A program made the translations under genes and the position numbers. The notes below the pieces were generated by a model that was not told where the DNA came from, made no database searches, and saw nothing but the letters and a program-made list of their open reading frames with translations. From contig JAKPTZ010000108.1 of NCBI GenBank assembly GCA_029555025.1, forward strand, positions 1 through 64,000: DNA of 64,000 nucleotides, read 5' to 3'. This DNA is from Deltaproteobacteria bacterium. GTDB lineage: Bacteria; Myxococcota_A; UBA9042; DTJE01. This document shows, piece after piece, positions 1-64,000 of the stretch. Position 1 is the stretch's first letter. Each line of letters starts with the position of its first letter.

Positions 1-273
1 CAGTACAAGCTCAAAGACAGACCGGACAGGCTCGACAGGCTCTTCCTAGTCGTCGTTGCCACTTACTTCCTGGTCTCGATCATCGGACTGCATCTCGAGC
101 ACATCCGCCTTGACGCAAAATTCAAGGCAAACACATCGAAGCAAAAGACTCATTCCATCTTTCAGCTTGGCTGGAAGGGTCGAAACCTTGTCCGCTGGCT
201 GCCACAGTCCTGGTTTGCCAGATTTGATCGCCTCGACTTCGACTGCATTCACCTGGAGGCCAGACATGCTTAA
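1..273 (+). CDS. C-terminal end of an IS4-type transposase (5' end outside window)
   Basis: Frame 1 is open from the first base to a TAA at 271-273 and encodes 90 residues. It reads like the end of IS4-family DDE transposases: a D-R-P-D-R-L-D-R-L-F segment, a hydrophobic helix (LFLVVVATYFLVSIIG), then a basic stretch with 'SIFQLGW', matching the usual 'rLdRLllvlalay...lG...SLFrLGw' tail. The catalytic DDE residues would lie upstream, outside the window, so whether the element is intact cannot be judged. The following 274-409 holds no gene and may contain the end of the element. The codons and base composition look more AT-rich than the neighbours, as expected for a mobile element. Family assignment is by recalled pattern only. 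Confidence 0.6.
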   Translation, partial: QYKLKDRPDRLDRLFLVVVATYFLVSIIGLHLEHIRLDAKFKANTSKQKTHSIFQLGWKGRNLVRWLPQSWFARFDRLDFDCIHLEARHA

Positions 274-409
274 CGACAATTACACAGCGTTCTGTGTCAA
301 TCGCGACTTACTCCAGGGCTGGCGCGGACGTCAAAAGCCCTCGTCTCTCTATCAGGGGATCGCTCAGAGCTTATCCGAGTTGACATCGCGCGCAATCGAA
401 GTTCAGATC

Positions 410-1048
410 ATGCACATCATGTCAAAAGACCTTCATAGCAGGGCCTGGGGGCTGACTGGCGGCATCGGTTCCGGAAAGTCTTACGCCGCGGCCATACTCC
501 GGGGGCTTGGAATTCCCGTCCTGGACATGGACGTCATGGCCAGGCGACTTATGCTGGCCGGGAGCCCGGTATTTGACCAGGTCGTCAGGCGGTTCGGGCC
601 GCTGATTGTCGGCCAGGACGGCCAGATCGACAGGAAGGCGCTGGCGGCTCTGGTCTTCACCAGCCAGGAAAGACGTCTCGAACTCGAGGGCATCATTCAT
701 CCTGTCGTGATCCGGCAGGCATTCGAAATGGTCGATTCCGCACCCCTGTCGAAGGCCCCGACCATTTTCATAGAGAGCGCCCTGATCTTCGCGGTCGGCC
801 TCGAACGGTCACTGGCGCGCACCGTCCTGGTTAGGGCACCGCAGGATGTTCGAATCATGAGGGTGATGATCAGGGACAAAATTTCCGAACAGGAAGTAAG
901 GGCAAGAATTTCGGCCCAGATGGATGAAGACGCGATGCAGAACCGCGCGGACATCGTCTGGGACAACCCGGACGGCTCGACAGGACTCCGAAGGCAGATA
1001 ATCTTGACTCTGGCGAGTCAGGAAGCTGAAAGGTACCGAGGTACCTGA
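410..1048 (+). CDS. coaE: Dephospho-CoA kinase
   Basis: CoaE phosphorylates the 3'-hydroxyl of dephospho-CoA with ATP, the last step of coenzyme A synthesis in the cytoplasm. The 212-residue product has a P-loop GGIGSGKS at residues 17-24, the 'VLDMDVMARRL' segment that matches the usual 'viDaDeiar' substrate-binding stretch, and 'IIHPVV' typical of the family. Its length is normal. The reading frame is open far upstream to position 56, but that part has no family resemblance, so the start is placed at the ATG at 410; an in-frame ATG at 419 is equally possible and neither has a strong ribosome binding site. It ends 11 bases from the convergent HU-type gene. The gene lies just after a transposase tail, so its native promoter may have been altered by insertion. 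Confidence 0.9.
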   Translation: MHIMSKDLHSRAWGLTGGIGSGKSYAAAILRGLGIPVLDMDVMARRLMLAGSPVFDQVVRRFGPLIVGQDGQIDRKALAALVFTSQERRLELEGIIHPVVIRQAFEMVDSAPLSKAPTIFIESALIFAVGLERSLARTVLVRAPQDVRIMRVMIRDKISEQEVRARISAQMDEDAMQNRADIVWDNPDGSTGLRRQIILTLASQEAERYRGT

Positions 1049-1059
1049 TGGGTGACCGG

Positions 1060-1335
1060 TTACTCGTTGATCTCGTCGCGGAGTCCAAGGCCGGCCTTGA
1101 AAAACGGCAGACGCTTCTGGGGAACCTTGACCTTGGCGCCGGTCTTCGGGTTGCGACCTTCGTAGCCTTCGTACTTCTTCACGGTGAAGTTACCAAAATT
1201 ACGAATCTCGATGCGCTCGTCGCGCTTCATGGCTTCGACCATCTGCTCGAAAACCGCGTTGACGACGATGGTTGCACGGTCGAGGGTAATATCGCTGGTT
1301 CTTGCAACAACTTCAATAAGTTCGGACTTTGTCAT
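1060..1335 (-). CDS. HU/IHF-family nucleoid DNA-binding protein (IHF-beta-like)
   Basis: This small 91-residue basic protein bends and compacts DNA as a dimer. It begins 'MTKSELIEVVA' and contains 'RIEIRNFGNFTV' and the beta-arm signature 'GRNPKTGAKVKV', followed by 'FKAGLGLRD'. The start residues and the ERIEIR segment resemble IHF-beta (HimD) more than HU. An upstream in-frame start would add 16 residues with no resemblance; the ATG at 1335 has a perfect GGAGGT a few bases before it and is chosen. A TTGACC/TAACAT promoter lies at 1367-1394 and an AT-rich palindrome just beyond it. The gene is convergent with coaE and divergent from hpt. Confidence 0.93.
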   Translation of the reverse strand: MTKSELIEVVARTSDITLDRATIVVNAVFEQMVEAMKRDERIEIRNFGNFTVKKYEGYEGRNPKTGAKVKVPQKRLPFFKAGLGLRDEINE

Positions 1336-1366
1336 TATTGACCTCCAAAGGTTCAAAACGTGCGTA

Positions 1367-1394
1367 ATGTTAGCCAAAATCAACCGTGGGTCAA
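1367..1394 (-). promoter_or_regulatory. Predicted sigma-70-type promoter of the HU/IHF gene
   Basis: On the minus strand there is TTGACC (1394-1389), a 16-base spacer and TAACAT (1372-1367). It lies about 30 bases upstream of the HU-type start codon. The -35 box matches consensus at five of six positions and the -10 at four. Confidence 0.45.
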
Positions 1395-1400
1395 GAAGAT

Positions 1401-1417
1401 TTTGTAATTATTACAAA
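1401..1417. promoter_or_regulatory. 17-base AT-rich palindrome, candidate operator (Per-box-like)
   Basis: TTTGTAATTATTACAAA has 8-base inverted arms around a single central base. It lies in the divergent gap between the HU/IHF gene and hpt, six bases upstream of the proposed HU -35 box. The inner 15 bases match the B. subtilis Per box (TTATAATnATTATAA) at all but two symmetrical positions. A Fur-family regulator is encoded at 53473-53922. In DNA this GC-rich such a perfect AT palindrome stands out. Operator function is inferred. Confidence 0.45.
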
Positions 1418-1525
1418 GTATTTATCCCTCTTTCCAAATTTCGCCCGTCACTGCTGCGAAAACTGGCGTTTACATCCTGACCGGGCCGAATGAAAATGAC
1501 CGGGGCGGACAGAAGGTGATCCGAA

Positions 1526-2056
1526 ATGGACGGAATCGAGAAACTCGACGTGCTTATTTCCGTAAAAGACCTGAAAAGGCGCATTGGCGAGCTTGGGGCG
1601 GAAATTTCCAGGGATTACGCCGGCCGCGAACCGGTCATCGTCTGCGTGCTTAAGGGAGCTCTCTTTTTCATGGCCGACCTTTGCCGTGAAATCGACCTGC
1701 CAATCACAATCGATACGCTGGGCATGTCGTCCTATGGCGACCAGACATCATCTTCCGGGGTTGTTCGAATCACGCAGGATCTTTCAAAGCCCATAGTCGA
1801 TCGCGATGTGATCATCGTTGAAGACATCATCGACACCGGGCTGACCCTGGCCTTCCTGCTTGACAACCTGCGGGCCCGGAAACCGAGATCGATTGAAATT
1901 TGCAGCCTTCTGCACAAGCCGGCGCGAACCAGGATTCCGGTTCAGGCGAAATACATCGGATTCACGATCGAGGATCGATTTGTTGTCGGGTATGGACTGG
2001 ACTGGGAACAGAAAATGCGCAACGTGCCGTTCGTCGGCGTCGTCAGGGACGCTTGA
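1526..2056 (+). CDS. hpt: Hypoxanthine phosphoribosyltransferase
   Basis: The enzyme salvages hypoxanthine (and usually guanine) by transferring phosphoribose from PRPP to give IMP or GMP. The 176-residue sequence has the PRPP-binding motif 'VIIVEDIIDTGLTL' near residues 94-107, 'VLKGALFFMADL' earlier, and the C-terminal 'VGYGLDWEQKMRNVPFVGVV' hallmark of the family. Length is normal. The ATG at 1526 is preceded by AAGGTGA. The gene stands alone on the plus strand and links to the purine synthesis genes found later in the window (purH, purD, purB, purSQL). Confidence 0.95.
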   Translation: MDGIEKLDVLISVKDLKRRIGELGAEISRDYAGREPVIVCVLKGALFFMADLCREIDLPITIDTLGMSSYGDQTSSSGVVRITQDLSKPIVDRDVIIVEDIIDTGLTLAFLLDNLRARKPRSIEICSLLHKPARTRIPVQAKYIGFTIEDRFVVGYGLDWEQKMRNVPFVGVVRDA

Positions 2057-2068
2057 CCAGGCCCGGAA

Positions 2069-2713
2069 TCAGGCCCTTCGAATTACCAGGATGATCGGCG
2101 GTCGGCCGCGATCGACGGCGTTTATGGTGAAGTCACCGGAAACTGTCACGAATCCATCGAACTGGTCTGTAAATTCAGACAGTGGCCGAAGGGTTATGTC
2201 CACAAGCGGATCCTGATAATGCATCGGAACCGCGAATGCCGGCCGCCAGGATCTGACCAGTTGCGCCGCCTGTATCGGATCAAGCGAAAATCTTCCGCCG
2301 ATCGGCAACAGAAGGATATCTGGGCGTCCAAGGGCCTGCATTTCGGCGTCTGATGGAATCCGCCCGGCATCCCCCAGATGAACGATGGATATACCGTCAA
2401 CATTGATCCTGAAGGCCCGAACAAGGCCGTGATCCTTTCCTTCAGGCGCCCCGTGGGGCAGCTTTATGCAGTCGATGTCGATTCCATGGATCTGGCCGGG
2501 GCCCTCGAAAACCAGGGGCGAGCCGAAAGACGGGTCGATGTGGCGGTGATCCAGGTGGGAATGTGTCGAAATGACGGCATCAACCGGGCTTGAGTGGGGT
2601 TCAAGGCGGATTCTTCCGTTAAAGGCTCGCGGCTGGAACGGATCGATCAGCAACCTGGTTCCATCGGCGGATGAAATCAGAAAGCATGCGTGGCCTATGA
2701 AGTGAAGGTTCAA
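2069..2713 (-). CDS. Metallo-beta-lactamase-fold hydrolase (UPF0173-like)
   Basis: This 214-residue protein begins 'NLHFIGHACFLI' and has the zinc-binding motif THSHLDH near residues 50-56, 'HGAPEGKDHG', 'IVHLGDAG' and 'VPMHYQD', the ordered metal ligands of small metallo-beta-lactamase-fold hydrolases such as UPF0173/UlaG-like proteins. Its substrate cannot be told from sequence. No signal peptide is seen, so it is likely cytoplasmic. The start is a TTG that overlaps the stop of the upstream lipoprotein gene as TTGA (2713-2710), so translation is probably coupled. It is the last gene of the minus-strand lipoprotein operon. Why a cytoplasmic hydrolase is coupled to surface lipoproteins is unknown. 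Confidence 0.8.
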   Translation of the reverse strand: MNLHFIGHACFLISSADGTRLLIDPFQPRAFNGRIRLEPHSSPVDAVISTHSHLDHRHIDPSFGSPLVFEGPGQIHGIDIDCIKLPHGAPEGKDHGLVRAFRINVDGISIVHLGDAGRIPSDAEMQALGRPDILLLPIGGRFSLDPIQAAQLVRSWRPAFAVPMHYQDPLVDITLRPLSEFTDQFDGFVTVSGDFTINAVDRGRPPIILVIRRA

Positions 2714-4983
2714 TTCCCTGTTCCCCCGGAAAGATCCTGATACAAGCGGCCGGCGACCTCGCCCTTCTCATTTACGCTCATCAATTCGCCGGTCTGGACC
2801 CAGAAAACAGAAAGCACCGACGACCCTGCCAGGCCGGCCGTTATGGCGCCCACAAATGCCTGATCGGGACCGGGCAGTCGGAAAGGCTCCGCGCCGGATG
2901 TTCCGTCAGGTTCGATCGGGATTATCACGGGCACGATTCCGGTGGGAGACTGAAGATTGGGGGTTACCAGGGTCGTGATGTACGAATACCCGCCGGAAGT
3001 CATTGCGACCAGGTCGGACTGAAATGGGAAAATGGTGCCTTCCTGCATGTCGGAAGCGCCCAGGACGCGGACGACCGGGTTCGGGCCCGCCAGCGGATCG
3101 ATGACGACGCTTTCAATTGCCAGTTCCTGTTCCGGCTTCGTGACGATGGCCGGAAAAACCGCCATCGCCTTGCCGTCCGGTGTCGCCGAGCACCTGGCAA
3201 CCAGCGACTGATCCCAGACCGACGTTGCAAGCTCGAAAACGACCGGCGTCGGCGAGCCTGCCTGGAGGATGGCCGCCATCTGCCGGATAACCGAACTGCC
3301 GCCCGGCTCCGCGCGAACGGTGAACAACACCATGACCCCGCCCGATATCGGGCAGGCGTCCCCGGGTACGACGATCCCCCCAGGATCGGATGTGAACAGG
3401 GTCTGGGAACCGGACGCAAGGATCTGCCCGGAACCGGATGCGATGTCGGCGTACAGCAGTTGTTGACGACCGTCGGGCGCCTGAACCGACCATGCCGCAA
3501 TCCCGCGCAGCGGCGAAATTGCCGCAACAAGCCTGCTGGATGGAATTCCCTGGTTCCATGGATTTCTTACAACGGCCTTGATTCTCGGCCGCCCGTCGGC
3601 GCCGAGCAGCCAGAACGACGGACCATCCGGTGCAAGCGCTCCGAGGATGAATCCATCGGCGGCGGCCACAACGACGGGTGACATCGAACGCCCCTTCAAG
3701 GTTCCCGCGGGAACCGGGATCGTTTCGCCCAGAACCCCCAGGCCGGACATTGGACGAACGGCAATGCCGCGACCGCCTTCGTTGTCGATCATTTCCCAGG
3801 CAACCAGGCCTGAACCGGTCGTATCGGACCAGGCCCAGGATGGTGAGGTGCCCGTGAAATCAAGACTGGCCACATCGAACATGCAGGCGGTACAGCCGCT
3901 GCCGGGAAGCCCGGGGCCATCGCATTGTTCCCCGTCTTCCAGAACCCCGTTTCCGCAGCACTTCGGAATCGACACGAACAGGCAGCGGCCTGTGGATGGG
4001 ATGCACGAATCTGTCGTGCACTCGTTGTGGTCGGAACAGACTACAGGCGTTCCAGTCGGCCTGCACACGCCGGCGTCGCAGGCGTCCGGACCGTTGCACA
4101 TGTCGCTGTCGTCACATGGTCCAGGGATCGGCGAGTACACGCACCCTTCCGGCTCGACACAGGCAGCTTCGTTGCAGGAACGGGGCGGGCAAACAAGCGG
4201 GGGCGCAACGCACGCGCCGGAATCGCACGTGCCGGTGCCGGTACAGGCAAGCCCGTCGCTGCACGATCCGCCTTCATTGACCACCACGCTTGCGCAAAGC
4301 CCGGTCGCCGGCACGCAGAAGTACTGCATGCAGTCCGAATTCCTGGATGGACAGTCAACCGGGGTGGAAACACAGCGGCCATCTTCACAGGTCGCGACCC
4401 CAAGGCACAGATTGGCAGGCTGCATGCACGGACGGTCGTCCGAGCATTCGCATTCGTCCGGACCTTCGACGCAGATGCCGCCGCGACAGCGATCCGAGGT
4501 ACATCGATCCCCGTCGGCATCGCACAGGGTGTCATCCGGCATGACTGAATACCCGCAGGTTCCAGTGTCCCGGTCGCAACCGGTACCCTCCATGCACGGT
4601 CGCGAAGGACATTCCCTTGTCGGATACACGCAGACACCGCCGGAACACTCGCCACTGTCCGTTGCGCATGCGTTGGTCGACGTGCAGGCAGATCCATCGG
4701 AACGTCCCGAACAGATCAGGCGATCCGGATCCTGGCAACCGGCACCCATGACTGATTCGACCAGGCAGGCCTGTCCCGGGGGACAACTCGAATCGTCCGG
4801 GACATTGTCGCACCGCTTGATGCCATCGACCGTCAGCACGCACCGATCCGCCGTGCATGCGATTGAATCGTCACAGTCGCGATCACGGCCACAGGCACTT
4901 CCAGAAACCCCGGTATCGCCGGCCTGGGAACAGGCAACCAGTAACGAAGCCACAATGGTATTTACAAGGATGGCGCCTTTCAT
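2710..4983 (-). CDS. Cysteine-rich lipoprotein with C-terminal propeller-like region
   Basis: The 757-residue protein starts 'MKGAILVNTIVASLLVAC', a type II signal peptide with lipobox LVAC and lipidated Cys18. Residues ~25-365 hold repeated cysteine modules of the 'CDDSIACTADRC' and 'CSDHNECTTDSC' kind, ending in a 'CCGNGVLEDGEQCDG' module. The rest is free of such repeats and is rich in beta-type blocks ('GLVAWEMIDNEGG', 'AAADGFILGALAPDG') that suggest a beta-propeller. Such repeats are common in secreted proteins of Myxococcota-like bacteria and no function is established. The ATG at 4983 is chosen over a longer frame because it gives the signal peptide and overlaps the upstream stop as ATGA. 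It is the third gene of the operon. Confidence 0.75.
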   Translation of the reverse strand: MKGAILVNTIVASLLVACSQAGDTGVSGSACGRDRDCDDSIACTADRCVLTVDGIKRCDNVPDDSSCPPGQACLVESVMGAGCQDPDRLICSGRSDGSACTSTNACATDSGECSGGVCVYPTRECPSRPCMEGTGCDRDTGTCGYSVMPDDTLCDADGDRCTSDRCRGGICVEGPDECECSDDRPCMQPANLCLGVATCEDGRCVSTPVDCPSRNSDCMQYFCVPATGLCASVVVNEGGSCSDGLACTGTGTCDSGACVAPPLVCPPRSCNEAACVEPEGCVYSPIPGPCDDSDMCNGPDACDAGVCRPTGTPVVCSDHNECTTDSCIPSTGRCLFVSIPKCCGNGVLEDGEQCDGPGLPGSGCTACMFDVASLDFTGTSPSWAWSDTTGSGLVAWEMIDNEGGRGIAVRPMSGLGVLGETIPVPAGTLKGRSMSPVVVAAADGFILGALAPDGPSFWLLGADGRPRIKAVVRNPWNQGIPSSRLVAAISPLRGIAAWSVQAPDGRQQLLYADIASGSGQILASGSQTLFTSDPGGIVVPGDACPISGGVMVLFTVRAEPGGSSVIRQMAAILQAGSPTPVVFELATSVWDQSLVARCSATPDGKAMAVFPAIVTKPEQELAIESVVIDPLAGPNPVVRVLGASDMQEGTIFPFQSDLVAMTSGGYSYITTLVTPNLQSPTGIVPVIIPIEPDGTSGAEPFRLPGPDQAFVGAITAGLAGSSVLSVFWVQTGELMSVNEKGEVAGRLYQDLSGGTGN

Positions 4984-7835
4984 GGCAGCACCCCGCCGGC
5001 CCTTCCATCGTCGCCAATTCCCGTGCAGACGCTGTTGCCGCTGATGAAGCCCCCGGGACATTTTCCGGAAAACGGAACAATCCTGATTCCAGGCTCGTCC
5101 GAAAGGATGTCGGAATACGCAATCACGTGATGCACCGGCCCGAAGGACGTAACCGCAAACGATGTCAGGCCGGCAAGAACCGGGGATGCAACGACGAACG
5201 GTTCCGAGACGGCCCCGGAAACGGAGACCGACTGGGCGACAATCGACGCGGTCGCCCCAGTTCCTGAAATCGAGACGACAAGTGCGCCTTCCGTTGTCGC
5301 GACAACCTGCGGCCTGGATCTGAACGGCCCGGGAATTTCAAACGATCCTTTCAGTGCCAGGGTTCCGGAATCAAGCACAACGCCACCAATCCCGCCGTCC
5401 GCCCTGGCCCAGACACAGAAATACCGGTCAACGGAGAATGTGATAGAGATTTGTGAAATTTCGGTGGACTGGACTCCATATGGAATCTCAAATCCCTGCA
5501 CTACCAATACTTCGTCAAGTTGTCTAAGGCTAAACATGTGTTGAGGAGTCGAATCCAAAATGCCCGAAATCCAACCGATAAGACCTCGATTTTGGCCGAC
5601 AACAACAACAGGTTTAGTTCTTGTTCCCAAGTCAGATTCATTGACACGTTCGAAATCACGTATCAACGACAAATCCTTATCAAACAGACCAAGGGCGACG
5701 TCGAAGTCGGAGGCCTGGCCGAATGACATGGCAAGCGCCAGCCGGCCGGCCGAATCTACCGCCAGGGATGGCCATGCATGAATCTCGCCCTCTGACGCGA
5801 CATCGGGGATCTTTCGTGGCACGGACACCACCCCGGAATCGTTCGCGGTGGCAATCCAGACCCTGTCGTCGGCCGCACCCCAGGCCAGGGCCCATCGATC
5901 CCCCGCGTCCACGATCGTCGCGCCAAACCTGCCGGAAACCACGCCGAACGGCTCCTGCGCGACATCGACGGCCATTATCCCGCCACCAGTCCTGGTTGCC
6001 GCCAGCGACATGTTGGATCCCTTGCGGAACGCCAGCGCGACCAGGCTCCCGCGGCTGGCGGCCACAATGTCGGTTGCCGAGCCGGTTCCTTCAACACGCA
6101 GTCCGTCCACGTCACAGCCGGACATCGCCAGAAGCACAAGGTCGGCCGAACGGATCACCGCACCGCCGGCCACGATGAACTGAAGCCCGATTCGCCCGTC
6201 GGAATCACAGACGCTGTCGGTCGAAAACGCGGCAAGAACGATTGCCCCGTCCGACCCCTGGATACACGAAAGCCCGGCGGGCTGGTTACTGAAAGTGACG
6301 TTGCCGCATTCCCCCGAATCAAGCCTGATAATCGACTGAAGAACCCCTGGCGGCACAATCCGCCGCGGGAACACGACCGCGGCCTGGTCGCCGACCGCGT
6401 GCAGCCCAGCCGATCCAATTGACCCGGCCGGACTTCCCCAGCCGAATCCGATCAGATGATCGCCCCGGACAAAATCCCAGGACGAAATGACCAGCGGGAA
6501 GCTGGAAGCGACCTGGCCGCACTGACCGGAATCGGCCTGGCACCAGGCGAGGGCACACCCGTCATTTCCACCACAAAGGCCAACTGGCTCACCTTGATGC
6601 ACGCATTCCGAATCGACGCACGCCGAAACGGTACATTGATCATTGTCATCGCAGTCGGCGGCAAAATTACAACAACCGGGAACCGGACGCCCCTCCCCGC
6701 ATACGCCGCCCAGGCACCTTTCGCCAAGGGTGCAGGAATTGCCGTCGTCACAAGCGCCCTGAACCGGCACAAAGTCGCACAGGCCGGACTCACAGGTGTC
6801 GAGGGTGCAGTCGCTTTGATCGTCACACTTCGGGCTGCCATTTCCGCAGACGCCGTCTTCGTCGCAAACCGACCCGACCACGCACAAATCGCCTGAATCA
6901 CATGGGGTTCCCGCCTTGTCCGGTTCATTCACACAACCGGACACACTGTCGCATGAGTCGATGGTGCACGGATTGCGATCGTCGCACGAGACGGGCTGCC
7001 CACGGCAGACCCCGAGGACGCACGCGTCGGGCCCGGTGCACTGGTCTTCATCATCGCAGGCACCGTCGGACGGTTGGTGGTCGCAGGCGCCGCTGACCGA
7101 ATCGCAGTTGTCGGTGGTGCACTGGTTCCCGTCGTCACACCTGTCGGGAATCACGCAGATGCCACTGCCGCACCGTCCCTGAAGCGTGCAGGGGCCTTCC
7201 TGGGCGCAGACCGTGTCATCAGGCATGTCGGTTCGTTCGCACTGTCCGGTCGCGGAATTGCAGGCATGCGTGTAACAACTGGAATCTGCCGGACAGATGA
7301 CCCTGGTCATTTCGTCGATTTCACAGAAATTCAGACGACACGTGAAAACTCCCGCACAAAGATCCAGGGGATTCGGACAATCCGATACGCGAAGGCATGG
7401 GCATGAATTCGGGCCCTTCCTGCAGGATCCGGCCTCGCAGATGTCGGAAGTGCACGGGTTGCCATCCACGTCGCAGGACGACTTCTCGGGCGCCTGGGTG
7501 TAAGCGCACGACCCGGTTTCAGGATCACACCTGCCAACCATGCACGGTATGCCGGGGCACTGTTCCTGCCTGGCGCCGACGCAGACGCCAGTCTCGCATC
7601 GTCCGGGGGTTTTTACACACCGGTTCGATGTGCCGCAGGCAAGTCCATCGGCGTTGCGATCGGCCACAAGCACGCATTGACCGTCAACACAGTCCGGCAT
7701 GGTGCAGTCTTGAATCTCAAGATAGTGACAGTCATTCACCGTCAAGCACATCGCGACGATGTCACCGACTTCCGCGTTGCCGCAGCCGGCCAGAACAAGC
7801 ATTGGCAGGAACGCTGGAAGTCCTTTCCCGATCAA
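4980..7835 (-). CDS. Large cysteine-rich lipoprotein with propeller-like C-terminus
   Basis: The 951-residue protein, read from a TTG at 7835, begins with a short signal peptide ending in lipobox LAGC (lipidated Cys18). Residues ~25-450 carry about a dozen cysteine modules such as 'CDDGNQCTTDNCD', 'CDDRNPCTIDSCD' and 'CDDQSDCTLDTC'. The remainder (~460-951) has beta-rich blocks such as 'GDRWALAWGAADDRVWIATAND' split by turns, resembling a propeller. The TTG is preferred because it overlaps the upstream stop as TTGA (7835-7832), the same coupling seen in the rest of the operon; a longer start at 7907 has no signal-peptide logic. A stretch at about 5440-5700 is visibly AT-richer than the rest of the gene. 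Role unknown; probably cell-surface. Confidence 0.72.
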   Translation of the reverse strand: MIGKGLPAFLPMLVLAGCGNAEVGDIVAMCLTVNDCHYLEIQDCTMPDCVDGQCVLVADRNADGLACGTSNRCVKTPGRCETGVCVGARQEQCPGIPCMVGRCDPETGSCAYTQAPEKSSCDVDGNPCTSDICEAGSCRKGPNSCPCLRVSDCPNPLDLCAGVFTCRLNFCEIDEMTRVICPADSSCYTHACNSATGQCERTDMPDDTVCAQEGPCTLQGRCGSGICVIPDRCDDGNQCTTDNCDSVSGACDHQPSDGACDDEDQCTGPDACVLGVCRGQPVSCDDRNPCTIDSCDSVSGCVNEPDKAGTPCDSGDLCVVGSVCDEDGVCGNGSPKCDDQSDCTLDTCESGLCDFVPVQGACDDGNSCTLGERCLGGVCGEGRPVPGCCNFAADCDDNDQCTVSACVDSECVHQGEPVGLCGGNDGCALAWCQADSGQCGQVASSFPLVISSWDFVRGDHLIGFGWGSPAGSIGSAGLHAVGDQAAVVFPRRIVPPGVLQSIIRLDSGECGNVTFSNQPAGLSCIQGSDGAIVLAAFSTDSVCDSDGRIGLQFIVAGGAVIRSADLVLLAMSGCDVDGLRVEGTGSATDIVAASRGSLVALAFRKGSNMSLAATRTGGGIMAVDVAQEPFGVVSGRFGATIVDAGDRWALAWGAADDRVWIATANDSGVVSVPRKIPDVASEGEIHAWPSLAVDSAGRLALAMSFGQASDFDVALGLFDKDLSLIRDFERVNESDLGTRTKPVVVVGQNRGLIGWISGILDSTPQHMFSLRQLDEVLVVQGFEIPYGVQSTEISQISITFSVDRYFCVWARADGGIGGVVLDSGTLALKGSFEIPGPFRSRPQVVATTEGALVVSISGTGATASIVAQSVSVSGAVSEPFVVASPVLAGLTSFAVTSFGPVHHVIAYSDILSDEPGIRIVPFSGKCPGGFISGNSVCTGIGDDGRAGGVLP

Positions 7836-9235
7836 GGTTTCACCGACAATAGGGCCGGCCGCGCGGTTCGCCCGGTCGAGCCCTGGTTGGCGCCTGACCT
7901 GGACCACCTGCCGGCCGGACCGGCCGGATAGGACCAGGACATCAGACTTCCGGTTTCGGACACATACATCAGCACGTCTTCAAGCAGAAGCATGTCGGAT
8001 GCCGGGGGCGACGGAACATTGAATCCAAGGCCCTGAATCACCAGCCCCGAAACGGAATCCACAAGCACGGAAACGATGCGGCCGGCCGCCGAGGACGCGA
8101 CGACGCGGCCGGAATCGCCCAGCACCGGATGAAGGGGCGCCAGCGGCGTCCCGAAGGAACCTGTTGCAACAACGGAACCGAAACCCTCCATGTCCTTGAC
8201 GACCTGCACATCGCCGGTTCCCGAAACGGCTATGATCAGGCCTTCGTCGTCAACCAGAAGATTGACTGCCTGCTGTCCGACGCCCCCAAAGATGACCGTT
8301 GACCACACTTCCTGCAACCTTACCGATGTCGTTTCCTGGTACCTGCGCAACGTCCCGTCCGAAAGTGGAACATAGATGCGGCCGTCAACGTCAATCGCCG
8401 CGCCGGACGGCACGGCGGGAAGATTCATTGAAATCAGGGTGCCAAGCGGATTCGAGCCGGACTCCACGACGTCAAGCACGCCGGCCTTCCATGTGACATA
8501 CATCCTTTTCCCGGTCCAGGAGACCGTCGGCGGCCATGCGCCGCCAGCGCCGAGATCCGGTCTGGGCAGCCCGTACGACAACAGGATGTTCTTTTCCTCG
8601 TCGATTAGCACCACCTTGCCGTCCAGCGTCGGCCAGCCACCGATTCCCCTGAAAGCGTCGGAACCGCCGTTGGACGCCACCCGCGCCGCGGCCGGCCCGG
8701 TTGACTGACCGCCGGCATCGCCAAGATTGACGGTGCTGAACCGCGCCAAACCGGCGCCGAACTGAACCATCACCGTACTTCCCTTGCCCATCACCGGCGA
8801 AAACGCGACCGTCCCGATGCCGGCAACAAGCGGCACCGACAGATTGCCTGAAGTATCAAGGCGCCTGAGCACGACATTCCGGGTTCCGTCGGTCAAGGGC
8901 ATCAGGCACGTCACATAGATGTTCCCGTCATTGTCAACGCTGGGGCCGGCGGGGTCGCGACAGGAAAGGGCAAGATCCGCCAGCATGCAGTCGGTATCTT
9001 CGGATCTGTCGCCCTCGGTCAGGGCACAGCAGCCGTCACCGGCAACCACCGGCCTGTCGGCACATGCCTGCGTCCGATAACACCACCCGTCGATACAGGC
9101 GTTGTACCCCTGATTGACCGGACAATCCGCCAGCGTTTCGCATTCCGGCAGCGGGCTTTCGGAAAAGCAGCCTGCCGCGCACAAGGCCACGGCCAGCGAA
9201 GCCAACCGGGACAGGAATGGCAGCCTTGACGACAT
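7832..9235 (-). CDS. Lipoprotein with PQQ-like beta-propeller repeats
   Basis: This ~467-residue protein starts 'MSSRLPFLSRLASLAVAL' and has lipobox CAAGC, so it is predicted to be lipid-anchored. A short Cys-rich module (residues ~25-90) is followed by repeated 'DNDGNIYVTC', 'DVDGRIYVPLSDGTLRRY', 'DDEGLIIAVSGTGDVQVV' and 'GDSGRVVASSAAGRIVSV' blocks. These look like blades of a PQQ-type beta-propeller. A GTG four codons upstream (9247) is an alternative start. It is the first gene of the four-gene operon running to 2069 and its stop overlaps the next start as TTGA. The propeller C-terminus resembles those predicted for the next two proteins, so the three may share a role at the surface. Confidence 0.72.
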   Translation of the reverse strand: MSSRLPFLSRLASLAVALCAAGCFSESPLPECETLADCPVNQGYNACIDGWCYRTQACADRPVVAGDGCCALTEGDRSEDTDCMLADLALSCRDPAGPSVDNDGNIYVTCLMPLTDGTRNVVLRRLDTSGNLSVPLVAGIGTVAFSPVMGKGSTVMVQFGAGLARFSTVNLGDAGGQSTGPAAARVASNGGSDAFRGIGGWPTLDGKVVLIDEEKNILLSYGLPRPDLGAGGAWPPTVSWTGKRMYVTWKAGVLDVVESGSNPLGTLISMNLPAVPSGAAIDVDGRIYVPLSDGTLRRYQETTSVRLQEVWSTVIFGGVGQQAVNLLVDDEGLIIAVSGTGDVQVVKDMEGFGSVVATGSFGTPLAPLHPVLGDSGRVVASSAAGRIVSVLVDSVSGLVIQGLGFNVPSPPASDMLLLEDVLMYVSETGSLMSWSYPAGPAGRWSRSGANQGSTGRTARPALLSVKP

Positions 9236-9303
9236 AACGGGACGCACCGGTTTAACGATTCCGGGAAATCGTAACGGGCACTGGCAACAAAGGTCAAGAA
9301 GGT

Positions 9304-10053
9304 TCAGCGACGAACGGTCTGGTCGGCGTACTGATTGATGAATGCCTTAAGGGGATCCCGTTCGTCACCGTAAAGATAGGCGGGGCCCAGGGCAACCTTG
9401 TCATCGTGCGCGACGGCTGCGGCCTGGCCGGAGCCAATCAGGGCACCTCCGTCCCCGCGGTCACGCCACATAGCCCTTTTGGACTGCTGCTGGGCGGACC
9501 ACTGGGACTGAAGCACCAGAAGCTTTTCGACGTCGTCCGGAAGACTTGGCGCCAGGGCGTACAGGAGCCTGACCGTGGCGTCGGCATCGGCGGTGGCCCG
9601 GTGCGCGGTGTCCATTTCCACGCCGAACCTTGCGGCCATGTCCCCCAGGCGGTGTCGCCCGCCCCTTGCAAGCTGCCGCGCGAAGACCAGCACATCGATC
9701 ACCTGAAACGGTGGCATCTGCCGCCCGAGGCGTTCGAATTCGGTTGCCAGCATCGGCAGGTCGAAGTCGATGATGTTGTATCCAACCAGTATCTGGCCTG
9801 AAATCCTCTTCTCGATCTCGTCAACCACCTCGGCAAACACAGGCTGGCCCGACACTTCTTCGGTGGTGACGCCGGTCGTCTCCACGACCTTCTGGTCAAG
9901 TTCGACCAGCGGATCCATCAAACGTCCCCAGTTTTCAACGACATCACCGCTTCTGTACGTCACCAGGCCAATCTCGAAAACCCTGTCCCGCCTGGTGTCG
10001 AGCCCGGTCGTCTCGGTATCCAGGCCGACCAGCACCGCATCCTTCAGTTGCAC
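9304..10053 (-). CDS. DEDDh-type 3'-5' exonuclease (DnaQ-like)
   Basis: The 249-residue protein carries the exonuclease motifs in order: 'LVGLDTETTGLD' (ExoI, Asp and Glu), 'LVGYNIIDFDLPML' (ExoII) and 'HRATADADATVRLL' (ExoIII, with the DEDDh His and Asp). It is a DnaQ/RNase T/oligoribonuclease-superfamily enzyme acting on DNA or RNA 3' ends. The C-terminal ~75 residues after the exonuclease domain are of unknown role. Whether it is the proofreading subunit of DNA polymerase III or a stand-alone nuclease cannot be decided here. It begins with GTG and has a GGGGG-type ribosome site. It sits just after tnaA and before the lipoprotein operon, all on the minus strand. Confidence 0.85.
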   Translation of the reverse strand: MQLKDAVLVGLDTETTGLDTRRDRVFEIGLVTYRSGDVVENWGRLMDPLVELDQKVVETTGVTTEEVSGQPVFAEVVDEIEKRISGQILVGYNIIDFDLPMLATEFERLGRQMPPFQVIDVLVFARQLARGGRHRLGDMAARFGVEMDTAHRATADADATVRLLYALAPSLPDDVEKLLVLQSQWSAQQQSKRAMWRDRGDGGALIGSGQAAAVAHDDKVALGPAYLYGDERDPLKAFINQYADQTVRR

Positions 10054-10075
10054 GGAAATGCCCCCCGATAATTGC

Positions 10076-11446
10076 CTAGACCCGGTCGAAGGTCGATGTG
10101 AAGTGGCGAAGCACCGGCGCCTCGTACCTGAACTTCAATCCGCGAACCTGATGACGGCGCGCATGCAGTTCGACAACGACTTCAACCAGGTAATCCATGT
10201 GGCTGGACGTATATACCCTTCGCGGAAGAGCCAGCCTGACCAGTTCATTCGGGGCGCCGACAAAGCGCCCGTCCGCGTCCCAGTATCCGAACATCACGGA
10301 TCCGATCTCGACGGCCCTGATTCCACCCTCGATGAACAGTTCGGCAACAAGGGCCTGGCCGGGGAACTGTTCAGGCGGAAGATGCGGCAGGAACCGCCTG
10401 GCATCAAGATAGACGGCATGGCCGCCCGGCGGGTTGAATATCGGGATGTTCGCCTGGTTCAATCTTTCGGCAAGCGACGCCACGGTATGAATCCGGTAAC
10501 GCATGTAATCTTCATCGACGACTTCCTTCAATCCCTGGGCGATCGCCTCGAGATCCCGGCCGGCCAGCCCGCCGTAAGTCGCATACCCTTCGGTCAGGAT
10601 CAGCATGTTCTTCAGGCCAACCGCCAGTTTTTCATCATTTAAGGCGATGAAGCCGCCGATGTTGACCAGGGCGTCCTTCTTGGCCGACATCGTGCATCCG
10701 TCGGCGTAAGAGAACATCTCCTGGCAGATTGACTTCAGGCTGCGATCCGCGAACCCTGGCTCGCGCATCTTGATGAACCACGCGTTCTCCGCAAAGCGGG
10801 CCACGTCCAGGAACAATGGAAGACCGTACCTGTCGCACACGGCCCTGGTCTGGCGGATGTTTTCCATCGATACGGGCTGGCCGCCGGTCGCGTTGTTCGT
10901 GACCGTCAGCATCACGACCGGTATCTTTTCCGTGCCGTTCGTCTTAATGCATTCCTCAAGGCGGGCGATGTCCATGTTGCCCTTGAAGTCCGCGATGACC
11001 TCGGGATCCTCGCCGCCAGGCACGACGAAGTCGAGCGCCCGGCAACCCCTGTGCTCGATATTTGCCCTGGTGGTATCGAAATGCGTGTTTGACGGAACAA
11101 CCATTCCTTCCTTCGCAATCACGGAAAAGAGCAGCCTTTCCGCGGCACGGCCCTGATGTGTCGGTATGACGTGCGCGAAGCCGGTGATGTCCTTGACCGC
11201 CGACTCGAAGGCATACCAGCTTCGGGCGCAAGCATACGCCTCGTCGCCCTTGATCATCGCGGCCCACTGGTCGGTGCTCATGGCCGACGTGCCCGAATCA
11301 GTCAGCAGATCAATCAGCACCTTTTCCGCCGGGATAAGAAACGGGTTGTATCCGGCCTGCTCTATCGCGGCCAGCCTTTCTTCCCTGGTCGTCATCCTGA
11401 TCGGTTCCACCATCTTGATCCGGAAAGGTTCGAATATCGTCTTCAT
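10076..11446 (-). CDS. tnaA: Tryptophanase (tryptophan indole-lyase)
   Basis: This PLP enzyme of the tryptophanase/tyrosine phenol-lyase family is 456 residues, the length of Citrobacter tyrosine phenol-lyase. Motifs: 'IDLLTDSGT', 'PTHQGR' near residue 97, 'ARFAENAWFIK', and the PLP-lysine motif 'SAKKDAL' near residue 257. Three positions that set substrate choice are of the tryptophanase type: Asp124 (Thr in phenol-lyase), 'RAVEIGS' where phenol-lyase has an Arg ('SMERG'), and His448 in 'LRHFT' (Phe in phenol-lyase). So it should split L-tryptophan into indole, pyruvate and ammonia, although the backbone looks phenol-lyase-like in places. No tnaC-type leader or tryptophan permease is seen nearby. 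An AGGGTGAA lies before the ATG. Confidence 0.85.
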   Translation of the reverse strand: MKTIFEPFRIKMVEPIRMTTREERLAAIEQAGYNPFLIPAEKVLIDLLTDSGTSAMSTDQWAAMIKGDEAYACARSWYAFESAVKDITGFAHVIPTHQGRAAERLLFSVIAKEGMVVPSNTHFDTTRANIEHRGCRALDFVVPGGEDPEVIADFKGNMDIARLEECIKTNGTEKIPVVMLTVTNNATGGQPVSMENIRQTRAVCDRYGLPLFLDVARFAENAWFIKMREPGFADRSLKSICQEMFSYADGCTMSAKKDALVNIGGFIALNDEKLAVGLKNMLILTEGYATYGGLAGRDLEAIAQGLKEVVDEDYMRYRIHTVASLAERLNQANIPIFNPPGGHAVYLDARRFLPHLPPEQFPGQALVAELFIEGGIRAVEIGSVMFGYWDADGRFVGAPNELVRLALPRRVYTSSHMDYLVEVVVELHARRHQVRGLKFRYEAPVLRHFTSTFDRV

Positions 11447-11534
11447 CTGGGTTCACCCTGTTACGCTCCGGGGCAAATTTAGCCCCTGAGCCGCACAAAT
11501 TCAACAATCAGGCTTGAATAAAAGTGGTTGCCGG

Positions 11535-11567
11535 AAAAAGAAAGGGGGACCCGAAGGCCCCCCTTTC
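11535..11567 (-). terminator. Intrinsic terminator downstream of the thioredoxin-fold lipoprotein gene
   Basis: On the minus strand a stem of nine G/C-rich pairs (GAAAGGGGG with CCCCCTTTC, 11567-11540) closes a CCTTCGGG-type loop and is followed at once by five T residues. It lies 25 bases after the stop of the gene ending at 11592. It is the clearest rho-independent terminator in the window. Confidence 0.8.
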
Positions 11568-11591
11568 AACGGTCATCCTGGGGTCAGGCTA

Positions 11592-13187
11592 CTAGCCTCC
11601 GCAGCTCGGGGCCGGAGCGGCGCCGGGCTGAACCTTGGCTTCGCCGGACAGCGTCTTCGCGCAGCCCTTCAGTTCCTTGTTGTGGTCGCAGAACTGCTTC
11701 TTGATCTGTTCCGGGGCGATACCCGAGAACTTGAACTTGTTGTTGGCAAGCCAGGTCGGGCTGGCGCCGATTTCCAGGGCCTTCGCGATCTTGATGTTTT
11801 CGGAATGGAGCTTCTTGCCTTCTTCGCCGGTGGAGCACTTTTCCATGACCGCCGGGTCGATGCCGTTGACGGCGCAGGTCTTCCATTCGGCGTTGCGGAT
11901 ATCCTTGTTGCGGCAGAGGATGTAGTCCATGTACTTGTGATCCTTGCCGTAATTCTTTATTGCGCACAGTTCGCGGATGTTTTCGTCAACTTCCGGCTGG
12001 CCGTGGAGCGCCTTGAAGGTGCCGTCCGGCATTTCGTCGGCGATGAAGTTGATGTTCAGGGTGATTCCGTCTTCCTTGAACGCGTCGATGATTTCGGGAA
12101 GGGCGTTGAGCGCCTTCACGCCGAACGGGCACTGGGACATGACGAACACGTCGAGCTGCTTGACAACTTCGGGGCGGCATTCGGCCTGGCCCGCGCAGCC
12201 GTCGTCTTCGCAGTCGATCTTGCCATCGCCATCATCGTCGGCCTGGTTGTCACAGATTTCGGCGGTCGGATCGAACTTCGCGCCAACCTGCAACAGCTTG
12301 TACTGACCGGCATCAACGATGAAACGCTTAATCTGGTTGAAACCGGCGTCCTCGACGACCGCGGCTTCAAACAGGAACGCCGGCAGAAGCTTAACGCCCT
12401 GATCCTTCAGGCTGTCGTAAAGGGCCTTGCCTTCCGCATCCGCGTAATCGAGGGTCTTCGGTTCAAGTCCGGGGAACATGTTCTTCAGCTGGCCAAGGAT
12501 CCTGTCGGGGAAGCACTTCGTGCAGCGCTTGTCGGACAGAACGGTGACGGCGATCTTCTTCGGCTCGGGGATGTTCGCGCAGGCGGCCGGCTTTTCAACC
12601 TTGAATGCGTTGCAGATCGAACGCATGAAGTCGGTCTCGGTGCGGCCACCCTGGTACTTCTCGCCGTTCATGAACATGGTCGGGGATCCGCGGGCGCCCT
12701 TCTCCTTCGAAACCTTGAAGGAGGCGGACAGCAGGTCGGTACCTTCCTGGCCTTCGGCGCAAGCCTTGATCGGGGCCGGATCAACCTTGGCCTCGGTCGC
12801 GCACTTTTCGAAATTCTGCGGAATGTTGCGCATATCGTTGGCCATGCAGACGACGACGTCCATGTAGTTGGCCGGCGCGTACTTCTTCGCGCAGATCTGG
12901 TACTTGTTGCCGTTGACTTCGTTGGCGCCGTGCATCGACGTCAGGTTACCGGGCTGGGGCTCGTCACCGATGAACTCCATCTTGAAATCAACCGTGTTTC
13001 CGAGGGTCTTAAGCACGGGGGCGATACCCTTCTGGACCTGGGCTCCAAACGGGCACTGCGACATGATGTGCATCGAGAACTCGACCTTTTCCTTGGGCTC
13101 CGGGGCGGCCGCGGGCTTGCAACCAAGAACGCCCACCGCAACCAGGGCCACGGTTGCCATCGCAACCAGACTGATCTTCCGATTCAT
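11592..13187 (-). CDS. Lipoprotein with three thioredoxin-fold segments (MSQCPFG motifs)
   Basis: The 531-residue product has a type II signal peptide (lipobox VLGC). Two similar domains each open with 'FSMHIMSQCPFG' or 'VFVMSQCPFG' (residues ~37-200 and ~345-505), as in GILT/DsbA-like thioredoxin-fold proteins. Between them is a third segment with a true CxxC, 'DKRCTKCFPD', and a small 'CDNQADDDGDGKIDCEDD' calcium-type cysteine motif. The two outer domains also share 'CATEAKVDPAPIKACAEG'/'CAVNGIDPAVMEKCSTG' and a 'GSPTMF'/'GASPTW' cis-Pro loop, pointing to an internal duplication. A role in disulfide chemistry in the envelope is inferred. The ATG at 13187 follows a GGTGGGA site; a terminator follows the gene at 11535-11567. 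Confidence 0.75.
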   Translation of the reverse strand: MNRKISLVAMATVALVAVGVLGCKPAAAPEPKEKVEFSMHIMSQCPFGAQVQKGIAPVLKTLGNTVDFKMEFIGDEPQPGNLTSMHGANEVNGNKYQICAKKYAPANYMDVVVCMANDMRNIPQNFEKCATEAKVDPAPIKACAEGQEGTDLLSASFKVSKEKGARGSPTMFMNGEKYQGGRTETDFMRSICNAFKVEKPAACANIPEPKKIAVTVLSDKRCTKCFPDRILGQLKNMFPGLEPKTLDYADAEGKALYDSLKDQGVKLLPAFLFEAAVVEDAGFNQIKRFIVDAGQYKLLQVGAKFDPTAEICDNQADDDGDGKIDCEDDGCAGQAECRPEVVKQLDVFVMSQCPFGVKALNALPEIIDAFKEDGITLNINFIADEMPDGTFKALHGQPEVDENIRELCAIKNYGKDHKYMDYILCRNKDIRNAEWKTCAVNGIDPAVMEKCSTGEEGKKLHSENIKIAKALEIGASPTWLANNKFKFSGIAPEQIKKQFCDHNKELKGCAKTLSGEAKVQPGAAPAPSCGG

Positions 13188-13299
13188 CGTCCCACCATAA
13201 TTAAAAAGCCAATTCAAATCCCGAATATATCGGTCCGCGTGATCTTACCAGCAACCACGCAGAATGCAACAACGTCAGCCAACAATGGTCCGGGAATTT

Positions 13300-14214
13300 T
13301 TATTCCCGCCCGGATTCCGGCAGTCCTGGAACGGCAACAAAACAAAGGCAATAGACGAGGATCAGCGACGAATAGAACAGCCACAGGATAAGCAGGATCG
13401 GCGTGGCAAGGGAACCGTACAGCATGCTGTAGTTGGCCACCTCGGTCACGTAATGCCCGTACGCCTCCCTGACGACGGTCCAGAGAACGAAATAGAGCGC
13501 GGCACCGCGCAGCGCATCGCGGAACTTCGGGCGGGCAATCCCCGTTCCATACAGGATAATCAGGAATCCGGCCGGGACGGGAAGCCATTCAAAAAGAACC
13601 GTGAAGGATGACTTGTCCAAAAGAGTCTTCAGAACCGAGGCGCCAATCCTGGCATCGACGAACGACTGTACGAGCGTTACCGCGTTGTAAAGCATGAACG
13701 CCAGAAGGCCCGCGGTCGCAATTCCGATGGTGAATATCAGGCGCGACACGATATAGCGCCGCCTTACGCCGTTGCGGAAGATGTCCGCCGTGGCGTTCTC
13801 GATGGCCCCGAATATCGCGGATGCGCCGAGCACCAGGACGGCCGTGCCGGCAAGCCCGAAGCTGGTCTTGCGTGAAATCAGGTAATTGACGATGTCCCTG
13901 ACCGTGTCCGACTCCACCGGGATCCACGTCCTGACGTACACGGCAAACTTTTCGATCATCTCGTCCAGGCGGGCGGGATCCTGTCCCATGTTGGCGGCCA
14001 TGAAACCGGTCGCGGAAACCAGAAGGACGACAAACGGTGCCAGGGAAAGGATGAAATAGAACGACATGGCGGCGGCGTGGTCGAAACCCCTTGAACCGTA
14101 AAAGAGGCGGCCGGCCGGTATCAGCCTTGAAAGACCGACCCTAACCTCCTGCAGAAGGCCCCTGCCGAGCCGCGCGGCTGCGCGACCAAACCGCTTTCGC
14201 CCTTTTCCAGCCAA
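13300..14214 (-). CDS. YihY/virulence-factor BrkB-family membrane protein
   Basis: The 304-residue integral membrane protein belongs to the YihY/BrkB (UPF0761) family, once misnamed ribonuclease BN. It has about six hydrophobic spans, the early 'GFDHAAAMSFYFILSLAPFVVLLVS' segment, 'ASAIFGAIENATADIFRNG' and a final 'SLATPILLILWLFYSSLILVY', all typical. The biochemical role of the family is not settled. The start is a TTG at 14214 with an AGGAAAGG site and lies 10 bases after the tolB stop, so the two are probably co-transcribed. A charged basic N-terminus of about 30 residues precedes the first span. Confidence 0.85.
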   Translation of the reverse strand: MAGKGRKRFGRAAARLGRGLLQEVRVGLSRLIPAGRLFYGSRGFDHAAAMSFYFILSLAPFVVLLVSATGFMAANMGQDPARLDEMIEKFAVYVRTWIPVESDTVRDIVNYLISRKTSFGLAGTAVLVLGASAIFGAIENATADIFRNGVRRRYIVSRLIFTIGIATAGLLAFMLYNAVTLVQSFVDARIGASVLKTLLDKSSFTVLFEWLPVPAGFLIILYGTGIARPKFRDALRGAALYFVLWTVVREAYGHYVTEVANYSMLYGSLATPILLILWLFYSSLILVYCLCFVAVPGLPESGRE

Positions 14215-14224
14215 ACGCCTTTCC

Positions 14225-15532
14225 TCAACGCCAGTCCGGGGTTCCGAACCGACCGCGATCCGGCGATATCGGGAATTGATATCTGCCGTCCTCGGTCATT
14301 ATCCATACCTGCCAGTCCCCGGTTCTGTCTGAAAGGAACACCAGGTACCTTCCGTCCGGCGACCACGCCGCGTCCTTGTTGTTGCCCTGTTCCTGGGTAA
14401 GCCTTGAAATGTTTCCTTCAAGGTCAACCACGAAGAGATCTGACCTGAACATGTCCATTCCCGAGAAAACGACCCGGTTTCCCGGGCCGAAACGCGGCGA
14501 AGTGTTGTACTGGCCGGCCATCGTCAACCGGCGCTGGCCGGATCCGTCCGAATTCATGATATGGATCTGGGGCCTGCCGGCTTCCGACGAAACATAGGCT
14601 ATCAGGTTGCCGCCATTCGACCAGGTCGGGCTGACCTCGTCCCACGGGGTGTCGGTCAGCTTCCTTACCAGCTTTCCGGTGTCTGAATCGATAAGAACGA
14701 TATCCGACTGCCCGTCCATGTCAACCGAAGCGGCAATCGACTTCCCGTCGGGCGACATCTCGGCGCCCCGGTATTCATGAACACCGTCGGTCAACTGCCG
14801 ATCACCCAGATAAAGCTGTGGAAGCCCGGACTTGAAGGACGTGTAAAGCAGTTTGCCGCCCTTTGACCACCTTGGAAACATGTTGGCGGAACCGTTCTTC
14901 ACGGCCACGCCGCGCCCGCTGCCATCCATCTCCATCGTCACGATGTCGCGGGTCGCAGCATCCGACTTCAGGGAAACGACAATCCTGGATCCAAAGATGC
15001 CGGGCTGGCCGGTGATTTCCTTGATTACCGCATTGACGAACCTGTGGGCGGCACCGCGAACCTTTGTCGGGGAGATGCCCGGAAACGACTGTGCCGAGAC
15101 CTGGCGCGCGCGCTTTTCGTTGACGTCGTACAGACGAAACTCAACATCAACGCGCTCACCGGCCTTTTTGACCGAATACTTCACGAGCCATGAGGCCCCG
15201 ACATTCATCCAGTCCGCCCAGCTTGTGGCGACAAGCGTCTCGGCCTTTGGATCCGCAAGGAAGGATCGTGGATCCAGCACCTTGAAGAAACCGGATATCT
15301 CGAGATCCCTGCTGACGGTGCCGCCGGCCTGGGTGCAGGACTTATCCGCGCCCTCGCAGGCGACCTGCTGTACCGCAATCGACTGAAGGGACTGCCTGGA
15401 CGGACCGATGACCACGTGGATCGAATCAAACAGATCCCCGACCGCGGGAACATCGCCGGGCTCCGCATGCGCCCGGGCGGGCATCATCACTGACATGAGC
15501 AGGGCGAGAACCGGCAAGACATGGTATTTCAT
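14225..15532 (-). CDS. tolB: Tol-Pal system periplasmic protein TolB
   Basis: TolB is the periplasmic beta-propeller of the Tol-Pal system, which keeps the outer membrane attached during division. The 435-residue protein has a Sec signal peptide ending 'ARAHAEPG', an N-terminal alpha/beta domain ('DLEISGFFKVLDPRSF', 'DWMNVGASWLVKYSVKK') and a six-bladed WD40-like propeller with repeated 'SPDGKSIAAS', 'WSNGGNLIAYVSS' and 'WSPDGRYLVFLSDRTG' blades. Length is normal. The start ATG has a GGGGAA site. Unusually, no tolQ, tolR, tolA or pal is next to it; its neighbours are a YihY-type protein downstream and a vWA lipoprotein upstream. Confidence 0.93.
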   Translation of the reverse strand: MKYHVLPVLALLMSVMMPARAHAEPGDVPAVGDLFDSIHVVIGPSRQSLQSIAVQQVACEGADKSCTQAGGTVSRDLEISGFFKVLDPRSFLADPKAETLVATSWADWMNVGASWLVKYSVKKAGERVDVEFRLYDVNEKRARQVSAQSFPGISPTKVRGAAHRFVNAVIKEITGQPGIFGSRIVVSLKSDAATRDIVTMEMDGSGRGVAVKNGSANMFPRWSKGGKLLYTSFKSGLPQLYLGDRQLTDGVHEYRGAEMSPDGKSIAASVDMDGQSDIVLIDSDTGKLVRKLTDTPWDEVSPTWSNGGNLIAYVSSEAGRPQIHIMNSDGSGQRRLTMAGQYNTSPRFGPGNRVVFSGMDMFRSDLFVVDLEGNISRLTQEQGNNKDAAWSPDGRYLVFLSDRTGDWQVWIMTEDGRYQFPISPDRGRFGTPDWR

Positions 15533-15662
15533 TGCATTCCCCGAAAATCGGCCCGACGTTTCCCGGCCGGGCGGTCACGCCATTGTACAACGACAAGGCG
15601 GCTATCCGCCAAACGCGGGTATTGCCCGAATGATTCCCGGGAAAGGGGTGGAAGATGCCGGA

Positions 15663-18488
15663 CTACTCGACGGCCTTGCAGCGCTCGACGCACTCGGCCG
15701 GGGTCACTTTGAACTCACAGGGTTCCGGATCCGGTGGGCACTGCGACACAAACCCGTTGCACGAATTGACGCAGTCATCGACAACGACGTTGCACACATA
15801 GGCGCAGTTGTCGTGACCCAGCAGGCAGCCCTTCAGGCAGTAGTCGGTGTCCCCGCCGCAGATGTCCCGGCAGTACTCCTGATCCTTGGCGTCGGAAGAT
15901 GTCGATCTGGTGCAACGGTTCAGGCAGAAATCGACGCCGCCGCGGTAAGTGATTTCCAGCTTGTCCGTATATCCAAGCGGGTATGTGAACTGGATGGCGT
16001 TCTCGGGACGCTCGCCGTTCTTCACGTCGAACGTCGGGCACATCGGAGAATTGCGAACCAGGCTGAAGTCGCCCTTAACCTCGCCGACCGTCTCCATCAG
16101 GATCGGGCAGTTGCCCTGTTCGTCCAGCGCGACCGCGCACGTCCCGTCACCGTTGTACTTTCGGATCTCGATGGACGCGGCCGAACGGCACACCTCGGCA
16201 CACCCGGGCCGACCCTCGAAAACCGCGTTGCATTCCTTCAGGCATTCCGCGACGCCGACGCCGCAAACCTGGGTGCAGTTGGCGGCCGAGTCGTCGAAGA
16301 TGTTCTCGCAGCGTCCCTGGCAGTCCCACTCGAGGGGACGCGGCAGGCAGATCTGGCCAAGCAGCGGAACGACGAATCCCGCAATCTGTTCAAGCAGTGG
16401 CGCGACGCCGCCCGCGGAACACACGTTTGCAAGCTGTCCGTAACGGCCGCTGCCGAAAAGATTGACCGCATCGATGTACCGCTGTCCGAGTTCGGCCACG
16501 CCGTAATCCGAAGAGCAGACGTAGTTGAACGAAGTCGTGATGGTATCGCGGCCCTTGGCGCAGCGACATTCAAAGAACCGACCCCTGACGTCGTCAACCT
16601 CGGCCGAAGCGGGCGATGCGCCCTCGCCTGGGGCCGCGTCTCCGACGATCGCGGCGAACAGGACCTGGGCCGGATCGGGCTTCAGTGAACGAAGCTTGTT
16701 GACCAGCGACGAAGTCGAATACAGCGGACACTTTTCACGGCTGAACGTGTTCTTTGAATCAAGGCACTTGGAATAATCGCACTCGCCCGAGGGCAGGCAG
16801 CCGTTCTCGTCACGCATGCAGGCGCAGGCGGTCGTGCTGTCCTGCTGACCGGCGTAGTTGAACCACCTGCCATCCCTGTCCGGGAATCCTTCGGGCGACG
16901 AACAGTCGTCCTCGTCGGAAATCACGATGATCAGCAGATACGCGTCGTCGCGCAGGAACTCACGGGCCTGGTCGGCATTTTCACCCTGCTTGTCCAGGGC
17001 CATCCACGCGGCAAGGAGACCCTGCTCCTGGGTTCCGCAATCGACCTGATCCATGTAAAGAGACGTCATGCACGTGAAAAGGTGCTCGAACACCGTTTCA
17101 ACCATGAGCTTCCGCATGGCCTTGGATTCCAGGCTGTTGTCTGTCGGCAGGTTGCGCCACTCAGGATCCCAATCCGGCGGCCACATCCACTTGCCCTGAA
17201 TCCATTCGACGGCACGCTTGTCGGCCTCGTCCTTGTCAAGAACCTTCGGTCCGTCCTTCCATGTCGGCTTGCCTTCATTGAAGGTCACCGTGCCCGGGCA
17301 GTACATCCACCTCGGTTCGCGCGCGCAGCCTATGTTCGCGCAGTTGCCGCCGGGGCAGACGCACTGGTAATTGGAAACGCCGAATTCCTGGATGCAGTTG
17401 TTCTGGCAGTTATAACCGTTGCTGCACGACATCAGGCAGATGAAACCGGCGTTGGCGATGCCGCCCTGTTCCGGATCAAGGCACATGTCGATGCATGCGT
17501 CCTGGGTAACCCCGGCGCCGCACATCTTCGAGCACAGTCCCGCCATCTTCGGGCCGAAATTGTGTTCGCAACGGGTTTCACACTTTTCCTCGCCCTGAAG
17601 GGCACCGGCCACGATATCGCACTTGGGCTCCCTCTGGAGGGCCTGGCAAACCGACTCGCAGGTCGCGCCGGCCTCGCCGCAGCTTTCATCGCACCTTGTG
17701 GTGTTCGAGGTGATGTCGAGACAGACCTTCTGGCAGTCGGCGTCGCGGCAGCGAACCTTGCAGTCGGTGAAGTCCTCGAAGGAAGGATCGCTCATGCAGG
17801 CGTCAAGACTGGGACCGTCGTTACCACATACGGAACCACCCTGCCTGCAACCCTTCGGCATGCCGAAATTGACGGCGCATTCCGTGTTGCTGTCCGGACC
17901 GGCACAACGATAGACACAGGACGAGCTGTACGATTCGAGCAGGTAACCATCGAAAGGATCGATGAAACCGCCGGGATTGCCATCGGGGGCGTCACAGACA
18001 TAAACGGGAACCGAACCGGAATTGGTCGCGTTCTTGCATTCCCAGTTATCGGGATCGGGAACGCCCTTCATGCCGGCACACGCATCGACCCCGGAATCGG
18101 ATTCGACGCACGGGAAACGACGGCTTTCGACACAGGACGATTCGATGGAAGTATTCGGGCGATAGAAAAAGTCGCCACGAATTCTTCCGGCAGCATCGCG
18201 CGGGCATACGTTGGTCGTCGTGACGGCGAGCCTCATGTCAATCGCGGTGTACTGCTGGAAAACGTTCAGGAATGCCTTGAAGCTGTCCGCAAGACTCTGC
18301 TGCTCCTGGCACATGGACGTCGAGTCGTCAACGACCCACAGGACGTCAAGCTTGGCCGGCTTTCCCTTGTCCCTAAGGACCTGGACCTGAACCGAATACG
18401 ACTCGTTCAGATCGGTCACCGGAATCTCGTTGCAGGCCGCAAAGACCAGCAATATCGCACAGGAGACGAAGGTTACGCGAAGTCTCAT
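15663..18488 (-). CDS. Von Willebrand factor A-domain lipoprotein, cysteine-rich
   Basis: The 941-residue protein begins with a type II signal peptide (lipobox FAAC, Cys19). A vWA-type metal site 'VLWVVDDSTSMCQEQ' (D-x-S-x-S) follows near residue 53, and 'IIVISDEDDCSS' near residue 560 fits a later strand of the same fold. Between and after them are very Cys-rich insertions ('CRDADCQKVC', 'CNGYNCQNNCIQEFG'-like, 'CLKGCLLGHDNCAYVC'). The vWA fold thus looks split by a ~400-residue Cys-rich insert. Such proteins usually bind other proteins at the surface; the ligand is unknown. The start follows GGGAG. It stands divergent from dprA. Confidence 0.78.
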   Translation of the reverse strand: MRLRVTFVSCAILLVFAACNEIPVTDLNESYSVQVQVLRDKGKPAKLDVLWVVDDSTSMCQEQQSLADSFKAFLNVFQQYTAIDMRLAVTTTNVCPRDAAGRIRGDFFYRPNTSIESSCVESRRFPCVESDSGVDACAGMKGVPDPDNWECKNATNSGSVPVYVCDAPDGNPGGFIDPFDGYLLESYSSSCVYRCAGPDSNTECAVNFGMPKGCRQGGSVCGNDGPSLDACMSDPSFEDFTDCKVRCRDADCQKVCLDITSNTTRCDESCGEAGATCESVCQALQREPKCDIVAGALQGEEKCETRCEHNFGPKMAGLCSKMCGAGVTQDACIDMCLDPEQGGIANAGFICLMSCSNGYNCQNNCIQEFGVSNYQCVCPGGNCANIGCAREPRWMYCPGTVTFNEGKPTWKDGPKVLDKDEADKRAVEWIQGKWMWPPDWDPEWRNLPTDNSLESKAMRKLMVETVFEHLFTCMTSLYMDQVDCGTQEQGLLAAWMALDKQGENADQAREFLRDDAYLLIIVISDEDDCSSPEGFPDRDGRWFNYAGQQDSTTACACMRDENGCLPSGECDYSKCLDSKNTFSREKCPLYSTSSLVNKLRSLKPDPAQVLFAAIVGDAAPGEGASPASAEVDDVRGRFFECRCAKGRDTITTSFNYVCSSDYGVAELGQRYIDAVNLFGSGRYGQLANVCSAGGVAPLLEQIAGFVVPLLGQICLPRPLEWDCQGRCENIFDDSAANCTQVCGVGVAECLKECNAVFEGRPGCAEVCRSAASIEIRKYNGDGTCAVALDEQGNCPILMETVGEVKGDFSLVRNSPMCPTFDVKNGERPENAIQFTYPLGYTDKLEITYRGGVDFCLNRCTRSTSSDAKDQEYCRDICGGDTDYCLKGCLLGHDNCAYVCNVVVDDCVNSCNGFVSQCPPDPEPCEFKVTPAECVERCKAVE

Positions 18489-18567
18489 CCCGACACTCCC
18501 GAAAATACTCAGGCCCGAAGTGTATCACAGCACATTAACCGCACGCAATCCTTGCAGTCCGATACGC

Positions 18568-18597
18568 TTGAAACGAACGGCGTCGCGATACGATATT
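18568..18597 (+). promoter_or_regulatory. Predicted promoter of dprA
   Basis: TTGAAA (18568-18573), an 18-base spacer and GATATT (18592-18597) lie 27 bases before the dprA start. The spacing is one base longer than ideal and the match is moderate. Confidence 0.35.
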
Positions 18598-18624
18598 CGA
18601 GTCTCCGGACATCAGGAGGACGAA

Positions 18625-19734
18625 ATGCAGCTTTCCCTTCAGTCGGAGCCCGATATCCGGGCCCCGGGAGACGCCGAATGCCTTCAGGCCAGGCTCCGGA
18701 TGATACGCGGCGCCACGACTGACAAGGCAGTGGCGGAAAAGCGCCTGCGCAGGGAAACGCAGGACATGATTTCAGGAGGCTGGCGTTACTGGATGTGCCG
18801 CGACACCAGGATGGCCCGAAGGCTTGGCCCGAAGGCGCCGGAGGTGCTTGTCGTCCAGGGGACCCCCGACCTGTCTGCGCCGCTTGTCGCGGTTGTCGGC
18901 CCCAGACGGCCGGACGGCTATGGGATGGAGATGGCGATGTTTTTTGCCGAATCGCTTGGAAGATGCGGGGTCACGGTCGTAAGCGGCGGAGCGGTGGGGA
19001 TCGACACCATCGCGCACAGATCGGCACTCAACGCGGGCGGCCGCACCATCTGCGTGCCGGGCGGCGGATTCAAACGTCCCTTCCCGATTTCGAACGTCGA
19101 ACTGTTCTCGCGCCTCGGTCGCGACGATGGATTCCGGGATTCCTGCATGATATCCGAATATTCGCCATCGGAAAGCGCATCCAGGCACCATTTCCCTGAA
19201 AGGAACCGGATTGTTGCGGCCCTTGCGGATGCCGTGCTGGTCATACAGGCGGGCTTCGGATCCGGGGCGATGATTACGGCCGACCTTGCGCTGGAAATGT
19301 GTATCCCGGTCTTCGCCGTTCCGGCCGACATCCACTACAGTTCGTCGGCCGCGACGAACGACCTGCTTGGACGTGGCGGACGGCCGATGTGCAGACCTGG
19401 CGACCTGGAGACGGTCGTCAACCTTGCCGGCAGCGGACTGTCGGGATTCAACCGGAAGCCGGTGCGCAGGACTTCGGGGCTTGGTTCGCCATGGATTTCC
19501 CGCGGCGCATCGGGCCGATCGACCAGGCACGCGGACGGTTCGGACGCCCGGGTGATACTCGAAGCGGTCAGGGCCATCCTTTCGGAAACCGGACGCGCGG
19601 TCGATCAGGACTCCATCTGCCGACAGACCGGACTCGACGTCGCCCGCGTCCAGGCCGGTCTGCTTGAGCTTGAACTGGGCGGCGGCGTTCAACGCCTTCC
19701 CGGGGCGCTGTTCATGCCCCGCCCGGGGGGTTGA
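18625..19734 (+). CDS. dprA: DNA processing protein DprA/Smf
   Basis: DprA loads RecA on incoming single-stranded DNA during natural transformation. The 369-residue protein has the Rossmann-like core: 'VAVVGPRRPDGYG', 'VVSGGAVGIDTIAHRSAL', 'GGRTICVPGGGF', 'MISEYSP', 'FPERNRIVAALADAVLVIQAGFGSGAMITADLALE' and 'VFAVPADI'. A C-terminal winged-helix (residues ~310-365) is present. Some usually fixed positions differ (Pro for Ser in VVGPR, Ala for Arg in SGGAVGID). The ATG at 18625 has a strong AGGAGG six bases before it; the longer frame from 18430 runs into the divergent gene. The last 23 bases overlap the convergent Nudix gene. Confidence 0.92.
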   Translation: MQLSLQSEPDIRAPGDAECLQARLRMIRGATTDKAVAEKRLRRETQDMISGGWRYWMCRDTRMARRLGPKAPEVLVVQGTPDLSAPLVAVVGPRRPDGYGMEMAMFFAESLGRCGVTVVSGGAVGIDTIAHRSALNAGGRTICVPGGGFKRPFPISNVELFSRLGRDDGFRDSCMISEYSPSESASRHHFPERNRIVAALADAVLVIQAGFGSGAMITADLALEMCIPVFAVPADIHYSSSAATNDLLGRGGRPMCRPGDLETVVNLAGSGLSGFNRKPVRRTSGLGSPWISRGASGRSTRHADGSDARVILEAVRAILSETGRAVDQDSICRQTGLDVARVQAGLLELELGGGVQRLPGALFMPRPGG

Positions 19735-20302
19735 AGCTTTCGCCTGGAAACCTGCGACGGGCCGTCAGCCAGGCTGCAACCATCAAGGCGTGGTCAATCC
19801 GTCCATCCTGAACCATCTGATCCACCTCGTTCACGTCGGCGACAAAGGTGTCCAGATCCTCGCTGTCATCGAAGTTCCGCGATCCCGACTCCATGCAGCC
19901 GGACGCAAGGAATACATGCAGGCTGTTGCGAATCAGCGCCGGGTTTGGCCGGAACGAGCCCAGGCGCACCAGCATGCCCGCCCTGAAACCTGATTCCTCT
20001 TCCAGTTCACGAACGACGGCCGCCGCAGGGTCTTCCCCGGTTTCAACCACGCCGCCCGGAAATTCCCACGTTACTTCCCCCGAAGCGGGCCGGAACTGCC
20101 GCACCAGGACGACCTGCCCCGAGGCGGTGACCGGAACCACGGTTGCCCAGTCACGGCTGACCTGCACGCAGAAACTGTGTTCCCGCCCGTCGCGCGGGTT
20201 CATCCTGGTTTCGCGCAGAACCTCGTAAACGCCGAACTTCGCAAGCGACCTCGTATCCTTCAGTTCCCAGGGATCCATCCTTTCCGAATTGACTGGCTTC
20301 AC
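19712..20302 (-). CDS. Nudix hydrolase (ADP-ribose pyrophosphatase-like)
   Basis: The 196-residue protein has a complete Nudix box, 'GGVVETGEDPAAAVVRELEEESG', fitting GX5EX7REUXEEXGU. It follows 'VVLVRQFRPASGEVTWEFPGG', which is typical of ADP-ribose pyrophosphatases (NudF/NUDT5 type). The likely reaction is hydrolysis of ADP-ribose or a related nucleoside diphosphate sugar. The start is placed at the GTG at 20302 because it overlaps the alr stop as GTGA and has GAGGT seven bases upstream; an ATG at 20278 is an alternative and the longer frame from 20350 lies within alr. It is coupled to alr and overlaps dprA tail to tail. Confidence 0.85.
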   Translation of the reverse strand: MKPVNSERMDPWELKDTRSLAKFGVYEVLRETRMNPRDGREHSFCVQVSRDWATVVPVTASGQVVLVRQFRPASGEVTWEFPGGVVETGEDPAAAVVRELEEESGFRAGMLVRLGSFRPNPALIRNSLHVFLASGCMESGSRNFDDSEDLDTFVADVNEVDQMVQDGRIDHALMVAAWLTARRRFPGESFNPPGGA

Positions 20303-21453
20303 TTCGACACCTCTACGGGAATCCTTGGAATGGTTTCCGAAATCCGGCACGTGACTTCATAGTTGATGGTGTTGCACCAGGAGGCAAAAGTCTCCGCCGA
20401 TATCGACTCCTGACCGGATTTGCCGATCAGGACGACTTCGCTGCCCGGATGCACGTCAGGGATGCCGGTTACGTCAAGCATGGCCATGTTCATGCAGATT
20501 CGTCCCCTGACCTGGGCCCGACGCCCCGAGACCAGAGCGTATGCGCCATTGCCAAGACCGCGGTCGTAGCCGTCATAGTATCCGACAGGTATCACCGCCA
20601 TCGTGATTGGCGAAGTCGCCCTGAACGTCCTTCCGTAACCGACGTACTCGTCCGCCGGCACCTCGCGAACCTGCACCACCGTCGTCTTCCAGGCAAGCGC
20701 GGGCTTCAGGTCAATCTGGTTCCTGCTGGAAAGCGCGGCCGTGACGAAAGTTTCGCTGGACGGCCACATGCCGTAGGCGGAAATCCCGGGCCTGACCATC
20801 TCAAAGTGGGCCTGGGGCCACAAAATCGTGGCCGCCGAATTGGAAACGCTCCGGACGAACCCCGGCCGCCCACCGACCCCAAGCCGATCAAGCATCGACT
20901 GAAAACGATCCAACTGGGCCCGCGCAAACTGATGATCCGTGGTGTCCTCGACATCGGCGAAGTGCATCGACGCCCCGGAAAGACGCACGCCCTGCAAAGA
21001 ATCAATAAACTCGACAAGTGCCGATGCTTCCTCAAGCCTCAATCCCTGACGATTCGTTCCGGTTTCCAGCTTCAGGTGGGCCCGGAAAACCTGACCGCGT
21101 CGGCGCGAAGCCGAATCGAGAGCCGAAACCAGTTCCCGGTCATAGACGATGGCGGAAACGTCGAGGTCGACCGCCTCTTCGGCCGAATCCGGCGTCATTC
21201 TTCCGATGACGTGGACAGGCACGTTTATACCGATCCGCCTGATCCGCGCCGCCTCCCAGAGGTCATTGACGCAAAGCACGTCGGCCCCCGCCCTTACGAA
21301 AACGGGCGCGACCAGTTCAAGCCCGTGACCGTAGGCATTTGCCTTCACGACCGGGGCCAGGGTCACCCTTGGACCGGTAACCGCCCGGAAACCAAGCATG
21401 TTGCGCGCAAGCGCCGTCGTCGATATCTCGCACCAGGAAAGCCTGTCAGCCAT
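20299..21453 (-). CDS. alr: Alanine racemase
   Basis: Alr is a PLP enzyme that makes D-alanine for peptidoglycan. The 384-residue product starts 'MADRLSWCEIS' and contains the PLP-lysine motif 'PVVKANAYGHG' near residue 37, 'HLKLETGTNRQG', 'SNSAATILWP', 'VRPGISAYGMWPS', 'YVGYGRTF' with the second catalytic Tyr region, 'VIPVGYYDGYDRG' and 'GRICMNMAMLDVT'. The frame is open upstream to 21684 but the ATG at 21453 has GGAGG and the family-typical start. An extended -10 (TGGTATATT) lies upstream at 21525-21517. A Nudix gene is translationally coupled behind it. Confidence 0.95.
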   Translation of the reverse strand: MADRLSWCEISTTALARNMLGFRAVTGPRVTLAPVVKANAYGHGLELVAPVFVRAGADVLCVNDLWEAARIRRIGINVPVHVIGRMTPDSAEEAVDLDVSAIVYDRELVSALDSASRRRGQVFRAHLKLETGTNRQGLRLEEASALVEFIDSLQGVRLSGASMHFADVEDTTDHQFARAQLDRFQSMLDRLGVGGRPGFVRSVSNSAATILWPQAHFEMVRPGISAYGMWPSSETFVTAALSSRNQIDLKPALAWKTTVVQVREVPADEYVGYGRTFRATSPITMAVIPVGYYDGYDRGLGNGAYALVSGRRAQVRGRICMNMAMLDVTGIPDVHPGSEVVLIGKSGQESISAETFASWCNTINYEVTCRISETIPRIPVEVSK

Positions 21454-21516
21454 GTGCAGCCTCCAGCCGGGATCCGCATCGGTGCCGCCGGCCACGCCGG
21501 CCGGCGCCACACGCGG

Positions 21517-21525
21517 AATATACCA
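21517..21525 (-). promoter_or_regulatory. Predicted extended -10 promoter of alr
   Basis: The minus strand reads TGGTATATT (21525-21517), an extended -10 element with five of six -10 bases. It lies about 65 bases before the alr start in the divergent gap shared with thyX. No good -35 box is seen. Confidence 0.35.
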
Positions 21526-21554
21526 CCTTTGAACAACTTTAGATTTGCGGCCGT

Positions 21555-21583
21555 TTGACCGGAAAAATCCGGCGTGCCATATT
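21555..21583 (+). promoter_or_regulatory. Predicted promoter of thyX
   Basis: TTGACC (21555-21560), a 17-base spacer and CATATT (21578-21583) lie about 70 bases before the thyX start. The -35 matches five of six positions, the -10 four. Confidence 0.4.
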
Positions 21584-21655
21584 ACTTTTTCCGGGTTCAT
21601 CCATATGCTGGCAGCCAGCTGGCGGCCATCCGGGGAAAGGGGGCTGGGGTACGTT

Positions 21656-23098
21656 ATGGCAAAAATTGTTCTTGCGGGATTCAATATTGATTACGAAGTC
21701 TTACAGGACATAAGGAACGGCGGCGGCGTCCCGGAATTCGTGACTCCGGAAACCATCTCGGCGGCATACGCCCGAATCTCGCGCGATCCCACCGATGTCG
21801 GCGAACTCCGACGTAAGTCAAGGAATGAAGTTCTGAAGGCCAGGCAGTCGAACGCCGCCATCGTCTTCGGCATGGGACATCACTCGGTTGCGGAGCATGC
21901 CGTCTTCAACTTCGACATCACGGACGTGTCCAGGCTGGCCATCGAGGCACTCGAGTCGCACCGGCTGGCGTCATACACGGAAAAGTCCCAGAGATACATC
22001 AAACTGGACGAGGATTTCGTCCTGCCCGCGGAAATCGAACAGGCCGGCGCCGCCGACCCCTTCCGCGAGTACATGGCGCGTTCCTTCTTCAGGTACAGGA
22101 AACTCGTGGATGCGCTGACGTCTTCCGGCATGGACGAGAAACTCGCCGGCGAGGATGCGAGGTACGTGCTCCCGCTGGCCGTCACCGGACAGCTCGGGAT
22201 GACCATCAACGCAAGATCACTCGAGCACCTGATAAAGAGGCTGGCGTCCCACCCGCTTTCCGAGGTCAGGGAGCTTTCGACCGCCTTCCTGGACGTCGCC
22301 GGACCTGTCGCGCCATCGCTGATCCGCTTCGTGGAACCGGGCCATTACGACCTGCACAGGTACGAGGCCGCAATCGAGGCCGCGCGCGCGCTTCCGACCA
22401 TCCCGGCGTCGGACGGCCCGATGGAGACCGGTCCGGAGTCGACCGTGCGGATGATCGCATGCGATCCGGAAGGCGACGTCTTCATCCTGGCCACCCTGGT
22501 GCAGGGTGTCATCAATCGTGGTCTTGGGCCGGCCATTGAATGGGTTCGCGGCCTTTCGACCGAAGAACGCATGAAGGTCTTCGAGTCAATCACCGCCGGC
22601 ATGTCAATCCACGATCCGATGCCGCGTGAGTTCGAGCACGCCGGAATGACTTTCGAGATCATCATGTCGGCGGCGGCCTTCGGACAGGCCAAGCGTCACC
22701 GGATGGCAAGCATCACCACGCAGCCGTACGACCCGTCGCTGGGAATCACGATTCCGAAGTCCGTCTATGCGGCCAGCCTGGCAAACTTCATGATCGAGGC
22801 GTTTGACGACGCGCACCGCATGGTGGATCTGCTGGGCGGCCCCAGCTCGGCCCTGGCCGGCTATGCCTGGCTGAACGCCAACAGGCGTCGTTGCGTCATG
22901 ACGCTGAACCTGCGCGAGTTTTACCACATGAGCAGGCTTCGCGAGGATGGCCACGCCCAGTGGGACATCCGCGACATCGCATCCAGGATGTCCCGCACGG
23001 TCAAGCGTGCATTCCCGGTGTGCGGCTCGCTTCTGGGCGGAAAGGACATGGTTCGCGACGCCATCCGCGAAAGAAACCGCAAGGCCGGCATCGACTGA
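21656..23098 (+). CDS. thyX: Two-domain flavin-dependent thymidylate synthase (ThyX)
   Basis: ThyX methylates dUMP to dTMP with methylene-tetrahydrofolate, FAD and NADPH. This 480-residue protein is about twice the usual length and appears to hold two ThyX folds. The first (~1-235) has 'FGMGHHSVAEHAVFNFDI' and 'SHRLASYTEKSQRY', which fits the RHRX7S motif except for Ser in the first place. The second (~270-480) repeats 'GMSIHDPMPREFEHAGMTFEI', 'KRHRMASITTQPYD' and 'NLREFYHMSRLREDGHAQWDIR'; it keeps RHR but has Pro where Ser is expected. So the canonical motif is split between the two halves. The start is the ATG at 21656; the longer frame lacks resemblance. lgt follows. Confidence 0.85.
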   Translation: MAKIVLAGFNIDYEVLQDIRNGGGVPEFVTPETISAAYARISRDPTDVGELRRKSRNEVLKARQSNAAIVFGMGHHSVAEHAVFNFDITDVSRLAIEALESHRLASYTEKSQRYIKLDEDFVLPAEIEQAGAADPFREYMARSFFRYRKLVDALTSSGMDEKLAGEDARYVLPLAVTGQLGMTINARSLEHLIKRLASHPLSEVRELSTAFLDVAGPVAPSLIRFVEPGHYDLHRYEAAIEAARALPTIPASDGPMETGPESTVRMIACDPEGDVFILATLVQGVINRGLGPAIEWVRGLSTEERMKVFESITAGMSIHDPMPREFEHAGMTFEIIMSAAAFGQAKRHRMASITTQPYDPSLGITIPKSVYAASLANFMIEAFDDAHRMVDLLGGPSSALAGYAWLNANRRRCVMTLNLREFYHMSRLREDGHAQWDIRDIASRMSRTVKRAFPVCGSLLGGKDMVRDAIRERNRKAGID

Positions 23099-23157
23099 AT
23101 GTCGGCCGCGCCGGGCCGTGACGGACGGACGGGAAACGCCCGTGAATGGAGTTTCCA

Positions 23158-24012
23158 ATGCATCCCTGGCTGATTGAAGATCCCTTCCGCGTCGGCACGT
23201 ACGGCATCATGGCTTTCATCGGCTTCATGGTGGCGTACGCGCTCTTCATCCAGGAATTGAAACGCAAGCGCGACTTCCTGAACGGGATGAAGCCCACCGT
23301 CATCGCCGACGTGACGCTGATGCTGGCGGTGTTCTTCGGAATCCTGGGTTCGAAGCTGGCGTTCATGCTTTTCGAGGCGCCGGAGTTCAGCGTCGAGATG
23401 CTGATGTGGAACGCGGGCCTTACCTGGTACGGCGGGTGGTTTCTCGGATGCGGCGCGGTGGTTCTGTGGTTCCGGATGCGCCGCCTGAACGTGGCGATGA
23501 TGGCCGACCTGCTCGCCCCGATGCTCGCGCAGGGATATGCGTTCGGCCGTGTCGGATGCCAGCTTGCGGGTGATGGCGACTTCGGCGTCCCCTGCGTGCC
23601 GGAAAACATCGATTCCGCCATCTGCATGACCTATCCGCAGGGACTGGTGCCTTCGCCCTGTTACGCCGGCGGCGTCGAATACCTGGTCTGCCCGACGGAC
23701 GCGATCGATCCGTTCTGGTTCCCGGTGCACCCGACGCCAATCTACGAGTCAATCACCGGATTCATGCTGTTCGGGCTGCTGTGGTTCCTTCGAAAAAGGA
23801 TTCACCTGAACGGGGTGCTTTTCGCCATCTACTGCCTGATTGCGGGCGTCCTGCGTTTCCTCGTCGAGTTCATCAGGATGCCGGAGATGCGTCCCGAACG
23901 ATTCCTGGGACTCCGTGACGCCCAGCTCATCGCAATCGCCCAGGTGCTTTTCGGTGCCATCATCATTGCGGTCGTCGCAACCAGGCACCGATCCGCGAAG
24001 GCCCGCCCCTGA
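23158..24012 (+). CDS. lgt: Prolipoprotein diacylglyceryl transferase
   Basis: Lgt transfers diacylglycerol to the lipobox cysteine of prelipoproteins, the first step of lipoprotein maturation in the inner membrane. The 284-residue protein has seven hydrophobic spans and the Lgt signature 'GYAFGRVGCQLAGDGDFG', the 'WYGGWF' segment and 'HPTPIYES'. A Cys-containing insert of ~35 residues follows the signature. The ATG at 23158 is chosen since GGAG lies eight bases before it; the ATG at 23146 is an alternative. It overlaps the convergent transglycosylase gene by 50 bases. Its presence fits the ten lipoproteins predicted nearby. Confidence 0.93.
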   Translation: MHPWLIEDPFRVGTYGIMAFIGFMVAYALFIQELKRKRDFLNGMKPTVIADVTLMLAVFFGILGSKLAFMLFEAPEFSVEMLMWNAGLTWYGGWFLGCGAVVLWFRMRRLNVAMMADLLAPMLAQGYAFGRVGCQLAGDGDFGVPCVPENIDSAICMTYPQGLVPSPCYAGGVEYLVCPTDAIDPFWFPVHPTPIYESITGFMLFGLLWFLRKRIHLNGVLFAIYCLIAGVLRFLVEFIRMPEMRPERFLGLRDAQLIAIAQVLFGAIIIAVVATRHRSAKARP

Positions 24013-26305
24013 CAGCCACGCCTTCACTCCTTGAACCGCCGGACGGCATGTCCAGGAAAGGCCCGGTCGTCTGCGGCAGGTCGAACGCCATTTCTGCCGG
24101 GGCACCCGCGCCGTAAACGTGCCTGTAGGCGGCAAGATTTCCTCCGACAAGCCTTATGTATTCCCGCGTCCTTTCGAAGGGAACCGCCTCGACGAACAAA
24201 TCGGCCTGAACCGAGCCAAGGCGCCTGAGGAACCTTCTCCCGGCGCCCGACCCGGCATTGTAGCCGGCCAGAACCAGGGGCAGGTTGCCATGAAAATGCG
24301 TTATCAACTGATCAAGCAACGCCGCCCCGGCCATGACGTTCCCGTCCGGGCCGGAGGCCTTCGGCTTCAACCCGGCCGCGGGGAAAGCCTTGCCGGCCAC
24401 GGTAGCCGCCGTCGCGGGCATCAACTGCATCAACCCGCCGGCACCGGCCGGCGACCGCACCGACTTCCTGAATCCGCTTTCAATGCGCATCACCGAATAG
24501 ATCAGCGCCGCATCCACGTCGAACACGGCGGAAGCCCTTTCCACGGCCTGGTGCCATGGCCTTGGCCAGGCGGCCGTCCAGAGCCAGGCCGTGTCCCTTT
24601 CGATGCGGCCGCGAAGGAACGATGCCGCCTTCATTGCATCCCTCGCTCCCATTCCAGCGGCCCTGGCAGAAGCGAGGAACTGCAATCCGTCTTCATCCAG
24701 GACACACCTGCGGGCCCTTGTTGAAAGCTCCCGCAGCGCCAGGGATCGCTCGCCGGCCATGAAAAGAAAGACTCCCGGGGCCGATGTGGCGCCGGTTCTG
24801 ATGACCGCCGGCAGTCCATGCCCGACGCTTCCCGCCAGATCCCTGGCGTGGGTTCCATCCGGCAGTCCGGCCGGCGCGCCCCCGTCGACCTGAACACCGA
24901 ACCACCCGGACAGCCTGGATGCCGCGAGCATGCCATACCATGAGCAGCACGAGGCCCGGGCAACCCTTTCAAGATCCTCCCGGGCTTCCACCGAACGCCC
25001 CATGCCGAAAAGGGTGACGCCACGAAAATACCTGGCCCTTTCGGCCAGCCCGAACATTACTCCGTTGCCACGATCCCTGGTTTCAAGTATCGCGTCCAGA
25101 TGAGCAAGCGCCTGTTCACGCCTTCCGGCCATCATCGCGGCAAGTGCCTTCATCCAGTCGGAATTGCGGGCCAGCGCCGGGGCCATGACGGATTTCGACG
25201 CCGCTTCGAGGATCTCACTGGCCCGGTCGTGAAGTCCGACCCTCATGAAGGCGCGGGCGCCGTCCGAGGCCGCTCCGGGCGCCAGAGGGCTTGCCGGATA
25301 TCCGTCCACAAGCCTCGCGAGCCACTCGCCGGCCGCGGCGTCGTCACCGCCGTCCATGGCCGCTTCCGCGGCAAGCTTGATTATCCATGCCCGGACATCG
25401 GGACTGGACGCCCGCCCCAGGGCGACCTGAAGATCCCCCGCCGTGGAATCGGCAATCCTGTCACGGTATATCAGGCACGCCATCGAGGCCGCTTCCGGCA
25501 ATGCCGGATCGATTGACGACAATGCCTTCCGATTGCGCGCAATCCTTCGGCAGAGCGGTTTCAAATCCCTGCGCCTCGACGATTCGATTTCCCTGATGAC
25601 CTCGATTGCCGGCGAAAGGGGACTTCCCAGGGACTTCAGAAGGGCCGCAGCATCCCTGGAATGACTGCCGTCACGATCGAGAAACCAGGCGGCAAGAGCC
25701 ATGGCGACCGCTTCACCGCGCCTTCCGGCTGCGTCCAGCGCGCGGGCGAGGGCAAGCCTGGCCGATACGATTTCATGGGGCCTCATCTCGTCGTGGAAAA
25801 GTTCAAGGATGACCTGAACCGCCGCTTCCGGCCGATTCTCGGCCATCAGGCTTCCGGCAAGCTTCCGTCGGGCCTCGACCCACATCGCCGAAGCCGGTGA
25901 AACGGCGCCCCATGCGGCGCGGGCACCAGCGATGTCGTTCTTCTGATCCAGGAGCACCCCGATGCGGAAGGATGCGACATCGCCCAGCGGAGAACCGGCC
26001 GCGGCCCGATAGCGGGCGATTGCGGCGTCAATCCTTCCCGCCTGCTCGTAAAGGCCGGCCACGACCCAGTCAATCACGCCGCCGGGAACCCGGCCAGGCT
26101 CGCACTCGGAACCGCCCGACCTGATGGCATCAAGTCTTGCAACCGCGGCATCGATTCCGCCGCGACCTTTGACAGCCCCCGCGATAAGCCCCTGCCAGGC
26201 TGGATCCCTTGCGATGACGATCTCCGACTCCGGTGACGCCGCCCGCGCCGAAACGCAGATGAACATTGCCGCGAGCAGCACTTCCAACGTCCGGACCGGA
26301 TTCAT
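23963..26305 (-). CDS. Soluble lytic murein transglycosylase (Slt70-like)
   Basis: The 780-residue protein has a signal peptide ('MNPVRTLEVLLAAMFICVSARA') and a long alpha-helical superhelix rich in Ala/Arg (TPR-like) as in Slt70. A C-terminal goose-type lysozyme domain (~600-750) follows with 'ALIYSVMRIESGFRKSVRSPAGAGGLMQLMPATA', including the catalytic Glu in 'RIESGF', and 'LVLAGYNAGSGAGRRFL'. It should cleave peptidoglycan to 1,6-anhydromuramyl products in the periplasm. The ATG at 26305 follows GGAGG. The last ~35 residues after the lysozyme domain are coded opposite the end of lgt and look poorly conserved. Confidence 0.9.
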   Translation of the reverse strand: MNPVRTLEVLLAAMFICVSARAASPESEIVIARDPAWQGLIAGAVKGRGGIDAAVARLDAIRSGGSECEPGRVPGGVIDWVVAGLYEQAGRIDAAIARYRAAAGSPLGDVASFRIGVLLDQKNDIAGARAAWGAVSPASAMWVEARRKLAGSLMAENRPEAAVQVILELFHDEMRPHEIVSARLALARALDAAGRRGEAVAMALAAWFLDRDGSHSRDAAALLKSLGSPLSPAIEVIREIESSRRRDLKPLCRRIARNRKALSSIDPALPEAASMACLIYRDRIADSTAGDLQVALGRASSPDVRAWIIKLAAEAAMDGGDDAAAGEWLARLVDGYPASPLAPGAASDGARAFMRVGLHDRASEILEAASKSVMAPALARNSDWMKALAAMMAGRREQALAHLDAILETRDRGNGVMFGLAERARYFRGVTLFGMGRSVEAREDLERVARASCCSWYGMLAASRLSGWFGVQVDGGAPAGLPDGTHARDLAGSVGHGLPAVIRTGATSAPGVFLFMAGERSLALRELSTRARRCVLDEDGLQFLASARAAGMGARDAMKAASFLRGRIERDTAWLWTAAWPRPWHQAVERASAVFDVDAALIYSVMRIESGFRKSVRSPAGAGGLMQLMPATAATVAGKAFPAAGLKPKASGPDGNVMAGAALLDQLITHFHGNLPLVLAGYNAGSGAGRRFLRRLGSVQADLFVEAVPFERTREYIRLVGGNLAAYRHVYGAGAPAEMAFDLPQTTGPFLDMPSGGSRSEGVAVRGGPSRIGAWLRRPQ

Positions 26306-26405
26306 CAAACCTCCTCGTCAAGGCAGGCCGTGGCAAGTTATCATAACAGCGTTTCCGGCAATCGGACGGACCGTTGGCCGACGCGGTCCTCCTGGAGGTG
26401 CCGAA

Positions 26406-27062
26406 CTGGACATTTTCGACCCCGGCATGCTGCAGGACGCGCTGACCGGCGGACGCCAGGCGGCCGCGCTGGCGGCGCTCTTTCACGCATCCCTGATCGA
26501 GTACGTATTTCCCGTCTTTCCAGGCGACACCGTGACCATCGCCGGAGCCGTTCTTGCCGTCACCAGCGGGCTGCCGCTCTGGGGTGTCTTCGCCGCCACG
26601 ATGGCCGGCGGCCTCGCCGGTTCCGCGCTGGATTTCTGGATCGGCCGTGCCTTCGGTCGTGGTTGGAAGACGGCAGGACCGGAATTCAAAAGGCGACACC
26701 CCTGGCTCGACCGCGTCCTGGGCCAGGCCGATCGGCTCAGCACCAGGTTCGCAAGACACGGAACGGTGCTTCTGCTTGCCAACCGCATGATGCCCGGAAT
26801 CCGGAGCCTCCTCTTCGTCGCTGCCGGAATGGCCGGCATGTCTTTCGTCAAATCGATGCTTGCCGGACTCGTGAGCAACGCCGCCTGGACAGGATTGCTG
26901 ATGCTCGCCGGGCTGGCCCTCGGGGCCAACCTCGACTCGGTGGTCATGCTGTTTCGAACTTACTCCGTCGCCGTCTGGTGCGTGATTGCAGCCGCACTTG
27001 GCCTTTGGCTGACGGCCTGGATCAGGCGCCGGAGGACGGATCGACGGGAAGCGGGGCCTTGA
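26406..27062 (+). CDS. DedA-family membrane protein (probable CTG start)
   Basis: The protein (~218 residues) has the DedA/SNARE-associated fold: 'IEYVFPVFPGDTVTIAGAVLA', 'GGLAGSALDFWIGRAFGRG', 'LANRMMPGIRSLLFVAAGMAGMSFVKSMLAG' and a basic C-terminus. DedA proteins are inner-membrane transporters or lipid flippases, including undecaprenyl-phosphate recycling. A strong GGAGGT (26394-26399) is followed by CTG at the ideal distance of six bases (26406). The nearest ATG (26427) has no ribosome site, and the longer frame from 26124 lies in the divergent transglycosylase gene. The last 41 bases overlap the convergent acyltransferase gene. Confidence 0.8.
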   Translation: MDIFDPGMLQDALTGGRQAAALAALFHASLIEYVFPVFPGDTVTIAGAVLAVTSGLPLWGVFAATMAGGLAGSALDFWIGRAFGRGWKTAGPEFKRRHPWLDRVLGQADRLSTRFARHGTVLLLANRMMPGIRSLLFVAAGMAGMSFVKSMLAGLVSNAAWTGLLMLAGLALGANLDSVVMLFRTYSVAVWCVIAAALGLWLTAWIRRRRTDRREAGP

Positions 27063-29772
27063 CGCGACGCCTTGTCTCGGGAAGCGCATTGTAGGCGGAA
27101 ACGGCCGCGGCCTTCATGTCCGGCTGGCGCCCGTTCGCCACTTCGTCCTGCATTAACTTGTACGCGTTCTTGAAAATGACCGGCGAAACCGATTCGACCT
27201 TGTCAACCTCGCCAATCTCCCAGGCCCTGCGTCCGTCCTTCATCGCCTGCGCGATGATTTCATCCCTGTCCGCGCGTGCCGGCGCCTTCATGACCACCGT
27301 CGCCAGCACCCGGTAAGAATCGACGAATGGTCGCAATATCTCGGAATACCAGTTTATCTCGTCCATACGCATCCGGTTGACCTGGATACCGTCGGACACC
27401 CTGACAAGCAGCCCTTCATCGACGAAAAAATCGACCGTCCGGCTTCGTGATTCCAGCATTGAAACGGTCTTGTCGTAAACGAATTCCAGCCTGAAAAGCC
27501 TTGTCAGATCCCGCGTGCGGCGATGCAGTTCCTGCTCGTCCATCCTGTCGGCGGCTGCCAGCGACTCGACCGCCGTCGCCACTATCGCCTGCGGGAGGAA
27601 GAAATGGACGATACCGTTCTTGTAGTACTCAAGCCACGCGCGGTGACGCTCGACAACGGAAATCACGGAATCGAAGCCTTCGCCGCTGACCTTGACCGCA
27701 CCCTCGCGCGCGAACACGCCAAGGACTTCCTCGATCAGGCCGTCAATTGCGGTGATCCTTGGCGCCTCGAGGGTCGGAAGTCCGGGCCTCTGCATCTCGG
27801 CAGTGTCACGCCAGTCCACATAAACCCGACGCCACGCGCCGGTCGAAAACTTCCCATCCCCGGGCAGCATGGCCGCGTCCAGCCTGTCGGAAAACAGGCC
27901 GCCACGAATCGCGATCCGCCGGTAAAGTTCGACGGTCTGTTCCACGAGAACCGGGCGCGGGATGCCACGTGCCCTGGTCGTCATCAGGACGAACGCCACC
28001 AGGTTCTGGGGAGTCACGACGATGCGGCTGTTAATATCCCACATCAGCGAGTATCCAAGGCGCCTTACAAGCATGGGATCGACTGACGCGCCATCCTCGA
28101 GCGGTATCGCGACGCCCTGGCCGCCAAGCCAGGCGGTCATGCTGACCGGCTCGCCGAACTTCATGTAAAGCTGGCCGAACCTTGATCCCAGGTTGCGGGC
28201 GCGCTTCATGATGTTCGCCAGGCTGACCACCCCGATCCCGGACTTGTCCCCGCGGCGCTCGCGCTCGAAGAACGACCCTTCGACGATTCGCTCGTACGTC
28301 ACGGAACAGGGCACCAGCCACACGTCCGGCGCCGCGCCGGAAGCAACGGCATCCACCACCATCGAAAGGATTTCTCCGCGCGGCGGTTGCAGCTTGCCCG
28401 ACCTGCTCCTGCTTCCCTCGATGAAAAATTCCAGCCAGTAGCCTTCCTTGACCAGCTTCCTTACGTACTGGCGAAGAGTCCTTTCATAAACCGGATTGGA
28501 GCCGATGCGGTGCCTGACGAAGAACGCGCCGGTCCGCCGCAGCACGGGCTTGACGAAATTCAGCTTGCGCTGCTCGCGGACCGCGACATGCGGCGGAATC
28601 AGCCCGTGCGTATAAAAGACGAATGAATACACGAAGTAATCCAGGATACTCCGTCTTGACGGAACCAGGACGACCGGGGCATTCTTCCCGACCTCCCTGA
28701 TTCTGGCCAGGCCCGCGGTATCGACCGATATCCCGGTGAACCTGCGCTGAAAGATGACCGCCAGGACGACCCCGAACGCATCCAGCCAGCCGACGCTGAA
28801 ATCGGCAGCCATGTTGCGCAGCCATGCCCCCGCCTTCTTGATGCTGGCGGCCGGTCCGAGTCCGACCTGCGCGCCGGCCGTGGTGACGGCATCCTTGAAC
28901 GGCCTTGTCCGCATGATCTCATCGACCATTACGCCGCGGCCTTTCAGAACCGGTCCCCGGATGGCGCGGGACTCGCGCAGCAGCGTCTCGGCAATCGCGA
29001 ACTTCAACCTGACGGCAACGGCATCGGGATCGCGATCGGGCGACTCCTGGACGAATGACCGCAGATCGATCGGACTTCCAACCTGAGCATGGGCGCTTCG
29101 AAAATTCCAGATGAACGAAAGCGCCTTGCGCAGGGCCCCGGGCGCCTGGGGATCGCCGAAGACGAAGTCGAGCACGCTCCTGCGGTAGGACTCCGGTTTC
29201 TGTTCCCAGACCAGCAGAAGCGGGATGATCATCAGGGGACGCTCGACCTCGGACTGTATCTCGACCAGATCCTTAAGGTAGCTGATCCGGTATTCGGCGC
29301 CCCACTGGCTGAGCGCCTTCGGCCGCTTCAGAAAGATCATGCACGGGCGGCCGGCGCCAAGCCCGGCGCGCATCATCTCGCTGTCCGGCAGAGGGGGAAA
29401 GCCCCGGCCGGTCAACCTCATCCAGACCCTGCGAAGATACTGGGACATCGGCCTGAATGCGGACATCGAGATTTCGTTGGCGAAAAAGACAAGCGGAAGC
29501 CCGAAACGGGCAAAGGCATAATTGAAATACAGGTAGTCAAGACGGCTGTGGGCATCCATCACGAACACCGGCGTGCCCGCGCTGCATGCAATCCTAATCG
29601 CATCGATATTCGATTCGTCAAACCTGACCGCACCGAAGAAAGTGCGGCTGAGCCAACGCATGAATCGGCCCTGGCGCCTGACCATGGAAGAATCCGACTC
29701 GGTGTCGCCGTCAAGCACAGGGGGCTGCTGACGGCCGGAAAGAACCGGCGTCGTCTTGTCATCGGACTTCAT
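27022..29772 (-). CDS. PlsB-type glycerol-3-phosphate acyltransferase homologue lacking the catalytic His
   Basis: The 916-residue protein follows E. coli PlsB along most of its length. Shared blocks: 'LIPPHVAVREQRKLNF', 'RRTGAFFVRHRIGSNPVYERTLRQYV' (block II), 'EFFIEGSRSRSGKL' (block III), 'LVPCSVTYERIVEG' (block IV), 'LGQLYMKFGEP'-like, and a C-terminal helical part with 'YYKNGIVHFFLPQAI'. The HX4D site of PlsB ('VPCHRSHMDY') is here 'VPSRRSILDY': the catalytic His is replaced by Arg373 while Asp378 stays. The PlsB-like N-terminal domain ('VMDAHSRLDYLYF') also lacks a proper HX4D. Either it is inactive or regulatory, or it uses other chemistry. The start is the ATG at 29772; a GTG at 29796 is possible. 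Confidence 0.8.
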   Translation of the reverse strand: MKSDDKTTPVLSGRQQPPVLDGDTESDSSMVRRQGRFMRWLSRTFFGAVRFDESNIDAIRIACSAGTPVFVMDAHSRLDYLYFNYAFARFGLPLVFFANEISMSAFRPMSQYLRRVWMRLTGRGFPPLPDSEMMRAGLGAGRPCMIFLKRPKALSQWGAEYRISYLKDLVEIQSEVERPLMIIPLLLVWEQKPESYRRSVLDFVFGDPQAPGALRKALSFIWNFRSAHAQVGSPIDLRSFVQESPDRDPDAVAVRLKFAIAETLLRESRAIRGPVLKGRGVMVDEIMRTRPFKDAVTTAGAQVGLGPAASIKKAGAWLRNMAADFSVGWLDAFGVVLAVIFQRRFTGISVDTAGLARIREVGKNAPVVLVPSRRSILDYFVYSFVFYTHGLIPPHVAVREQRKLNFVKPVLRRTGAFFVRHRIGSNPVYERTLRQYVRKLVKEGYWLEFFIEGSRSRSGKLQPPRGEILSMVVDAVASGAAPDVWLVPCSVTYERIVEGSFFERERRGDKSGIGVVSLANIMKRARNLGSRFGQLYMKFGEPVSMTAWLGGQGVAIPLEDGASVDPMLVRRLGYSLMWDINSRIVVTPQNLVAFVLMTTRARGIPRPVLVEQTVELYRRIAIRGGLFSDRLDAAMLPGDGKFSTGAWRRVYVDWRDTAEMQRPGLPTLEAPRITAIDGLIEEVLGVFAREGAVKVSGEGFDSVISVVERHRAWLEYYKNGIVHFFLPQAIVATAVESLAAADRMDEQELHRRTRDLTRLFRLEFVYDKTVSMLESRSRTVDFFVDEGLLVRVSDGIQVNRMRMDEINWYSEILRPFVDSYRVLATVVMKAPARADRDEIIAQAMKDGRRAWEIGEVDKVESVSPVIFKNAYKLMQDEVANGRQPDMKAAAVSAYNALPETRRRVKAPLPVDPSSGA

Positions 29773-29879
29773 CGCGATACCTGAAGAACCGGCCACGGAT
29801 CATACACCAAGTTATCGACGCGGCGGTTCCGATTCGCCAAACTCCTGTATCATTGAAGACCGTTGGTTCCGGGGGCGTC

Positions 29880-31835
29880 ATGGGCTGGAGTCCCGAAAAG
29901 GCAGCGGCCTTCACGGCGGATCTTCCGCACAGGCCTGGCGTCTATATCATGCGCGACCGGGCCGGGCGGGTGATCTACATCGGCAAGGCGGGAAACCTTC
30001 ATTCCCGGGTCAGCCAGTACTTCAGGGAATCCGGTGACACCAGGCCGTTCGTCGCGATCCTTTCAGAAGTCCTGTACAGGCTGGAAACGGTTGTCACGGC
30101 CACCGAAAAGGAAGCCCTGATCCTTGAAAACGAACTGATCAAGAAGCATCGGCCGCCTTTTAACGTTCTTCTTAAGGATGACAAGGCGTATCTGTACCTG
30201 AGGCTGGATCCCGGGGCCGAATTTCCCAGACTTGAACTCAGCAGGAAAAGGCGCGACGACGGGGCCCTCTACTTCGGCCCGTCGCACTCGGCCCAGGCAA
30301 TACGCCAGACACACCTGATGGTTACCAGGCACTTCGGCCTGCGAACCTGCGCCGACGCGCAGTTCGCAAGCCGCAGGCGCCCATGCATCGAATGGCAGAT
30401 GAAACGGTGCGCCGGGCCCTGCTGCAAGATGGTGACCCGGGAGGGATACCGGGAAAGGGTCGATGCGGCAATCCTCTTCCTCAAAGGCAGGTACCAGGAA
30501 GTGCTGAAGGCACTGACGGCGGGGATGAAAGCGGCGGCGGCGGCCGAAGACTTCGAGGAGGCCGCCCGCCTGCGCGACCAGGTTCGGGCGGTTCAGGACG
30601 CCCTTTCCCGGCAGTCGGTCGTCCTGCCCGGCACGACGGACGTGGACGCGATTGGAATCGCGGCAGCCGGGGATCTGGCCGTGGTCATGATCCTGAGGTT
30701 CGAATCGGGCGTACTGCGCGACCAGGCGCCACTGGTGCTCGACAACGTGGTGGCGCCCGTCGCGGAACTGCTTGAAAGCGTGCTTCTGCAGTTCTATTCG
30801 CGCACCCCGGTGCCGGCCGAAATCCTGGTTCCGGATCACGTCGGGACGGGAACCGGTGACGATCGCCCGCTTGAAGCGCTGGAAAGCCTTCTGGCGGCCA
30901 GGGCCGGCAGGCAGGTTCTCATCAGGACGCCGAAGCGCGGCCGGTCGGCGGACGCTCTGCGGATGGCGAACGACAACGCGGCAGAAACCCTTCGGGCGGC
31001 CATCGAAGGCGCGGGATCCCGGAAAAGGGCGCTTGAACGCCTTGCGGCCACGCTCGGCCTGGATCGGCCGCCGACCAGGATCGAAGGCTTCGACATGAGC
31101 CAGTTCCAGTCCGCGGAGCCGGTCGGATCGATGGTCGTGATGACCGACGGACGCCTCGACAAGAAGTGCTATCGGACGTTTTCCGTGAAATGGGAATCAA
31201 GCCGGGGCGACACAGGGTTCATGACGGAAGTGCTTTCGCGGCGGCTGGCGGATGTCGGCCGGAGCGGCGATGGATCGGACTGCGCGGCCGTGCCAGACCT
31301 GATCATGCTTGACGGGGGACCTTCCCAGCTCATGGCAGCCAGGGCGGTTCTTGACAACCTGGGGCTTCGAATTCCCCTGGTGGCGCTGGCCAAGTCCAGG
31401 GTTGTCGCGATGCCGGGCTCGTCCGTTTCCCATACCCCCGAAAGACTGTTCGTGCCTGCGGACAGCGGGGCGCCGGAATCCCCCGGGCTGCGCCAGGATG
31501 AAAGGGCGTATTTTTCGGACGCGCCGGACGACCTGTGCGACCAGGCCAGGATGCTTGTTCCAAGCCAGAACGATCCCGGGCTTCATCTTCTGATGAGGCT
31601 TCGTGACGAGGCCCACCGATTCGCGATTTCGTTTCACAGGAAGCGGCGTAACCGGAGGGGCCTGGGTTCGATCCTGGACGGGATCAACGGTCTGGGAAAG
31701 AAGCGGCGCACGGCGTTGCTGCGCCATTTCAGGACGGTGGCGGCAATCCGCCAGGCAACACTGGAAGACCTGATGGCGGTACCCGGCATTCCCGCGGCCG
31801 TGGCTGATGCCATTTTCGACAGGATGCACCAATGA
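29880..31835 (+). CDS. uvrC: UvrABC excinuclease subunit C
   Basis: UvrC makes both incisions in nucleotide-excision repair. The ~651-residue protein contains the GIY-YIG nuclease domain ('GVYIMRDRAGRVIYIGKAGNLHSRVSQYF'), 'RRPCIEWQMKRCAGPCC', the UVR motif that binds UvrB ('AAEDFEEAARLRDQVRAVQ'), the RNase H-like second nuclease ('IEGFDMSQFQSAEPVGSMVVMTDG', 'DGGPSQLMAARAVL') and a C-terminal helix-hairpin-helix ('LDGINGLGKKRRTALLRHF', 'VPGIPAAVADAI'). The start could also be 29853. Its stop overlaps the larE start (ATGA). The order uvrC-larE-peptidase is a coupled operon of functionally unlike genes. Confidence 0.95.
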   Translation: MGWSPEKAAAFTADLPHRPGVYIMRDRAGRVIYIGKAGNLHSRVSQYFRESGDTRPFVAILSEVLYRLETVVTATEKEALILENELIKKHRPPFNVLLKDDKAYLYLRLDPGAEFPRLELSRKRRDDGALYFGPSHSAQAIRQTHLMVTRHFGLRTCADAQFASRRRPCIEWQMKRCAGPCCKMVTREGYRERVDAAILFLKGRYQEVLKALTAGMKAAAAAEDFEEAARLRDQVRAVQDALSRQSVVLPGTTDVDAIGIAAAGDLAVVMILRFESGVLRDQAPLVLDNVVAPVAELLESVLLQFYSRTPVPAEILVPDHVGTGTGDDRPLEALESLLAARAGRQVLIRTPKRGRSADALRMANDNAAETLRAAIEGAGSRKRALERLAATLGLDRPPTRIEGFDMSQFQSAEPVGSMVVMTDGRLDKKCYRTFSVKWESSRGDTGFMTEVLSRRLADVGRSGDGSDCAAVPDLIMLDGGPSQLMAARAVLDNLGLRIPLVALAKSRVVAMPGSSVSHTPERLFVPADSGAPESPGLRQDERAYFSDAPDDLCDQARMLVPSQNDPGLHLLMRLRDEAHRFAISFHRKRRNRRGLGSILDGINGLGKKRRTALLRHFRTVAAIRQATLEDLMAVPGIPAAVADAIFDRMHQ

Positions 31836-32671
31836 AAGGCGATCAATCCCGCCTGCCATCGGAAACGGCGGCAAGGCTGGCACTCCTGAGAGAAGACCTG
31901 GCGGCGCGGGACAGGCTTGCCGTCGCGTTTTCCGGCGGCGTCGATTCATCGATGCTGCTTACGGCCGCGGCTTCCGTGAAGGGGCTGGAAGTCATCGCGG
32001 TCACGGCCGTGTCAGAGTTCCTTGCCGGGCGTGAACTTAAGCTGGCGGGGGCCCTTGCGGAAGAACTGGGGGTCAGGCACGTGGTCGCGGAATTTGATCC
32101 GCTCGGGCATCCCGAAATCCGGAAAAATCCGCTGGATCGTTGCTATTACTGCAAGGCTGCGACTTACAGGACCTGCCTTGACGCGGTCGCCCGCCATGGT
32201 TTTACGACAATGGCCGATGGAACGATTGCGGACGATGCCGCGGACTTCCGCCCCGGCCGCAGGGCGGCGACGGAACTCGGGGTGATAAGCCCGCTGGCCG
32301 ATTCCGGGATGACGAAGGCCGATGTCCGTGTGCTTTCACGGGAAATCTTCGGCCTGAAAGGCTGGAACAGGCAATCCGGTGCCTGCCTCGCCAGCCGCTT
32401 CCCGCCCGGAACCGCGATTTCGGCCGGGGCGCTGGCCAGGGTTGAACAGTTGGAAAATGCCCTTCTGGATCTCGGGCTGGACGTGGTGCGGGCCAGGTAT
32501 TTCGGGAACACGGCAAGGATCGAGACCTCTGCCGAAGGCCTGGAACGGCTTGCTGACGCGACCGTCAGGCAGGCTGCCGTGGACGCCGGGATCGGTGCCG
32601 GCTTTTCGGTCGTCGCGGTGGATCCGGAGCCCTACCGGCCTGGACGCCTGAACGGGGAGGCCGCACTATGA
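31832..32671 (+). CDS. larE: LarE-type ATP-dependent sulfur transferase
   Basis: LarE adenylates and sulfurates pyridinium dicarboxylate mononucleotide to build the nickel-pincer cofactor of lactate racemase. The 279-residue protein has the PP-loop 'AFSGGVDSS' (residues 32-40). It carries three cysteines at the positions of interest: Cys104 and Cys107 in 'LDRCYYCKAA' and Cys185 in 'SGACLASRF'. Three-cysteine LarE forms are known to hold an iron-sulfur cluster, whereas single-Cys forms sacrifice the cysteine; the present one fits the three-Cys class. No larA, larB or larC lies nearby, so its partner enzymes are elsewhere or the protein has another role. It overlaps uvrC and the next gene by 4 bases each. 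Confidence 0.85.
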   Translation: MKGDQSRLPSETAARLALLREDLAARDRLAVAFSGGVDSSMLLTAAASVKGLEVIAVTAVSEFLAGRELKLAGALAEELGVRHVVAEFDPLGHPEIRKNPLDRCYYCKAATYRTCLDAVARHGFTTMADGTIADDAADFRPGRRAATELGVISPLADSGMTKADVRVLSREIFGLKGWNRQSGACLASRFPPGTAISAGALARVEQLENALLDLGLDVVRARYFGNTARIETSAEGLERLADATVRQAAVDAGIGAGFSVVAVDPEPYRPGRLNGEAAL

Positions 32672-35031
32672 CGACGGCCGCGATACTGGCGCAACTTCGC
32701 AGAACCGAGGTGCAATGGACCCTGGTTCCCGCGGCGGCCGCGGCCGGATTGCTTTTCGTCCCCGGGTTTGATGTCCTGTCGTTTTATTTCTGCATGCCGA
32801 TGGCCCTGCTGCTGGCGATGGCCGCCGGTTCGGTTACGATTACCGCAGTCTTCCGTGGCAGGGCTGGCGGGGATACCGCCGCCGGGCTGCGACGTGGATT
32901 GCTCCATTCGGCGCTGCTGGGCCTGCCGCCGCTTGCCGTAATCACCGCCGGTCACTTCATCAACGGGCCGTGCGATTACGCTTACGGACTTGTGCATTTC
33001 ATGGCCGGGCCGTTCCTTTCAACCATCATCGGCTCCGGCGTCGCGGCGTCCTGCTCGATCGCTTCGCGAAAGGAATCAAGGGCATCGCGCGCATTCATCG
33101 CGATCTTCATCCTGTCTTTCGGCCCGGCTGCCGCAATCCTCTATTTCACGCCGGCAGTCAGCTTCTTCAACCCGTTCCTGGGGATGTATCCGGGACCGAT
33201 TTACGATGAAATCATCGAAGTCACCCCCGCCTATGTGACGTTCCGCGTCTGGTGCCTGCTCGCGGTGGCTGCCTTCTGGACCCTGGCAAGGGCCACGAAC
33301 CCGGGAGAACCGGGGATGCGGGAAGGTTCGCGGGCAGCGAGGATACTTGTCCCCGCCGGTTTGCTGCTCCTGTGCGTGGCAACTGCATACGGGTGGGGAA
33401 ATTTCAGGTTTCTCGTCACCAGTGGCGATATCCGTCGGGAGTTATCCTTCGTCAGATCCGACAAATGGTGCGTCCTTCATGCCGACGCGTCGTACGCAGC
33501 CAGGGACGGACTTGCGGACGATCTTCTGAAGGACTGCGGCTTCAGGCACAGGCAGACCGCCGAATTCTTCGGCGTGAGTCCGAATCCGCCGGTTAACGTC
33601 TTCCTGTATCGCGATGCCGACCAGAAGGCCAGGCTGATGGGTGCCAGGCACGTGGAAGTCAGCAAGCCCTGGCTCAACGAAATCCATGTAACCGGAATAC
33701 TGCCCGGAGAAATGATCCTGGCCCATGAAATCGCGCATGTTACGGCCGGACGCCTTTCACCGAACCTGCTGGCCATGCCGCTTCGTTTCGGGGTGGTTCC
33801 GGACATGGCCCTGGTCGAGGGTCTTGCGGTGGCCGCCGCCTTCGCGGACGACGGCCCTTCACCGCACGAATGGGCCCTCGCCATGATGCGATCGGGCATG
33901 ACGCCTGACCTGGGGGAGCTTTTCGCGCCGCTTTCCTTCATTACCGGCGGTGCGGCGGCCTCGTACAACACCGCCGGTTCCTTCCTTCATTACGTCCGTC
34001 AGGCACACGGCATGCCGGCAATCCGAGCGCTGGCGCAGGGCCAATCCTTCATCCAGGCCACTGGCCTGGGGCTTGACGCCCTGCAGGTTCGCTGGCAGGA
34101 CTTCCTGACCGACCAACACGGCGCCGAAATGGACGAAGTCCTGAAGATGCGCGCCGCCGCTCGTTTCTCCGACCCCGGCGTCCTTCACAGGAAGTGTCCG
34201 CTGGACGTGGCCCGAAGGCTGCGCGACGCCGCGCAACTCTACGAACGCGGCTGCCTGGAGGAGGCCCTGGGCAAGGTACGCCAGGCCGTCGAACTCGACC
34301 CGATGGATCGTTCTGTGACAAGGCTGGCCGCCAGGATGGAATTCGGACTGGCGCGTGGCCTTGGGGAACATCCCCGATTCATTGCGATGATCGAGGACGT
34401 CCTCCGACCGCCCAACGGCGCCGCATCCATGGCTGATCGAACCGCCGCGGCCGACCTGCTGATTCTGCGGGGCATCAACGACATTGACCGTAACCGCGGC
34501 AACGCAAGTCTTCAAAGGGCTTTCGTGGAACTGCGCGATCTTAAGGCGATGCTGACCCCCGGCGGCGCCATGCGGGGTGTCTGCGCGCGGCTGGCCGCCC
34601 TTGGTGCCAGTCCCCGGGCAGCCTCGGCAATAATCGAGGCGCTTTCGGATCCGCGTCCGTGGGCGGAAGGTGACGCGGGCCGCCTTTACGCGGCCGCTTC
34701 GGAAAGCCCCGGGGAGGCCGTTCTATGGTACCTGGCCGGAAGGGCCGCGTCCCGGGAAGGACTGCCGGGAGCCGCGGTCGAGGCATTCAGGATGGCCATT
34801 GACGCGGGTTTTGAGGAACCTCTTCCCGATTTGGCGGATGAGAGCGCTTCCTGCGCGTCGGACTTCCTGGCAGAAACGCAGAAACTGCTTGGCGCGGCCG
34901 CGTACTGGGCCGGGGATTTCAGGACAGCGACCGAAGCCTTGTCTGGCGCGCTTGAATCGGCACACTTCCAGGGCGATCGACTGGTGATTCTGGAATACCT
35001 TGAAAGAATTAAGCTTGAAGCCCCGCGATAG
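32668..35031 (+). CDS. Membrane-anchored zinc peptidase with TPR-like C-terminus
   Basis: The 787-residue protein has about six hydrophobic spans in residues 15-260, then a soluble part. A zinc-peptidase motif 'ILAHEIAHVTAG' (HEXXH, near residue 355) is followed 26 residues later by 'ALVEGLAVAAAF', whose Glu fits the third ligand of gluzincins (peptidase MA-like). The catalytic domain is preceded by 'VNVFLYRDADQKARLMGA'. Residues ~520-787 are helical and repeat-like ('LYERGCLEEALGKVRQAVELDP' is TPR-like). It probably cleaves or holds an envelope protein. No name is recognised. The ATG overlaps the larE stop, so the three genes are coupled. Confidence 0.7.
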   Translation: MTTAAILAQLRRTEVQWTLVPAAAAAGLLFVPGFDVLSFYFCMPMALLLAMAAGSVTITAVFRGRAGGDTAAGLRRGLLHSALLGLPPLAVITAGHFINGPCDYAYGLVHFMAGPFLSTIIGSGVAASCSIASRKESRASRAFIAIFILSFGPAAAILYFTPAVSFFNPFLGMYPGPIYDEIIEVTPAYVTFRVWCLLAVAAFWTLARATNPGEPGMREGSRAARILVPAGLLLLCVATAYGWGNFRFLVTSGDIRRELSFVRSDKWCVLHADASYAARDGLADDLLKDCGFRHRQTAEFFGVSPNPPVNVFLYRDADQKARLMGARHVEVSKPWLNEIHVTGILPGEMILAHEIAHVTAGRLSPNLLAMPLRFGVVPDMALVEGLAVAAAFADDGPSPHEWALAMMRSGMTPDLGELFAPLSFITGGAAASYNTAGSFLHYVRQAHGMPAIRALAQGQSFIQATGLGLDALQVRWQDFLTDQHGAEMDEVLKMRAAARFSDPGVLHRKCPLDVARRLRDAAQLYERGCLEEALGKVRQAVELDPMDRSVTRLAARMEFGLARGLGEHPRFIAMIEDVLRPPNGAASMADRTAAADLLILRGINDIDRNRGNASLQRAFVELRDLKAMLTPGGAMRGVCARLAALGASPRAASAIIEALSDPRPWAEGDAGRLYAAASESPGEAVLWYLAGRAASREGLPGAAVEAFRMAIDAGFEEPLPDLADESASCASDFLAETQKLLGAAAYWAGDFRTATEALSGALESAHFQGDRLVILEYLERIKLEAPR

Positions 35032-35035
35032 CCTG

Positions 35036-35719
35036 TCAGGCCGACGTGCCCTGACCCCCGGAATCCGGCCGGATGCGCCGTGAAAAAGTGATTACCCCGT
35101 GCGCGACCATGCCGGCCTGGGCCAGCAGGTACATCGCGATCGATACCCAGATCAGGTGCATGTCGGTCCTGAACCGGAGGGCGCCCTCTACCACCGGCCG
35201 CCCCGGAATCTGGTCGAGCAGCACGTACGTCCAGAACGCCGTCAACAGGAGGTTGACCACGAGCGAGCGGAATGCGGCCGCGCGCCGACCGGCCTTCAGC
35301 GCCAGGAAACGCATGGTCAGCACAAGCCACAGAAGCAGCCCCATGAAAACGTACATGTACGCGTATGGAAAGGCCTCGGCAAACACGACCCCGCTCAGGA
35401 CCGCGGTTCCGCCAAGATGCAGGGCAAGCATCAGCCCGACAACGCCCTGGCTGAAAAGATCCGTGACCCGACGGACGCGACCGGCGTCGTTCCTGACCCT
35501 GGACGAAATCGCCTCGCCGGTGCCGCCCACCGCGTCACCGAGTTGCACCGCCGCCTGCATCGCCTTCAACTGGATGGTTGACCTTGTCCTTTCCCAGCCG
35601 GGACTGTCCGGCGGGGATTCCACGCCTTCGTCCCGGTCGCCGCCCGGATCGGGCATGGAATCCGGCGGCCCGTCCGCGTCGTCCATGTGATCCGGAACCC
35701 CGTTTGAAGAATCAGTCAT
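35036..35719 (-). CDS. Small membrane protein with acidic N-terminus, unknown function
   Basis: The 227-residue protein starts with a Pro/Asp-rich region ('DDADGPPDSMPDPGGDRDEG', ~1-45). An amphipathic stretch and four hydrophobic segments follow (~90-115, 120-140, 155-175, 190-210). No known domain is recognised. The ATG at 35719 is chosen because GGGGAG lies nine bases before it and it overlaps the stop of the upstream lipoprotein gene by eight bases; a GTG at 35743 is an alternative. It is probably co-expressed with that Cys-rich lipoprotein and may be its membrane partner, which is an inference from position only. It is convergent with the peptidase gene, four bases away. Confidence 0.6.
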   Translation of the reverse strand: MTDSSNGVPDHMDDADGPPDSMPDPGGDRDEGVESPPDSPGWERTRSTIQLKAMQAAVQLGDAVGGTGEAISSRVRNDAGRVRRVTDLFSQGVVGLMLALHLGGTAVLSGVVFAEAFPYAYMYVFMGLLLWLVLTMRFLALKAGRRAAAFRSLVVNLLLTAFWTYVLLDQIPGRPVVEGALRFRTDMHLIWVSIAMYLLAQAGMVAHGVITFSRRIRPDSGGQGTSA

Positions 35720-37196
35720 GAAGAGCGACTCCCCGATCGTCACAAGTCCCCGAAACCACTATGTCGTCAATATAAATGCCTTCATAGGGGGCCGAAGCAT
35801 AAACCACCGAATCGTATTCGAAAACAAGCTGGACGACCTGATCGTCCCATTGTTCAAGGGAAACCGCGCTTTCAGCGGCCGGCGGGAACTCCACAAATCC
35901 GTCGCCGGAGTTGAATTTCTCCATCTGGCTGGTCGAAAACACCTTTGTTTCGCCACCCGTGGTTCTGACATATACGGAAACCACGTCATTGAACCTGCTG
36001 AACTCGTCGGTGTTCTTCCACATCATGAACCGCAGATGCGGCGACCTTGTCATCATCAGCTTGATCGGGCCTGTCACCGCCCTTGAACCGGTTTTCATGC
36101 TTGAATCGCCGCGACACAGACCGGTTTCCTCATCCCCGAAGAACATGGAACTGGTTCCGGAACCGGACCGGCGCGTGGAGACGTGCCATTCCGGCGACGG
36201 CGAATAGCCAGGGCCCGGCATCGGAACGACTTCCATGCCGAAATCGCCTTCGAAATCCCGCGAATACACGACAGGCTCGCAGCAGTTGGAATCGGTCCTG
36301 CGCTCGCACGTTCCGGACGGCAGGGCACCCCTGTTGCAGAAAAGGCATTCATCGCCGCACTGTTCATCGTCCGTGCAGCAACCTGGAATCGCGTCGAAAC
36401 TGCAGCTTCCGTCGTCACAGGTTGCCGAAAGGCACGGCTCGGCCAAGCAGTCGGACGACGTTTCGCAGCAGTCCGGAATCCGTTGATAGTCACACTCGCC
36501 GTCGTCCTGGCCGGACGGTATGACGCAGACGCCCTGCATGCATGGGGCATCGGTCTGCTGGCAGTCCCTGTCGCGCTTGCAGCAGAGAATTTCGCGGGCG
36601 CAGACGCCGGTGGGCGGCGACGCGGACTCATCGGTTATCCGGCAATAATCCCTGGTGCATCTGTTGGCATCGGCACAATCCGTTTCAAGCGTGCAGCAGA
36701 TCCCGGCGCCGGAACCCGACTTGTCCCACCTGTGCGAGCACAGGAGATTCTCCTGGCATGTATCGACGGTGCAGACGTCACCGTCGTCGCAGTCCAGATG
36801 GGAACGGCAGCATGGTTCAATCGGAGCCGCGATCCGGCACGTCCTCGTCTTCAGGTCGCACCGGTCGTCCTTCGTGCATGGGTCACCGTCGTCGCAGTCG
36901 TCATCCGAACCGCAGCAGCCCGGCGTCCTTTCGAAGACGCATCCGCCGTCGGCGCAGGAATCCGTTGTGCACGTGTCGTTGTCGTCGCAGACAATCGGAT
37001 CAATCCTGCAAAGCCCCCTGTCGCAGCGTTCGACAGTGCATGGGTCGTCGTCATCACACTGGAATGAACTGACGCACCTGGTTCCGACCGGCACGTCCGG
37101 TTCAACCACCGAATCGGTAACGTTGTCGGCCGCAGTGCACGAAACCATTGCGACCAGGCATGCCGTCCATATGCAGACCAGCAATTCACGACTCAT
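35712..37196 (-). CDS. Cysteine-rich repeat lipoprotein
   Basis: The 494-residue protein starts 'MSRELLVCIWTACLVAMVSC', a lipoprotein-type signal peptide. Residues ~40-300 hold about ten modules of the 'CDDDDPCTVERCDRGLC', 'CDDNDTCTTDSCADGGC' and 'CDDGDPCTKDDRC' kind, each followed by 'PGCC' or 'PCC'. The C-terminal ~190 residues ('SRDFEGDFGMEVVPMPG', 'IYIDDIVVSG') look like a beta-sandwich carbohydrate- or ligand-binding module. The ATG at 37196 has GGAGG; the longer frame lacks a signal. An extended -10 (TGGTATTAT on the minus strand, about 37241-37249) lies upstream. It shares its repeat type with the lipoproteins at 2710-7835. Confidence 0.72.
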   Translation of the reverse strand: MSRELLVCIWTACLVAMVSCTAADNVTDSVVEPDVPVGTRCVSSFQCDDDDPCTVERCDRGLCRIDPIVCDDNDTCTTDSCADGGCVFERTPGCCGSDDDCDDGDPCTKDDRCDLKTRTCRIAAPIEPCCRSHLDCDDGDVCTVDTCQENLLCSHRWDKSGSGAGICCTLETDCADANRCTRDYCRITDESASPPTGVCAREILCCKRDRDCQQTDAPCMQGVCVIPSGQDDGECDYQRIPDCCETSSDCLAEPCLSATCDDGSCSFDAIPGCCTDDEQCGDECLFCNRGALPSGTCERRTDSNCCEPVVYSRDFEGDFGMEVVPMPGPGYSPSPEWHVSTRRSGSGTSSMFFGDEETGLCRGDSSMKTGSRAVTGPIKLMMTRSPHLRFMMWKNTDEFSRFNDVVSVYVRTTGGETKVFSTSQMEKFNSGDGFVEFPPAAESAVSLEQWDDQVVQLVFEYDSVVYASAPYEGIYIDDIVVSGTCDDRGVALHD

Positions 37197-37327
37197 GCCC
37201 TGGCCCTCCCGATCCGAGGTTACAACTTGAAACGGATGTGATAATACCACGTGTGCCCTGGCAGCACCGAATCGCGCATCTTTTGGTGAAGGCTGCCGGC
37301 CGTTCCTGGAAAACCCGGTGATTTCAG

Positions 37328-38500
37328 ATGATTGTTTCGTTCTTCAAAATCGATTCCCGACAATTTGACACCTCGGAGGCGACAAGGCTTGCCCAGTCCA
37401 TCGAGGAAGCCGGACGCGTCGGCAGGGCGCTGCTTTTCTTCCCGGAAGGCATCCCGGATTCCCCGTCGTTCCTTCCGTGGCTGAAAGGCCTGTGTCGCGC
37501 CGTCGTAATCGCCGTGCGCGGGGGAATAAGCACTCCCGACCCGGTCGAGACGCTGGTGCGTGCGGGCGTCACGACAGTCGTCATTGAAGAAGCAACGCCT
37601 TTCGAGACCCTGTCCAGGATGCCCCGGGATCGGACGGTCGTGGCGCTGGATCCCGACAACTACCGGCAGTACGCGGATGTCAGCGCCGTCGTGCAGAAGA
37701 TGACCGACAAGATGAACTCCCTGGCCCCATGGGTATCCGGCTTCATGATCGACGTTGACTGGTCCCCGGAAGAGGTCAACCAGCTCCCGCTCGATACGAT
37801 TCGACGCTTCCGCGACGCCGCCGGTTCCTGCCTGTGGGTAAGGCACCCGACACTGACCGCCGACGACACGCCGGCATTCGACGAACTCGGAATCGACGCG
37901 GTGGTTCACGACGGCGACATTCGGGTGTATGCCGACGCCTTCATCAGAAGCCTGAACTTCCACGAAGGCCTGATTCCAACCGTGGCCGTCGACAAGTACG
38001 GCCAGGTTCTGCGGGTGGCCTGGTCGTCTCCCCGGAGCCTGTCGGACAGCATCATCAGGGGAACGTCCGGATACTGCGGTCGGAACGGCGTCCACAGCGA
38101 CCTTTCGACCGGCGTCGGCCGGCTGCTGCGGGTAATTCCGGACGAGGAAAGGGCGGCTCTGATGTTCGTCGTAAGGCCGCCAGAACAGAACGGAACCAGA
38201 TTTTCGTACTCGTCCTTCGGTCCCGGCGGTCGCGAATTCGGCCTGCAGCGGCTATTCGACATCATTCACGGACTGAAGGAACGACCGAGGCCGGGTTCGT
38301 ACACGTCCTTCCTGTTCGAACGCGAGGATCGCATTCCGCGCAAGCTGAACGAGGAAGTCCGCGAGCTGCTGGAGGCCGGCACAAGGGACGAGATAGCCTG
38401 GGAAGCGGCGGACGTCCTGTTCTTCCTGTTCGCCTACCTCGCAGGAACGGATGTTCCGCTCGACGACGTCGTTGCGGAACTGATGGGCCGCAAGCAATAA
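37328..38500 (+). CDS. HisA-HisI-HisE-type fusion with degenerate HisA and HisI parts
   Basis: The 390-residue protein has three regions. Residues 1-205 look like a decayed HisA/HisF barrel ('VIAVRGGISTPDPVETLVRAGVTTVVIEEA', 'GFMIDVDWSPEEVNQLPLDTI'). Residues ~210-298 follow HisI ('HEGLIPTVAVDKYGQVLRVAWSSPRSL') but lack its metal-binding signature: the D-C-D-x-D stretch is 'PDEERA' and the two later zinc cysteines are replaced. Residues ~305-390 match HisE ('SYTSFLFEREDRIPRKLNEEVREL', 'EIAWEAADVLFFLFAYL') with its Glu/Asp metal ligands kept. The order resembles the N-terminal part of yeast HIS4. It is likely a phosphoribosyl-ATP pyrophosphatase with two non-catalytic domains. No other his genes are nearby. 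Confidence 0.65.
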   Translation: MIVSFFKIDSRQFDTSEATRLAQSIEEAGRVGRALLFFPEGIPDSPSFLPWLKGLCRAVVIAVRGGISTPDPVETLVRAGVTTVVIEEATPFETLSRMPRDRTVVALDPDNYRQYADVSAVVQKMTDKMNSLAPWVSGFMIDVDWSPEEVNQLPLDTIRRFRDAAGSCLWVRHPTLTADDTPAFDELGIDAVVHDGDIRVYADAFIRSLNFHEGLIPTVAVDKYGQVLRVAWSSPRSLSDSIIRGTSGYCGRNGVHSDLSTGVGRLLRVIPDEERAALMFVVRPPEQNGTRFSYSSFGPGGREFGLQRLFDIIHGLKERPRPGSYTSFLFEREDRIPRKLNEEVRELLEAGTRDEIAWEAADVLFFLFAYLAGTDVPLDDVVAELMGRKQ

Positions 38501-38501
38501 A

Positions 38502-39695
38502 TCAGGAAAGATCCATCGGATCGCCGTCAACGGTCGGGCCGACGCCGAAAAGGGCCGCGACGGTCGCGCCGATATCGGCGAACGTCGTCCTCGGGCCGAC
38601 ATCGCGACCTGAACCGGGGGCAATCCCATGATGCCAGGCCAGGAAAGGGACATATTCCCTGGTGTGATCGGTTGACCACGCGGCGGTCGGGTCGCATCCG
38701 TGATCCGCGGTAACGATAAGCATGCCTTCCGGGCCTACGGCCTCCATCAGCCCTGGAACGAACGAATCGGCTTCCATCAGGCCGGCGGCGTATCCTTCGG
38801 CATTGCGGCGATGGCCCCACACCATGTCGAAATCGACCAGGTTGGTAAAAACCAGTCCACGATCGAGATCCCTGATCTGCCGGATCGACTGGATCAGCCC
38901 ATCGCGGTTTCCTTCGGTGTGAATCGATTCGGTGACGCCCCTTCCCGCAAAGATGTCGTGAATCTTGCCGACTCCGACTACCGGGATGCCCGCGCCGGAA
39001 AGCATGTCCAGAACCGTCGGGCCGGGAGGGGTCATCGAGAAGTCGCGGCGGTTGTAAGTCCTTGTATAGGAACCGGGACTGCCGACGAACGGCCTGGCGA
39101 TGACCCTGGCGACGTTGTGGGCGTCCAGTATTTCCCTGGCGACCATGCAGGCGGAATAAAGACGTTCAAGGGGAACCACGTCCTCATGGGCGGCAATCTG
39201 GAACACCGAATCGGCCGATGTATACACGATCAGACTGCCGGTCCTTTCGTGTTCCGGCCCCAGATCCCGGATGATGTCGGTGCCGCTCGCCGAATAATTC
39301 CCGATCGTTTTGAAACCGCTTCTCCTTTCAAATTCAGCAATTACGTCAGGCGGAAATCCGGTATCGGTGAAGGCCTTGAATGCCCCTTTCATCACCAGGC
39401 CGGCCATTTCCCAGTGCCCGGTCGTGGTGTCCTTTCCCGGCGACCTTTCGGCCAGACGGGCGAAGTGGCCGTCCGGTCCGGGCTCCCGGGGAATGCCGGG
39501 CACATCGACAAGGTGACCAAGTCCCAGCCTCGCCAGGTGCGGCATCCGAAAATCGCCGACAGCCAGTGCCGAATGAAGAAGCGTGTTGGAGCCTTCGTCG
39601 CCGTAAAGATGCGCATCAGGCAGGGCGCCGATCCCGACGCTGTCGAGAACCAGCCAGAGCAACTTGCGAATTTGATGGGTTGTCACAGTTTTCAT
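38502..39695 (-). CDS. deoB: Phosphopentomutase
   Basis: DeoB interconverts (deoxy)ribose 1- and 5-phosphate in nucleoside salvage. The 397-residue protein has the alkaline-phosphatase-superfamily metal motifs: 'LVLDSVGIGALPDA' near residue 14, 'GKDTTTGHWEMAG' with the catalytic Thr, 'NLVDFDMVWGHRRN', 'TADHGCDPT' and 'STDHTREYVPF'. Length is normal. The ATG at 39695 has a GGGG site; the longer frame lacks resemblance. A plus-strand promoter for the next gene overlaps its start region. Its stop is one base from that of the divergently unrelated His fusion gene. Confidence 0.95.
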   Translation of the reverse strand: MKTVTTHQIRKLLWLVLDSVGIGALPDAHLYGDEGSNTLLHSALAVGDFRMPHLARLGLGHLVDVPGIPREPGPDGHFARLAERSPGKDTTTGHWEMAGLVMKGAFKAFTDTGFPPDVIAEFERRSGFKTIGNYSASGTDIIRDLGPEHERTGSLIVYTSADSVFQIAAHEDVVPLERLYSACMVAREILDAHNVARVIARPFVGSPGSYTRTYNRRDFSMTPPGPTVLDMLSGAGIPVVGVGKIHDIFAGRGVTESIHTEGNRDGLIQSIRQIRDLDRGLVFTNLVDFDMVWGHRRNAEGYAAGLMEADSFVPGLMEAVGPEGMLIVTADHGCDPTAAWSTDHTREYVPFLAWHHGIAPGSGRDVGPRTTFADIGATVAALFGVGPTVDGDPMDLS

Positions 39696-39707
39696 GCCCC
39701 ATATAAT
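39680..39707 (+). promoter_or_regulatory. Predicted strong promoter for the lipoprotein/purH transcript
   Basis: TTGTCA (39680-39685), a 16-base spacer and a perfect TATAAT (39702-39707) point to the lipoprotein gene at 39773. The -35 overlaps the start of deoB on the other strand, so the two transcripts may interfere. The lipoprotein, purH and purD may be read from it. Confidence 0.55.
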
Positions 39708-39772
39708 CGTGCCATGATTCGAGGTGGTCAAGGCCGCCCGGCGTTGACCGGAAAGTTTTGCAGGAGGCTCAG

Positions 39773-40609
39773 ATGAACGTTTTCAAGGTCGGGATCCTTC
39801 TCGTGATGGCTGTTGCTGCAACGGCGTTGATGTCGGCCGGGTGTTCCCGGAAGGCCGCCGAACCGGCACCGGCCGCCGAACCGGCACCGGCCGCCGAACC
39901 GGCACCGGCCCCGGTGGCCGTGCAGCCGCCCGCCGAGGTCAAGGCTCCCGAGCCGGTGTGGCCGTCGCCGACCCCGGAACACTGGCTGATCGTCAACGAT
40001 TACGAAAAGCCGGCCGACCTTGTCGAGGCGCCGATCAATCCGAAGACCGGCAAACCGGGCAAAAAGGAAAACCTGAACCGGAACCTGCAGGACGGTGAGT
40101 GGGGCGACGTCGGGTTCAACGGTGGAAAGTGCCGCCTGGAACAGGTCAGGGACGGACAGAACAATGTCCTGAAGGTCACTTACAGCATGCCGACCGAAAC
40201 CTCGGAATGCGGTACCTACGAATACCTGATGCCGTACGTCGAAAAGAAGGTCAAGGGCAAGCTGATCAAGAATTATCCGCAGTTCTTCGATCTGCGTCCG
40301 TACGACAGAATCGCGGCGATGGTGAAGTCGGGCGACGACAAGGAACATAACCTGAAACTGCACCTGACCGAACTGGATCCCTACGGAAGCCAGTTGCAGG
40401 GATATGTCAGCCCGACGAAGAACATCGTCGCGGGAAAGGACTGGCAGCGCGTGGAATTCAAGATTTCCGACACCCTGCACGAATTCTTCGACCCCGCCCA
40501 CGCTAAGGCAATCGGCCTGCGGATCAGGTTCCAGGAACAGGACAACCGCAACGACGCCGGCATCGTGCTGTTCGATAACATCACTCTCATCAAGAAGACC
40601 GGCGAGTAG
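39773..40609 (+). CDS. Lipoprotein with AEPAP repeat linker and beta-sandwich-like domain
   Basis: The 278-residue protein has a type II signal peptide (lipobox MSAGC) and an Ala/Glu/Pro linker made of repeated 'AAEPAP' units. A ~220-residue domain follows ('HWLIVNDYEKPADLVEAP', 'LRPYDRIAAMVKSGDDKEHNLKLHLTE', 'GIVLFDNITLIKK'), which resembles the beta-sandwich, ligand-binding CIA30/galactose-binding type ('...VLFDNITL' ending). No catalytic motif is seen. The ATG at 39773 has GGAGG six bases upstream. It lies 42 bases before purH, perhaps in one transcript. A weak hairpin (40599-40613) followed by T's at 40624-40628 could end part of the transcripts. Confidence 0.7.
   Translation: MNVFKVGILLVMAVAATALMSAGCSRKAAEPAPAAEPAPAAEPAPAPVAVQPPAEVKAPEPVWPSPTPEHWLIVNDYEKPADLVEAPINPKTGKPGKKENLNRNLQDGEWGDVGFNGGKCRLEQVRDGQNNVLKVTYSMPTETSECGTYEYLMPYVEKKVKGKLIKNYPQFFDLRPYDRIAAMVKSGDDKEHNLKLHLTELDPYGSQLQGYVSPTKNIVAGKDWQRVEFKISDTLHEFFDPAHAKAIGLRIRFQEQDNRNDAGIVLFDNITLIKKTGE
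39854..39907 (+). repeat. Three perfect 18-base tandem repeats coding AAEPAP
   Basis: The unit gccgccgaaccggcaccg occurs three times in a row at 39854-39871, 39872-39889 and 39890-39907. It encodes the linker behind the lipid anchor. Perfect identity suggests recent slippage and possible length variation between strains. Confidence 0.9.
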
Positions 40610-40651
40610 CCGGACTGTCCATCTTTTTCATGCGTCAGCGAGGTTTTTTGA

Positions 40652-42196
40652 ATGAAACGCGCAGTAATCAGTGTTTCCGATAAGACGGGCGTGGTCGATT
40701 TCGCACGTGGCCTGGTTGCCCTGGGCTACCAGATAATTTCGACCGGCGGCACCTCGAAGACCCTTCGCGAGGAAGGCCTGCAGGTGACGGACGTTTCGGA
40801 CGTGACGGGATTCCCGGAGTGCCTGGAAGGCCGGGTCAAGACGCTTCACCCCGCGGTGATGGCTGGCATTCTCGCCAGGGACACGGAAGACCACAGGAAG
40901 ACAATCGCGGATCTCGGCATCGAGATGATCGACATCGTCGCGGTCAACCTTTACCCGTTCCAGGCGACCATCGCGAAAGCCGGCGTGACCGAGGCCGAGG
41001 CCATCGAGAAGATCGACATCGGCGGCCCGTCCATGATCAGGGCGGCGGCGAAGAATTCGGATCGCGTGACGGTCATCGTTGACCACGCCGACTACAAGCC
41101 GGTGCTTGAAGAACTGGCCAGGGACGGAAAGACGTCCGACCAGACCCGCCGACGGCTGATGGTGAAGGTATTCGCCATGACGGCCGCATACGACATGGCG
41201 GTCGCGGGACACTTCGGCAGGATCGACGGCGCGCTGCCCGACGTCGCCTTCACGGGCGGGGTGAAGGTCAGCGAGTTGCGTTACGGCGAAAACGGCCACC
41301 AGAGGGCCGCGGTGTATGTCCCCGCCGGAACCGTCCCGAAGGGGATGATCGGTGCGCGACAGCTTCAGGGAAAGGAACTTTCGTACAACAATTACGTCGA
41401 TATGGACGCTGCCTGGGCGCTTGTGCGCGAGTTCGATGACAGGCCGGCCGTCAGCATCATCAAGCACACCAACCCCGCCGGCTTCGGCTGGGATCGGGAA
41501 AGCCTTCACCACGCGTATGAAAAGGCCCTGGCGACCGACCCGGTTTCCGCTTTCGGCGGAATCGTGGCGCTGAACCGGGAAGTCGATGAAAAGCTGGCCG
41601 AACGCCTGAACGAGCACTTCTATGAAGTTATCATCTGCCCCAGCCTGACCGCCGGGGCACGCGACTTCTTCGCGAAGAAGAAGAACCTTCGCGTCATGGA
41701 AATGGGCGACGACTTCTTCCAGCCGATGCCCGATCTGGTTTTCAAGCAGGTCAGCGGCGGCATGCTCGTTCAGGACAACGACCCGCCCGCAAACGAGGTT
41801 TCAGGCGCCCGCGTGGTGACGAAACGCCAGCCCACCCGGGAAGAGTGGGACGCCCTCGAGTGCGCATGGAAGGTTTCGAAGCACGTCAAGAGCAATGCGA
41901 TAGTGTTCTGCTTCAACGACAGGACCGGCGCGGTCGGGGCCGGACAGATGAGCCGCGTCGATTCCGCCAGGCTTGCCGTCATGAAGGCGGCCGACCGCAA
42001 GATCGACCTGAACGGCACGGTGGTCGGTTCCGACGCCTTCTTCCCGTTCGCCGACGGGGTCGAGGAAATCGCGAAGGCCGGGGCCACGGCCATCGCCCAG
42101 CCGGGCGGTTCAATCCGTGATCAGGAAGTCATCGACGCGGCCGACAGGATGGGGCTTGCCATGGTCTTCACGGGCACCAGGCACTTCCGCCACTGA
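40652..42196 (+). CDS. purH: Bifunctional AICAR transformylase/IMP cyclohydrolase
   Basis: PurH carries out the last two steps of IMP synthesis. The 514-residue protein has the cyclohydrolase N-terminal domain ('AVISVSDKTGVVDFARGL', 'GGTSKTLREEG', 'GRVKTLHPAVMAGIL', 'IDIGGPSMIRAAAKN') and the transformylase domain ('LRYGENGHQRAAVY', 'LSYNNYVDMDAAW', 'IKHTNPAGF', 'SNAIVFC', 'GAGQMSRVDSARLA', 'DAFFPFADGVEEIAKAG', 'AIAQPGGSIRDQEVI'). Length is normal. A GCGAGG site lies eight bases before the ATG. purD follows 51 bases later, so the two form a purine unit. Confidence 0.97.
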   Translation: MKRAVISVSDKTGVVDFARGLVALGYQIISTGGTSKTLREEGLQVTDVSDVTGFPECLEGRVKTLHPAVMAGILARDTEDHRKTIADLGIEMIDIVAVNLYPFQATIAKAGVTEAEAIEKIDIGGPSMIRAAAKNSDRVTVIVDHADYKPVLEELARDGKTSDQTRRRLMVKVFAMTAAYDMAVAGHFGRIDGALPDVAFTGGVKVSELRYGENGHQRAAVYVPAGTVPKGMIGARQLQGKELSYNNYVDMDAAWALVREFDDRPAVSIIKHTNPAGFGWDRESLHHAYEKALATDPVSAFGGIVALNREVDEKLAERLNEHFYEVIICPSLTAGARDFFAKKKNLRVMEMGDDFFQPMPDLVFKQVSGGMLVQDNDPPANEVSGARVVTKRQPTREEWDALECAWKVSKHVKSNAIVFCFNDRTGAVGAGQMSRVDSARLAVMKAADRKIDLNGTVVGSDAFFPFADGVEEIAKAGATAIAQPGGSIRDQEVIDAADRMGLAMVFTGTRHFRH

Positions 42197-42247
42197 CGGA
42201 TGCCGGACGAGATCCATGCCATTTCTTTTGCTGAAGGAGTCCCGGGC

Positions 42248-43540
42248 ATGAAAATCCTGGTTGTCGGTAACGGCGGGCGCGAGCACGCAATGGCCCGGAA
42301 GCTGGCCCAGAGTCCAGGGGCAACCGTCTTCATCACCACTGGAAACGCGGGAACGGACGAAGTCGCCACACCGATCCCGATCAAGCCGACCGACGTCGAT
42401 GCCATCGTCCGCTTCGCCGCCGCCGAAAGGTTCGATCTCGTTGCCGTCGGTCCGGAAATCCCCCTGGCCGCCGGGCTTGCCGACAGGCTCGTCGAGGCCG
42501 GCGTAACGGTTTTCGGACCGGTCGCGGCAGCGGCCCGGCTCGAGGCTTCGAAGGCGTTTTCCCACGAGATCATGGATGCGGCCGGCGTGCCTTCGGCGCG
42601 GACGCATACTTTTACCGATCTGGACGCGGCCCTTGATCACCTGTCCACATGTCCGGTGCCGGTGGTGGTCAAGGCTGACGGACTTGCCGCCGGAAAGGGG
42701 GTCGTCGTCGCCATGACCAGGGATCAGGCCCTTGACGCCGCCAGATCCTTCATGGCGGACAGGACGATGGGCGACGCCGGCGACATGCTGGTGATCGAGG
42801 AATTCCTTCAGGGCGAGGAAGCCTCGTTCATGTGCCTGACCGACGGCAGGACGATCAGGCCGCTTGCCTCGGCACGCGACCACAAGCGCATCTTCGACGG
42901 CGACAGGGGACCGAATACCGGCGGGATGGGGGCATACAGCCCGACGCCGCTGGTCGGGCCGGACAACAGCCCGGAACTTGTCGAGAAGGTCATGCGGCCC
43001 GTTATCGACGAACTGGCGCGACGCGGGATCGAATACCGCGGGGTTCTTTACGCCGGCCTGATGATGACTGCGGACGGGCCGAAGGTGCTCGAGTTCAACT
43101 GCAGGTTCGGGGACCCCGAGACGCAGCCGGTTCTGACAAGGTTCCGCGGCGACCTGGCCGCGACGATGATCGCGACGGCCACCGGCAGGCTCGAGGAAGC
43201 TGTTTTCGATTTCGACAGCCGCGTGGCGGTTTGCGTGGTCGCCGCGGCGCCGGGCTACCCGGGCAAGGTCTCGACAGGCCAGGCGATTTCCGGCCTTCGG
43301 GACGCCGCATCGATACCCGACGTCTTCATTTATCACGCCGGCACTTCAAAGGGCCCGGATTCAATGCCGGTCGTCTCCGGGGGACGGGTGCTTGCGGTTA
43401 CCGCGCTGGCGGACGACTTCGCCGCCGCCCGCGAACTTGCGTACCGGGCAATGGATCGGATCGACTTCGCGGGAATCCAGTTCCGCCGCGATATCGCGGC
43501 GTCCGTTTCAACGCATCGCGAAAACACCGGCAAACCCTGA
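42248..43540 (+). CDS. purD: Phosphoribosylamine-glycine ligase
   Basis: PurD joins glycine to phosphoribosylamine with ATP (GAR synthetase). The 430-residue protein has 'MKILVVGNGGREHAMARKL', the ATP-grasp motifs 'PVVVKADGLAAGKGVVVA', 'LVIEEFLQGEEASFMCLTDG', 'DHKRIFDGDRGPNTGGMGAYSP' and 'EFNCRFGDPETQ'. Length is normal. The ATG at 42248 with AAGGAG upstream gives the family-typical start; the longer frame from 42200 does not. It follows purH. The 6S-like RNA begins about 60 bases after its stop. Confidence 0.97.
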   Translation: MKILVVGNGGREHAMARKLAQSPGATVFITTGNAGTDEVATPIPIKPTDVDAIVRFAAAERFDLVAVGPEIPLAAGLADRLVEAGVTVFGPVAAAARLEASKAFSHEIMDAAGVPSARTHTFTDLDAALDHLSTCPVPVVVKADGLAAGKGVVVAMTRDQALDAARSFMADRTMGDAGDMLVIEEFLQGEEASFMCLTDGRTIRPLASARDHKRIFDGDRGPNTGGMGAYSPTPLVGPDNSPELVEKVMRPVIDELARRGIEYRGVLYAGLMMTADGPKVLEFNCRFGDPETQPVLTRFRGDLAATMIATATGRLEEAVFDFDSRVAVCVVAAAPGYPGKVSTGQAISGLRDAASIPDVFIYHAGTSKGPDSMPVVSGGRVLAVTALADDFAAARELAYRAMDRIDFAGIQFRRDIAASVSTHRENTGKP

Positions 43541-43566
43541 TTAAACCTGCATTTCCCCGAACCGGT

Positions 43567-43595
43567 TTGCATCATCGGGAACAAGGTCTTATACT
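43567..43595 (+). promoter_or_regulatory. Promoter of the candidate 6S RNA
   Basis: TTGCAT (43567-43572), a 17-base spacer and TATACT (43590-43595) make a good sigma-70-type promoter. The predicted start of transcription, about seven bases on, falls exactly on A43602, the first base of the closing stem of the RNA. Confidence 0.6.
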
Positions 43596-43601
43596 GGCTT
43601 C

Positions 43602-43798
43602 AGGTGCCCTGCGGAATGCGCGGGAGGCAATCACTTTTTTGGTTGAATCCCTTGCTTTGAAATCCGGGCGTCGCCCCTGACCGCCGTGTGCATGCCAGCC
43701 AATCCCGGCAGGAAGCCTGAAGCGGTTACCGTGACACCCCACCTGTTTGGAAAATGGGTTTCAATTCATTGTCTCCAGACGATTCAGGCGGGGCACCT
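43602..43798 (+). ncRNA. ssrS: Candidate 6S RNA (SsrS-like), 197 nt
   Basis: The gap 43541-43961 has no convincing protein gene but folds into a long rod. The ends pair 43602-43611 with 43789-43798 (10 bp, one G-U). Then 43623-43631 pairs with 43768-43776 (9 bp, one G-U), and 43641-43651 with 43756-43766 (10 of 11). A large open bubble follows (43652-43677 and 43729-43755), then a terminal stem-loop starting 43678-43684 with 43722-43728. This closing stem, central bubble and terminal hairpin, the ~197-nt length and a promoter firing at the first paired base are the features of 6S RNA, which binds sigma-70 RNA polymerase. A small GGGC-GUC-GCCC hairpin lies in the 5' side of the bubble. Sequence identity to known 6S RNAs could not be tested. 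It might instead be another structured RNA or the leader of the next gene. Confidence 0.6.
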
Positions 43799-43961
43799 CC
43801 ACCCACCACTTCCCGGACGGCCCGACGCGGCCGCTGATGGATTCCGGGGATCTCATCTATACATGGCGGGCCATTTTGCGTTCGTGATATCCTGCGCCTT
43901 GCAGCAGTGATCTGCCCTGGCCCGGGAGGGGCCGGTATCCAAATCAATTCCGGGGGGCTGG

Positions 43962-44699
43962 ATGGAGACCAGGGAATACGAGCTCATGGCGGCGGCGGAA
44001 GACGTCCACCCCTGGTTCATCCAGTTGAGGACGATAATCCGGGAAAGCTTTGAGTCGGTCGGAGTCCGCCCGGAATGGCACGTCCTCGACGTCGGCTGCG
44101 GAACCGGCGGAACAATGAAGAGCCTGGCCGGGACCTGCCGATTCACCGGACTTGACGCCAGCCCGCTTGCGGCGGAAATGGCCGAAAGGATATCCGGCGC
44201 GAAGGTCGTGGTGGCCGACGCAACCAGAATGCCTTTCGCGGATCGGACGTTCGACGCGGTGATTGCCAGCCACATACTGGAGCACATCGACGACGACGGC
44301 GCGGCGGTGGCGGAAATCCGCCGCGTGCTGAAGCCCGGCGGACCACTGGTGGTGCTGGTTCCGTGCCACCAGTTCATGTACAACCATCACGACAGGGCGC
44401 TTCATCACGTCAGGCGTTACTCACGCAGGGATTTCATCGAACTGCTTGAACAAAACGGGTTCACGCCGCAAAAAATCATCTGGACAAACCCGATTATGTA
44501 TCCCCCAACCGCGGCGGCACGGATTGTTTCGAGGATTCTCCGGCCGGCGGACGGCGCGGGCGATGGGCGTGGCAGCGATACGACGGCCAGACTCGGGCTT
44601 GCGAGCCATCTGGTTTCGGCGATCGCATCGATCGAGGTGCGCCTGATGTGGAAGATCCCCGCCCCGTTCGGGGTCGGGCTGCTGGTACTGGCCCGTTGA
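43962..44699 (+). CDS. Class I SAM-dependent methyltransferase
   Basis: The 245-residue protein has the SAM-binding motif I 'VLDVGCGTGGTMKSL' near residue 42, the acidic residue after strand 2 ('FTGLDASP'), 'VVVADATRMPFADRTFDAVIASHILEHIDDD' and 'EIRRVLKPGGPLVVLVPC'. This is the methyltransferase type 11 (UbiE-like) pattern. The C-terminal part ('RALHHVRRYSRRDFIELLEQNGF') suggests a small-molecule or lipid substrate, but this cannot be named. A GGGGGG site precedes the ATG. It lies between the 6S-like RNA and a PilZ gene. Confidence 0.85.
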   Translation: METREYELMAAAEDVHPWFIQLRTIIRESFESVGVRPEWHVLDVGCGTGGTMKSLAGTCRFTGLDASPLAAEMAERISGAKVVVADATRMPFADRTFDAVIASHILEHIDDDGAAVAEIRRVLKPGGPLVVLVPCHQFMYNHHDRALHHVRRYSRRDFIELLEQNGFTPQKIIWTNPIMYPPTAAARIVSRILRPADGAGDGRGSDTTARLGLASHLVSAIASIEVRLMWKIPAPFGVGLLVLAR

Positions 44700-44786
44700 T
44701 AAGACGGCCTGCGTGGATTATGCTTGCCGATGTGCCTGACCGGCCACCCACGGGAAGATGGCGGCCGACTCGCAAAGGGGTTCATC

Positions 44787-45137
44787 TTGGCAGCCGAAAA
44801 AAGAACTCAATCAAGATTCCACACGCGGATTTTCTGCGTTTTCAAGAACGACCTGAACCTGGACGAGACCGAAGTCCTGATGCTGAACATGGGTTCCGGG
44901 GGCGCATTCATCAACACCGACAGCCCCGCGCCGCCGGGAACCCCGGTAACGCTTCGAATGTACCTTAAACCGGACTCGGAACCGCTTTCAATAAGCGCCG
45001 AAGTCGTCTGGTGGAGAACGAACGCCAGGGAGGGCACCCCCGGGATGGGCGTGAAGTTTTCCAGGGTTGGAAAAGACGACCTCGAAGCCATCAAGGCATT
45101 CATAGAAAACCTGATCGAAGACGACCTGTTCCAGTGA
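44787..45137 (+). CDS. PilZ-domain protein (c-di-GMP-binding type)
   Basis: The 116-residue protein has the PilZ beta-barrel pattern: 'SRFHTRIFCVF' (Arg-rich start), 'LNMGSGGAFINTDSPAPPGTPVTLRMYL' (the D/N-x-S-x-x-G-like turn), 'ISAEVVWWR' and 'GMGVKFSRV'. The N-terminal RxxxR motif is only partly kept (R-F-H-T-R). A TTG start at 44787 with AAAGGGG upstream gives a compact protein; a longer start at 44724 is possible. Single-domain PilZ proteins of this kind are common in Myxococcota. c-di-GMP binding is likely but not certain. An HD-GYP protein is encoded at 59876-61096. Confidence 0.78.
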   Translation: MAAEKRTQSRFHTRIFCVFKNDLNLDETEVLMLNMGSGGAFINTDSPAPPGTPVTLRMYLKPDSEPLSISAEVVWWRTNAREGTPGMGVKFSRVGKDDLEAIKAFIENLIEDDLFQ

Positions 45138-45276
45138 AACCAGCCACGCCAATTCGGCGCGCCACCGAACCGTGAAAACAATCGCCCGCCGCAACGGCGT
45201 CGAACCTGCCCGTCCGGCGCGGCACCGACTCCATCAACCTGTATGCCTGCTGCGCGAAACGACCCGGGACAGGCCG

Positions 45277-46671
45277 TCACTTGCCGATGCAGAACCGTGA
45301 AAAAATCCGATCAAGAACCTGATCCGTGATGGACGCCCCCGTGACCTCTCCCAGCGACTGCACGGCCATCCTGACCAGCGACGCGGTCACCTCGGCCGGC
45401 GCGGACGACATGCCGGCCTCGACGGCCTTCCGCACGCTGTCTTGCGCCATCGCCACCGCCTGAACCTGGCGTTCGCCGGATACGACGGCCGATACCGTGG
45501 ATGCCGAAGCGACGGCCTTGCGGGCCTGATCGGAAATGAACGCCGTCAGTTCGGGGATTCCCTGTCCGGTTCTGGCGCTGACCACGAACACGGGAATCCC
45601 GGGGGCGGCGATTTCAGGCGGACGGGCGCAAAGGTCGGCCCTGGCAAGCACCAGGGCGTGGGATGCGGCGCCGCTGACGGTGACTGACAGCAACTTCGGA
45701 AGAGCCGGCGAATTCCCGGCGCAATCGACGACGTGAAGCAGAAGATCGGCCGAGGCGGCAGCACTGAAGGCGCGATTGACGCCTTCGGCCTCGATGTCGT
45801 CGTCCGAGTTGCGGATACCGGCCGTGTCGAACAGCAGACAGCCGACGCCTGAAAGCACCAGCCTTTCGGTGATGACGTCCCTTGTGGTGCCTGGCCTTTC
45901 ATGAACGATCGCGCGGTCGGATCCGGCAATCGCATTGAAAAGAGTTGACTTCCCGACATTCGGCGGACCTGCGAGCACCACCCGGAAACCGGTTACGGCC
46001 GGCCTGACCGCGCGCGCCGATTCAAGCCAGGAATCCATGGTGGCGGCCACTTCGGAAAGCATCGCGGGCAATGGGGAAAGATCGACGTAAACCCCGTCCG
46101 ACGAATCGAAATCCATCGACGCGTCGTACTCGGCAAGAATGTCCAGAAGCCTTTCGGAAAGGGCCGAAACCTGTTCGGACGGGCGACCGGCCAGCGCTTC
46201 CAGACCGACGTCGGTCGCCGCATCGCTTTCGGAGCCGGAAAGCAGGGATACCGCCTCGGCCTGCACGAGATCAATCCGGCCGGATGCAAGGGCCCGGCGG
46301 GTAAAATCGCCCGGGCCGGCATGACGGGCGCCAAGGTCAAGGCACGCCCGGACGATTGAATCAACTATGACGGGACCGCCGTGACAGAAAATTTCGGCCG
46401 ACTCCTCGCCGGTGAACGAGGCCCCGGCCGCGAAAGTCACGACCATCGCCTGGTCAAGCCTGCGTCCCGATGACGGGTGACGAAGCCACGCCAGCCGAAG
46501 AAACCTGTCGCGTCGGCCCGAAGCCTGGTCATGTCCCTCGTCGCATCCGCCTTCGCAAAGAAGGGAAACCAGGCGGGCCGAACCTGCGCCGGACAACCTG
46601 ATGACCGAAACCGCGCAACTTCCGGCGCCTGAGGCCGGGGCAACGATCACATCGCCGAATTCTTCTGCCAA
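45277..46671 (-). CDS. mnmE: tRNA uridine-5-carboxymethylaminomethyl modification GTPase MnmE
   Basis: MnmE with MnmG modifies U34 of certain tRNAs. The 464-residue protein has the tetrahydrofolate-binding N-terminal domain, a G domain with G1 'GPPNVGKST', G2 'GTTRD', G3 'DTAG', and the hallmark C-terminal 'FCIGK'. The G4 motif, normally NKxD, reads 'ARAD', which should weaken guanine specificity; G5 'VSARTGQGI' is close to normal. The start is a TTG at 46671 with GGAAGG upstream. No mnmG is nearby. It lies convergent with the PilZ gene and divergent from the MopE-repeat gene. Confidence 0.93.
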   Translation of the reverse strand: MAEEFGDVIVAPASGAGSCAVSVIRLSGAGSARLVSLLCEGGCDEGHDQASGRRDRFLRLAWLRHPSSGRRLDQAMVVTFAAGASFTGEESAEIFCHGGPVIVDSIVRACLDLGARHAGPGDFTRRALASGRIDLVQAEAVSLLSGSESDAATDVGLEALAGRPSEQVSALSERLLDILAEYDASMDFDSSDGVYVDLSPLPAMLSEVAATMDSWLESARAVRPAVTGFRVVLAGPPNVGKSTLFNAIAGSDRAIVHERPGTTRDVITERLVLSGVGCLLFDTAGIRNSDDDIEAEGVNRAFSAAASADLLLHVVDCAGNSPALPKLLSVTVSGAASHALVLARADLCARPPEIAAPGIPVFVVSARTGQGIPELTAFISDQARKAVASASTVSAVVSGERQVQAVAMAQDSVRKAVEAGMSSAPAEVTASLVRMAVQSLGEVTGASITDQVLDRIFSRFCIGK

Positions 46672-46773
46672 TTTCCTTCCATCCAGGGCACGGCGGACGG
46701 CCTTCGGTAACGGCCGCCGACCCGAATCGGGATGACATGACTATATTGCAGTTTCCTTGGAACAGGTTATTTC

Positions 46774-46782
46774 TGATAGAAT
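46774..46782 (+). promoter_or_regulatory. Predicted extended -10 promoter of the MopE-repeat gene
   Basis: TGATAGAAT fits an extended -10 (TGnTATAAT) at five of six -10 bases and lies 37 bases upstream of the start at 46819. No convincing -35 box is seen at the normal distance. Confidence 0.35.
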
Positions 46783-46818
46783 TGTGCGGCCATAAAGGTT
46801 TCGAAACGGGAATATCCG

Positions 46819-49800
46819 ATGCAATTCAGAAACTTGATTGTCGCCTTCGGGCTGTCCCTGGTGATTCCGGGGTGCACGCAGCTGGCGCCTGTCGCAGATG
46901 TTCCAGGTTGTCAGGACTGCCCAGACGGATTCCTTTGCGTCGATGCTTCCTGCGTTGCCGGACAGGATGTCGTGGATGACGCCGGAATGGACGCCCATCT
47001 GGAACTCCCGGACGCCGGCGATCCGGACGCCGCCGATACCGGCGACCGTGTTGAAGCCGACGACGGTCTGACATCCGATGCCGCCGACGCGGATTCCGAG
47101 GAGTCTTTTGAAACGATTGAGGACACCGGAACCGACGACGGCGAAGTTGTCGAATACACCGTCGGCAACGCGTGCGAAAGCGATCTGGAATGCATCGACG
47201 GCGAATGCGTCGTCATGGTTTCAAGCGGAACCGAAGTCCGGAAGGTCTGTACCGGCCCGTGCGGACTGAAGTGTCCGGCCGGCATGGCGTGCATGAACCA
47301 CGCGATCACGGTTGATGGATTCGAGACCCGGTGCGAGCCGTTCGAGAACGGCCTGTGCTTCCCTTGCGAATCGGCTTCCGACTGCCTGATAGCCGGCGCC
47401 CAGTGCCTGAAGATGGCGGGCGGAAACAGCTTCTGCACCGTGCCGTGCGAAGGCGCCGACAGCCGGTGTCCATACGGATTCGAATGCAAGGTTCTTGGCG
47501 ACGAAACAATACTTCCGGAATTCCGGGCCCAGTGTCAGCCCGCGGCCGGCGGCTGCGACTGCGTCTTTGAACTGGCCCAGGCACGACAGCCCTGCCGCGT
47601 TGTCAACGATTCGGGAACCTGCGAAGGAACCCTGGCCTGTTATCCGGAAGTCGGCTGGCTTCCATGCTCGGCGGCAGTGCCGGCTGACGAAACCTGCGAC
47701 GGTAAGGACAACGACTGCGACGGCGCCACCGACGAGGACTTCCGCTGGACCGACTGGGATCAGTCCGGCAAGGAAATCGGCGCGGCCTGCGGCATCGGGG
47801 CCTGCGCCGGCGGCAAGGTTCAATGCCTTGGAACGTCGGGGGCCACTTGCAGCACGGCTTACCTGGCAACCACCGAAAACTGCGGATCCGGATCGGGAAA
47901 CGGCCGCGATGACGACTGTGACGGAACCACCGACGAGGATTGCGAAATCGCGGACGCGGACGGTGACGGCGTCAAGGCCTTCGAAGGCGACTGCAACGAC
48001 TACGACTCGGCTTTCTACCCCGGCGCACGCGAGCCGTGCTGTCCGCCCGCCGTGGCATCCTCACCCCAGGCCATCGCCAGGTGCGACCGGAACTGCGACG
48101 GGGCGGTGACCGCGTGCGACATTAACGACCGGGATTTTGACGGCTACTCGAATCCCCACGCGGATCCGGCGATGCGGGACTGCGACGACGGCAACGCGGC
48201 CGTTCATCCCGGGGCGCCCGAAAAATGCGACGACGGCCTGGACAACGACTGCATGGGCGACGGGGATCTGCACTGCTGCTACGCGGATTCGGAACCGGGC
48301 TGCGTCGGGCCGTTCGATCCCGACGGCGACCACTACGTGGGCTCGATGGACTGCGACGACCAGGATCCCGGACGTCATCCCGGCGCCATGGAGATATGCG
48401 ACTTCATCGACAACGACTGCGACGGAATCACCGACAACGGCAACCCGGGCGGGCTGGCGGTCGATCCCTCCAATCCCGGCGGCGGGACGATCGCGGTCAA
48501 CGGCGGTTCCAGGTGCGGGCTGGACGAAGGCGAATGCCTGGCCGGAATATGGGTCTGCGTGCGGTACGACACGTTCGCGGGCCTCGAATGCATCGGCTCG
48601 AAGCCGTCGAAAGACGAAATCTGCGACGACCTGGACAACGACTGCGACGGTTCGACGGACGAAGACTTCCCGGGCAAGGGCCTGGCGTGCGACGGCGACG
48701 ACCTGGATCAGTGCGCCAACGGCGTGAACGAATGCAACCTGGCGGGAACTGGAATCGAGTGCATCGAGCCGTTCGCGCTGGCCGATCTTGTCGATACATG
48801 CGGTGATGGAATCGACCAGGACTGCGACGGAATCACCGACGGGAACTGCTTCCCGACCGACCTCGACGGCGACGGCTATCTGCCGCCGGCCGACTGCGAC
48901 GACACCAGATCCGAAGTAAGGCCGTGGGCCATCGAACCGTGCTGCGATTACAGGATGAGCAAGGAAGACGCGCTTGCCGCCTGCGACTGGGACTGCAACG
49001 GGATGACCGCCAAGTGCAACCCGGTCGATTACGACTTCGACGGGGCTTTCGACAGGGATCAGGGCGGAACCGACTGCGACGAGGAAGATCCGACCGTAAG
49101 GCCGGGCTTCCCGGACAAGTGCGGCGACAGCATCGACCAGGACTGTTCCGGCGTCGATACGACATGCGACTCCATTGTGGATCGCGACGGCGACCGTTAC
49201 GCGTCGTTCGAAGACTGCGACGACAACAATTCGTTCAGGTATCCCTGGGCTCCCGAGGAATGCAACGGCATCGACGACGACTGCGACGGGATAACGGACG
49301 AAGGCAATCCGGGAACGAATCCGGAAGTCACGTGCGGCAGCAACGAAGGGATCTGCCGGATCGGCGCCGAGGTCTGCGTCCATTTCAAGGGCGCTTCGCC
49401 TCAAATCATGTGCGTCCCGGAGGTTCTCCCGGCAAAGGAGATGTGCGACGGGATTGACAACAACTGCAACGGCAGGACTGACGAGGTCTTCCGCGACCTG
49501 GGACTGCCGTGCGACGGACCGGACTCGGATCAGTGCAGGAACGGCAGGTTCGTGTGTTCCGAGGATGGAAGCGCGACCGTCTGCGGGCCGGAACTGCGGG
49601 AAGACATCGTCGAGGTCTGCGACGGTATCGACAACGACTGCGACGGACTTACCGACGAGGATTTCCAGCACGAGGGACTGGCGATCGGTTCGGAATGCGA
49701 AGGGTGGGGAATCTGCGGGCCGGGGCTGGTGGTGTGCAGCGTCGATGGCGTCCGCGCGACATGCTCGACAAACTGGGACGGACCGGACAGCCAGGCACAG

Positions 49801-52521
49801 CCGGAAACCTGCGACGGCATCGACAACGACTGCGACAACCGGATCGACAACGGCATGATGTGGTACGGCCTTGCGCTGGGCAGCCTCTGCCGCGGCATCG
49901 GCGAGTGCGGCATCGGGCACGTGGAGTGCAACCCTTCGACACTGAAGGCGGTCTGCTCGGTCAATCCGGACGGCTCAAACCCACGGGACAGGCGCGAGTG
50001 GTGCAACGGGCTTGACGACGACTGCGACGGCAGGGTCGACGACAATCTGGTGGGAACCGAGTGGGACTGCCTGCGGGCCGGCGTCTGCCGCGGCCTGCCG
50101 ATCCCGGCCGAATGCGTGGCGGGCCAGTGGGAATGCGACTACACGGTCGTGCCCGAATTCCAGGCCGACGAAACGCGGTGCGACAACCAGGACAACGACT
50201 GCGACGGACAGACCGACGAAGGTTTCGGGAAGGGCGACGCATGCGACGGCCCGGACTACGACCGCTGCAAAAACGGAATACTCGTGTGCAAGGCCGACGG
50301 CACCGGTGTCGAATGCGGGCCCGAGACCATCGAGAACATCACCGAAAAGTGCAACAGGATTGACGACGACTGCGACGGAAGAACCGACGAGGACTTCCCG
50401 ATCGGTGAACTTTGCGACGGCCCCGACAACGATCAATGCAAGAACGGATCGTTCACGTGCTCGGCGGACACACTGGGCGTCGTGTGCAACAACGAATGGA
50501 TCAAGGACATCGTCGAAACGTGCAACCAGGTTGACGACGACTGCGACGGGCTGACCGACGAGGATTTCGCCGTCGGACTCCCGTGCGACAGCGACGACCC
50601 GGATCTGTGCGCCTTCGGGAAGACCGTGTGCAACCAGGCCGGAAACGGGGTGGTCTGCCACGAGGATCCGGAACAGCAGGCCACGACCGAAAAGTGCAAC
50701 GGAGTCGATGACGACTGCAACGGACAGACGGACGAAGGCTTCCTTTACCTGGGTACCGCGGTCGGGGGCGACTGCGACGGAATCGGACAGTGCGGCGCGG
50801 GGAAAGTCGTGTGCACGGCCGACTCGGTGAAGGCCACCTGTTCAACCAATGCGGACGGCACCACCCCCCAGGCGGTCGCCGAGGCCTGCGACATGCTCGA
50901 CAACGACTGCGACGGAAGTACCGACGAGGGGCTTACCTGGCGCGGAATCGCGATGGGCCAGCCTTGCGTCGCGGATGGAAACTGCGCGGGCGGGACGGTG
51001 GTCTGTTCGCCAACCGACCTGGTGGCAACGTGTTCGACGATGCCGAACGGAACCGAGCCGGGGGCGACGACCGAAAAGTGCGACAACATCGACAACGACT
51101 GCGACGGATTCACCGACGAGGACATTCCCCAGGATCTGTCGTCGTGCCGGACGGCCGGAATATGCCTGCCTTCCCTTGTCACGTCGGCATGCGTCGGCGG
51201 TTCGTGGGCATGCAACTATTCGGCCGTGGCCGGATTCGAACAGGGCGCCGAAACGAAGTGCGACGGCCTGGACAACAACTGTGACGGCAACACCGACGAA
51301 ACATGGTCGGTCGGCCAGGCATGCGACGGCCCGGACGACGACTTGTGCAAGAACGGCGTCATGGTGTGCAACCCCGATGGCAAGAACGCCAGTTGCTCCA
51401 GTGAAACCGGCAGTTTCGTCGAAACCTGCGGCGACTCGGTCGATAACGACTGCGACGGAGCGACCGACGAGGAAGGCTCGTCGGGCTGCAAGCCTTACTG
51501 GTTCAGCGGGGACGGGGATCTTTTCGGCGTCGGTTCCTCGAGGTGCCTGTGCTATTCGGGACAGGTAACGGGGTTCGTTGCGACCGCCGGCGGCGACTGC
51601 AACGATTCGAACCCGAACATCTATCCCGGCGCGACCGAGTTGTGCAACTACAAGGACGACGACTGCGACGGCCAGACCGACAAGGAGCCCCAGTTCCTTT
51701 TACTGGGCGGTTCGTGCGATTCAAGCGACCCGGACACCTGCGCGAACGGGATGTGGGTGTGTTCGCCCGACGGAACCGCGCTTGTCTGCCAGGACGATTA
51801 CAACAGTGCCGAGAAGTGCAACGGCGTCGATGATGACTGCAACGGCCAGACCGACGAACTGTGGCAGCTTGGTCAACCTTGCGACGGCCCCGACAGCGAC
51901 CTGTGCCAGAACAGTACCTGGATTTGCAAACCGGATGGGTCGGACGCCCAGTGCGTCGAGGCGATTTCAAACATCACGGAAAGGTGCAACGGAAAGGACG
52001 ACGACTGCGACGGGTTCACCGACGAGACTTTCACGACGCTCGGCCTGCCCTGCGACGGATCGGATCCCGACAGTTGCGCCAACGGGACTTACACGTGCAA
52101 GGCCAACGGAAGCGGCGTCGAGTGCGTCAACGAGCCCGGTACCTTCCCCAGCGGAACCGAGTATTGCGACGGGTTCGACAACAACTGCAACGGAAGTGCT
52201 GACGAAAACTGGCCGAACAAGTCAAAGCGGTGCGACTCCAGCGATACCGATACGTGCCGGACGGGAATCAACCTGTGCAACGGGTCGCAGACCGGGATAG
52301 AATGCGTCGGCGACGTGGTGTGCGCGACCGGCGCGACCTGCACCGACTCGGGATCCGAATACCTTCCCGACAGGTGCCTTTGCGGGCTGCCCCCCGTCGT
52401 TTGCAGCAGGACGCAGGGATCGACCTGCACCGCCGGCGTCTGCAAATGCGGCAACGGCGCCGCCTGTTCCGGCGCGCAGCAGTGCCTGTCGGACGGTCTT
52501 GGCGGATATGCCTGCCAGTAA
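46819..52521 (+). CDS. Giant MopE-repeat lipoprotein (1900 residues)
   Basis: The protein has a lipoprotein signal peptide (lipobox VIPGC) and an Asp/Ala-rich linker (~50-115). A Cys-rich part is followed from about residue 290 by some 24 modules of the MopE type 'CDGxDNDCDGxTDE', each followed by 20-60 residues that often contain 'CDGPDSDQCKNG' and 'C..DG..V.C'. The first half also has 'DCDDxDPxxHPGA' segments of the longer MopE motif. MopE repeats are linked to copper or calcium binding in methanotroph and other surface proteins; here binding is inferred from the Asp/Cys spacing. The C-terminus ('CKCGNGAACSGAQQC') is a final Cys cap. The role is probably in the cell surface or adhesion. Confidence 0.8.
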   Translation: MQFRNLIVAFGLSLVIPGCTQLAPVADVPGCQDCPDGFLCVDASCVAGQDVVDDAGMDAHLELPDAGDPDAADTGDRVEADDGLTSDAADADSEESFETIEDTGTDDGEVVEYTVGNACESDLECIDGECVVMVSSGTEVRKVCTGPCGLKCPAGMACMNHAITVDGFETRCEPFENGLCFPCESASDCLIAGAQCLKMAGGNSFCTVPCEGADSRCPYGFECKVLGDETILPEFRAQCQPAAGGCDCVFELAQARQPCRVVNDSGTCEGTLACYPEVGWLPCSAAVPADETCDGKDNDCDGATDEDFRWTDWDQSGKEIGAACGIGACAGGKVQCLGTSGATCSTAYLATTENCGSGSGNGRDDDCDGTTDEDCEIADADGDGVKAFEGDCNDYDSAFYPGAREPCCPPAVASSPQAIARCDRNCDGAVTACDINDRDFDGYSNPHADPAMRDCDDGNAAVHPGAPEKCDDGLDNDCMGDGDLHCCYADSEPGCVGPFDPDGDHYVGSMDCDDQDPGRHPGAMEICDFIDNDCDGITDNGNPGGLAVDPSNPGGGTIAVNGGSRCGLDEGECLAGIWVCVRYDTFAGLECIGSKPSKDEICDDLDNDCDGSTDEDFPGKGLACDGDDLDQCANGVNECNLAGTGIECIEPFALADLVDTCGDGIDQDCDGITDGNCFPTDLDGDGYLPPADCDDTRSEVRPWAIEPCCDYRMSKEDALAACDWDCNGMTAKCNPVDYDFDGAFDRDQGGTDCDEEDPTVRPGFPDKCGDSIDQDCSGVDTTCDSIVDRDGDRYASFEDCDDNNSFRYPWAPEECNGIDDDCDGITDEGNPGTNPEVTCGSNEGICRIGAEVCVHFKGASPQIMCVPEVLPAKEMCDGIDNNCNGRTDEVFRDLGLPCDGPDSDQCRNGRFVCSEDGSATVCGPELREDIVEVCDGIDNDCDGLTDEDFQHEGLAIGSECEGWGICGPGLVVCSVDGVRATCSTNWDGPDSQAQPETCDGIDNDCDNRIDNGMMWYGLALGSLCRGIGECGIGHVECNPSTLKAVCSVNPDGSNPRDRREWCNGLDDDCDGRVDDNLVGTEWDCLRAGVCRGLPIPAECVAGQWECDYTVVPEFQADETRCDNQDNDCDGQTDEGFGKGDACDGPDYDRCKNGILVCKADGTGVECGPETIENITEKCNRIDDDCDGRTDEDFPIGELCDGPDNDQCKNGSFTCSADTLGVVCNNEWIKDIVETCNQVDDDCDGLTDEDFAVGLPCDSDDPDLCAFGKTVCNQAGNGVVCHEDPEQQATTEKCNGVDDDCNGQTDEGFLYLGTAVGGDCDGIGQCGAGKVVCTADSVKATCSTNADGTTPQAVAEACDMLDNDCDGSTDEGLTWRGIAMGQPCVADGNCAGGTVVCSPTDLVATCSTMPNGTEPGATTEKCDNIDNDCDGFTDEDIPQDLSSCRTAGICLPSLVTSACVGGSWACNYSAVAGFEQGAETKCDGLDNNCDGNTDETWSVGQACDGPDDDLCKNGVMVCNPDGKNASCSSETGSFVETCGDSVDNDCDGATDEEGSSGCKPYWFSGDGDLFGVGSSRCLCYSGQVTGFVATAGGDCNDSNPNIYPGATELCNYKDDDCDGQTDKEPQFLLLGGSCDSSDPDTCANGMWVCSPDGTALVCQDDYNSAEKCNGVDDDCNGQTDELWQLGQPCDGPDSDLCQNSTWICKPDGSDAQCVEAISNITERCNGKDDDCDGFTDETFTTLGLPCDGSDPDSCANGTYTCKANGSGVECVNEPGTFPSGTEYCDGFDNNCNGSADENWPNKSKRCDSSDTDTCRTGINLCNGSQTGIECVGDVVCATGATCTDSGSEYLPDRCLCGLPPVVCSRTQGSTCTAGVCKCGNGAACSGAQQCLSDGLGGYACQ
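47692..52212 (+). repeat. About 24 degenerate MopE-type coding repeats
   Basis: Within the giant lipoprotein gene the core gac-aac-gac-tgc-gac-gga (or similar) recurs about 24 times with spacing of ~90-300 bases. The units vary in codon choice and length, so this is an old repeat array shaped by selection and not a fresh tandem duplication. Short near-identical stretches remain that could recombine. Confidence 0.85.
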
Positions 52522-52547
52522 TCTTGAACACCCGGGAAGGCACCCTT

Positions 52548-53438
52548 ATGAAGCGGTTCGTTGAATTCGCGGCGATTGTCGCCGTCATCGTTGCAGTCGC
52601 GGGTTGCTCCCGCAAGCCCCCGCAAAAATTCGTCCCCGACGATCCGGCACCGGCAATTCCAGCCCTGCGGACGGGGCCGGCCGTGGCACAGGCGGCCGAT
52701 TCGCCGGCCGCGGACACCTTTTCCATAGTTCCCGAAGGTACGTGGAAGCTTTCGATCGACCGACAGGTGTTCATGCGTTCGACCAGCATGGCGACGACAA
52801 CTGTCAAATCCACGACAAGCCTGACCATGAAGGTGACCGACTCGACGGCCGCGTCGTGCAGCGTTTCGATAACCGATGCCGAATCCACCTTCGTCGCGCT
52901 TGAACCCAGGGACAACATTCAGGAAGACGTCGCGGCCACCTACCGCGGACTGACGTTCACAATCGAACCGGGGATCGACGGTCTTGTCATGATTCGGCCG
53001 AAGGACGGACGGCAGGTGCCGGAAGAGCTTTCCGAAGCCCTGGCCCTGATGATTCCGCCTTTCAATCCGGCCCTTATGCGGCCTTCCGAATCCAGGGCGG
53101 CCAGCCGCAGCGTCTTTCCAGGCCTGCCGGGCGGAAGGGATGACGGCGGGGTGCTTTCCGGTCAATGGAAACTCGATGACGGGGCCGGCGGGCGCGGTGT
53201 GCTGGCGCTTGACTTCTCGGCAGCGGTCAAGGGCGAGGCAACCATCGAGTCGATTCACGGAAGGGTGACCGGCGGCGAACGACGGGGCCGATCCCTGTGC
53301 GCGTTCGGGCCGACCGGACTGACCGGCGCGGGCATGGCCGAATCCGGCGTCTATTCGGTCGAATTGAAGCCCCGCAAAGGCAAGACCAGGCTTCTGGAAC
53401 AGAAGGTCACGGTAAGGGCGTCCCTGGGACCGGCCTGA
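52548..53438 (+). CDS. Hypothetical lipoprotein
   Basis: The 296-residue protein begins 'MKRFVEFAAIVAVIVAVAGC', a clear type II signal peptide. A Pro/Ala-rich linker (~25-60) and a beta-rich domain follow ('GTWKLSIDRQVFMRST', 'TSLTMKVTDSTAASCSVSITDAES', 'GQWKLDDGAGGRGVLALDFSAAVKGEATIES'). No known domain is recognised. The ATG at 52548 has GGGAAGG upstream; the longer frame reads back into the previous gene. It lies 26 bases after the MopE-repeat gene and is probably in the same transcript, so it may be its envelope partner. Confidence 0.72.
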   Translation: MKRFVEFAAIVAVIVAVAGCSRKPPQKFVPDDPAPAIPALRTGPAVAQAADSPAADTFSIVPEGTWKLSIDRQVFMRSTSMATTTVKSTTSLTMKVTDSTAASCSVSITDAESTFVALEPRDNIQEDVAATYRGLTFTIEPGIDGLVMIRPKDGRQVPEELSEALALMIPPFNPALMRPSESRAASRSVFPGLPGGRDDGGVLSGQWKLDDGAGGRGVLALDFSAAVKGEATIESIHGRVTGGERRGRSLCAFGPTGLTGAGMAESGVYSVELKPRKGKTRLLEQKVTVRASLGPA

Positions 53439-53472
53439 TTGCGGGCCTTGGAGACACGGGTCTGAAGGAAGC

Positions 53473-53922
53473 ATGACAGCAAGGCAATTCTGGAAAAGGC
53501 GCCTTACCGAATACATAAGGGAACGTGGCGGCAGGGTCACGCCCGCAAGGCTTCAGATCGCGGAAGTATTCTTTTCCATGGGCAGCCACCCGGGCATAGA
53601 GACCCTTTCAGCCGAAGTGAAGCGACGGTTTCCAGGCATCGGCGAAGCCACCGTCTATCGGACGATGCGGCTGTTGTGCGACGCGGGCCTGGCCGGGGAA
53701 CGCCAGTTCGGTGAAGGGTTTTCACGCTTCGAGCCGATATGCGGCTCTGCCGGCGACTCCCACCACGATCATCTTATCTGCGTCCACTGCGGCGCCATCG
53801 TCGAATTCGAGGATCCTGGGATTGAACGCCTGCAGGATCGTGTCGCCGAATCCCACGGTTTTGAAATCACCAGCCACCGGCTGGAAATTTTCGGCATCTG
53901 CGGGAATTGCCGCGGCAGGTGA
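53473..53922 (+). CDS. Fur-family metalloregulator (Fur/PerR/Zur type)
   Basis: The 149-residue protein has the winged-helix part 'RVTPARLQIAEVFFSMGSHPGIETLSAEVKRRFPGIGEATVYRTMRLLCDAGL' and the dimer/metal part 'HHDHLICVHCGAIVEFEDPGIERL' ending in 'GICGNC'. The two CxxC pairs fit the structural zinc site of Fur proteins, and 'HHDHLIC' is typical. Which metal or peroxide signal it senses cannot be decided. The ATG follows AAGGA. It lies 34 bases after a lipoprotein gene. A Per-box-like palindrome at 1401-1417 is a candidate target in this window. Confidence 0.9.
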   Translation: MTARQFWKRRLTEYIRERGGRVTPARLQIAEVFFSMGSHPGIETLSAEVKRRFPGIGEATVYRTMRLLCDAGLAGERQFGEGFSRFEPICGSAGDSHHDHLICVHCGAIVEFEDPGIERLQDRVAESHGFEITSHRLEIFGICGNCRGR

Positions 53923-53969
53923 TCGACGTGACGGGCGGACGGGATCCGGCGACCGTGACGACGGATCGC

Positions 53970-53998
53970 TTGACACGAAGTGCGCCGGCGTGGAAAAT
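53970..53998 (+). promoter_or_regulatory. Promoter of tRNA-Gly
   Basis: A perfect TTGACA (53970-53975), a 17-base spacer and GAAAAT (53993-53998) precede the tRNA by 18 bases. Confidence 0.55.
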
Positions 53999-54015
53999 CG
54001 CCCTGTTTCCGTGCC

Positions 54016-54087
54016 GCGGGATTAACTCAGTGGTAGAGTGACAGCTTCCCAAGCTGTAGGTCGCGGGTTCGACTCCCGTATCCCGCT
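54016..54087 (+). tRNA. tRNA-Gly, anticodon CCC
   Basis: The 72-base cloverleaf has acceptor arms GCGGGAT and ATCCCGC, a D stem ACTC/GAGT, an anticodon stem ACAGC/GCTGT with loop TTCCCAA (anticodon CCC, reading GGG), and a T arm GCGGG-TTCGACT-CCCGT. The CCA end is not encoded; the next bases are CAA. The gene stands alone with its own promoter. It is not followed by an integrase or phage-like gene, so it shows no sign of being an attachment site here. Confidence 0.95.
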
Positions 54088-54240
54088 CAAATCGACATCG
54101 TTGACCACGACTTCAACCTCGCCGGGCGCGCGTCCAGGGCCATCCCGCGCGTTGACTTCCCGCGGCAATCCCTGTTGAATACCGTTGTCGGGCCCGGACT
54201 TCCGGGCGGCGTCACGCTGCAAACCACATGCGAGGTTCCA

Positions 54241-56181
54241 ATGAACTCAGGGAAATTCAACGTCGGGACAGTCGTGCTGCTGGCAACCATGACTGCTTGG
54301 GCCGGATGCTCCGGAAACGGGGATCCCGGTCTTGATGAAGGCTCGTGGCAGGACACCGTCGATGTCTCGCTGCCCGATTCGAACGGTGGCGACACCGTCG
54401 ATGCGGTTGAGCCGAACGATTCGACCGACACGATGGATCCGGACGCCGTAACCGATGTTCCCGGGACGGACGGGGGCGAAGACGCCGACGCGACACCTGC
54501 CGACACCGGGTTTGATGCCACGCCGGACGGACTGGTGGCGACTCCTTTCCAGCCGCCTGCCTGCGGCACACCTTCAACCGAATGGGTCGGACTGATCCCC
54601 GGCCCGGGCCAGGAAGGGTACGACGCGGAGCTTGAAGCCAAGGCGACAAGGATTGAACGCGCCCACCAGATATTCGTCACGGCCGGACTCGACTGCAACA
54701 AGGACATCAGCATCGATCTTGAAAACACGGCGGACAGGCAGGCCATCGAGGACTTCCTCCAGGAATCCGACTCATGGGATTTCAAGGATTATTACGGAAA
54801 GGAGCCGCTTGAGGTCATCACGACGAACCACAAGGTCGCCGGGCTTTACGCCGGCGTCGGGATTGCCGCAAATGCCTATCGTTACGGCGTGCTGCGCAAC
54901 CAGGGCTATCCGTGCCAGGAAGTCGAACGGGCGCGGCAGTACCTGCTTGCGTCCCTGGACGCGCTTCACCTGGCGCAGGAACTCACCGGCACCCCAGGCG
55001 TTATTGCGCGCGGGTTCCAGCGCAACGACATCCCCCACAACGAGGTCGAAACGGTCGAGCTTTTCGACGGCGACGGCAACCCGCTTCCGGCAGTGAAGAA
55101 CAACGGAACCTGGCGTCGCGACCTGTCGGGACTGCATCCGGAATACGCATGGGAAGACTCGGTCAGCCGCGACATGTACATCGGCTGGGTTAAGGCGCAG
55201 GCGGCAGCGTGGGAAGTCATCCGCGATGACGACTCGATCCCGGCGGCGTTCAAGGATCGTTTGAAGGCGGACGCGCTTCTGCTGGCAAAAGAACTGATGG
55301 TCGTAAGATGCCACGAGGAATATGCCCCGGACTGCTATGACCTGGAAATCCCGGACGCCGACGGAAGGACGACTTTCCACGGCTGGCTGAATCCGCAGAA
55401 CTTCGACGGACAGTTTTACCTGCCTGGCGGGGAGAACGGCTTCCACGCGGTCATGGCGCTTGGAATCGTGGCGGCATTCGCGTTCATCACCGAAGACCCG
55501 GAAGTGGTCGCCTGGCTTAACGACGACCTGATCGGCACAAGGGAATTCGACCGGATCGTTGTGGAGCACGGCTGGGAATTCGTCGATATGGGCATCAAGT
55601 CGAATTATTCCAATTACAACATGGCCTACGCCGGGCTGTGGCTGTGCATGCGTTACCTGGACAACTGGCCGGCGCGGCTGCGCCTTCAGAACTCCATCGG
55701 CAGCGTGTTTTACGACAGGCCCGACTCCGACAGGCCGGCGGCCGAGATTGGCTACAGTTACTACGATTTCATATACGCGACCGGGGACGCCGGGTTCCAC
55801 GCATGGGGCCGGGGCTGGCGCGACTTCGACACGGACGCCGTCGACCGCGGGATGCGGACGCTGAAGGAATTCCACGACGCCCCGTACTGGGACTTCGAAT
55901 CGATCCTGTGCCCCGAAGCGGTGTGCACGCCGGACGAACCGGAAGTGGAAGTGTCCGAATGCAGCCCCGAGGAAGGGCTGAACCTGAACGTGCTTGGCTG
56001 CGTCGGGCGAAATGGCGACCTGATCGCCGAACAGCCGATTCCGATGAGGCTGCTTGGCCCGTCCAATTATCACTGGAGGTCAAACCCGTACAGGCCGAAC
56101 CGCGAGGGCAACGGGTCCGCGCTGCTTCCTTCCGTCGATTTCAGGATCGCCTACTGGATGGGCCGATGGGCCCGTCGATGA
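54241..56181 (+). CDS. Hypothetical lipoprotein with a predicted alpha/alpha-toroid domain
   Basis: The 646-residue protein begins 'MNSGKFNVGTVVLLATMT' with lipobox AWAGC and a long Asp/Thr/Gly linker ('DTVDVSLPDSNGGDTVDA', 'DVPGTDGGEDADATPADTG', ~25-110). A ~530-residue domain follows with helical blocks such as 'NHKVAGLYAGVGIAANAYRYG', 'ARQYLLASLDALHLAQEL' and 'NYNMAYAGLWLCMRYLDNW', separated by aromatic-rich loops, as in alpha/alpha-barrel glycosidase-like proteins. No catalytic signature is recognised. Linker composition is typical of surface lipoproteins in Bradymonadota-like bacteria. The ATG at 54241 has GAGG six bases before it. Confidence 0.7.
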   Translation: MNSGKFNVGTVVLLATMTAWAGCSGNGDPGLDEGSWQDTVDVSLPDSNGGDTVDAVEPNDSTDTMDPDAVTDVPGTDGGEDADATPADTGFDATPDGLVATPFQPPACGTPSTEWVGLIPGPGQEGYDAELEAKATRIERAHQIFVTAGLDCNKDISIDLENTADRQAIEDFLQESDSWDFKDYYGKEPLEVITTNHKVAGLYAGVGIAANAYRYGVLRNQGYPCQEVERARQYLLASLDALHLAQELTGTPGVIARGFQRNDIPHNEVETVELFDGDGNPLPAVKNNGTWRRDLSGLHPEYAWEDSVSRDMYIGWVKAQAAAWEVIRDDDSIPAAFKDRLKADALLLAKELMVVRCHEEYAPDCYDLEIPDADGRTTFHGWLNPQNFDGQFYLPGGENGFHAVMALGIVAAFAFITEDPEVVAWLNDDLIGTREFDRIVVEHGWEFVDMGIKSNYSNYNMAYAGLWLCMRYLDNWPARLRLQNSIGSVFYDRPDSDRPAAEIGYSYYDFIYATGDAGFHAWGRGWRDFDTDAVDRGMRTLKEFHDAPYWDFESILCPEAVCTPDEPEVEVSECSPEEGLNLNVLGCVGRNGDLIAEQPIPMRLLGPSNYHWRSNPYRPNREGNGSALLPSVDFRIAYWMGRWARR

Positions 56182-56283
56182 TCATCCTTCCCGGATCATA
56201 AAATCCCGCGTTGTTTCAACAATCTGTTTCTGATAACCTCGTCGGGACTGTTCACTGCGCAAGTCAATCGTCTGGAGTGAAGG

Positions 56284-58440
56284 ATGGAAGCTAACACCAA
56301 TCTTCCCGGTATCGGGGACAGGCTCGCAAATCGGTACAGGATCATGTTCGGTCGGGGTGCCGGCCCGTCCGGGGCGGTCTTCAAGGCTCTGGATCTGGAA
56401 AACGACCTTTCGGTCGCCCTGAAGGTGTTGAACCCGGCCCTCTTCGAAGGCCCGTTCGCGGCAATGAACATCGCGCGGCTTTCGCGTGCCTGTGAGATCG
56501 AAGATCCGAACGTGGTGAAGGTTTATGACTTCATCGCCTCGGAAGGACGCCATTTCGTGACCAGTCTCCTTGTCGAGGGACTTTCCCTGCGGGCCGTCCT
56601 GGATCTGCACGACGAAGGCGGCGAACACTTCCCCGTCCCCAAGCTGAAGGGGTTCGGCGAAAGGATGCTGAACGGCGTCCGCGCCTTCCACCGGAAGGGG
56701 ATCGTCCACGGAAACATCAAGCCGGAAAACTTCTTCGTGCTTCCGGATCGCCTGGCTCTTTCCGATCCGTGGCACCTTGTCGAACGGAAGCTCCGCGACG
56801 GCGAGCAGATTCCTGTTTCCGATTACTACCGCGCGCCGGAACAGCTCAACGACCCGACAACCGAAATGTTCGAAAGCGACCTGTACGCGGTCGGGCTGAT
56901 CCTGGGCGAACTGATCGCCATCAGCCCGGTCAAGCCCGGCCTGGCGCTGTCGCTTCAGGTTCCGCGGCTTACCAAGCGCTTCGACGAACTTTTCACGACG
57001 GCGACCGCGCTGGATCCCGACTCGCGGTTCGATTCCGTCGATGCGTTCGCGGCGTGCATGCGCGAGGCGTTCTCGAACGTCCAGAAGGAAGGCCTGTGGG
57101 TCAGAAGGATGCACGAGACCGGTTCCTTCCGCGCAATCCGCCTTCCATCCCAGGCCGACAGGGTCACTGAGGTGGCGCCCCTGGATGAAGTGACCGTCGC
57201 CTCGCTGGTTCCTGAACCCGAATCAAGACGCTACGACGACGACGATCAGGATCTGGTCGCAATCCCGGAGGCCGCGGAACCCGACAATCAGGAAATTGAC
57301 GAATTCCAGGACGACGGCCGGCAGGCGCCGATCATCCCCGAAGCCGACGACGACGGCGGCATCGAGTTCGTATCCGAAAGCAGGTCCAGGCCGGTTGCCC
57401 AGGATCAGGGACGCGGCAAGGGACAGCACGGCAAGAAGGGACGCAACCAGTCATCCCAGAAGAAGCCCGAACCACGTGAGCCGATGCCCAGGCCGGTCCA
57501 GGCGGAACAGCCCCGCAGGGCCCCGGAACCCGCGGTCGCGCCTCCAGCACCGCCCCCGCCTGAAAAGTTCGAGCCCCGGCCTTCCACGACAAGGCCGGTG
57601 ATGATCCAGCCGGCGAAGGCCGAAACAAAGGTTCCCAAGTCACTTCTTTTCGTGGGCATAGTTATCGTCGTCCTGCTGGCAGTCATCGCCTATCTGCTGA
57701 CAAGCCGCCTGCACCGCGAGATCCCGGCCCCGACCGAAACCGTGCCGTCGATCTCGGCCGTCGCGCCGGCCCCGCAGGTTCCTGCGAAGGCCCCGGAACC
57801 GGTACCTGCACCGGCGGCCCAGCCGGCCCCCGCGGCACAGCCCGGCGCGGAACAGGCCCCGGCGGCGGCCCCGGCCCCGGCCCCGGCACCCGAACCGCCG
57901 CCCCCGCCCCCGCCGCCCCCGCCACCGCCTGAGCCGCCCAAGGTCAAGGCAATGGCCGAGATGGTCATGTGCGCTTCGTCCGACATGGCTCTGGTCGTGA
58001 CCGACTCCTCGGTGCCGTCCGGTTCGGGGAAGAAGCCTTCCGACGTGGCATTCTGCATCGACAAGTACGAACTGTCTTCCGGCGACAAGCCACGTGGCGG
58101 CATGAGCGTCGGTTCGGCGTCTGCCGCCTGCAAGAAGGCCGGCAAGAAGCTCTGCACCGCGAAGCAGTGGCAGAAGGCGTGCAACAACGGCGCGCCGGCG
58201 GCATCGAACTGCAACATATCCGGGTCGCTGAAGAAGTCCGGAAGCAGCCCGAAGTGCGTGACGAAGGACGGCGTTTTCGACATGATCGGCAACATCGGCG
58301 AAGTCACCACCGATCGTGAAGTCCGTGGCGGCGACGTCAGCGGCGGCGGTTCCGGCTGCGACTACAGCGCCGGCAAGCATTTCCAGCCGAAGGCCACGGA
58401 CGGTGCGCGCTGCTGCATGGATCCCGAATACAAACTGTAA
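56284..58440 (+). CDS. Pseudokinase-like protein with TM span and C-terminal FGE-sulfatase-like domain
   Basis: The 718-residue protein has a protein-kinase fold at ~10-270. The glycine loop (GRGAGPSG) and the ATP-binding Lys47 in 'VALKVLN' are present. The catalytic loop reads 'HGNIKPEN' (Asn144 instead of the HRD Asp) and the DFG motif is 'SDPW', so phosphotransfer is unlikely. Acidic and basic linkers follow, then one membrane span (~454-475), an Ala/Pro linker with a run of 12 prolines, and a ~155-residue Cys-rich domain like the formylglycine-generating/SUMF1 family ('AFCIDKYELSSGD', 'ACKKAGKKLCTAKQWQKACN', 'GVFDMIGNIGEVTTD', 'VRGGDVSGG'). The FGE part should face the periplasm. It lies just before purB. 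Confidence 0.75.
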   Translation: MEANTNLPGIGDRLANRYRIMFGRGAGPSGAVFKALDLENDLSVALKVLNPALFEGPFAAMNIARLSRACEIEDPNVVKVYDFIASEGRHFVTSLLVEGLSLRAVLDLHDEGGEHFPVPKLKGFGERMLNGVRAFHRKGIVHGNIKPENFFVLPDRLALSDPWHLVERKLRDGEQIPVSDYYRAPEQLNDPTTEMFESDLYAVGLILGELIAISPVKPGLALSLQVPRLTKRFDELFTTATALDPDSRFDSVDAFAACMREAFSNVQKEGLWVRRMHETGSFRAIRLPSQADRVTEVAPLDEVTVASLVPEPESRRYDDDDQDLVAIPEAAEPDNQEIDEFQDDGRQAPIIPEADDDGGIEFVSESRSRPVAQDQGRGKGQHGKKGRNQSSQKKPEPREPMPRPVQAEQPRRAPEPAVAPPAPPPPEKFEPRPSTTRPVMIQPAKAETKVPKSLLFVGIVIVVLLAVIAYLLTSRLHREIPAPTETVPSISAVAPAPQVPAKAPEPVPAPAAQPAPAAQPGAEQAPAAAPAPAPAPEPPPPPPPPPPPPEPPKVKAMAEMVMCASSDMALVVTDSSVPSGSGKKPSDVAFCIDKYELSSGDKPRGGMSVGSASAACKKAGKKLCTAKQWQKACNNGAPAASNCNISGSLKKSGSSPKCVTKDGVFDMIGNIGEVTTDREVRGGDVSGGGSGCDYSAGKHFQPKATDGARCCMDPEYKL

Positions 58441-58510
58441 AAATCTGGCACAATACGACCGCACGCGGCCGACTTGGCCGCTTCATCCCGTAGCAAGATG
58501 GAGATAACCC

Positions 58511-59806
58511 GTGATTGACAGGTATTCCACACCGAGGATGCGCGAGGTCTGGTCTTCAGGATGGCGCTGGAACACGTTTCTTGAAGTCGAACTGGCCTAT
58601 CTGGAAGCGCTGGAGGAAGAAGGCATCGCGCCCGGCGGCGACGCTGCAAGGATCAGGGCTTCGGTCAAGATGGATCCGGAACGCATCGACGAGCTTGAAG
58701 GATCGCTGCGTCACGACGTCATAGCCTTCCTGACCCACGTCGAGGAACAGGCCGGGGACGTCACGCGCTTCGTGCACTTCGGGCTGACTTCTTCGGACAT
58801 GCTTGACACCGTTTCGGCAATCCAGTTGAACCAGGCCTGCGGGTATGTCCGCGAAGAGCTGTCTTCCCTTGAGAAGGCGCTGATGACCCAGGCCGACAGA
58901 CACCGGAAGACCGCAATGGTCGGCCGCACCCACGGCATGCACGCCGAGGCCACGTCTTTCGGGCTGGTGCTGCTTGGCTGGCGGGAGATGGTCGTGCGGG
59001 CCATGGCCGGATTCGATCGCGCGGTTGAGGGCATCCGGTTCGGGAAGCTGGCCGGTGCGGTCGGCAACCTTGCCTTCGGGGATCCGGAACGCGAAGCCAG
59101 GGTGCTGGCCAGGTTCGGACTGAAACCGGAACCTGCCGCGACGCAGATTGTGGCGCGTGACCGCCATGCGACACTGTTTTCATCGATGGCGGTTGCCGGA
59201 AGCGTAATCGACCACATCGCCCTGAACATCAGGCACCTTCAAAGAACCGAAGTGGGCGAGGCCCAGGAACCGTTCGGCGGCAAGCAGCGCGGCAGTTCGG
59301 CCATGCCGCACAAGAAGAACCCGATCGGATGCGAAAACGTGTGCGGCCAGGCAAGGCTGCTGCGCGGATACGCCCTGGCCGCGCTGGAAGACGTCGCGCT
59401 GTGGCATGAACGTGACATCAGCCATTCAAGCGTCGAGCGCGTAATCGGACCGGACGCGACCGCAACGCTTGAATACATCGCGAAGCGGCTGGCCGGCATC
59501 GTTGACGGCCTGGTGGTTCACGAAGGCCGGATGGGGACCAATCTCGAAAGCAGCGGGGGGGTCATCCACTCGGAAGGGCTGCTGCTGGAACTGGTGCGCG
59601 CGGGCCTGAAGCGTCAGCAGGCTTACGGGCTTGTCCAGCGGGCGGCGATGAAGTACTTCAACGGCGAAGGAACGTTCCGCGACAACCTGGTGTCGGATCC
59701 CGAAGTGGCCGCTCTGCTGACGGTCGAACAGATTGACGGATGCTTCTCGCTTGACCATCACCTGCGCTGGGTCGATTCCATCTTCGATCGCCGCACGCGG
59801 AACTGA
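58511..59806 (+). CDS. purB: Adenylosuccinate lyase
   Basis: PurB acts twice in purine synthesis, cleaving SAICAR and adenylosuccinate to release fumarate. The 431-residue protein has 'HFGLTSSDMLDTVSAIQL', 'TAMVGRTHGMHAEATSFG' with the catalytic His, and the signature 'GSSAMPHKKNPIGCENVCG', followed by 'ERDISHSSVERVIGPDAT'. Length is normal. The start is a GTG with GGAG eight bases before it. It lies 70 bases after the pseudokinase gene. The rest of the purine cluster (purSQL) begins 1.6 kb on, after a gene on the other strand. Confidence 0.97.
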   Translation: MIDRYSTPRMREVWSSGWRWNTFLEVELAYLEALEEEGIAPGGDAARIRASVKMDPERIDELEGSLRHDVIAFLTHVEEQAGDVTRFVHFGLTSSDMLDTVSAIQLNQACGYVREELSSLEKALMTQADRHRKTAMVGRTHGMHAEATSFGLVLLGWREMVVRAMAGFDRAVEGIRFGKLAGAVGNLAFGDPEREARVLARFGLKPEPAATQIVARDRHATLFSSMAVAGSVIDHIALNIRHLQRTEVGEAQEPFGGKQRGSSAMPHKKNPIGCENVCGQARLLRGYALAALEDVALWHERDISHSSVERVIGPDATATLEYIAKRLAGIVDGLVVHEGRMGTNLESSGGVIHSEGLLLELVRAGLKRQQAYGLVQRAAMKYFNGEGTFRDNLVSDPEVAALLTVEQIDGCFSLDHHLRWVDSIFDRRTRN

Positions 59807-59875
59807 CGGCTTTTACCGAAATCCACGCCGGAAACTGTCGCTTGTTGAGGGCCTGCCCCTCTCAAGCCGCCGGCG

Positions 59876-61096
59876 TTACGCCTGTGCGCGGGCGGCATGG
59901 TCGCAGGCATCGATGTTTGAGTGAAGCAGCCCGACAACGTCCGGATCCAGCTTTCCCGCCAGGGACATTTCATCGATCAGCCCGAGCGCGCCTTCAATCG
60001 ACATGCTTGCGCGATACGGCCGATCCTGCCTTAACGCCTGGAACACGTCGCTGACCGCTATGATCCTTGCCTCGACGGACAGTTTGTCGCCGGAATGCCC
60101 GAACGGATAGCCGCCGCCGCGCACGCATTCATGATGAAAGGCCGCCCACTGTGCGATATCCTGGAAACCTTCGATTCTGTTTAGGATATTGAACGTGTCA
60201 AACGCGTGCCGAATCATGGTGGCCCTTTCCGGCGCATCGAGTGGACCGGGCTTGTCCAGGACCGGGTCGGGAACCCTCAGCTTGCCGATGTCGTGCAGCA
60301 GGGCCGCGACGCCTACCTTGCGCGATCGATCGGGGGACAGGCCGGCCAGGGACGAAAGCAGACGGGCCACGCCGGCGACCGCGTGACTGTGTTCGGATGT
60401 AAAGGGGCTCTTGGCATCCACTATTGAAGCGAAGACCCCGCCCAGCGCCTCGAGATCCGACATCGACATATATCGCGGCGCCGGCATGGCCGACTGATGA
60501 TTCAGCCAGTGCGAAAGCGTGCGCGGCTCCAGGGTCAGCCAGAACTCCTCGTGCGACCCGGCTTCAAGGAACGCCTGGACGACGTCGGGCCTGAAGCGGG
60601 TGCCGACGTTATCCTTGACGGTGAGAAAGATGCCGTCGCGGGCGAGCAGGGGATCGGTGCCCGAAAGCGCCATCATGACATCCACGCGATCGGCCAGGTA
60701 GATCAGGTTGGCGAACACCTTCACCAGCACCGGAAGATCCATCGTCTCGAGTACCTGCGCATGGGTGTGATGCCAGCGGATCACGGGGGCCAGGTGCGCC
60801 AGCGGCCTGAAGCGGACTGCAAGTGCCTGGCCGCGGACACAGTGGGCTTCCTGGCCATCCCAGTCGAGACCGCCCGCAAGACTGCGGTGCTCGCCGGTCG
60901 ATGACACGCCGCAATCATGAAACATCCCGGCCGCCAGAAGATCCTCGATCGCCGTCCCGGAAAAGCCCATGACCTCGCCCGCGCGGGCCGCCATGAACGC
61001 GACCCGCTTGCCGTGGCCGACGTCATCGATGCCGACAAGATCAAGTGCATCCGACAGGACATAGACGATTCGACGCAGATCCAGCCACATCTCCAT
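59876..61096 (-). CDS. HD-GYP-type phosphodiesterase with tandem HD domains
   Basis: The 406-residue protein has an N-terminal HD-like part ('DDVGHGKRVAFMAARAGEVMG', 'AGMFHDCGVSS', 'APVIRWHHTHAQVL') and a C-terminal HD-GYP domain ('HSHAVAGVARLLSSLAG', 'LLHDIGKLRVPDPVLDKPGPLD', 'HHECVRGGGYPFGHSGDKLS', 'ARIIAVSDVFQALRQDRPYR'). HD-GYP enzymes hydrolyse c-di-GMP. The HD pair and the GYP motif are both intact in the second domain. The ATG at 61096 is chosen because GGAG lies eight bases upstream; 61108 is possible. A PilZ protein is encoded at 44787, so c-di-GMP signalling is likely in this organism. Confidence 0.88.
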   Translation of the reverse strand: MEMWLDLRRIVYVLSDALDLVGIDDVGHGKRVAFMAARAGEVMGFSGTAIEDLLAAGMFHDCGVSSTGEHRSLAGGLDWDGQEAHCVRGQALAVRFRPLAHLAPVIRWHHTHAQVLETMDLPVLVKVFANLIYLADRVDVMMALSGTDPLLARDGIFLTVKDNVGTRFRPDVVQAFLEAGSHEEFWLTLEPRTLSHWLNHQSAMPAPRYMSMSDLEALGGVFASIVDAKSPFTSEHSHAVAGVARLLSSLAGLSPDRSRKVGVAALLHDIGKLRVPDPVLDKPGPLDAPERATMIRHAFDTFNILNRIEGFQDIAQWAAFHHECVRGGGYPFGHSGDKLSVEARIIAVSDVFQALRQDRPYRASMSIEGALGLIDEMSLAGKLDPDVVGLLHSNIDACDHAARAQA

Positions 61097-61108
61097 GGCA
61101 GACTCCAT

Positions 61109-61434
61109 CCCGCGGCAAGGCCCGGCAATTCACGATATGGCAACTGACGCAATATATCACAAAATGTAAAGAACCAAGCCGGGAGGGCCAAAATCCCGCA
61201 TGGCAACAGGCTTTTGCCGTGTTAAGACGGCAAGCGGGACGGTATGTTTGCAGCGTATCCGACATTGATTTCATTTCCGGTCGAAAAGCCGCAGAAGGCC
61301 CAATTTTGTGCGCGACCGCCGACAGGTTTTCGGGTAAAATCCGCCGCAGCACGGACGGGATCGGACGATGTCCGGCCCTGGATCGGCGCGTAATGGCAGC
61401 ATTCCGGAAAAACGTTCAACAACAGGGGACCGCA
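61109..61434. other. Divergent intergenic region with a nested inverted repeat
   Basis: This 326-base gap lies between the HD-GYP gene and purS. It contains an AT-rich stretch (about 61151-61171) that may hold the HD-GYP promoter. It also has a nested inverted repeat: TTGCCGT (61214-61220) with ACGGCAA (61227-61233), inside TCCCGC (61194-61199) with GCGGGA (61234-61239). A TAAAAT stands at 61336-61341 without a good -35 box. No protein gene or known riboswitch is recognised. The purS reading frame is open through much of it but has no family resemblance. Confidence 0.5.
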
Positions 61435-61689
61435 ATGGCAGAAAACGTCTTTAACGTATCGGTGGTTGTGATGCCGAAGGCTGAAATCCTTGACCCGCAG
61501 GGCAAGGCCATCATGGGCGGTCTGAAGACCATGGACTTCGCCGAAATCCAGGATGTCAGAATCGGCAAGATGGTTCACCTGAAACTGTCCGGCGACAGCC
61601 GCGAGACCGTGATGGCACGGGCGACCCAGATGGCGAAGGCCCTGCTGTCGAACCCGGTCACCGAGGACTTCAAGGTCATCGTCGAGTAG
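61435..61689 (+). CDS. purS: Phosphoribosylformylglycinamidine synthase subunit PurS
   Basis: PurS is the small bridging subunit that holds PurQ and PurL together in the FGAM synthase complex. The 84-residue protein has the typical pattern '[23 protein letters not shown]' and '[13 protein letters not shown]'. Length is normal. The ATG at 61435 follows a GGGG site and gives the family-typical size; the open frame continues upstream to 61045 without resemblance. purQ and purL follow at once. Confidence 0.93.
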
Positions 61690-61736
61690 AACCGGCGGCG
61701 GTTTGCCACGACATTCACTGGCAGGAGACGGACCAG

Positions 61737-62456
61737 ATGAGATTCGCAATCCCGGTATTCCCAGGTTCCAACTGCGACAAGGACTGCCTGCACGTGCTCG
61801 GCAACGTCCTTGGGCAGGACGCCTTCTTCGTGTTCCACAAGGAAAAGACGCTGCCCGCGACCGACGTGGTCGTGCTGCCAGGCGGGTTTTCGTACGGCGA
61901 CTACCTGCGCTCGGGTGCCATCGCGCGCTTTTCGCCCATCATGGATGACGTCATCCGCTTCGCCAACGCGGGCGGCATCGTCGTCGGCATCTGCAACGGC
62001 TTCCAGATCATGCTCGAGGCCGGCCTGCTGCCCGGCGGCATGCGCCTGAACACTTGCGGCCACTTCGTCTGCAAAGACGTCTGGCTGCGCGTCGAGAACG
62101 GCGAAACGATATTTACCCGCAAGGCCGGCAAGGGCGCCATCCTGGGCATGCCGATTGCCCACGCGGAAGGAAACTATTACGCCCCGCCCGATCTCCTGAA
62201 GGAAATCGAGGACAACGGCCAGGTGCTGTTCCGTTACTGCGACCAGGACGGAAACGTGACCCCGGAAATGAACCCGAACGGGGCGGTCAACAACATCGCG
62301 GGCATTATGAACCGCGAAGGCAACTGCTTCGGCATGATGCCGCACCCGGAACGCGCCAGCGAGTGCATCCTGGGCGGCGACCAGGGCAGGATCCTGTTCG
62401 AGTCGCTGATTGCGGCCGGCGGTGGTTCCGTGTGCAAGTGCGGATGCAGGGGGTGA
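61737..62456 (+). CDS. purQ: Phosphoribosylformylglycinamidine synthase subunit PurQ
   Basis: PurQ is the glutaminase subunit supplying ammonia for FGAM synthesis. The 239-residue protein has '[18 protein letters not shown]', the nucleophile motif '[22 protein letters not shown]' with the catalytic Cys, and '[13 protein letters not shown]' with the catalytic His and Glu. Length is normal. A GGAGA site precedes the ATG. It is followed by purL four bases after its stop. The C-terminus ends in a short Cys-rich tail ('VCKCGCRG'). Confidence 0.97.
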
Positions 62457-62460
62457 CCAG

Positions 62461-64000
62461 ATGAACGAACAGCTTAAGGCTTTTGCGGTTGCGGGCGGCC
62501 TGAACGAAGAAGAAATTGCCAAGATCCTGGGCTTCATCGGGCGCGACCCGACGATTGCCGAAATCGCGGCGTTTTCGGCGATGTGGAACGAACACGTTTC
62601 CTATAAATCGTCACGCAAATACTTGAAGACCTTCCCGACCCGCGGACCACGCGTTCTGGTCGGCCCCGGCGAGAACGCCGGCGTCGTCGATGTCGGCGAC
62701 GGCTGGGCGATTTCCTTCAAGATGGAGTCGCACAACCACCCGTCGTACATCGAGCCGTTCCAGGGCGCCGCGACCGGCGTCGGCGGCATCCTGCGCGACA
62801 TCTTCACGATGGGCGCGCGGCCGATCGCCAACATGGACTCGCTGAGGTTCGGTTCGCTGTCGCACCCCAGGACGCGATACCTGGTCAACGGCGTCGTCGC
62901 AGGCATCAGCTATTACGGCAACTGCATGGGCGTGCCGACCATCGGCGGCGAACTGGTGTTCGACCCCACCTACGACGGCAACTGCCTGATCAACGTGTTC
63001 ACGCTGGGCGTTGTGAAGGCCGACGGCGTCTTCTACGGCAAGGCCGCGGGCGTCGGGAACCCGGTCATCTATATGGGTCCGGCGACCGGCCGCGACGGCA
63101 TGGGCGGGGCTTCGATGGCATCTGCGGCGTTCGACGAAAAGGCCGCCGAGAAGCGCCCGACCGTCCAGGTCGGCGACGCTTTCTGCGAAAAGGTCGTGCT
63201 TGAATGCACGCTTGAACTGATGAAGTCCGGCCTGGTCCTGGGCATCCAGGACATGGGCGCAGCGGGCCTGACATGCTCGACGTTCGAGATGGCCGACCGC
63301 GCCAAGATGGGCATGAAGGTCGATCTGTCGAAGGTACCGCAGCGCGCCGCGAACATGACGCCGCAGGAAATCCTGCTGTCCGAATCGCAGGAGCGCATGC
63401 TTCTGGTCTGCGAACGCGGCAACGAGGAAGGCGTCCTTGAAATCTGCCGCAAGTGGGACATCCCCGGCGCGGTCATCGGTGAAGTCACCGACACCCGCCA
63501 GATGGAAATGTGGTTTAACGGCGAAAAGGTCGTCGATCTGCCGATTAACCTTCTGACCGACGAAGCCCCGCTGTACGACCGTCCGTGGGCCGAACCGGCC
63601 GGACTGGCCGAAAGGTGGAAGGTTCCGGCATTCACCGTTGGCGACCTGAAGGACGAATTCCTGGGTCTCATCGACGACCCGTCGTTCAGGTCCAAGGCCC
63701 CCGTGTTCCAGAAGTACGACCACATGGTCCAGTTGCGCACGGTGGTCCGCCCCGGCGACGGCGACGCGGCGGTCATGCGTTTGCTTGAAACCGGAACCAA
63801 CCGCGGCGTGGCGATGACGTCCGACGGCAACAGCCCGGCCTGCTGGCTGCATCCGTACAACGGCGCGTTCAACATCATCGCCGAGGCATGCCTGAACCTG
63901 GCGTGCGTCGGCGCGCGCGGCATCGCCCTGACCGACTGCCTGAACTTCGGCAACCCGGAACGCCCGGACGTCATGTGGGAATTCAAGGAAGTCGTGGCTG
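62461..64000 (+). CDS. purL: Phosphoribosylformylglycinamidine synthase subunit PurL (cut by window end)
   Basis: PurL is the synthase subunit that aminates FGAR to FGAM with ATP. The frame is open from the ATG at 62461 to the last base, so 513 residues are visible and the 3' end is missing. Motifs: 'SAMWNEHVSYKSS' (Val replaces the usual Cys of 'WSEHCSYKSS'), 'VGPGENAGVVDVG', 'FKMESHNHPSYIEPFQGAATGVGGILRDIFTMGARPIA', 'GIQDMGAAGLTCS' and 'LLSESQERML'. It is the small type that works with PurS and PurQ. A GGGGGTG site precedes the start. Confidence 0.96.
   Translation, partial: MNEQLKAFAVAGGLNEEEIAKILGFIGRDPTIAEIAAFSAMWNEHVSYKSSRKYLKTFPTRGPRVLVGPGENAGVVDVGDGWAISFKMESHNHPSYIEPFQGAATGVGGILRDIFTMGARPIANMDSLRFGSLSHPRTRYLVNGVVAGISYYGNCMGVPTIGGELVFDPTYDGNCLINVFTLGVVKADGVFYGKAAGVGNPVIYMGPATGRDGMGGASMASAAFDEKAAEKRPTVQVGDAFCEKVVLECTLELMKSGLVLGIQDMGAAGLTCSTFEMADRAKMGMKVDLSKVPQRAANMTPQEILLSESQERMLLVCERGNEEGVLEICRKWDIPGAVIGEVTDTRQMEMWFNGEKVVDLPINLLTDEAPLYDRPWAEPAGLAERWKVPAFTVGDLKDEFLGLIDDPSFRSKAPVFQKYDHMVQLRTVVRPGDGDAAVMRLLETGTNRGVAMTSDGNSPACWLHPYNGAFNIIAEACLNLACVGARGIALTDCLNFGNPERPDVMWEFKEVVA

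Follow-up and report, generated by a model that had tools for sequence, protein, structure and literature searches.

The window analysed here is a stretch of 64,000 nucleotides from a draft Myxococcota genome (contig JAKPTZ010000108.1, positions 1 to 64,000 of the forward strand). Positions 37328-38500 on the plus strand encode a degenerate HisA-HisI-HisE fusion protein of 390 amino acids. The reading frame starts with ATG and contains no internal stop. We call this gene type A. A divergent intergenic region of 77 bp (37251-37327) separates it from the gene of a Cys-rich, probably secreted protein of 512 amino acids (35712-37250, minus strand). A predicted membrane protein of 235 amino acids is encoded at 35036-35743 (minus strand). 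On the other side lie the phosphopentomutase gene deoB (38502-39731, minus strand; NF003766 486 bits, TIGR01696 425 bits) and purH and purD (40652-43540, plus strand). Hence the gene is located outside a his operon, as an earlier note on this DNA had stated.

All of these neighbours are conserved. Wherever contigs allow, related genomes show the same order: purD-purH-lipoprotein, deoB, membrane protein-Cys-rich protein, HisA-HisI-HisE fusion. The Cys-rich gene, for example, is syntenic in G001-G004, G006 and G009-G012. In the window and in G001, the block of membrane protein, Cys-rich protein and fusion is inverted as a unit.

A few other features of the window are worth recording. The Cys-rich protein contains repeated CDDxDxCTxDxC motifs. 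Directly downstream of purD there is a 6S RNA (43603-43798, plus strand; RF00013, 72 bits, above the gathering score), the only RNA match between 34000 and 46000. A PP-loop ATP pyrophosphatase, which from its motif we take to be LarE-like, is encoded at 31832-32671 (plus strand); in G005 and G006 it directly follows the fusion gene. There is no PADLOC match, and we rejected an anti-phage role.

Domain structure and residues of the fusion protein

The protein consists of three domains, all encoded on the plus strand. Residues 1-212 (37328-37963) form a HisA/HisF-like (beta/alpha)8 barrel, recognized by its AF2 strands, by Foldseek matches to HisA and by its motifs. Residues 213-303 (37964-38236) form a HisI (PRA-CH)-like domain, from which the Zn and Mg ligands and the phosphate-binding motifs are absent. 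Residues 304-390 (38237-38497) form a HisE (PRA-PH) all-alpha pyrophosphohydrolase domain, which has kept its metal ligands and in which Arg316 is replaced by Leu.

The AF2 model, computed from an alignment of 25 relatives, is confident over the full length (pLDDT 88, pTM 0.83). It shows eight alternating strands (2-7, 33-38, 61-65, 83-87, 103-107, 138-142, 168-172, 190-194), then a HisI-like beta domain, then the HisE helices. In a Foldseek search of the PDB the model matches HisIE (6j22/6j2l) at E 7e-10, and HisA (5l6u and others) at E 1e-6. Solved HisIE chains can be aligned to residues 213-388. The domain order proposed in the earlier note thus agrees with profile matches, predicted fold and Foldseek, and both the HisA and the HisI fold are present in the model.

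Profile searches grade the three domains differently. By sequence, the last domain belongs to the HisE family (Pfam PF01503: E=6e-13, 49.4 bits against a cut-off of 21.3; NCBIfam TIGR03188: 57.5 bits against 42.7). The HisIE model NF002747 aligns to residues 205-390 with 57.1 bits, under its cut-off of 187, and judged by that cut-off the protein is not a HisIE member. PF01502 (HisI) does not match the protein. PF00977 finds mere traces of a HisA/HisF barrel (14.3 bits against 23.6). By the criteria we tested, the protein falls outside HisIE, HisI and HisA.

An alignment of the window protein with 36 other sequences shows which residues have been lost. In the HisI domain, CGRNG-VHSDLSTG stands where working copies have YSRSR..WVKGETSGN, and DEERAAL stands in place of DCDRDAL, so that D-C-D-R-D is lost. 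GTRFSYSSF replaces CHKGTYTCF, and with it the later Cys pair is gone. Hence none of the features expected of a PRA-CH (D-C-D-x-D, the C-H-x(5)-C ligands, SRSR and WxKGETSG) is left. In the barrel, the Asp motif of the first strand is lost, VRGGIS takes the place of the full GGGIR loop and EEAT the place of GTAA, and the GG of strand 7 and the loop of strand 8 are missing. The barrel fold is present, but model score, Asp and the GGGIR, GTAA and AGG loops all speak against a ProFAR isomerase. That HisA and HisI are degenerate, as the earlier note had read from the sequence, is therefore borne out by lost motifs and by profile scores alike.

The HisE domain, in contrast, retains E342, E343, E346, E359, D362, the SYT loop and the C-terminal R388. 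Four of these residues (E343, E346, E359 and D362) are invariant in the 13 type-A copies and in 19 working relatives. By position they equal Glu214, Glu217, Glu234 and Asp237, the metal ligands of Medicago HISN2 (PMC8102479). S324 and T326 likewise equal Ser195 and Thr197, which bind phosphate in that enzyme (PMC8102479). From these ligands we infer that the HisE domain is catalytic; the note had also called it apparently working because its Glu/Asp ligands are intact.

Two substitutions set the window's genus apart. An Arg is found at one HisE site in 30 of 32 aligned sequences; in the window's genus this residue is Leu316. The replaced Arg is probably Arg183 of Medicago HISN2, matched by motif and not by structure. 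Arg183 contacts a phosphate that the authors take as marking the N1-phosphoribosyl group (PMC8102479). The second substitution, Thr349 to Glu, creates the pattern E-E-x-x-E-x-x-E.

Distribution, decay and selection in the family

Our family sample consists of 13 draft Myxococcota genomes, G000 to G012, where G000 is the genome of the window (completeness 97.6% for G000, 86% for G001 and 89% for G006). The type-A gene occurs in all 13 and its frame is open in all of them. Among 52 genomes of the class, the close type-A HisE type is limited to this family.

The genomes fall into three states. In the first (G004, G007, G010) the type-A copy has an intact HisI domain. In G004 and G007 the intact gene lies between hisF and hisD, with hisG and hisB in the cluster. 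The his operon of G004 begins, with hisG, where the lone fusion begins elsewhere, divergent from the Cys-rich gene. In the second state (G003, G005, G006, G008, G009, G011, G012) a degenerate type-A copy is accompanied by a second fusion with intact HisI. On one contig with this second fusion are hisG, hisB, hisF and hisD in five of the seven genomes; in G003 and G008 the cluster is split at contig ends. In the third state (G000, G001, G002) the degenerate type-A copy is alone.

In G010, residues 1-104 of hisG are joined to pieces of hisF in a chimeric reading frame, followed by an intact fusion and an N-terminal remnant of hisD (L046:8242-10376). Unless this is an assembly artefact, it is apparently a his operon caught collapsing, with the fusion surviving. 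The family thus shows stages of operon shrinkage: a complete operon, remnants on both sides and a single gene.

In the three draft genomes of the third state, profile searches detected no PF01502, PF00815, PF01634 or PF00475 and no HisF. In a control set of 14 genomes each of these searches gave 13 or 14 positives, which makes the absence informative within the limits of the draft assemblies. No intact hisI was thus detectable elsewhere in the genome of the window, where the earlier note had advised to look for one. PF01634, and with it a source of PR-ATP from HisG, is present in the histidine-making relatives. The "regulatory PRA-PH" that the note had considered is unlikely in a genome in which no hisG, hisB, hisD, hisI or hisF can be detected.

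Working HisA-HisI-HisE fusions are found, for example, at L032:7063-9056, L044:7599-9596 and L043:1498-3628. Model scores identify the separate barrel gene that adjoins them as HisF, and in most genomes of the family the fused barrel is the only strong HisA. Hence the fused barrel is probably the sole ProFAR isomerase.

G006 shows how two fusions can complement each other. Its second fusion (L037:7938-8957) is cut down to HisA-HisI, with HisE cleanly absent. The protein ends right after HisI (…CHRDTRTCWDRDVGGRNG), and its stop codon overlaps the start codon of hisD. We found no remnant of HisE in the his cluster of this genome. Apart from a MazG, the degenerate type-A copy is all that PF01503 matches in G006. 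Because the second fusion has no HisE, the degenerate type-A copy is the sole candidate for the HisE of a pathway that is otherwise present, although a separate HisE may have been missed since the draft is 89% complete. Two copies of one fusion enzyme appear to have divided the work of its domains between them. G006 is the best evidence that in histidine-making relatives the type-A HisE is likely to act on PR-ATP, in step 2.

Decay is not equal across the domains. SRSR/KGETSG and D-C-D-x-D are gone from all ten degenerate type-A copies, and the later HisI Cys pair is still there in six of them. The HisA loops are mostly kept in the degenerate copies of G005, G006, G011 and G012. This pattern indicates that HisI function was lost first, and that the barrel decayed later and unevenly across copies. 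Since the decay is common to ten genomes, a sequencing error, which the note had named as a check to be made through homologues, is ruled out.

A tree built from full-length sequences groups all ten degenerate copies together (99/97), with the three intact type-A copies as their sister group. The tree thus favours a HisI loss that happened once; with the HisI columns dropped this is still favoured, but not firmly. Within the degenerate clade, mean identity is 43% for the barrel, 39% for HisI and 74% for HisE. For degenerate pairs, ω (pooled dS) ranges from 0.02 to 0.06 in HisE, from 0.11 to 0.43 in HisI and from 0.08 to 0.32 in the barrel, with dS near saturation in several pairs. G011 and G012 allow a direct comparison between copies: in the degenerate copy ω is 0.272 for HisI and 0.049 for HisE, whereas the working copy has the opposite pattern, with 0.033 for HisI and 0.149 for HisE. 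In other working enzymes HisE ω lies between 0.02 and 0.39. HisE in the degenerate copies is hence among the more strictly constrained, but still within the normal range. Selection shows that the sequence of HisE matters, which is short of showing that catalysis matters.

What the HisE domain may do in the window's genus

We propose the following explanation, to which we assign a probability of roughly 0.6. The window gene would be the last member of an ancestral his operon, in which it encoded a HisA-HisI-HisE enzyme with three functions, covering steps 2-4 of histidine synthesis. Most of the family carries a second his cluster with its own HisA-HisI-HisE fusion, the rest of the operon at the first site being gone. 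The type-A HisI domain would have decayed, then the barrel, and the gene would have become a HisE specialist next to the second fusion. In the window's genus, where the whole pathway is undetectable, HisE is kept under strong purifying selection and would most likely act as a Mg-dependent pyrophosphohydrolase. Because HisG is absent from G000 and G001, we infer for these two a nucleotide other than PR-ATP as substrate. The dead barrel and HisI domain would be kept as a structural platform.

A stronger form of this explanation we hold tentatively, at somewhat less than even odds. It says that HisE has turned into a dedicated pyrophosphohydrolase whose specificity has changed (Arg316 to Leu, Thr349 to Glu), which is required apart from histidine and for which the dead domains are structural. 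A HisE-only tree places the genus without the pathway on a long stem (0.50) with short tips. This would fit a role that changed and then came under constraint again, but it is suggestive only. General clean-up of nucleoside triphosphates is not an obvious gap for HisE to fill, because MazG proper is present separately in genomes that carry the type-A gene. For the window's genus, the "repurposed nucleotide pyrophosphatase" of the earlier note is favoured as the likelier reading.

Alternatively, step 2 of histidine synthesis is the only role the domain ever had, and in species without the pathway the gene is a leftover that has yet to decay. Division of labour accounts for its retention in the relatives, and in G002 pathway loss is plausibly recent, since its sister G008 has the pathway. 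However, G000 and G001 are both without the pathway, and they are not close: overall identity is 60% and dS is about 1.3. HisI and the barrel have diverged between them, yet HisE is 91% identical (ω 0.06). The dN intervals, with that of HisE not overlapping the others, are 0.034-0.127 for HisE, 0.329-0.498 for the barrel and 0.396-0.737 for HisI. Only independent recent losses in G000 and G001 could rescue the leftover, and we consider it unlikely.

The strong constraint on HisE could also stem from binding surfaces, if the domain were a non-catalytic nucleotide sensor or a subunit of a complex. An invariant segment specific to type A, around PGSYxxFLFExxDRIPRKLxEE, lies outside the metal ligands. 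However, the clade's intact enzymes already contain this segment. Every metal ligand is kept, and G006 seems to need the type-A HisE as its sole HisE. A sensor or subunit is thus rather improbable.

The neighbourhood of the gene suggests yet another substrate. In the window's genus HisE might clear an AICAR-related or other nucleotide of the purine pathway, such as ZTP, as deoB, purH and purD are near the gene in the window, G001, G002, G003, G005, G006, G009 and G012. Yet this proximity may be inherited synteny, with genes on the other strand in between, and a search of window positions 34000-46000 found no riboswitch for purines or Z-nucleotides. We regard this as very improbable. Finally, a decaying pseudogene, which two domains without their catalytic residues might suggest, is ruled out by frames that are open in 13 of 13 genomes and by dN/dS: HisE ω is 0.02-0.06, ω of the barrel and HisI is also below 1, and the full-length fold is confident.

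HisE is usually regarded as a single-purpose histidine enzyme. Its preservation where no histidine pathway is detectable raises a testable question: what does HisE do without HisG? Annotation as "phosphoribosyl-ATP pyrophosphatase" could wrongly assign a part of histidine synthesis to such bacteria.

Comparison with known systems

HisE belongs to a superfamily with MazG and dimeric dUTPase, all-alpha enzymes that convert nucleoside triphosphates to monophosphates and PPi. The same chemistry would be expected of the window protein, which scores under the PF03819 (MazG) cut-off (18.6 bits against 22).

The best Foldseek match is HisIE (Shigella 6j22/6j2l; Medicago HISN2 7bgm), which shares with the window protein the HisI-HisE order and the HisE metal ligands. 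The window protein differs in its additional N-terminal HisA-like barrel, in a HisI domain without Zn/Mg ligands or phosphate motif, and in a genome where no his pathway is detectable.

Yeast HIS4 consists of an N-terminal domain of unknown function, HisI, HisE and HisD (PMC1963479). It has the HisI-HisE order of the window protein, but its HisI is intact and the window protein stops after HisE, with no C-terminal HisD. The working bacterial fusions and a group of Pirellulaceae proteins align with the HisI-HisE part of HIS4, and the working fusions share with it a DRPDG linker and an RRKGDAKP tail. Compared with the barrel, the N-terminus of HIS4 (from an approximate query sequence) does not rise above shuffled controls with either profile. 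Hence the resemblance to HIS4 drawn in the earlier note stands for HisI-HisE in the working relatives, but in the barrel it is not significant. That the N-terminal domain of HIS4 could be a HisA remnant is a lead that we do not claim.

The Pirellulaceae/Mariniblastus proteins (L062:5635-6726 and L063-L067) combine an intact HisI-HisE part with an N-terminal domain that is shortened; L062 adjoins hisF. They are possibly a bridge to fungal HIS4. As an intermediate between the HIS4 N-terminus and the barrel (hhalign P 0.008, probability 5%) a Pirellulaceae protein of this kind is only a lead, and its AF2 model is of low confidence (pLDDT 37). The fusion is absent from 78 other genomes sampled from its class; being so rare, it was probably acquired horizontally.

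Proteins with HisA, HisI and HisE activities have been mentioned for some Gammaproteobacteria and Spirochaetia (PMC8102479). A multidomain histidine protein of Acanthamoeba has ProFAR isomerase, PRA-CH and PRA-PH in the same order as the window protein; it differs in that all its domains are described as enzymatic and are fused further to other his enzymes (PMC6029752). In the literature we searched, no degenerate fusion of this kind is described in which HisE alone survives. The working HisA-HisI-HisE fusions of Myxococcota are homologous to the window protein over its full length and have an identical domain order. Unlike the window protein, they keep the HisA and HisI motifs, and the separate barrel next to them is HisF in the clusters checked.
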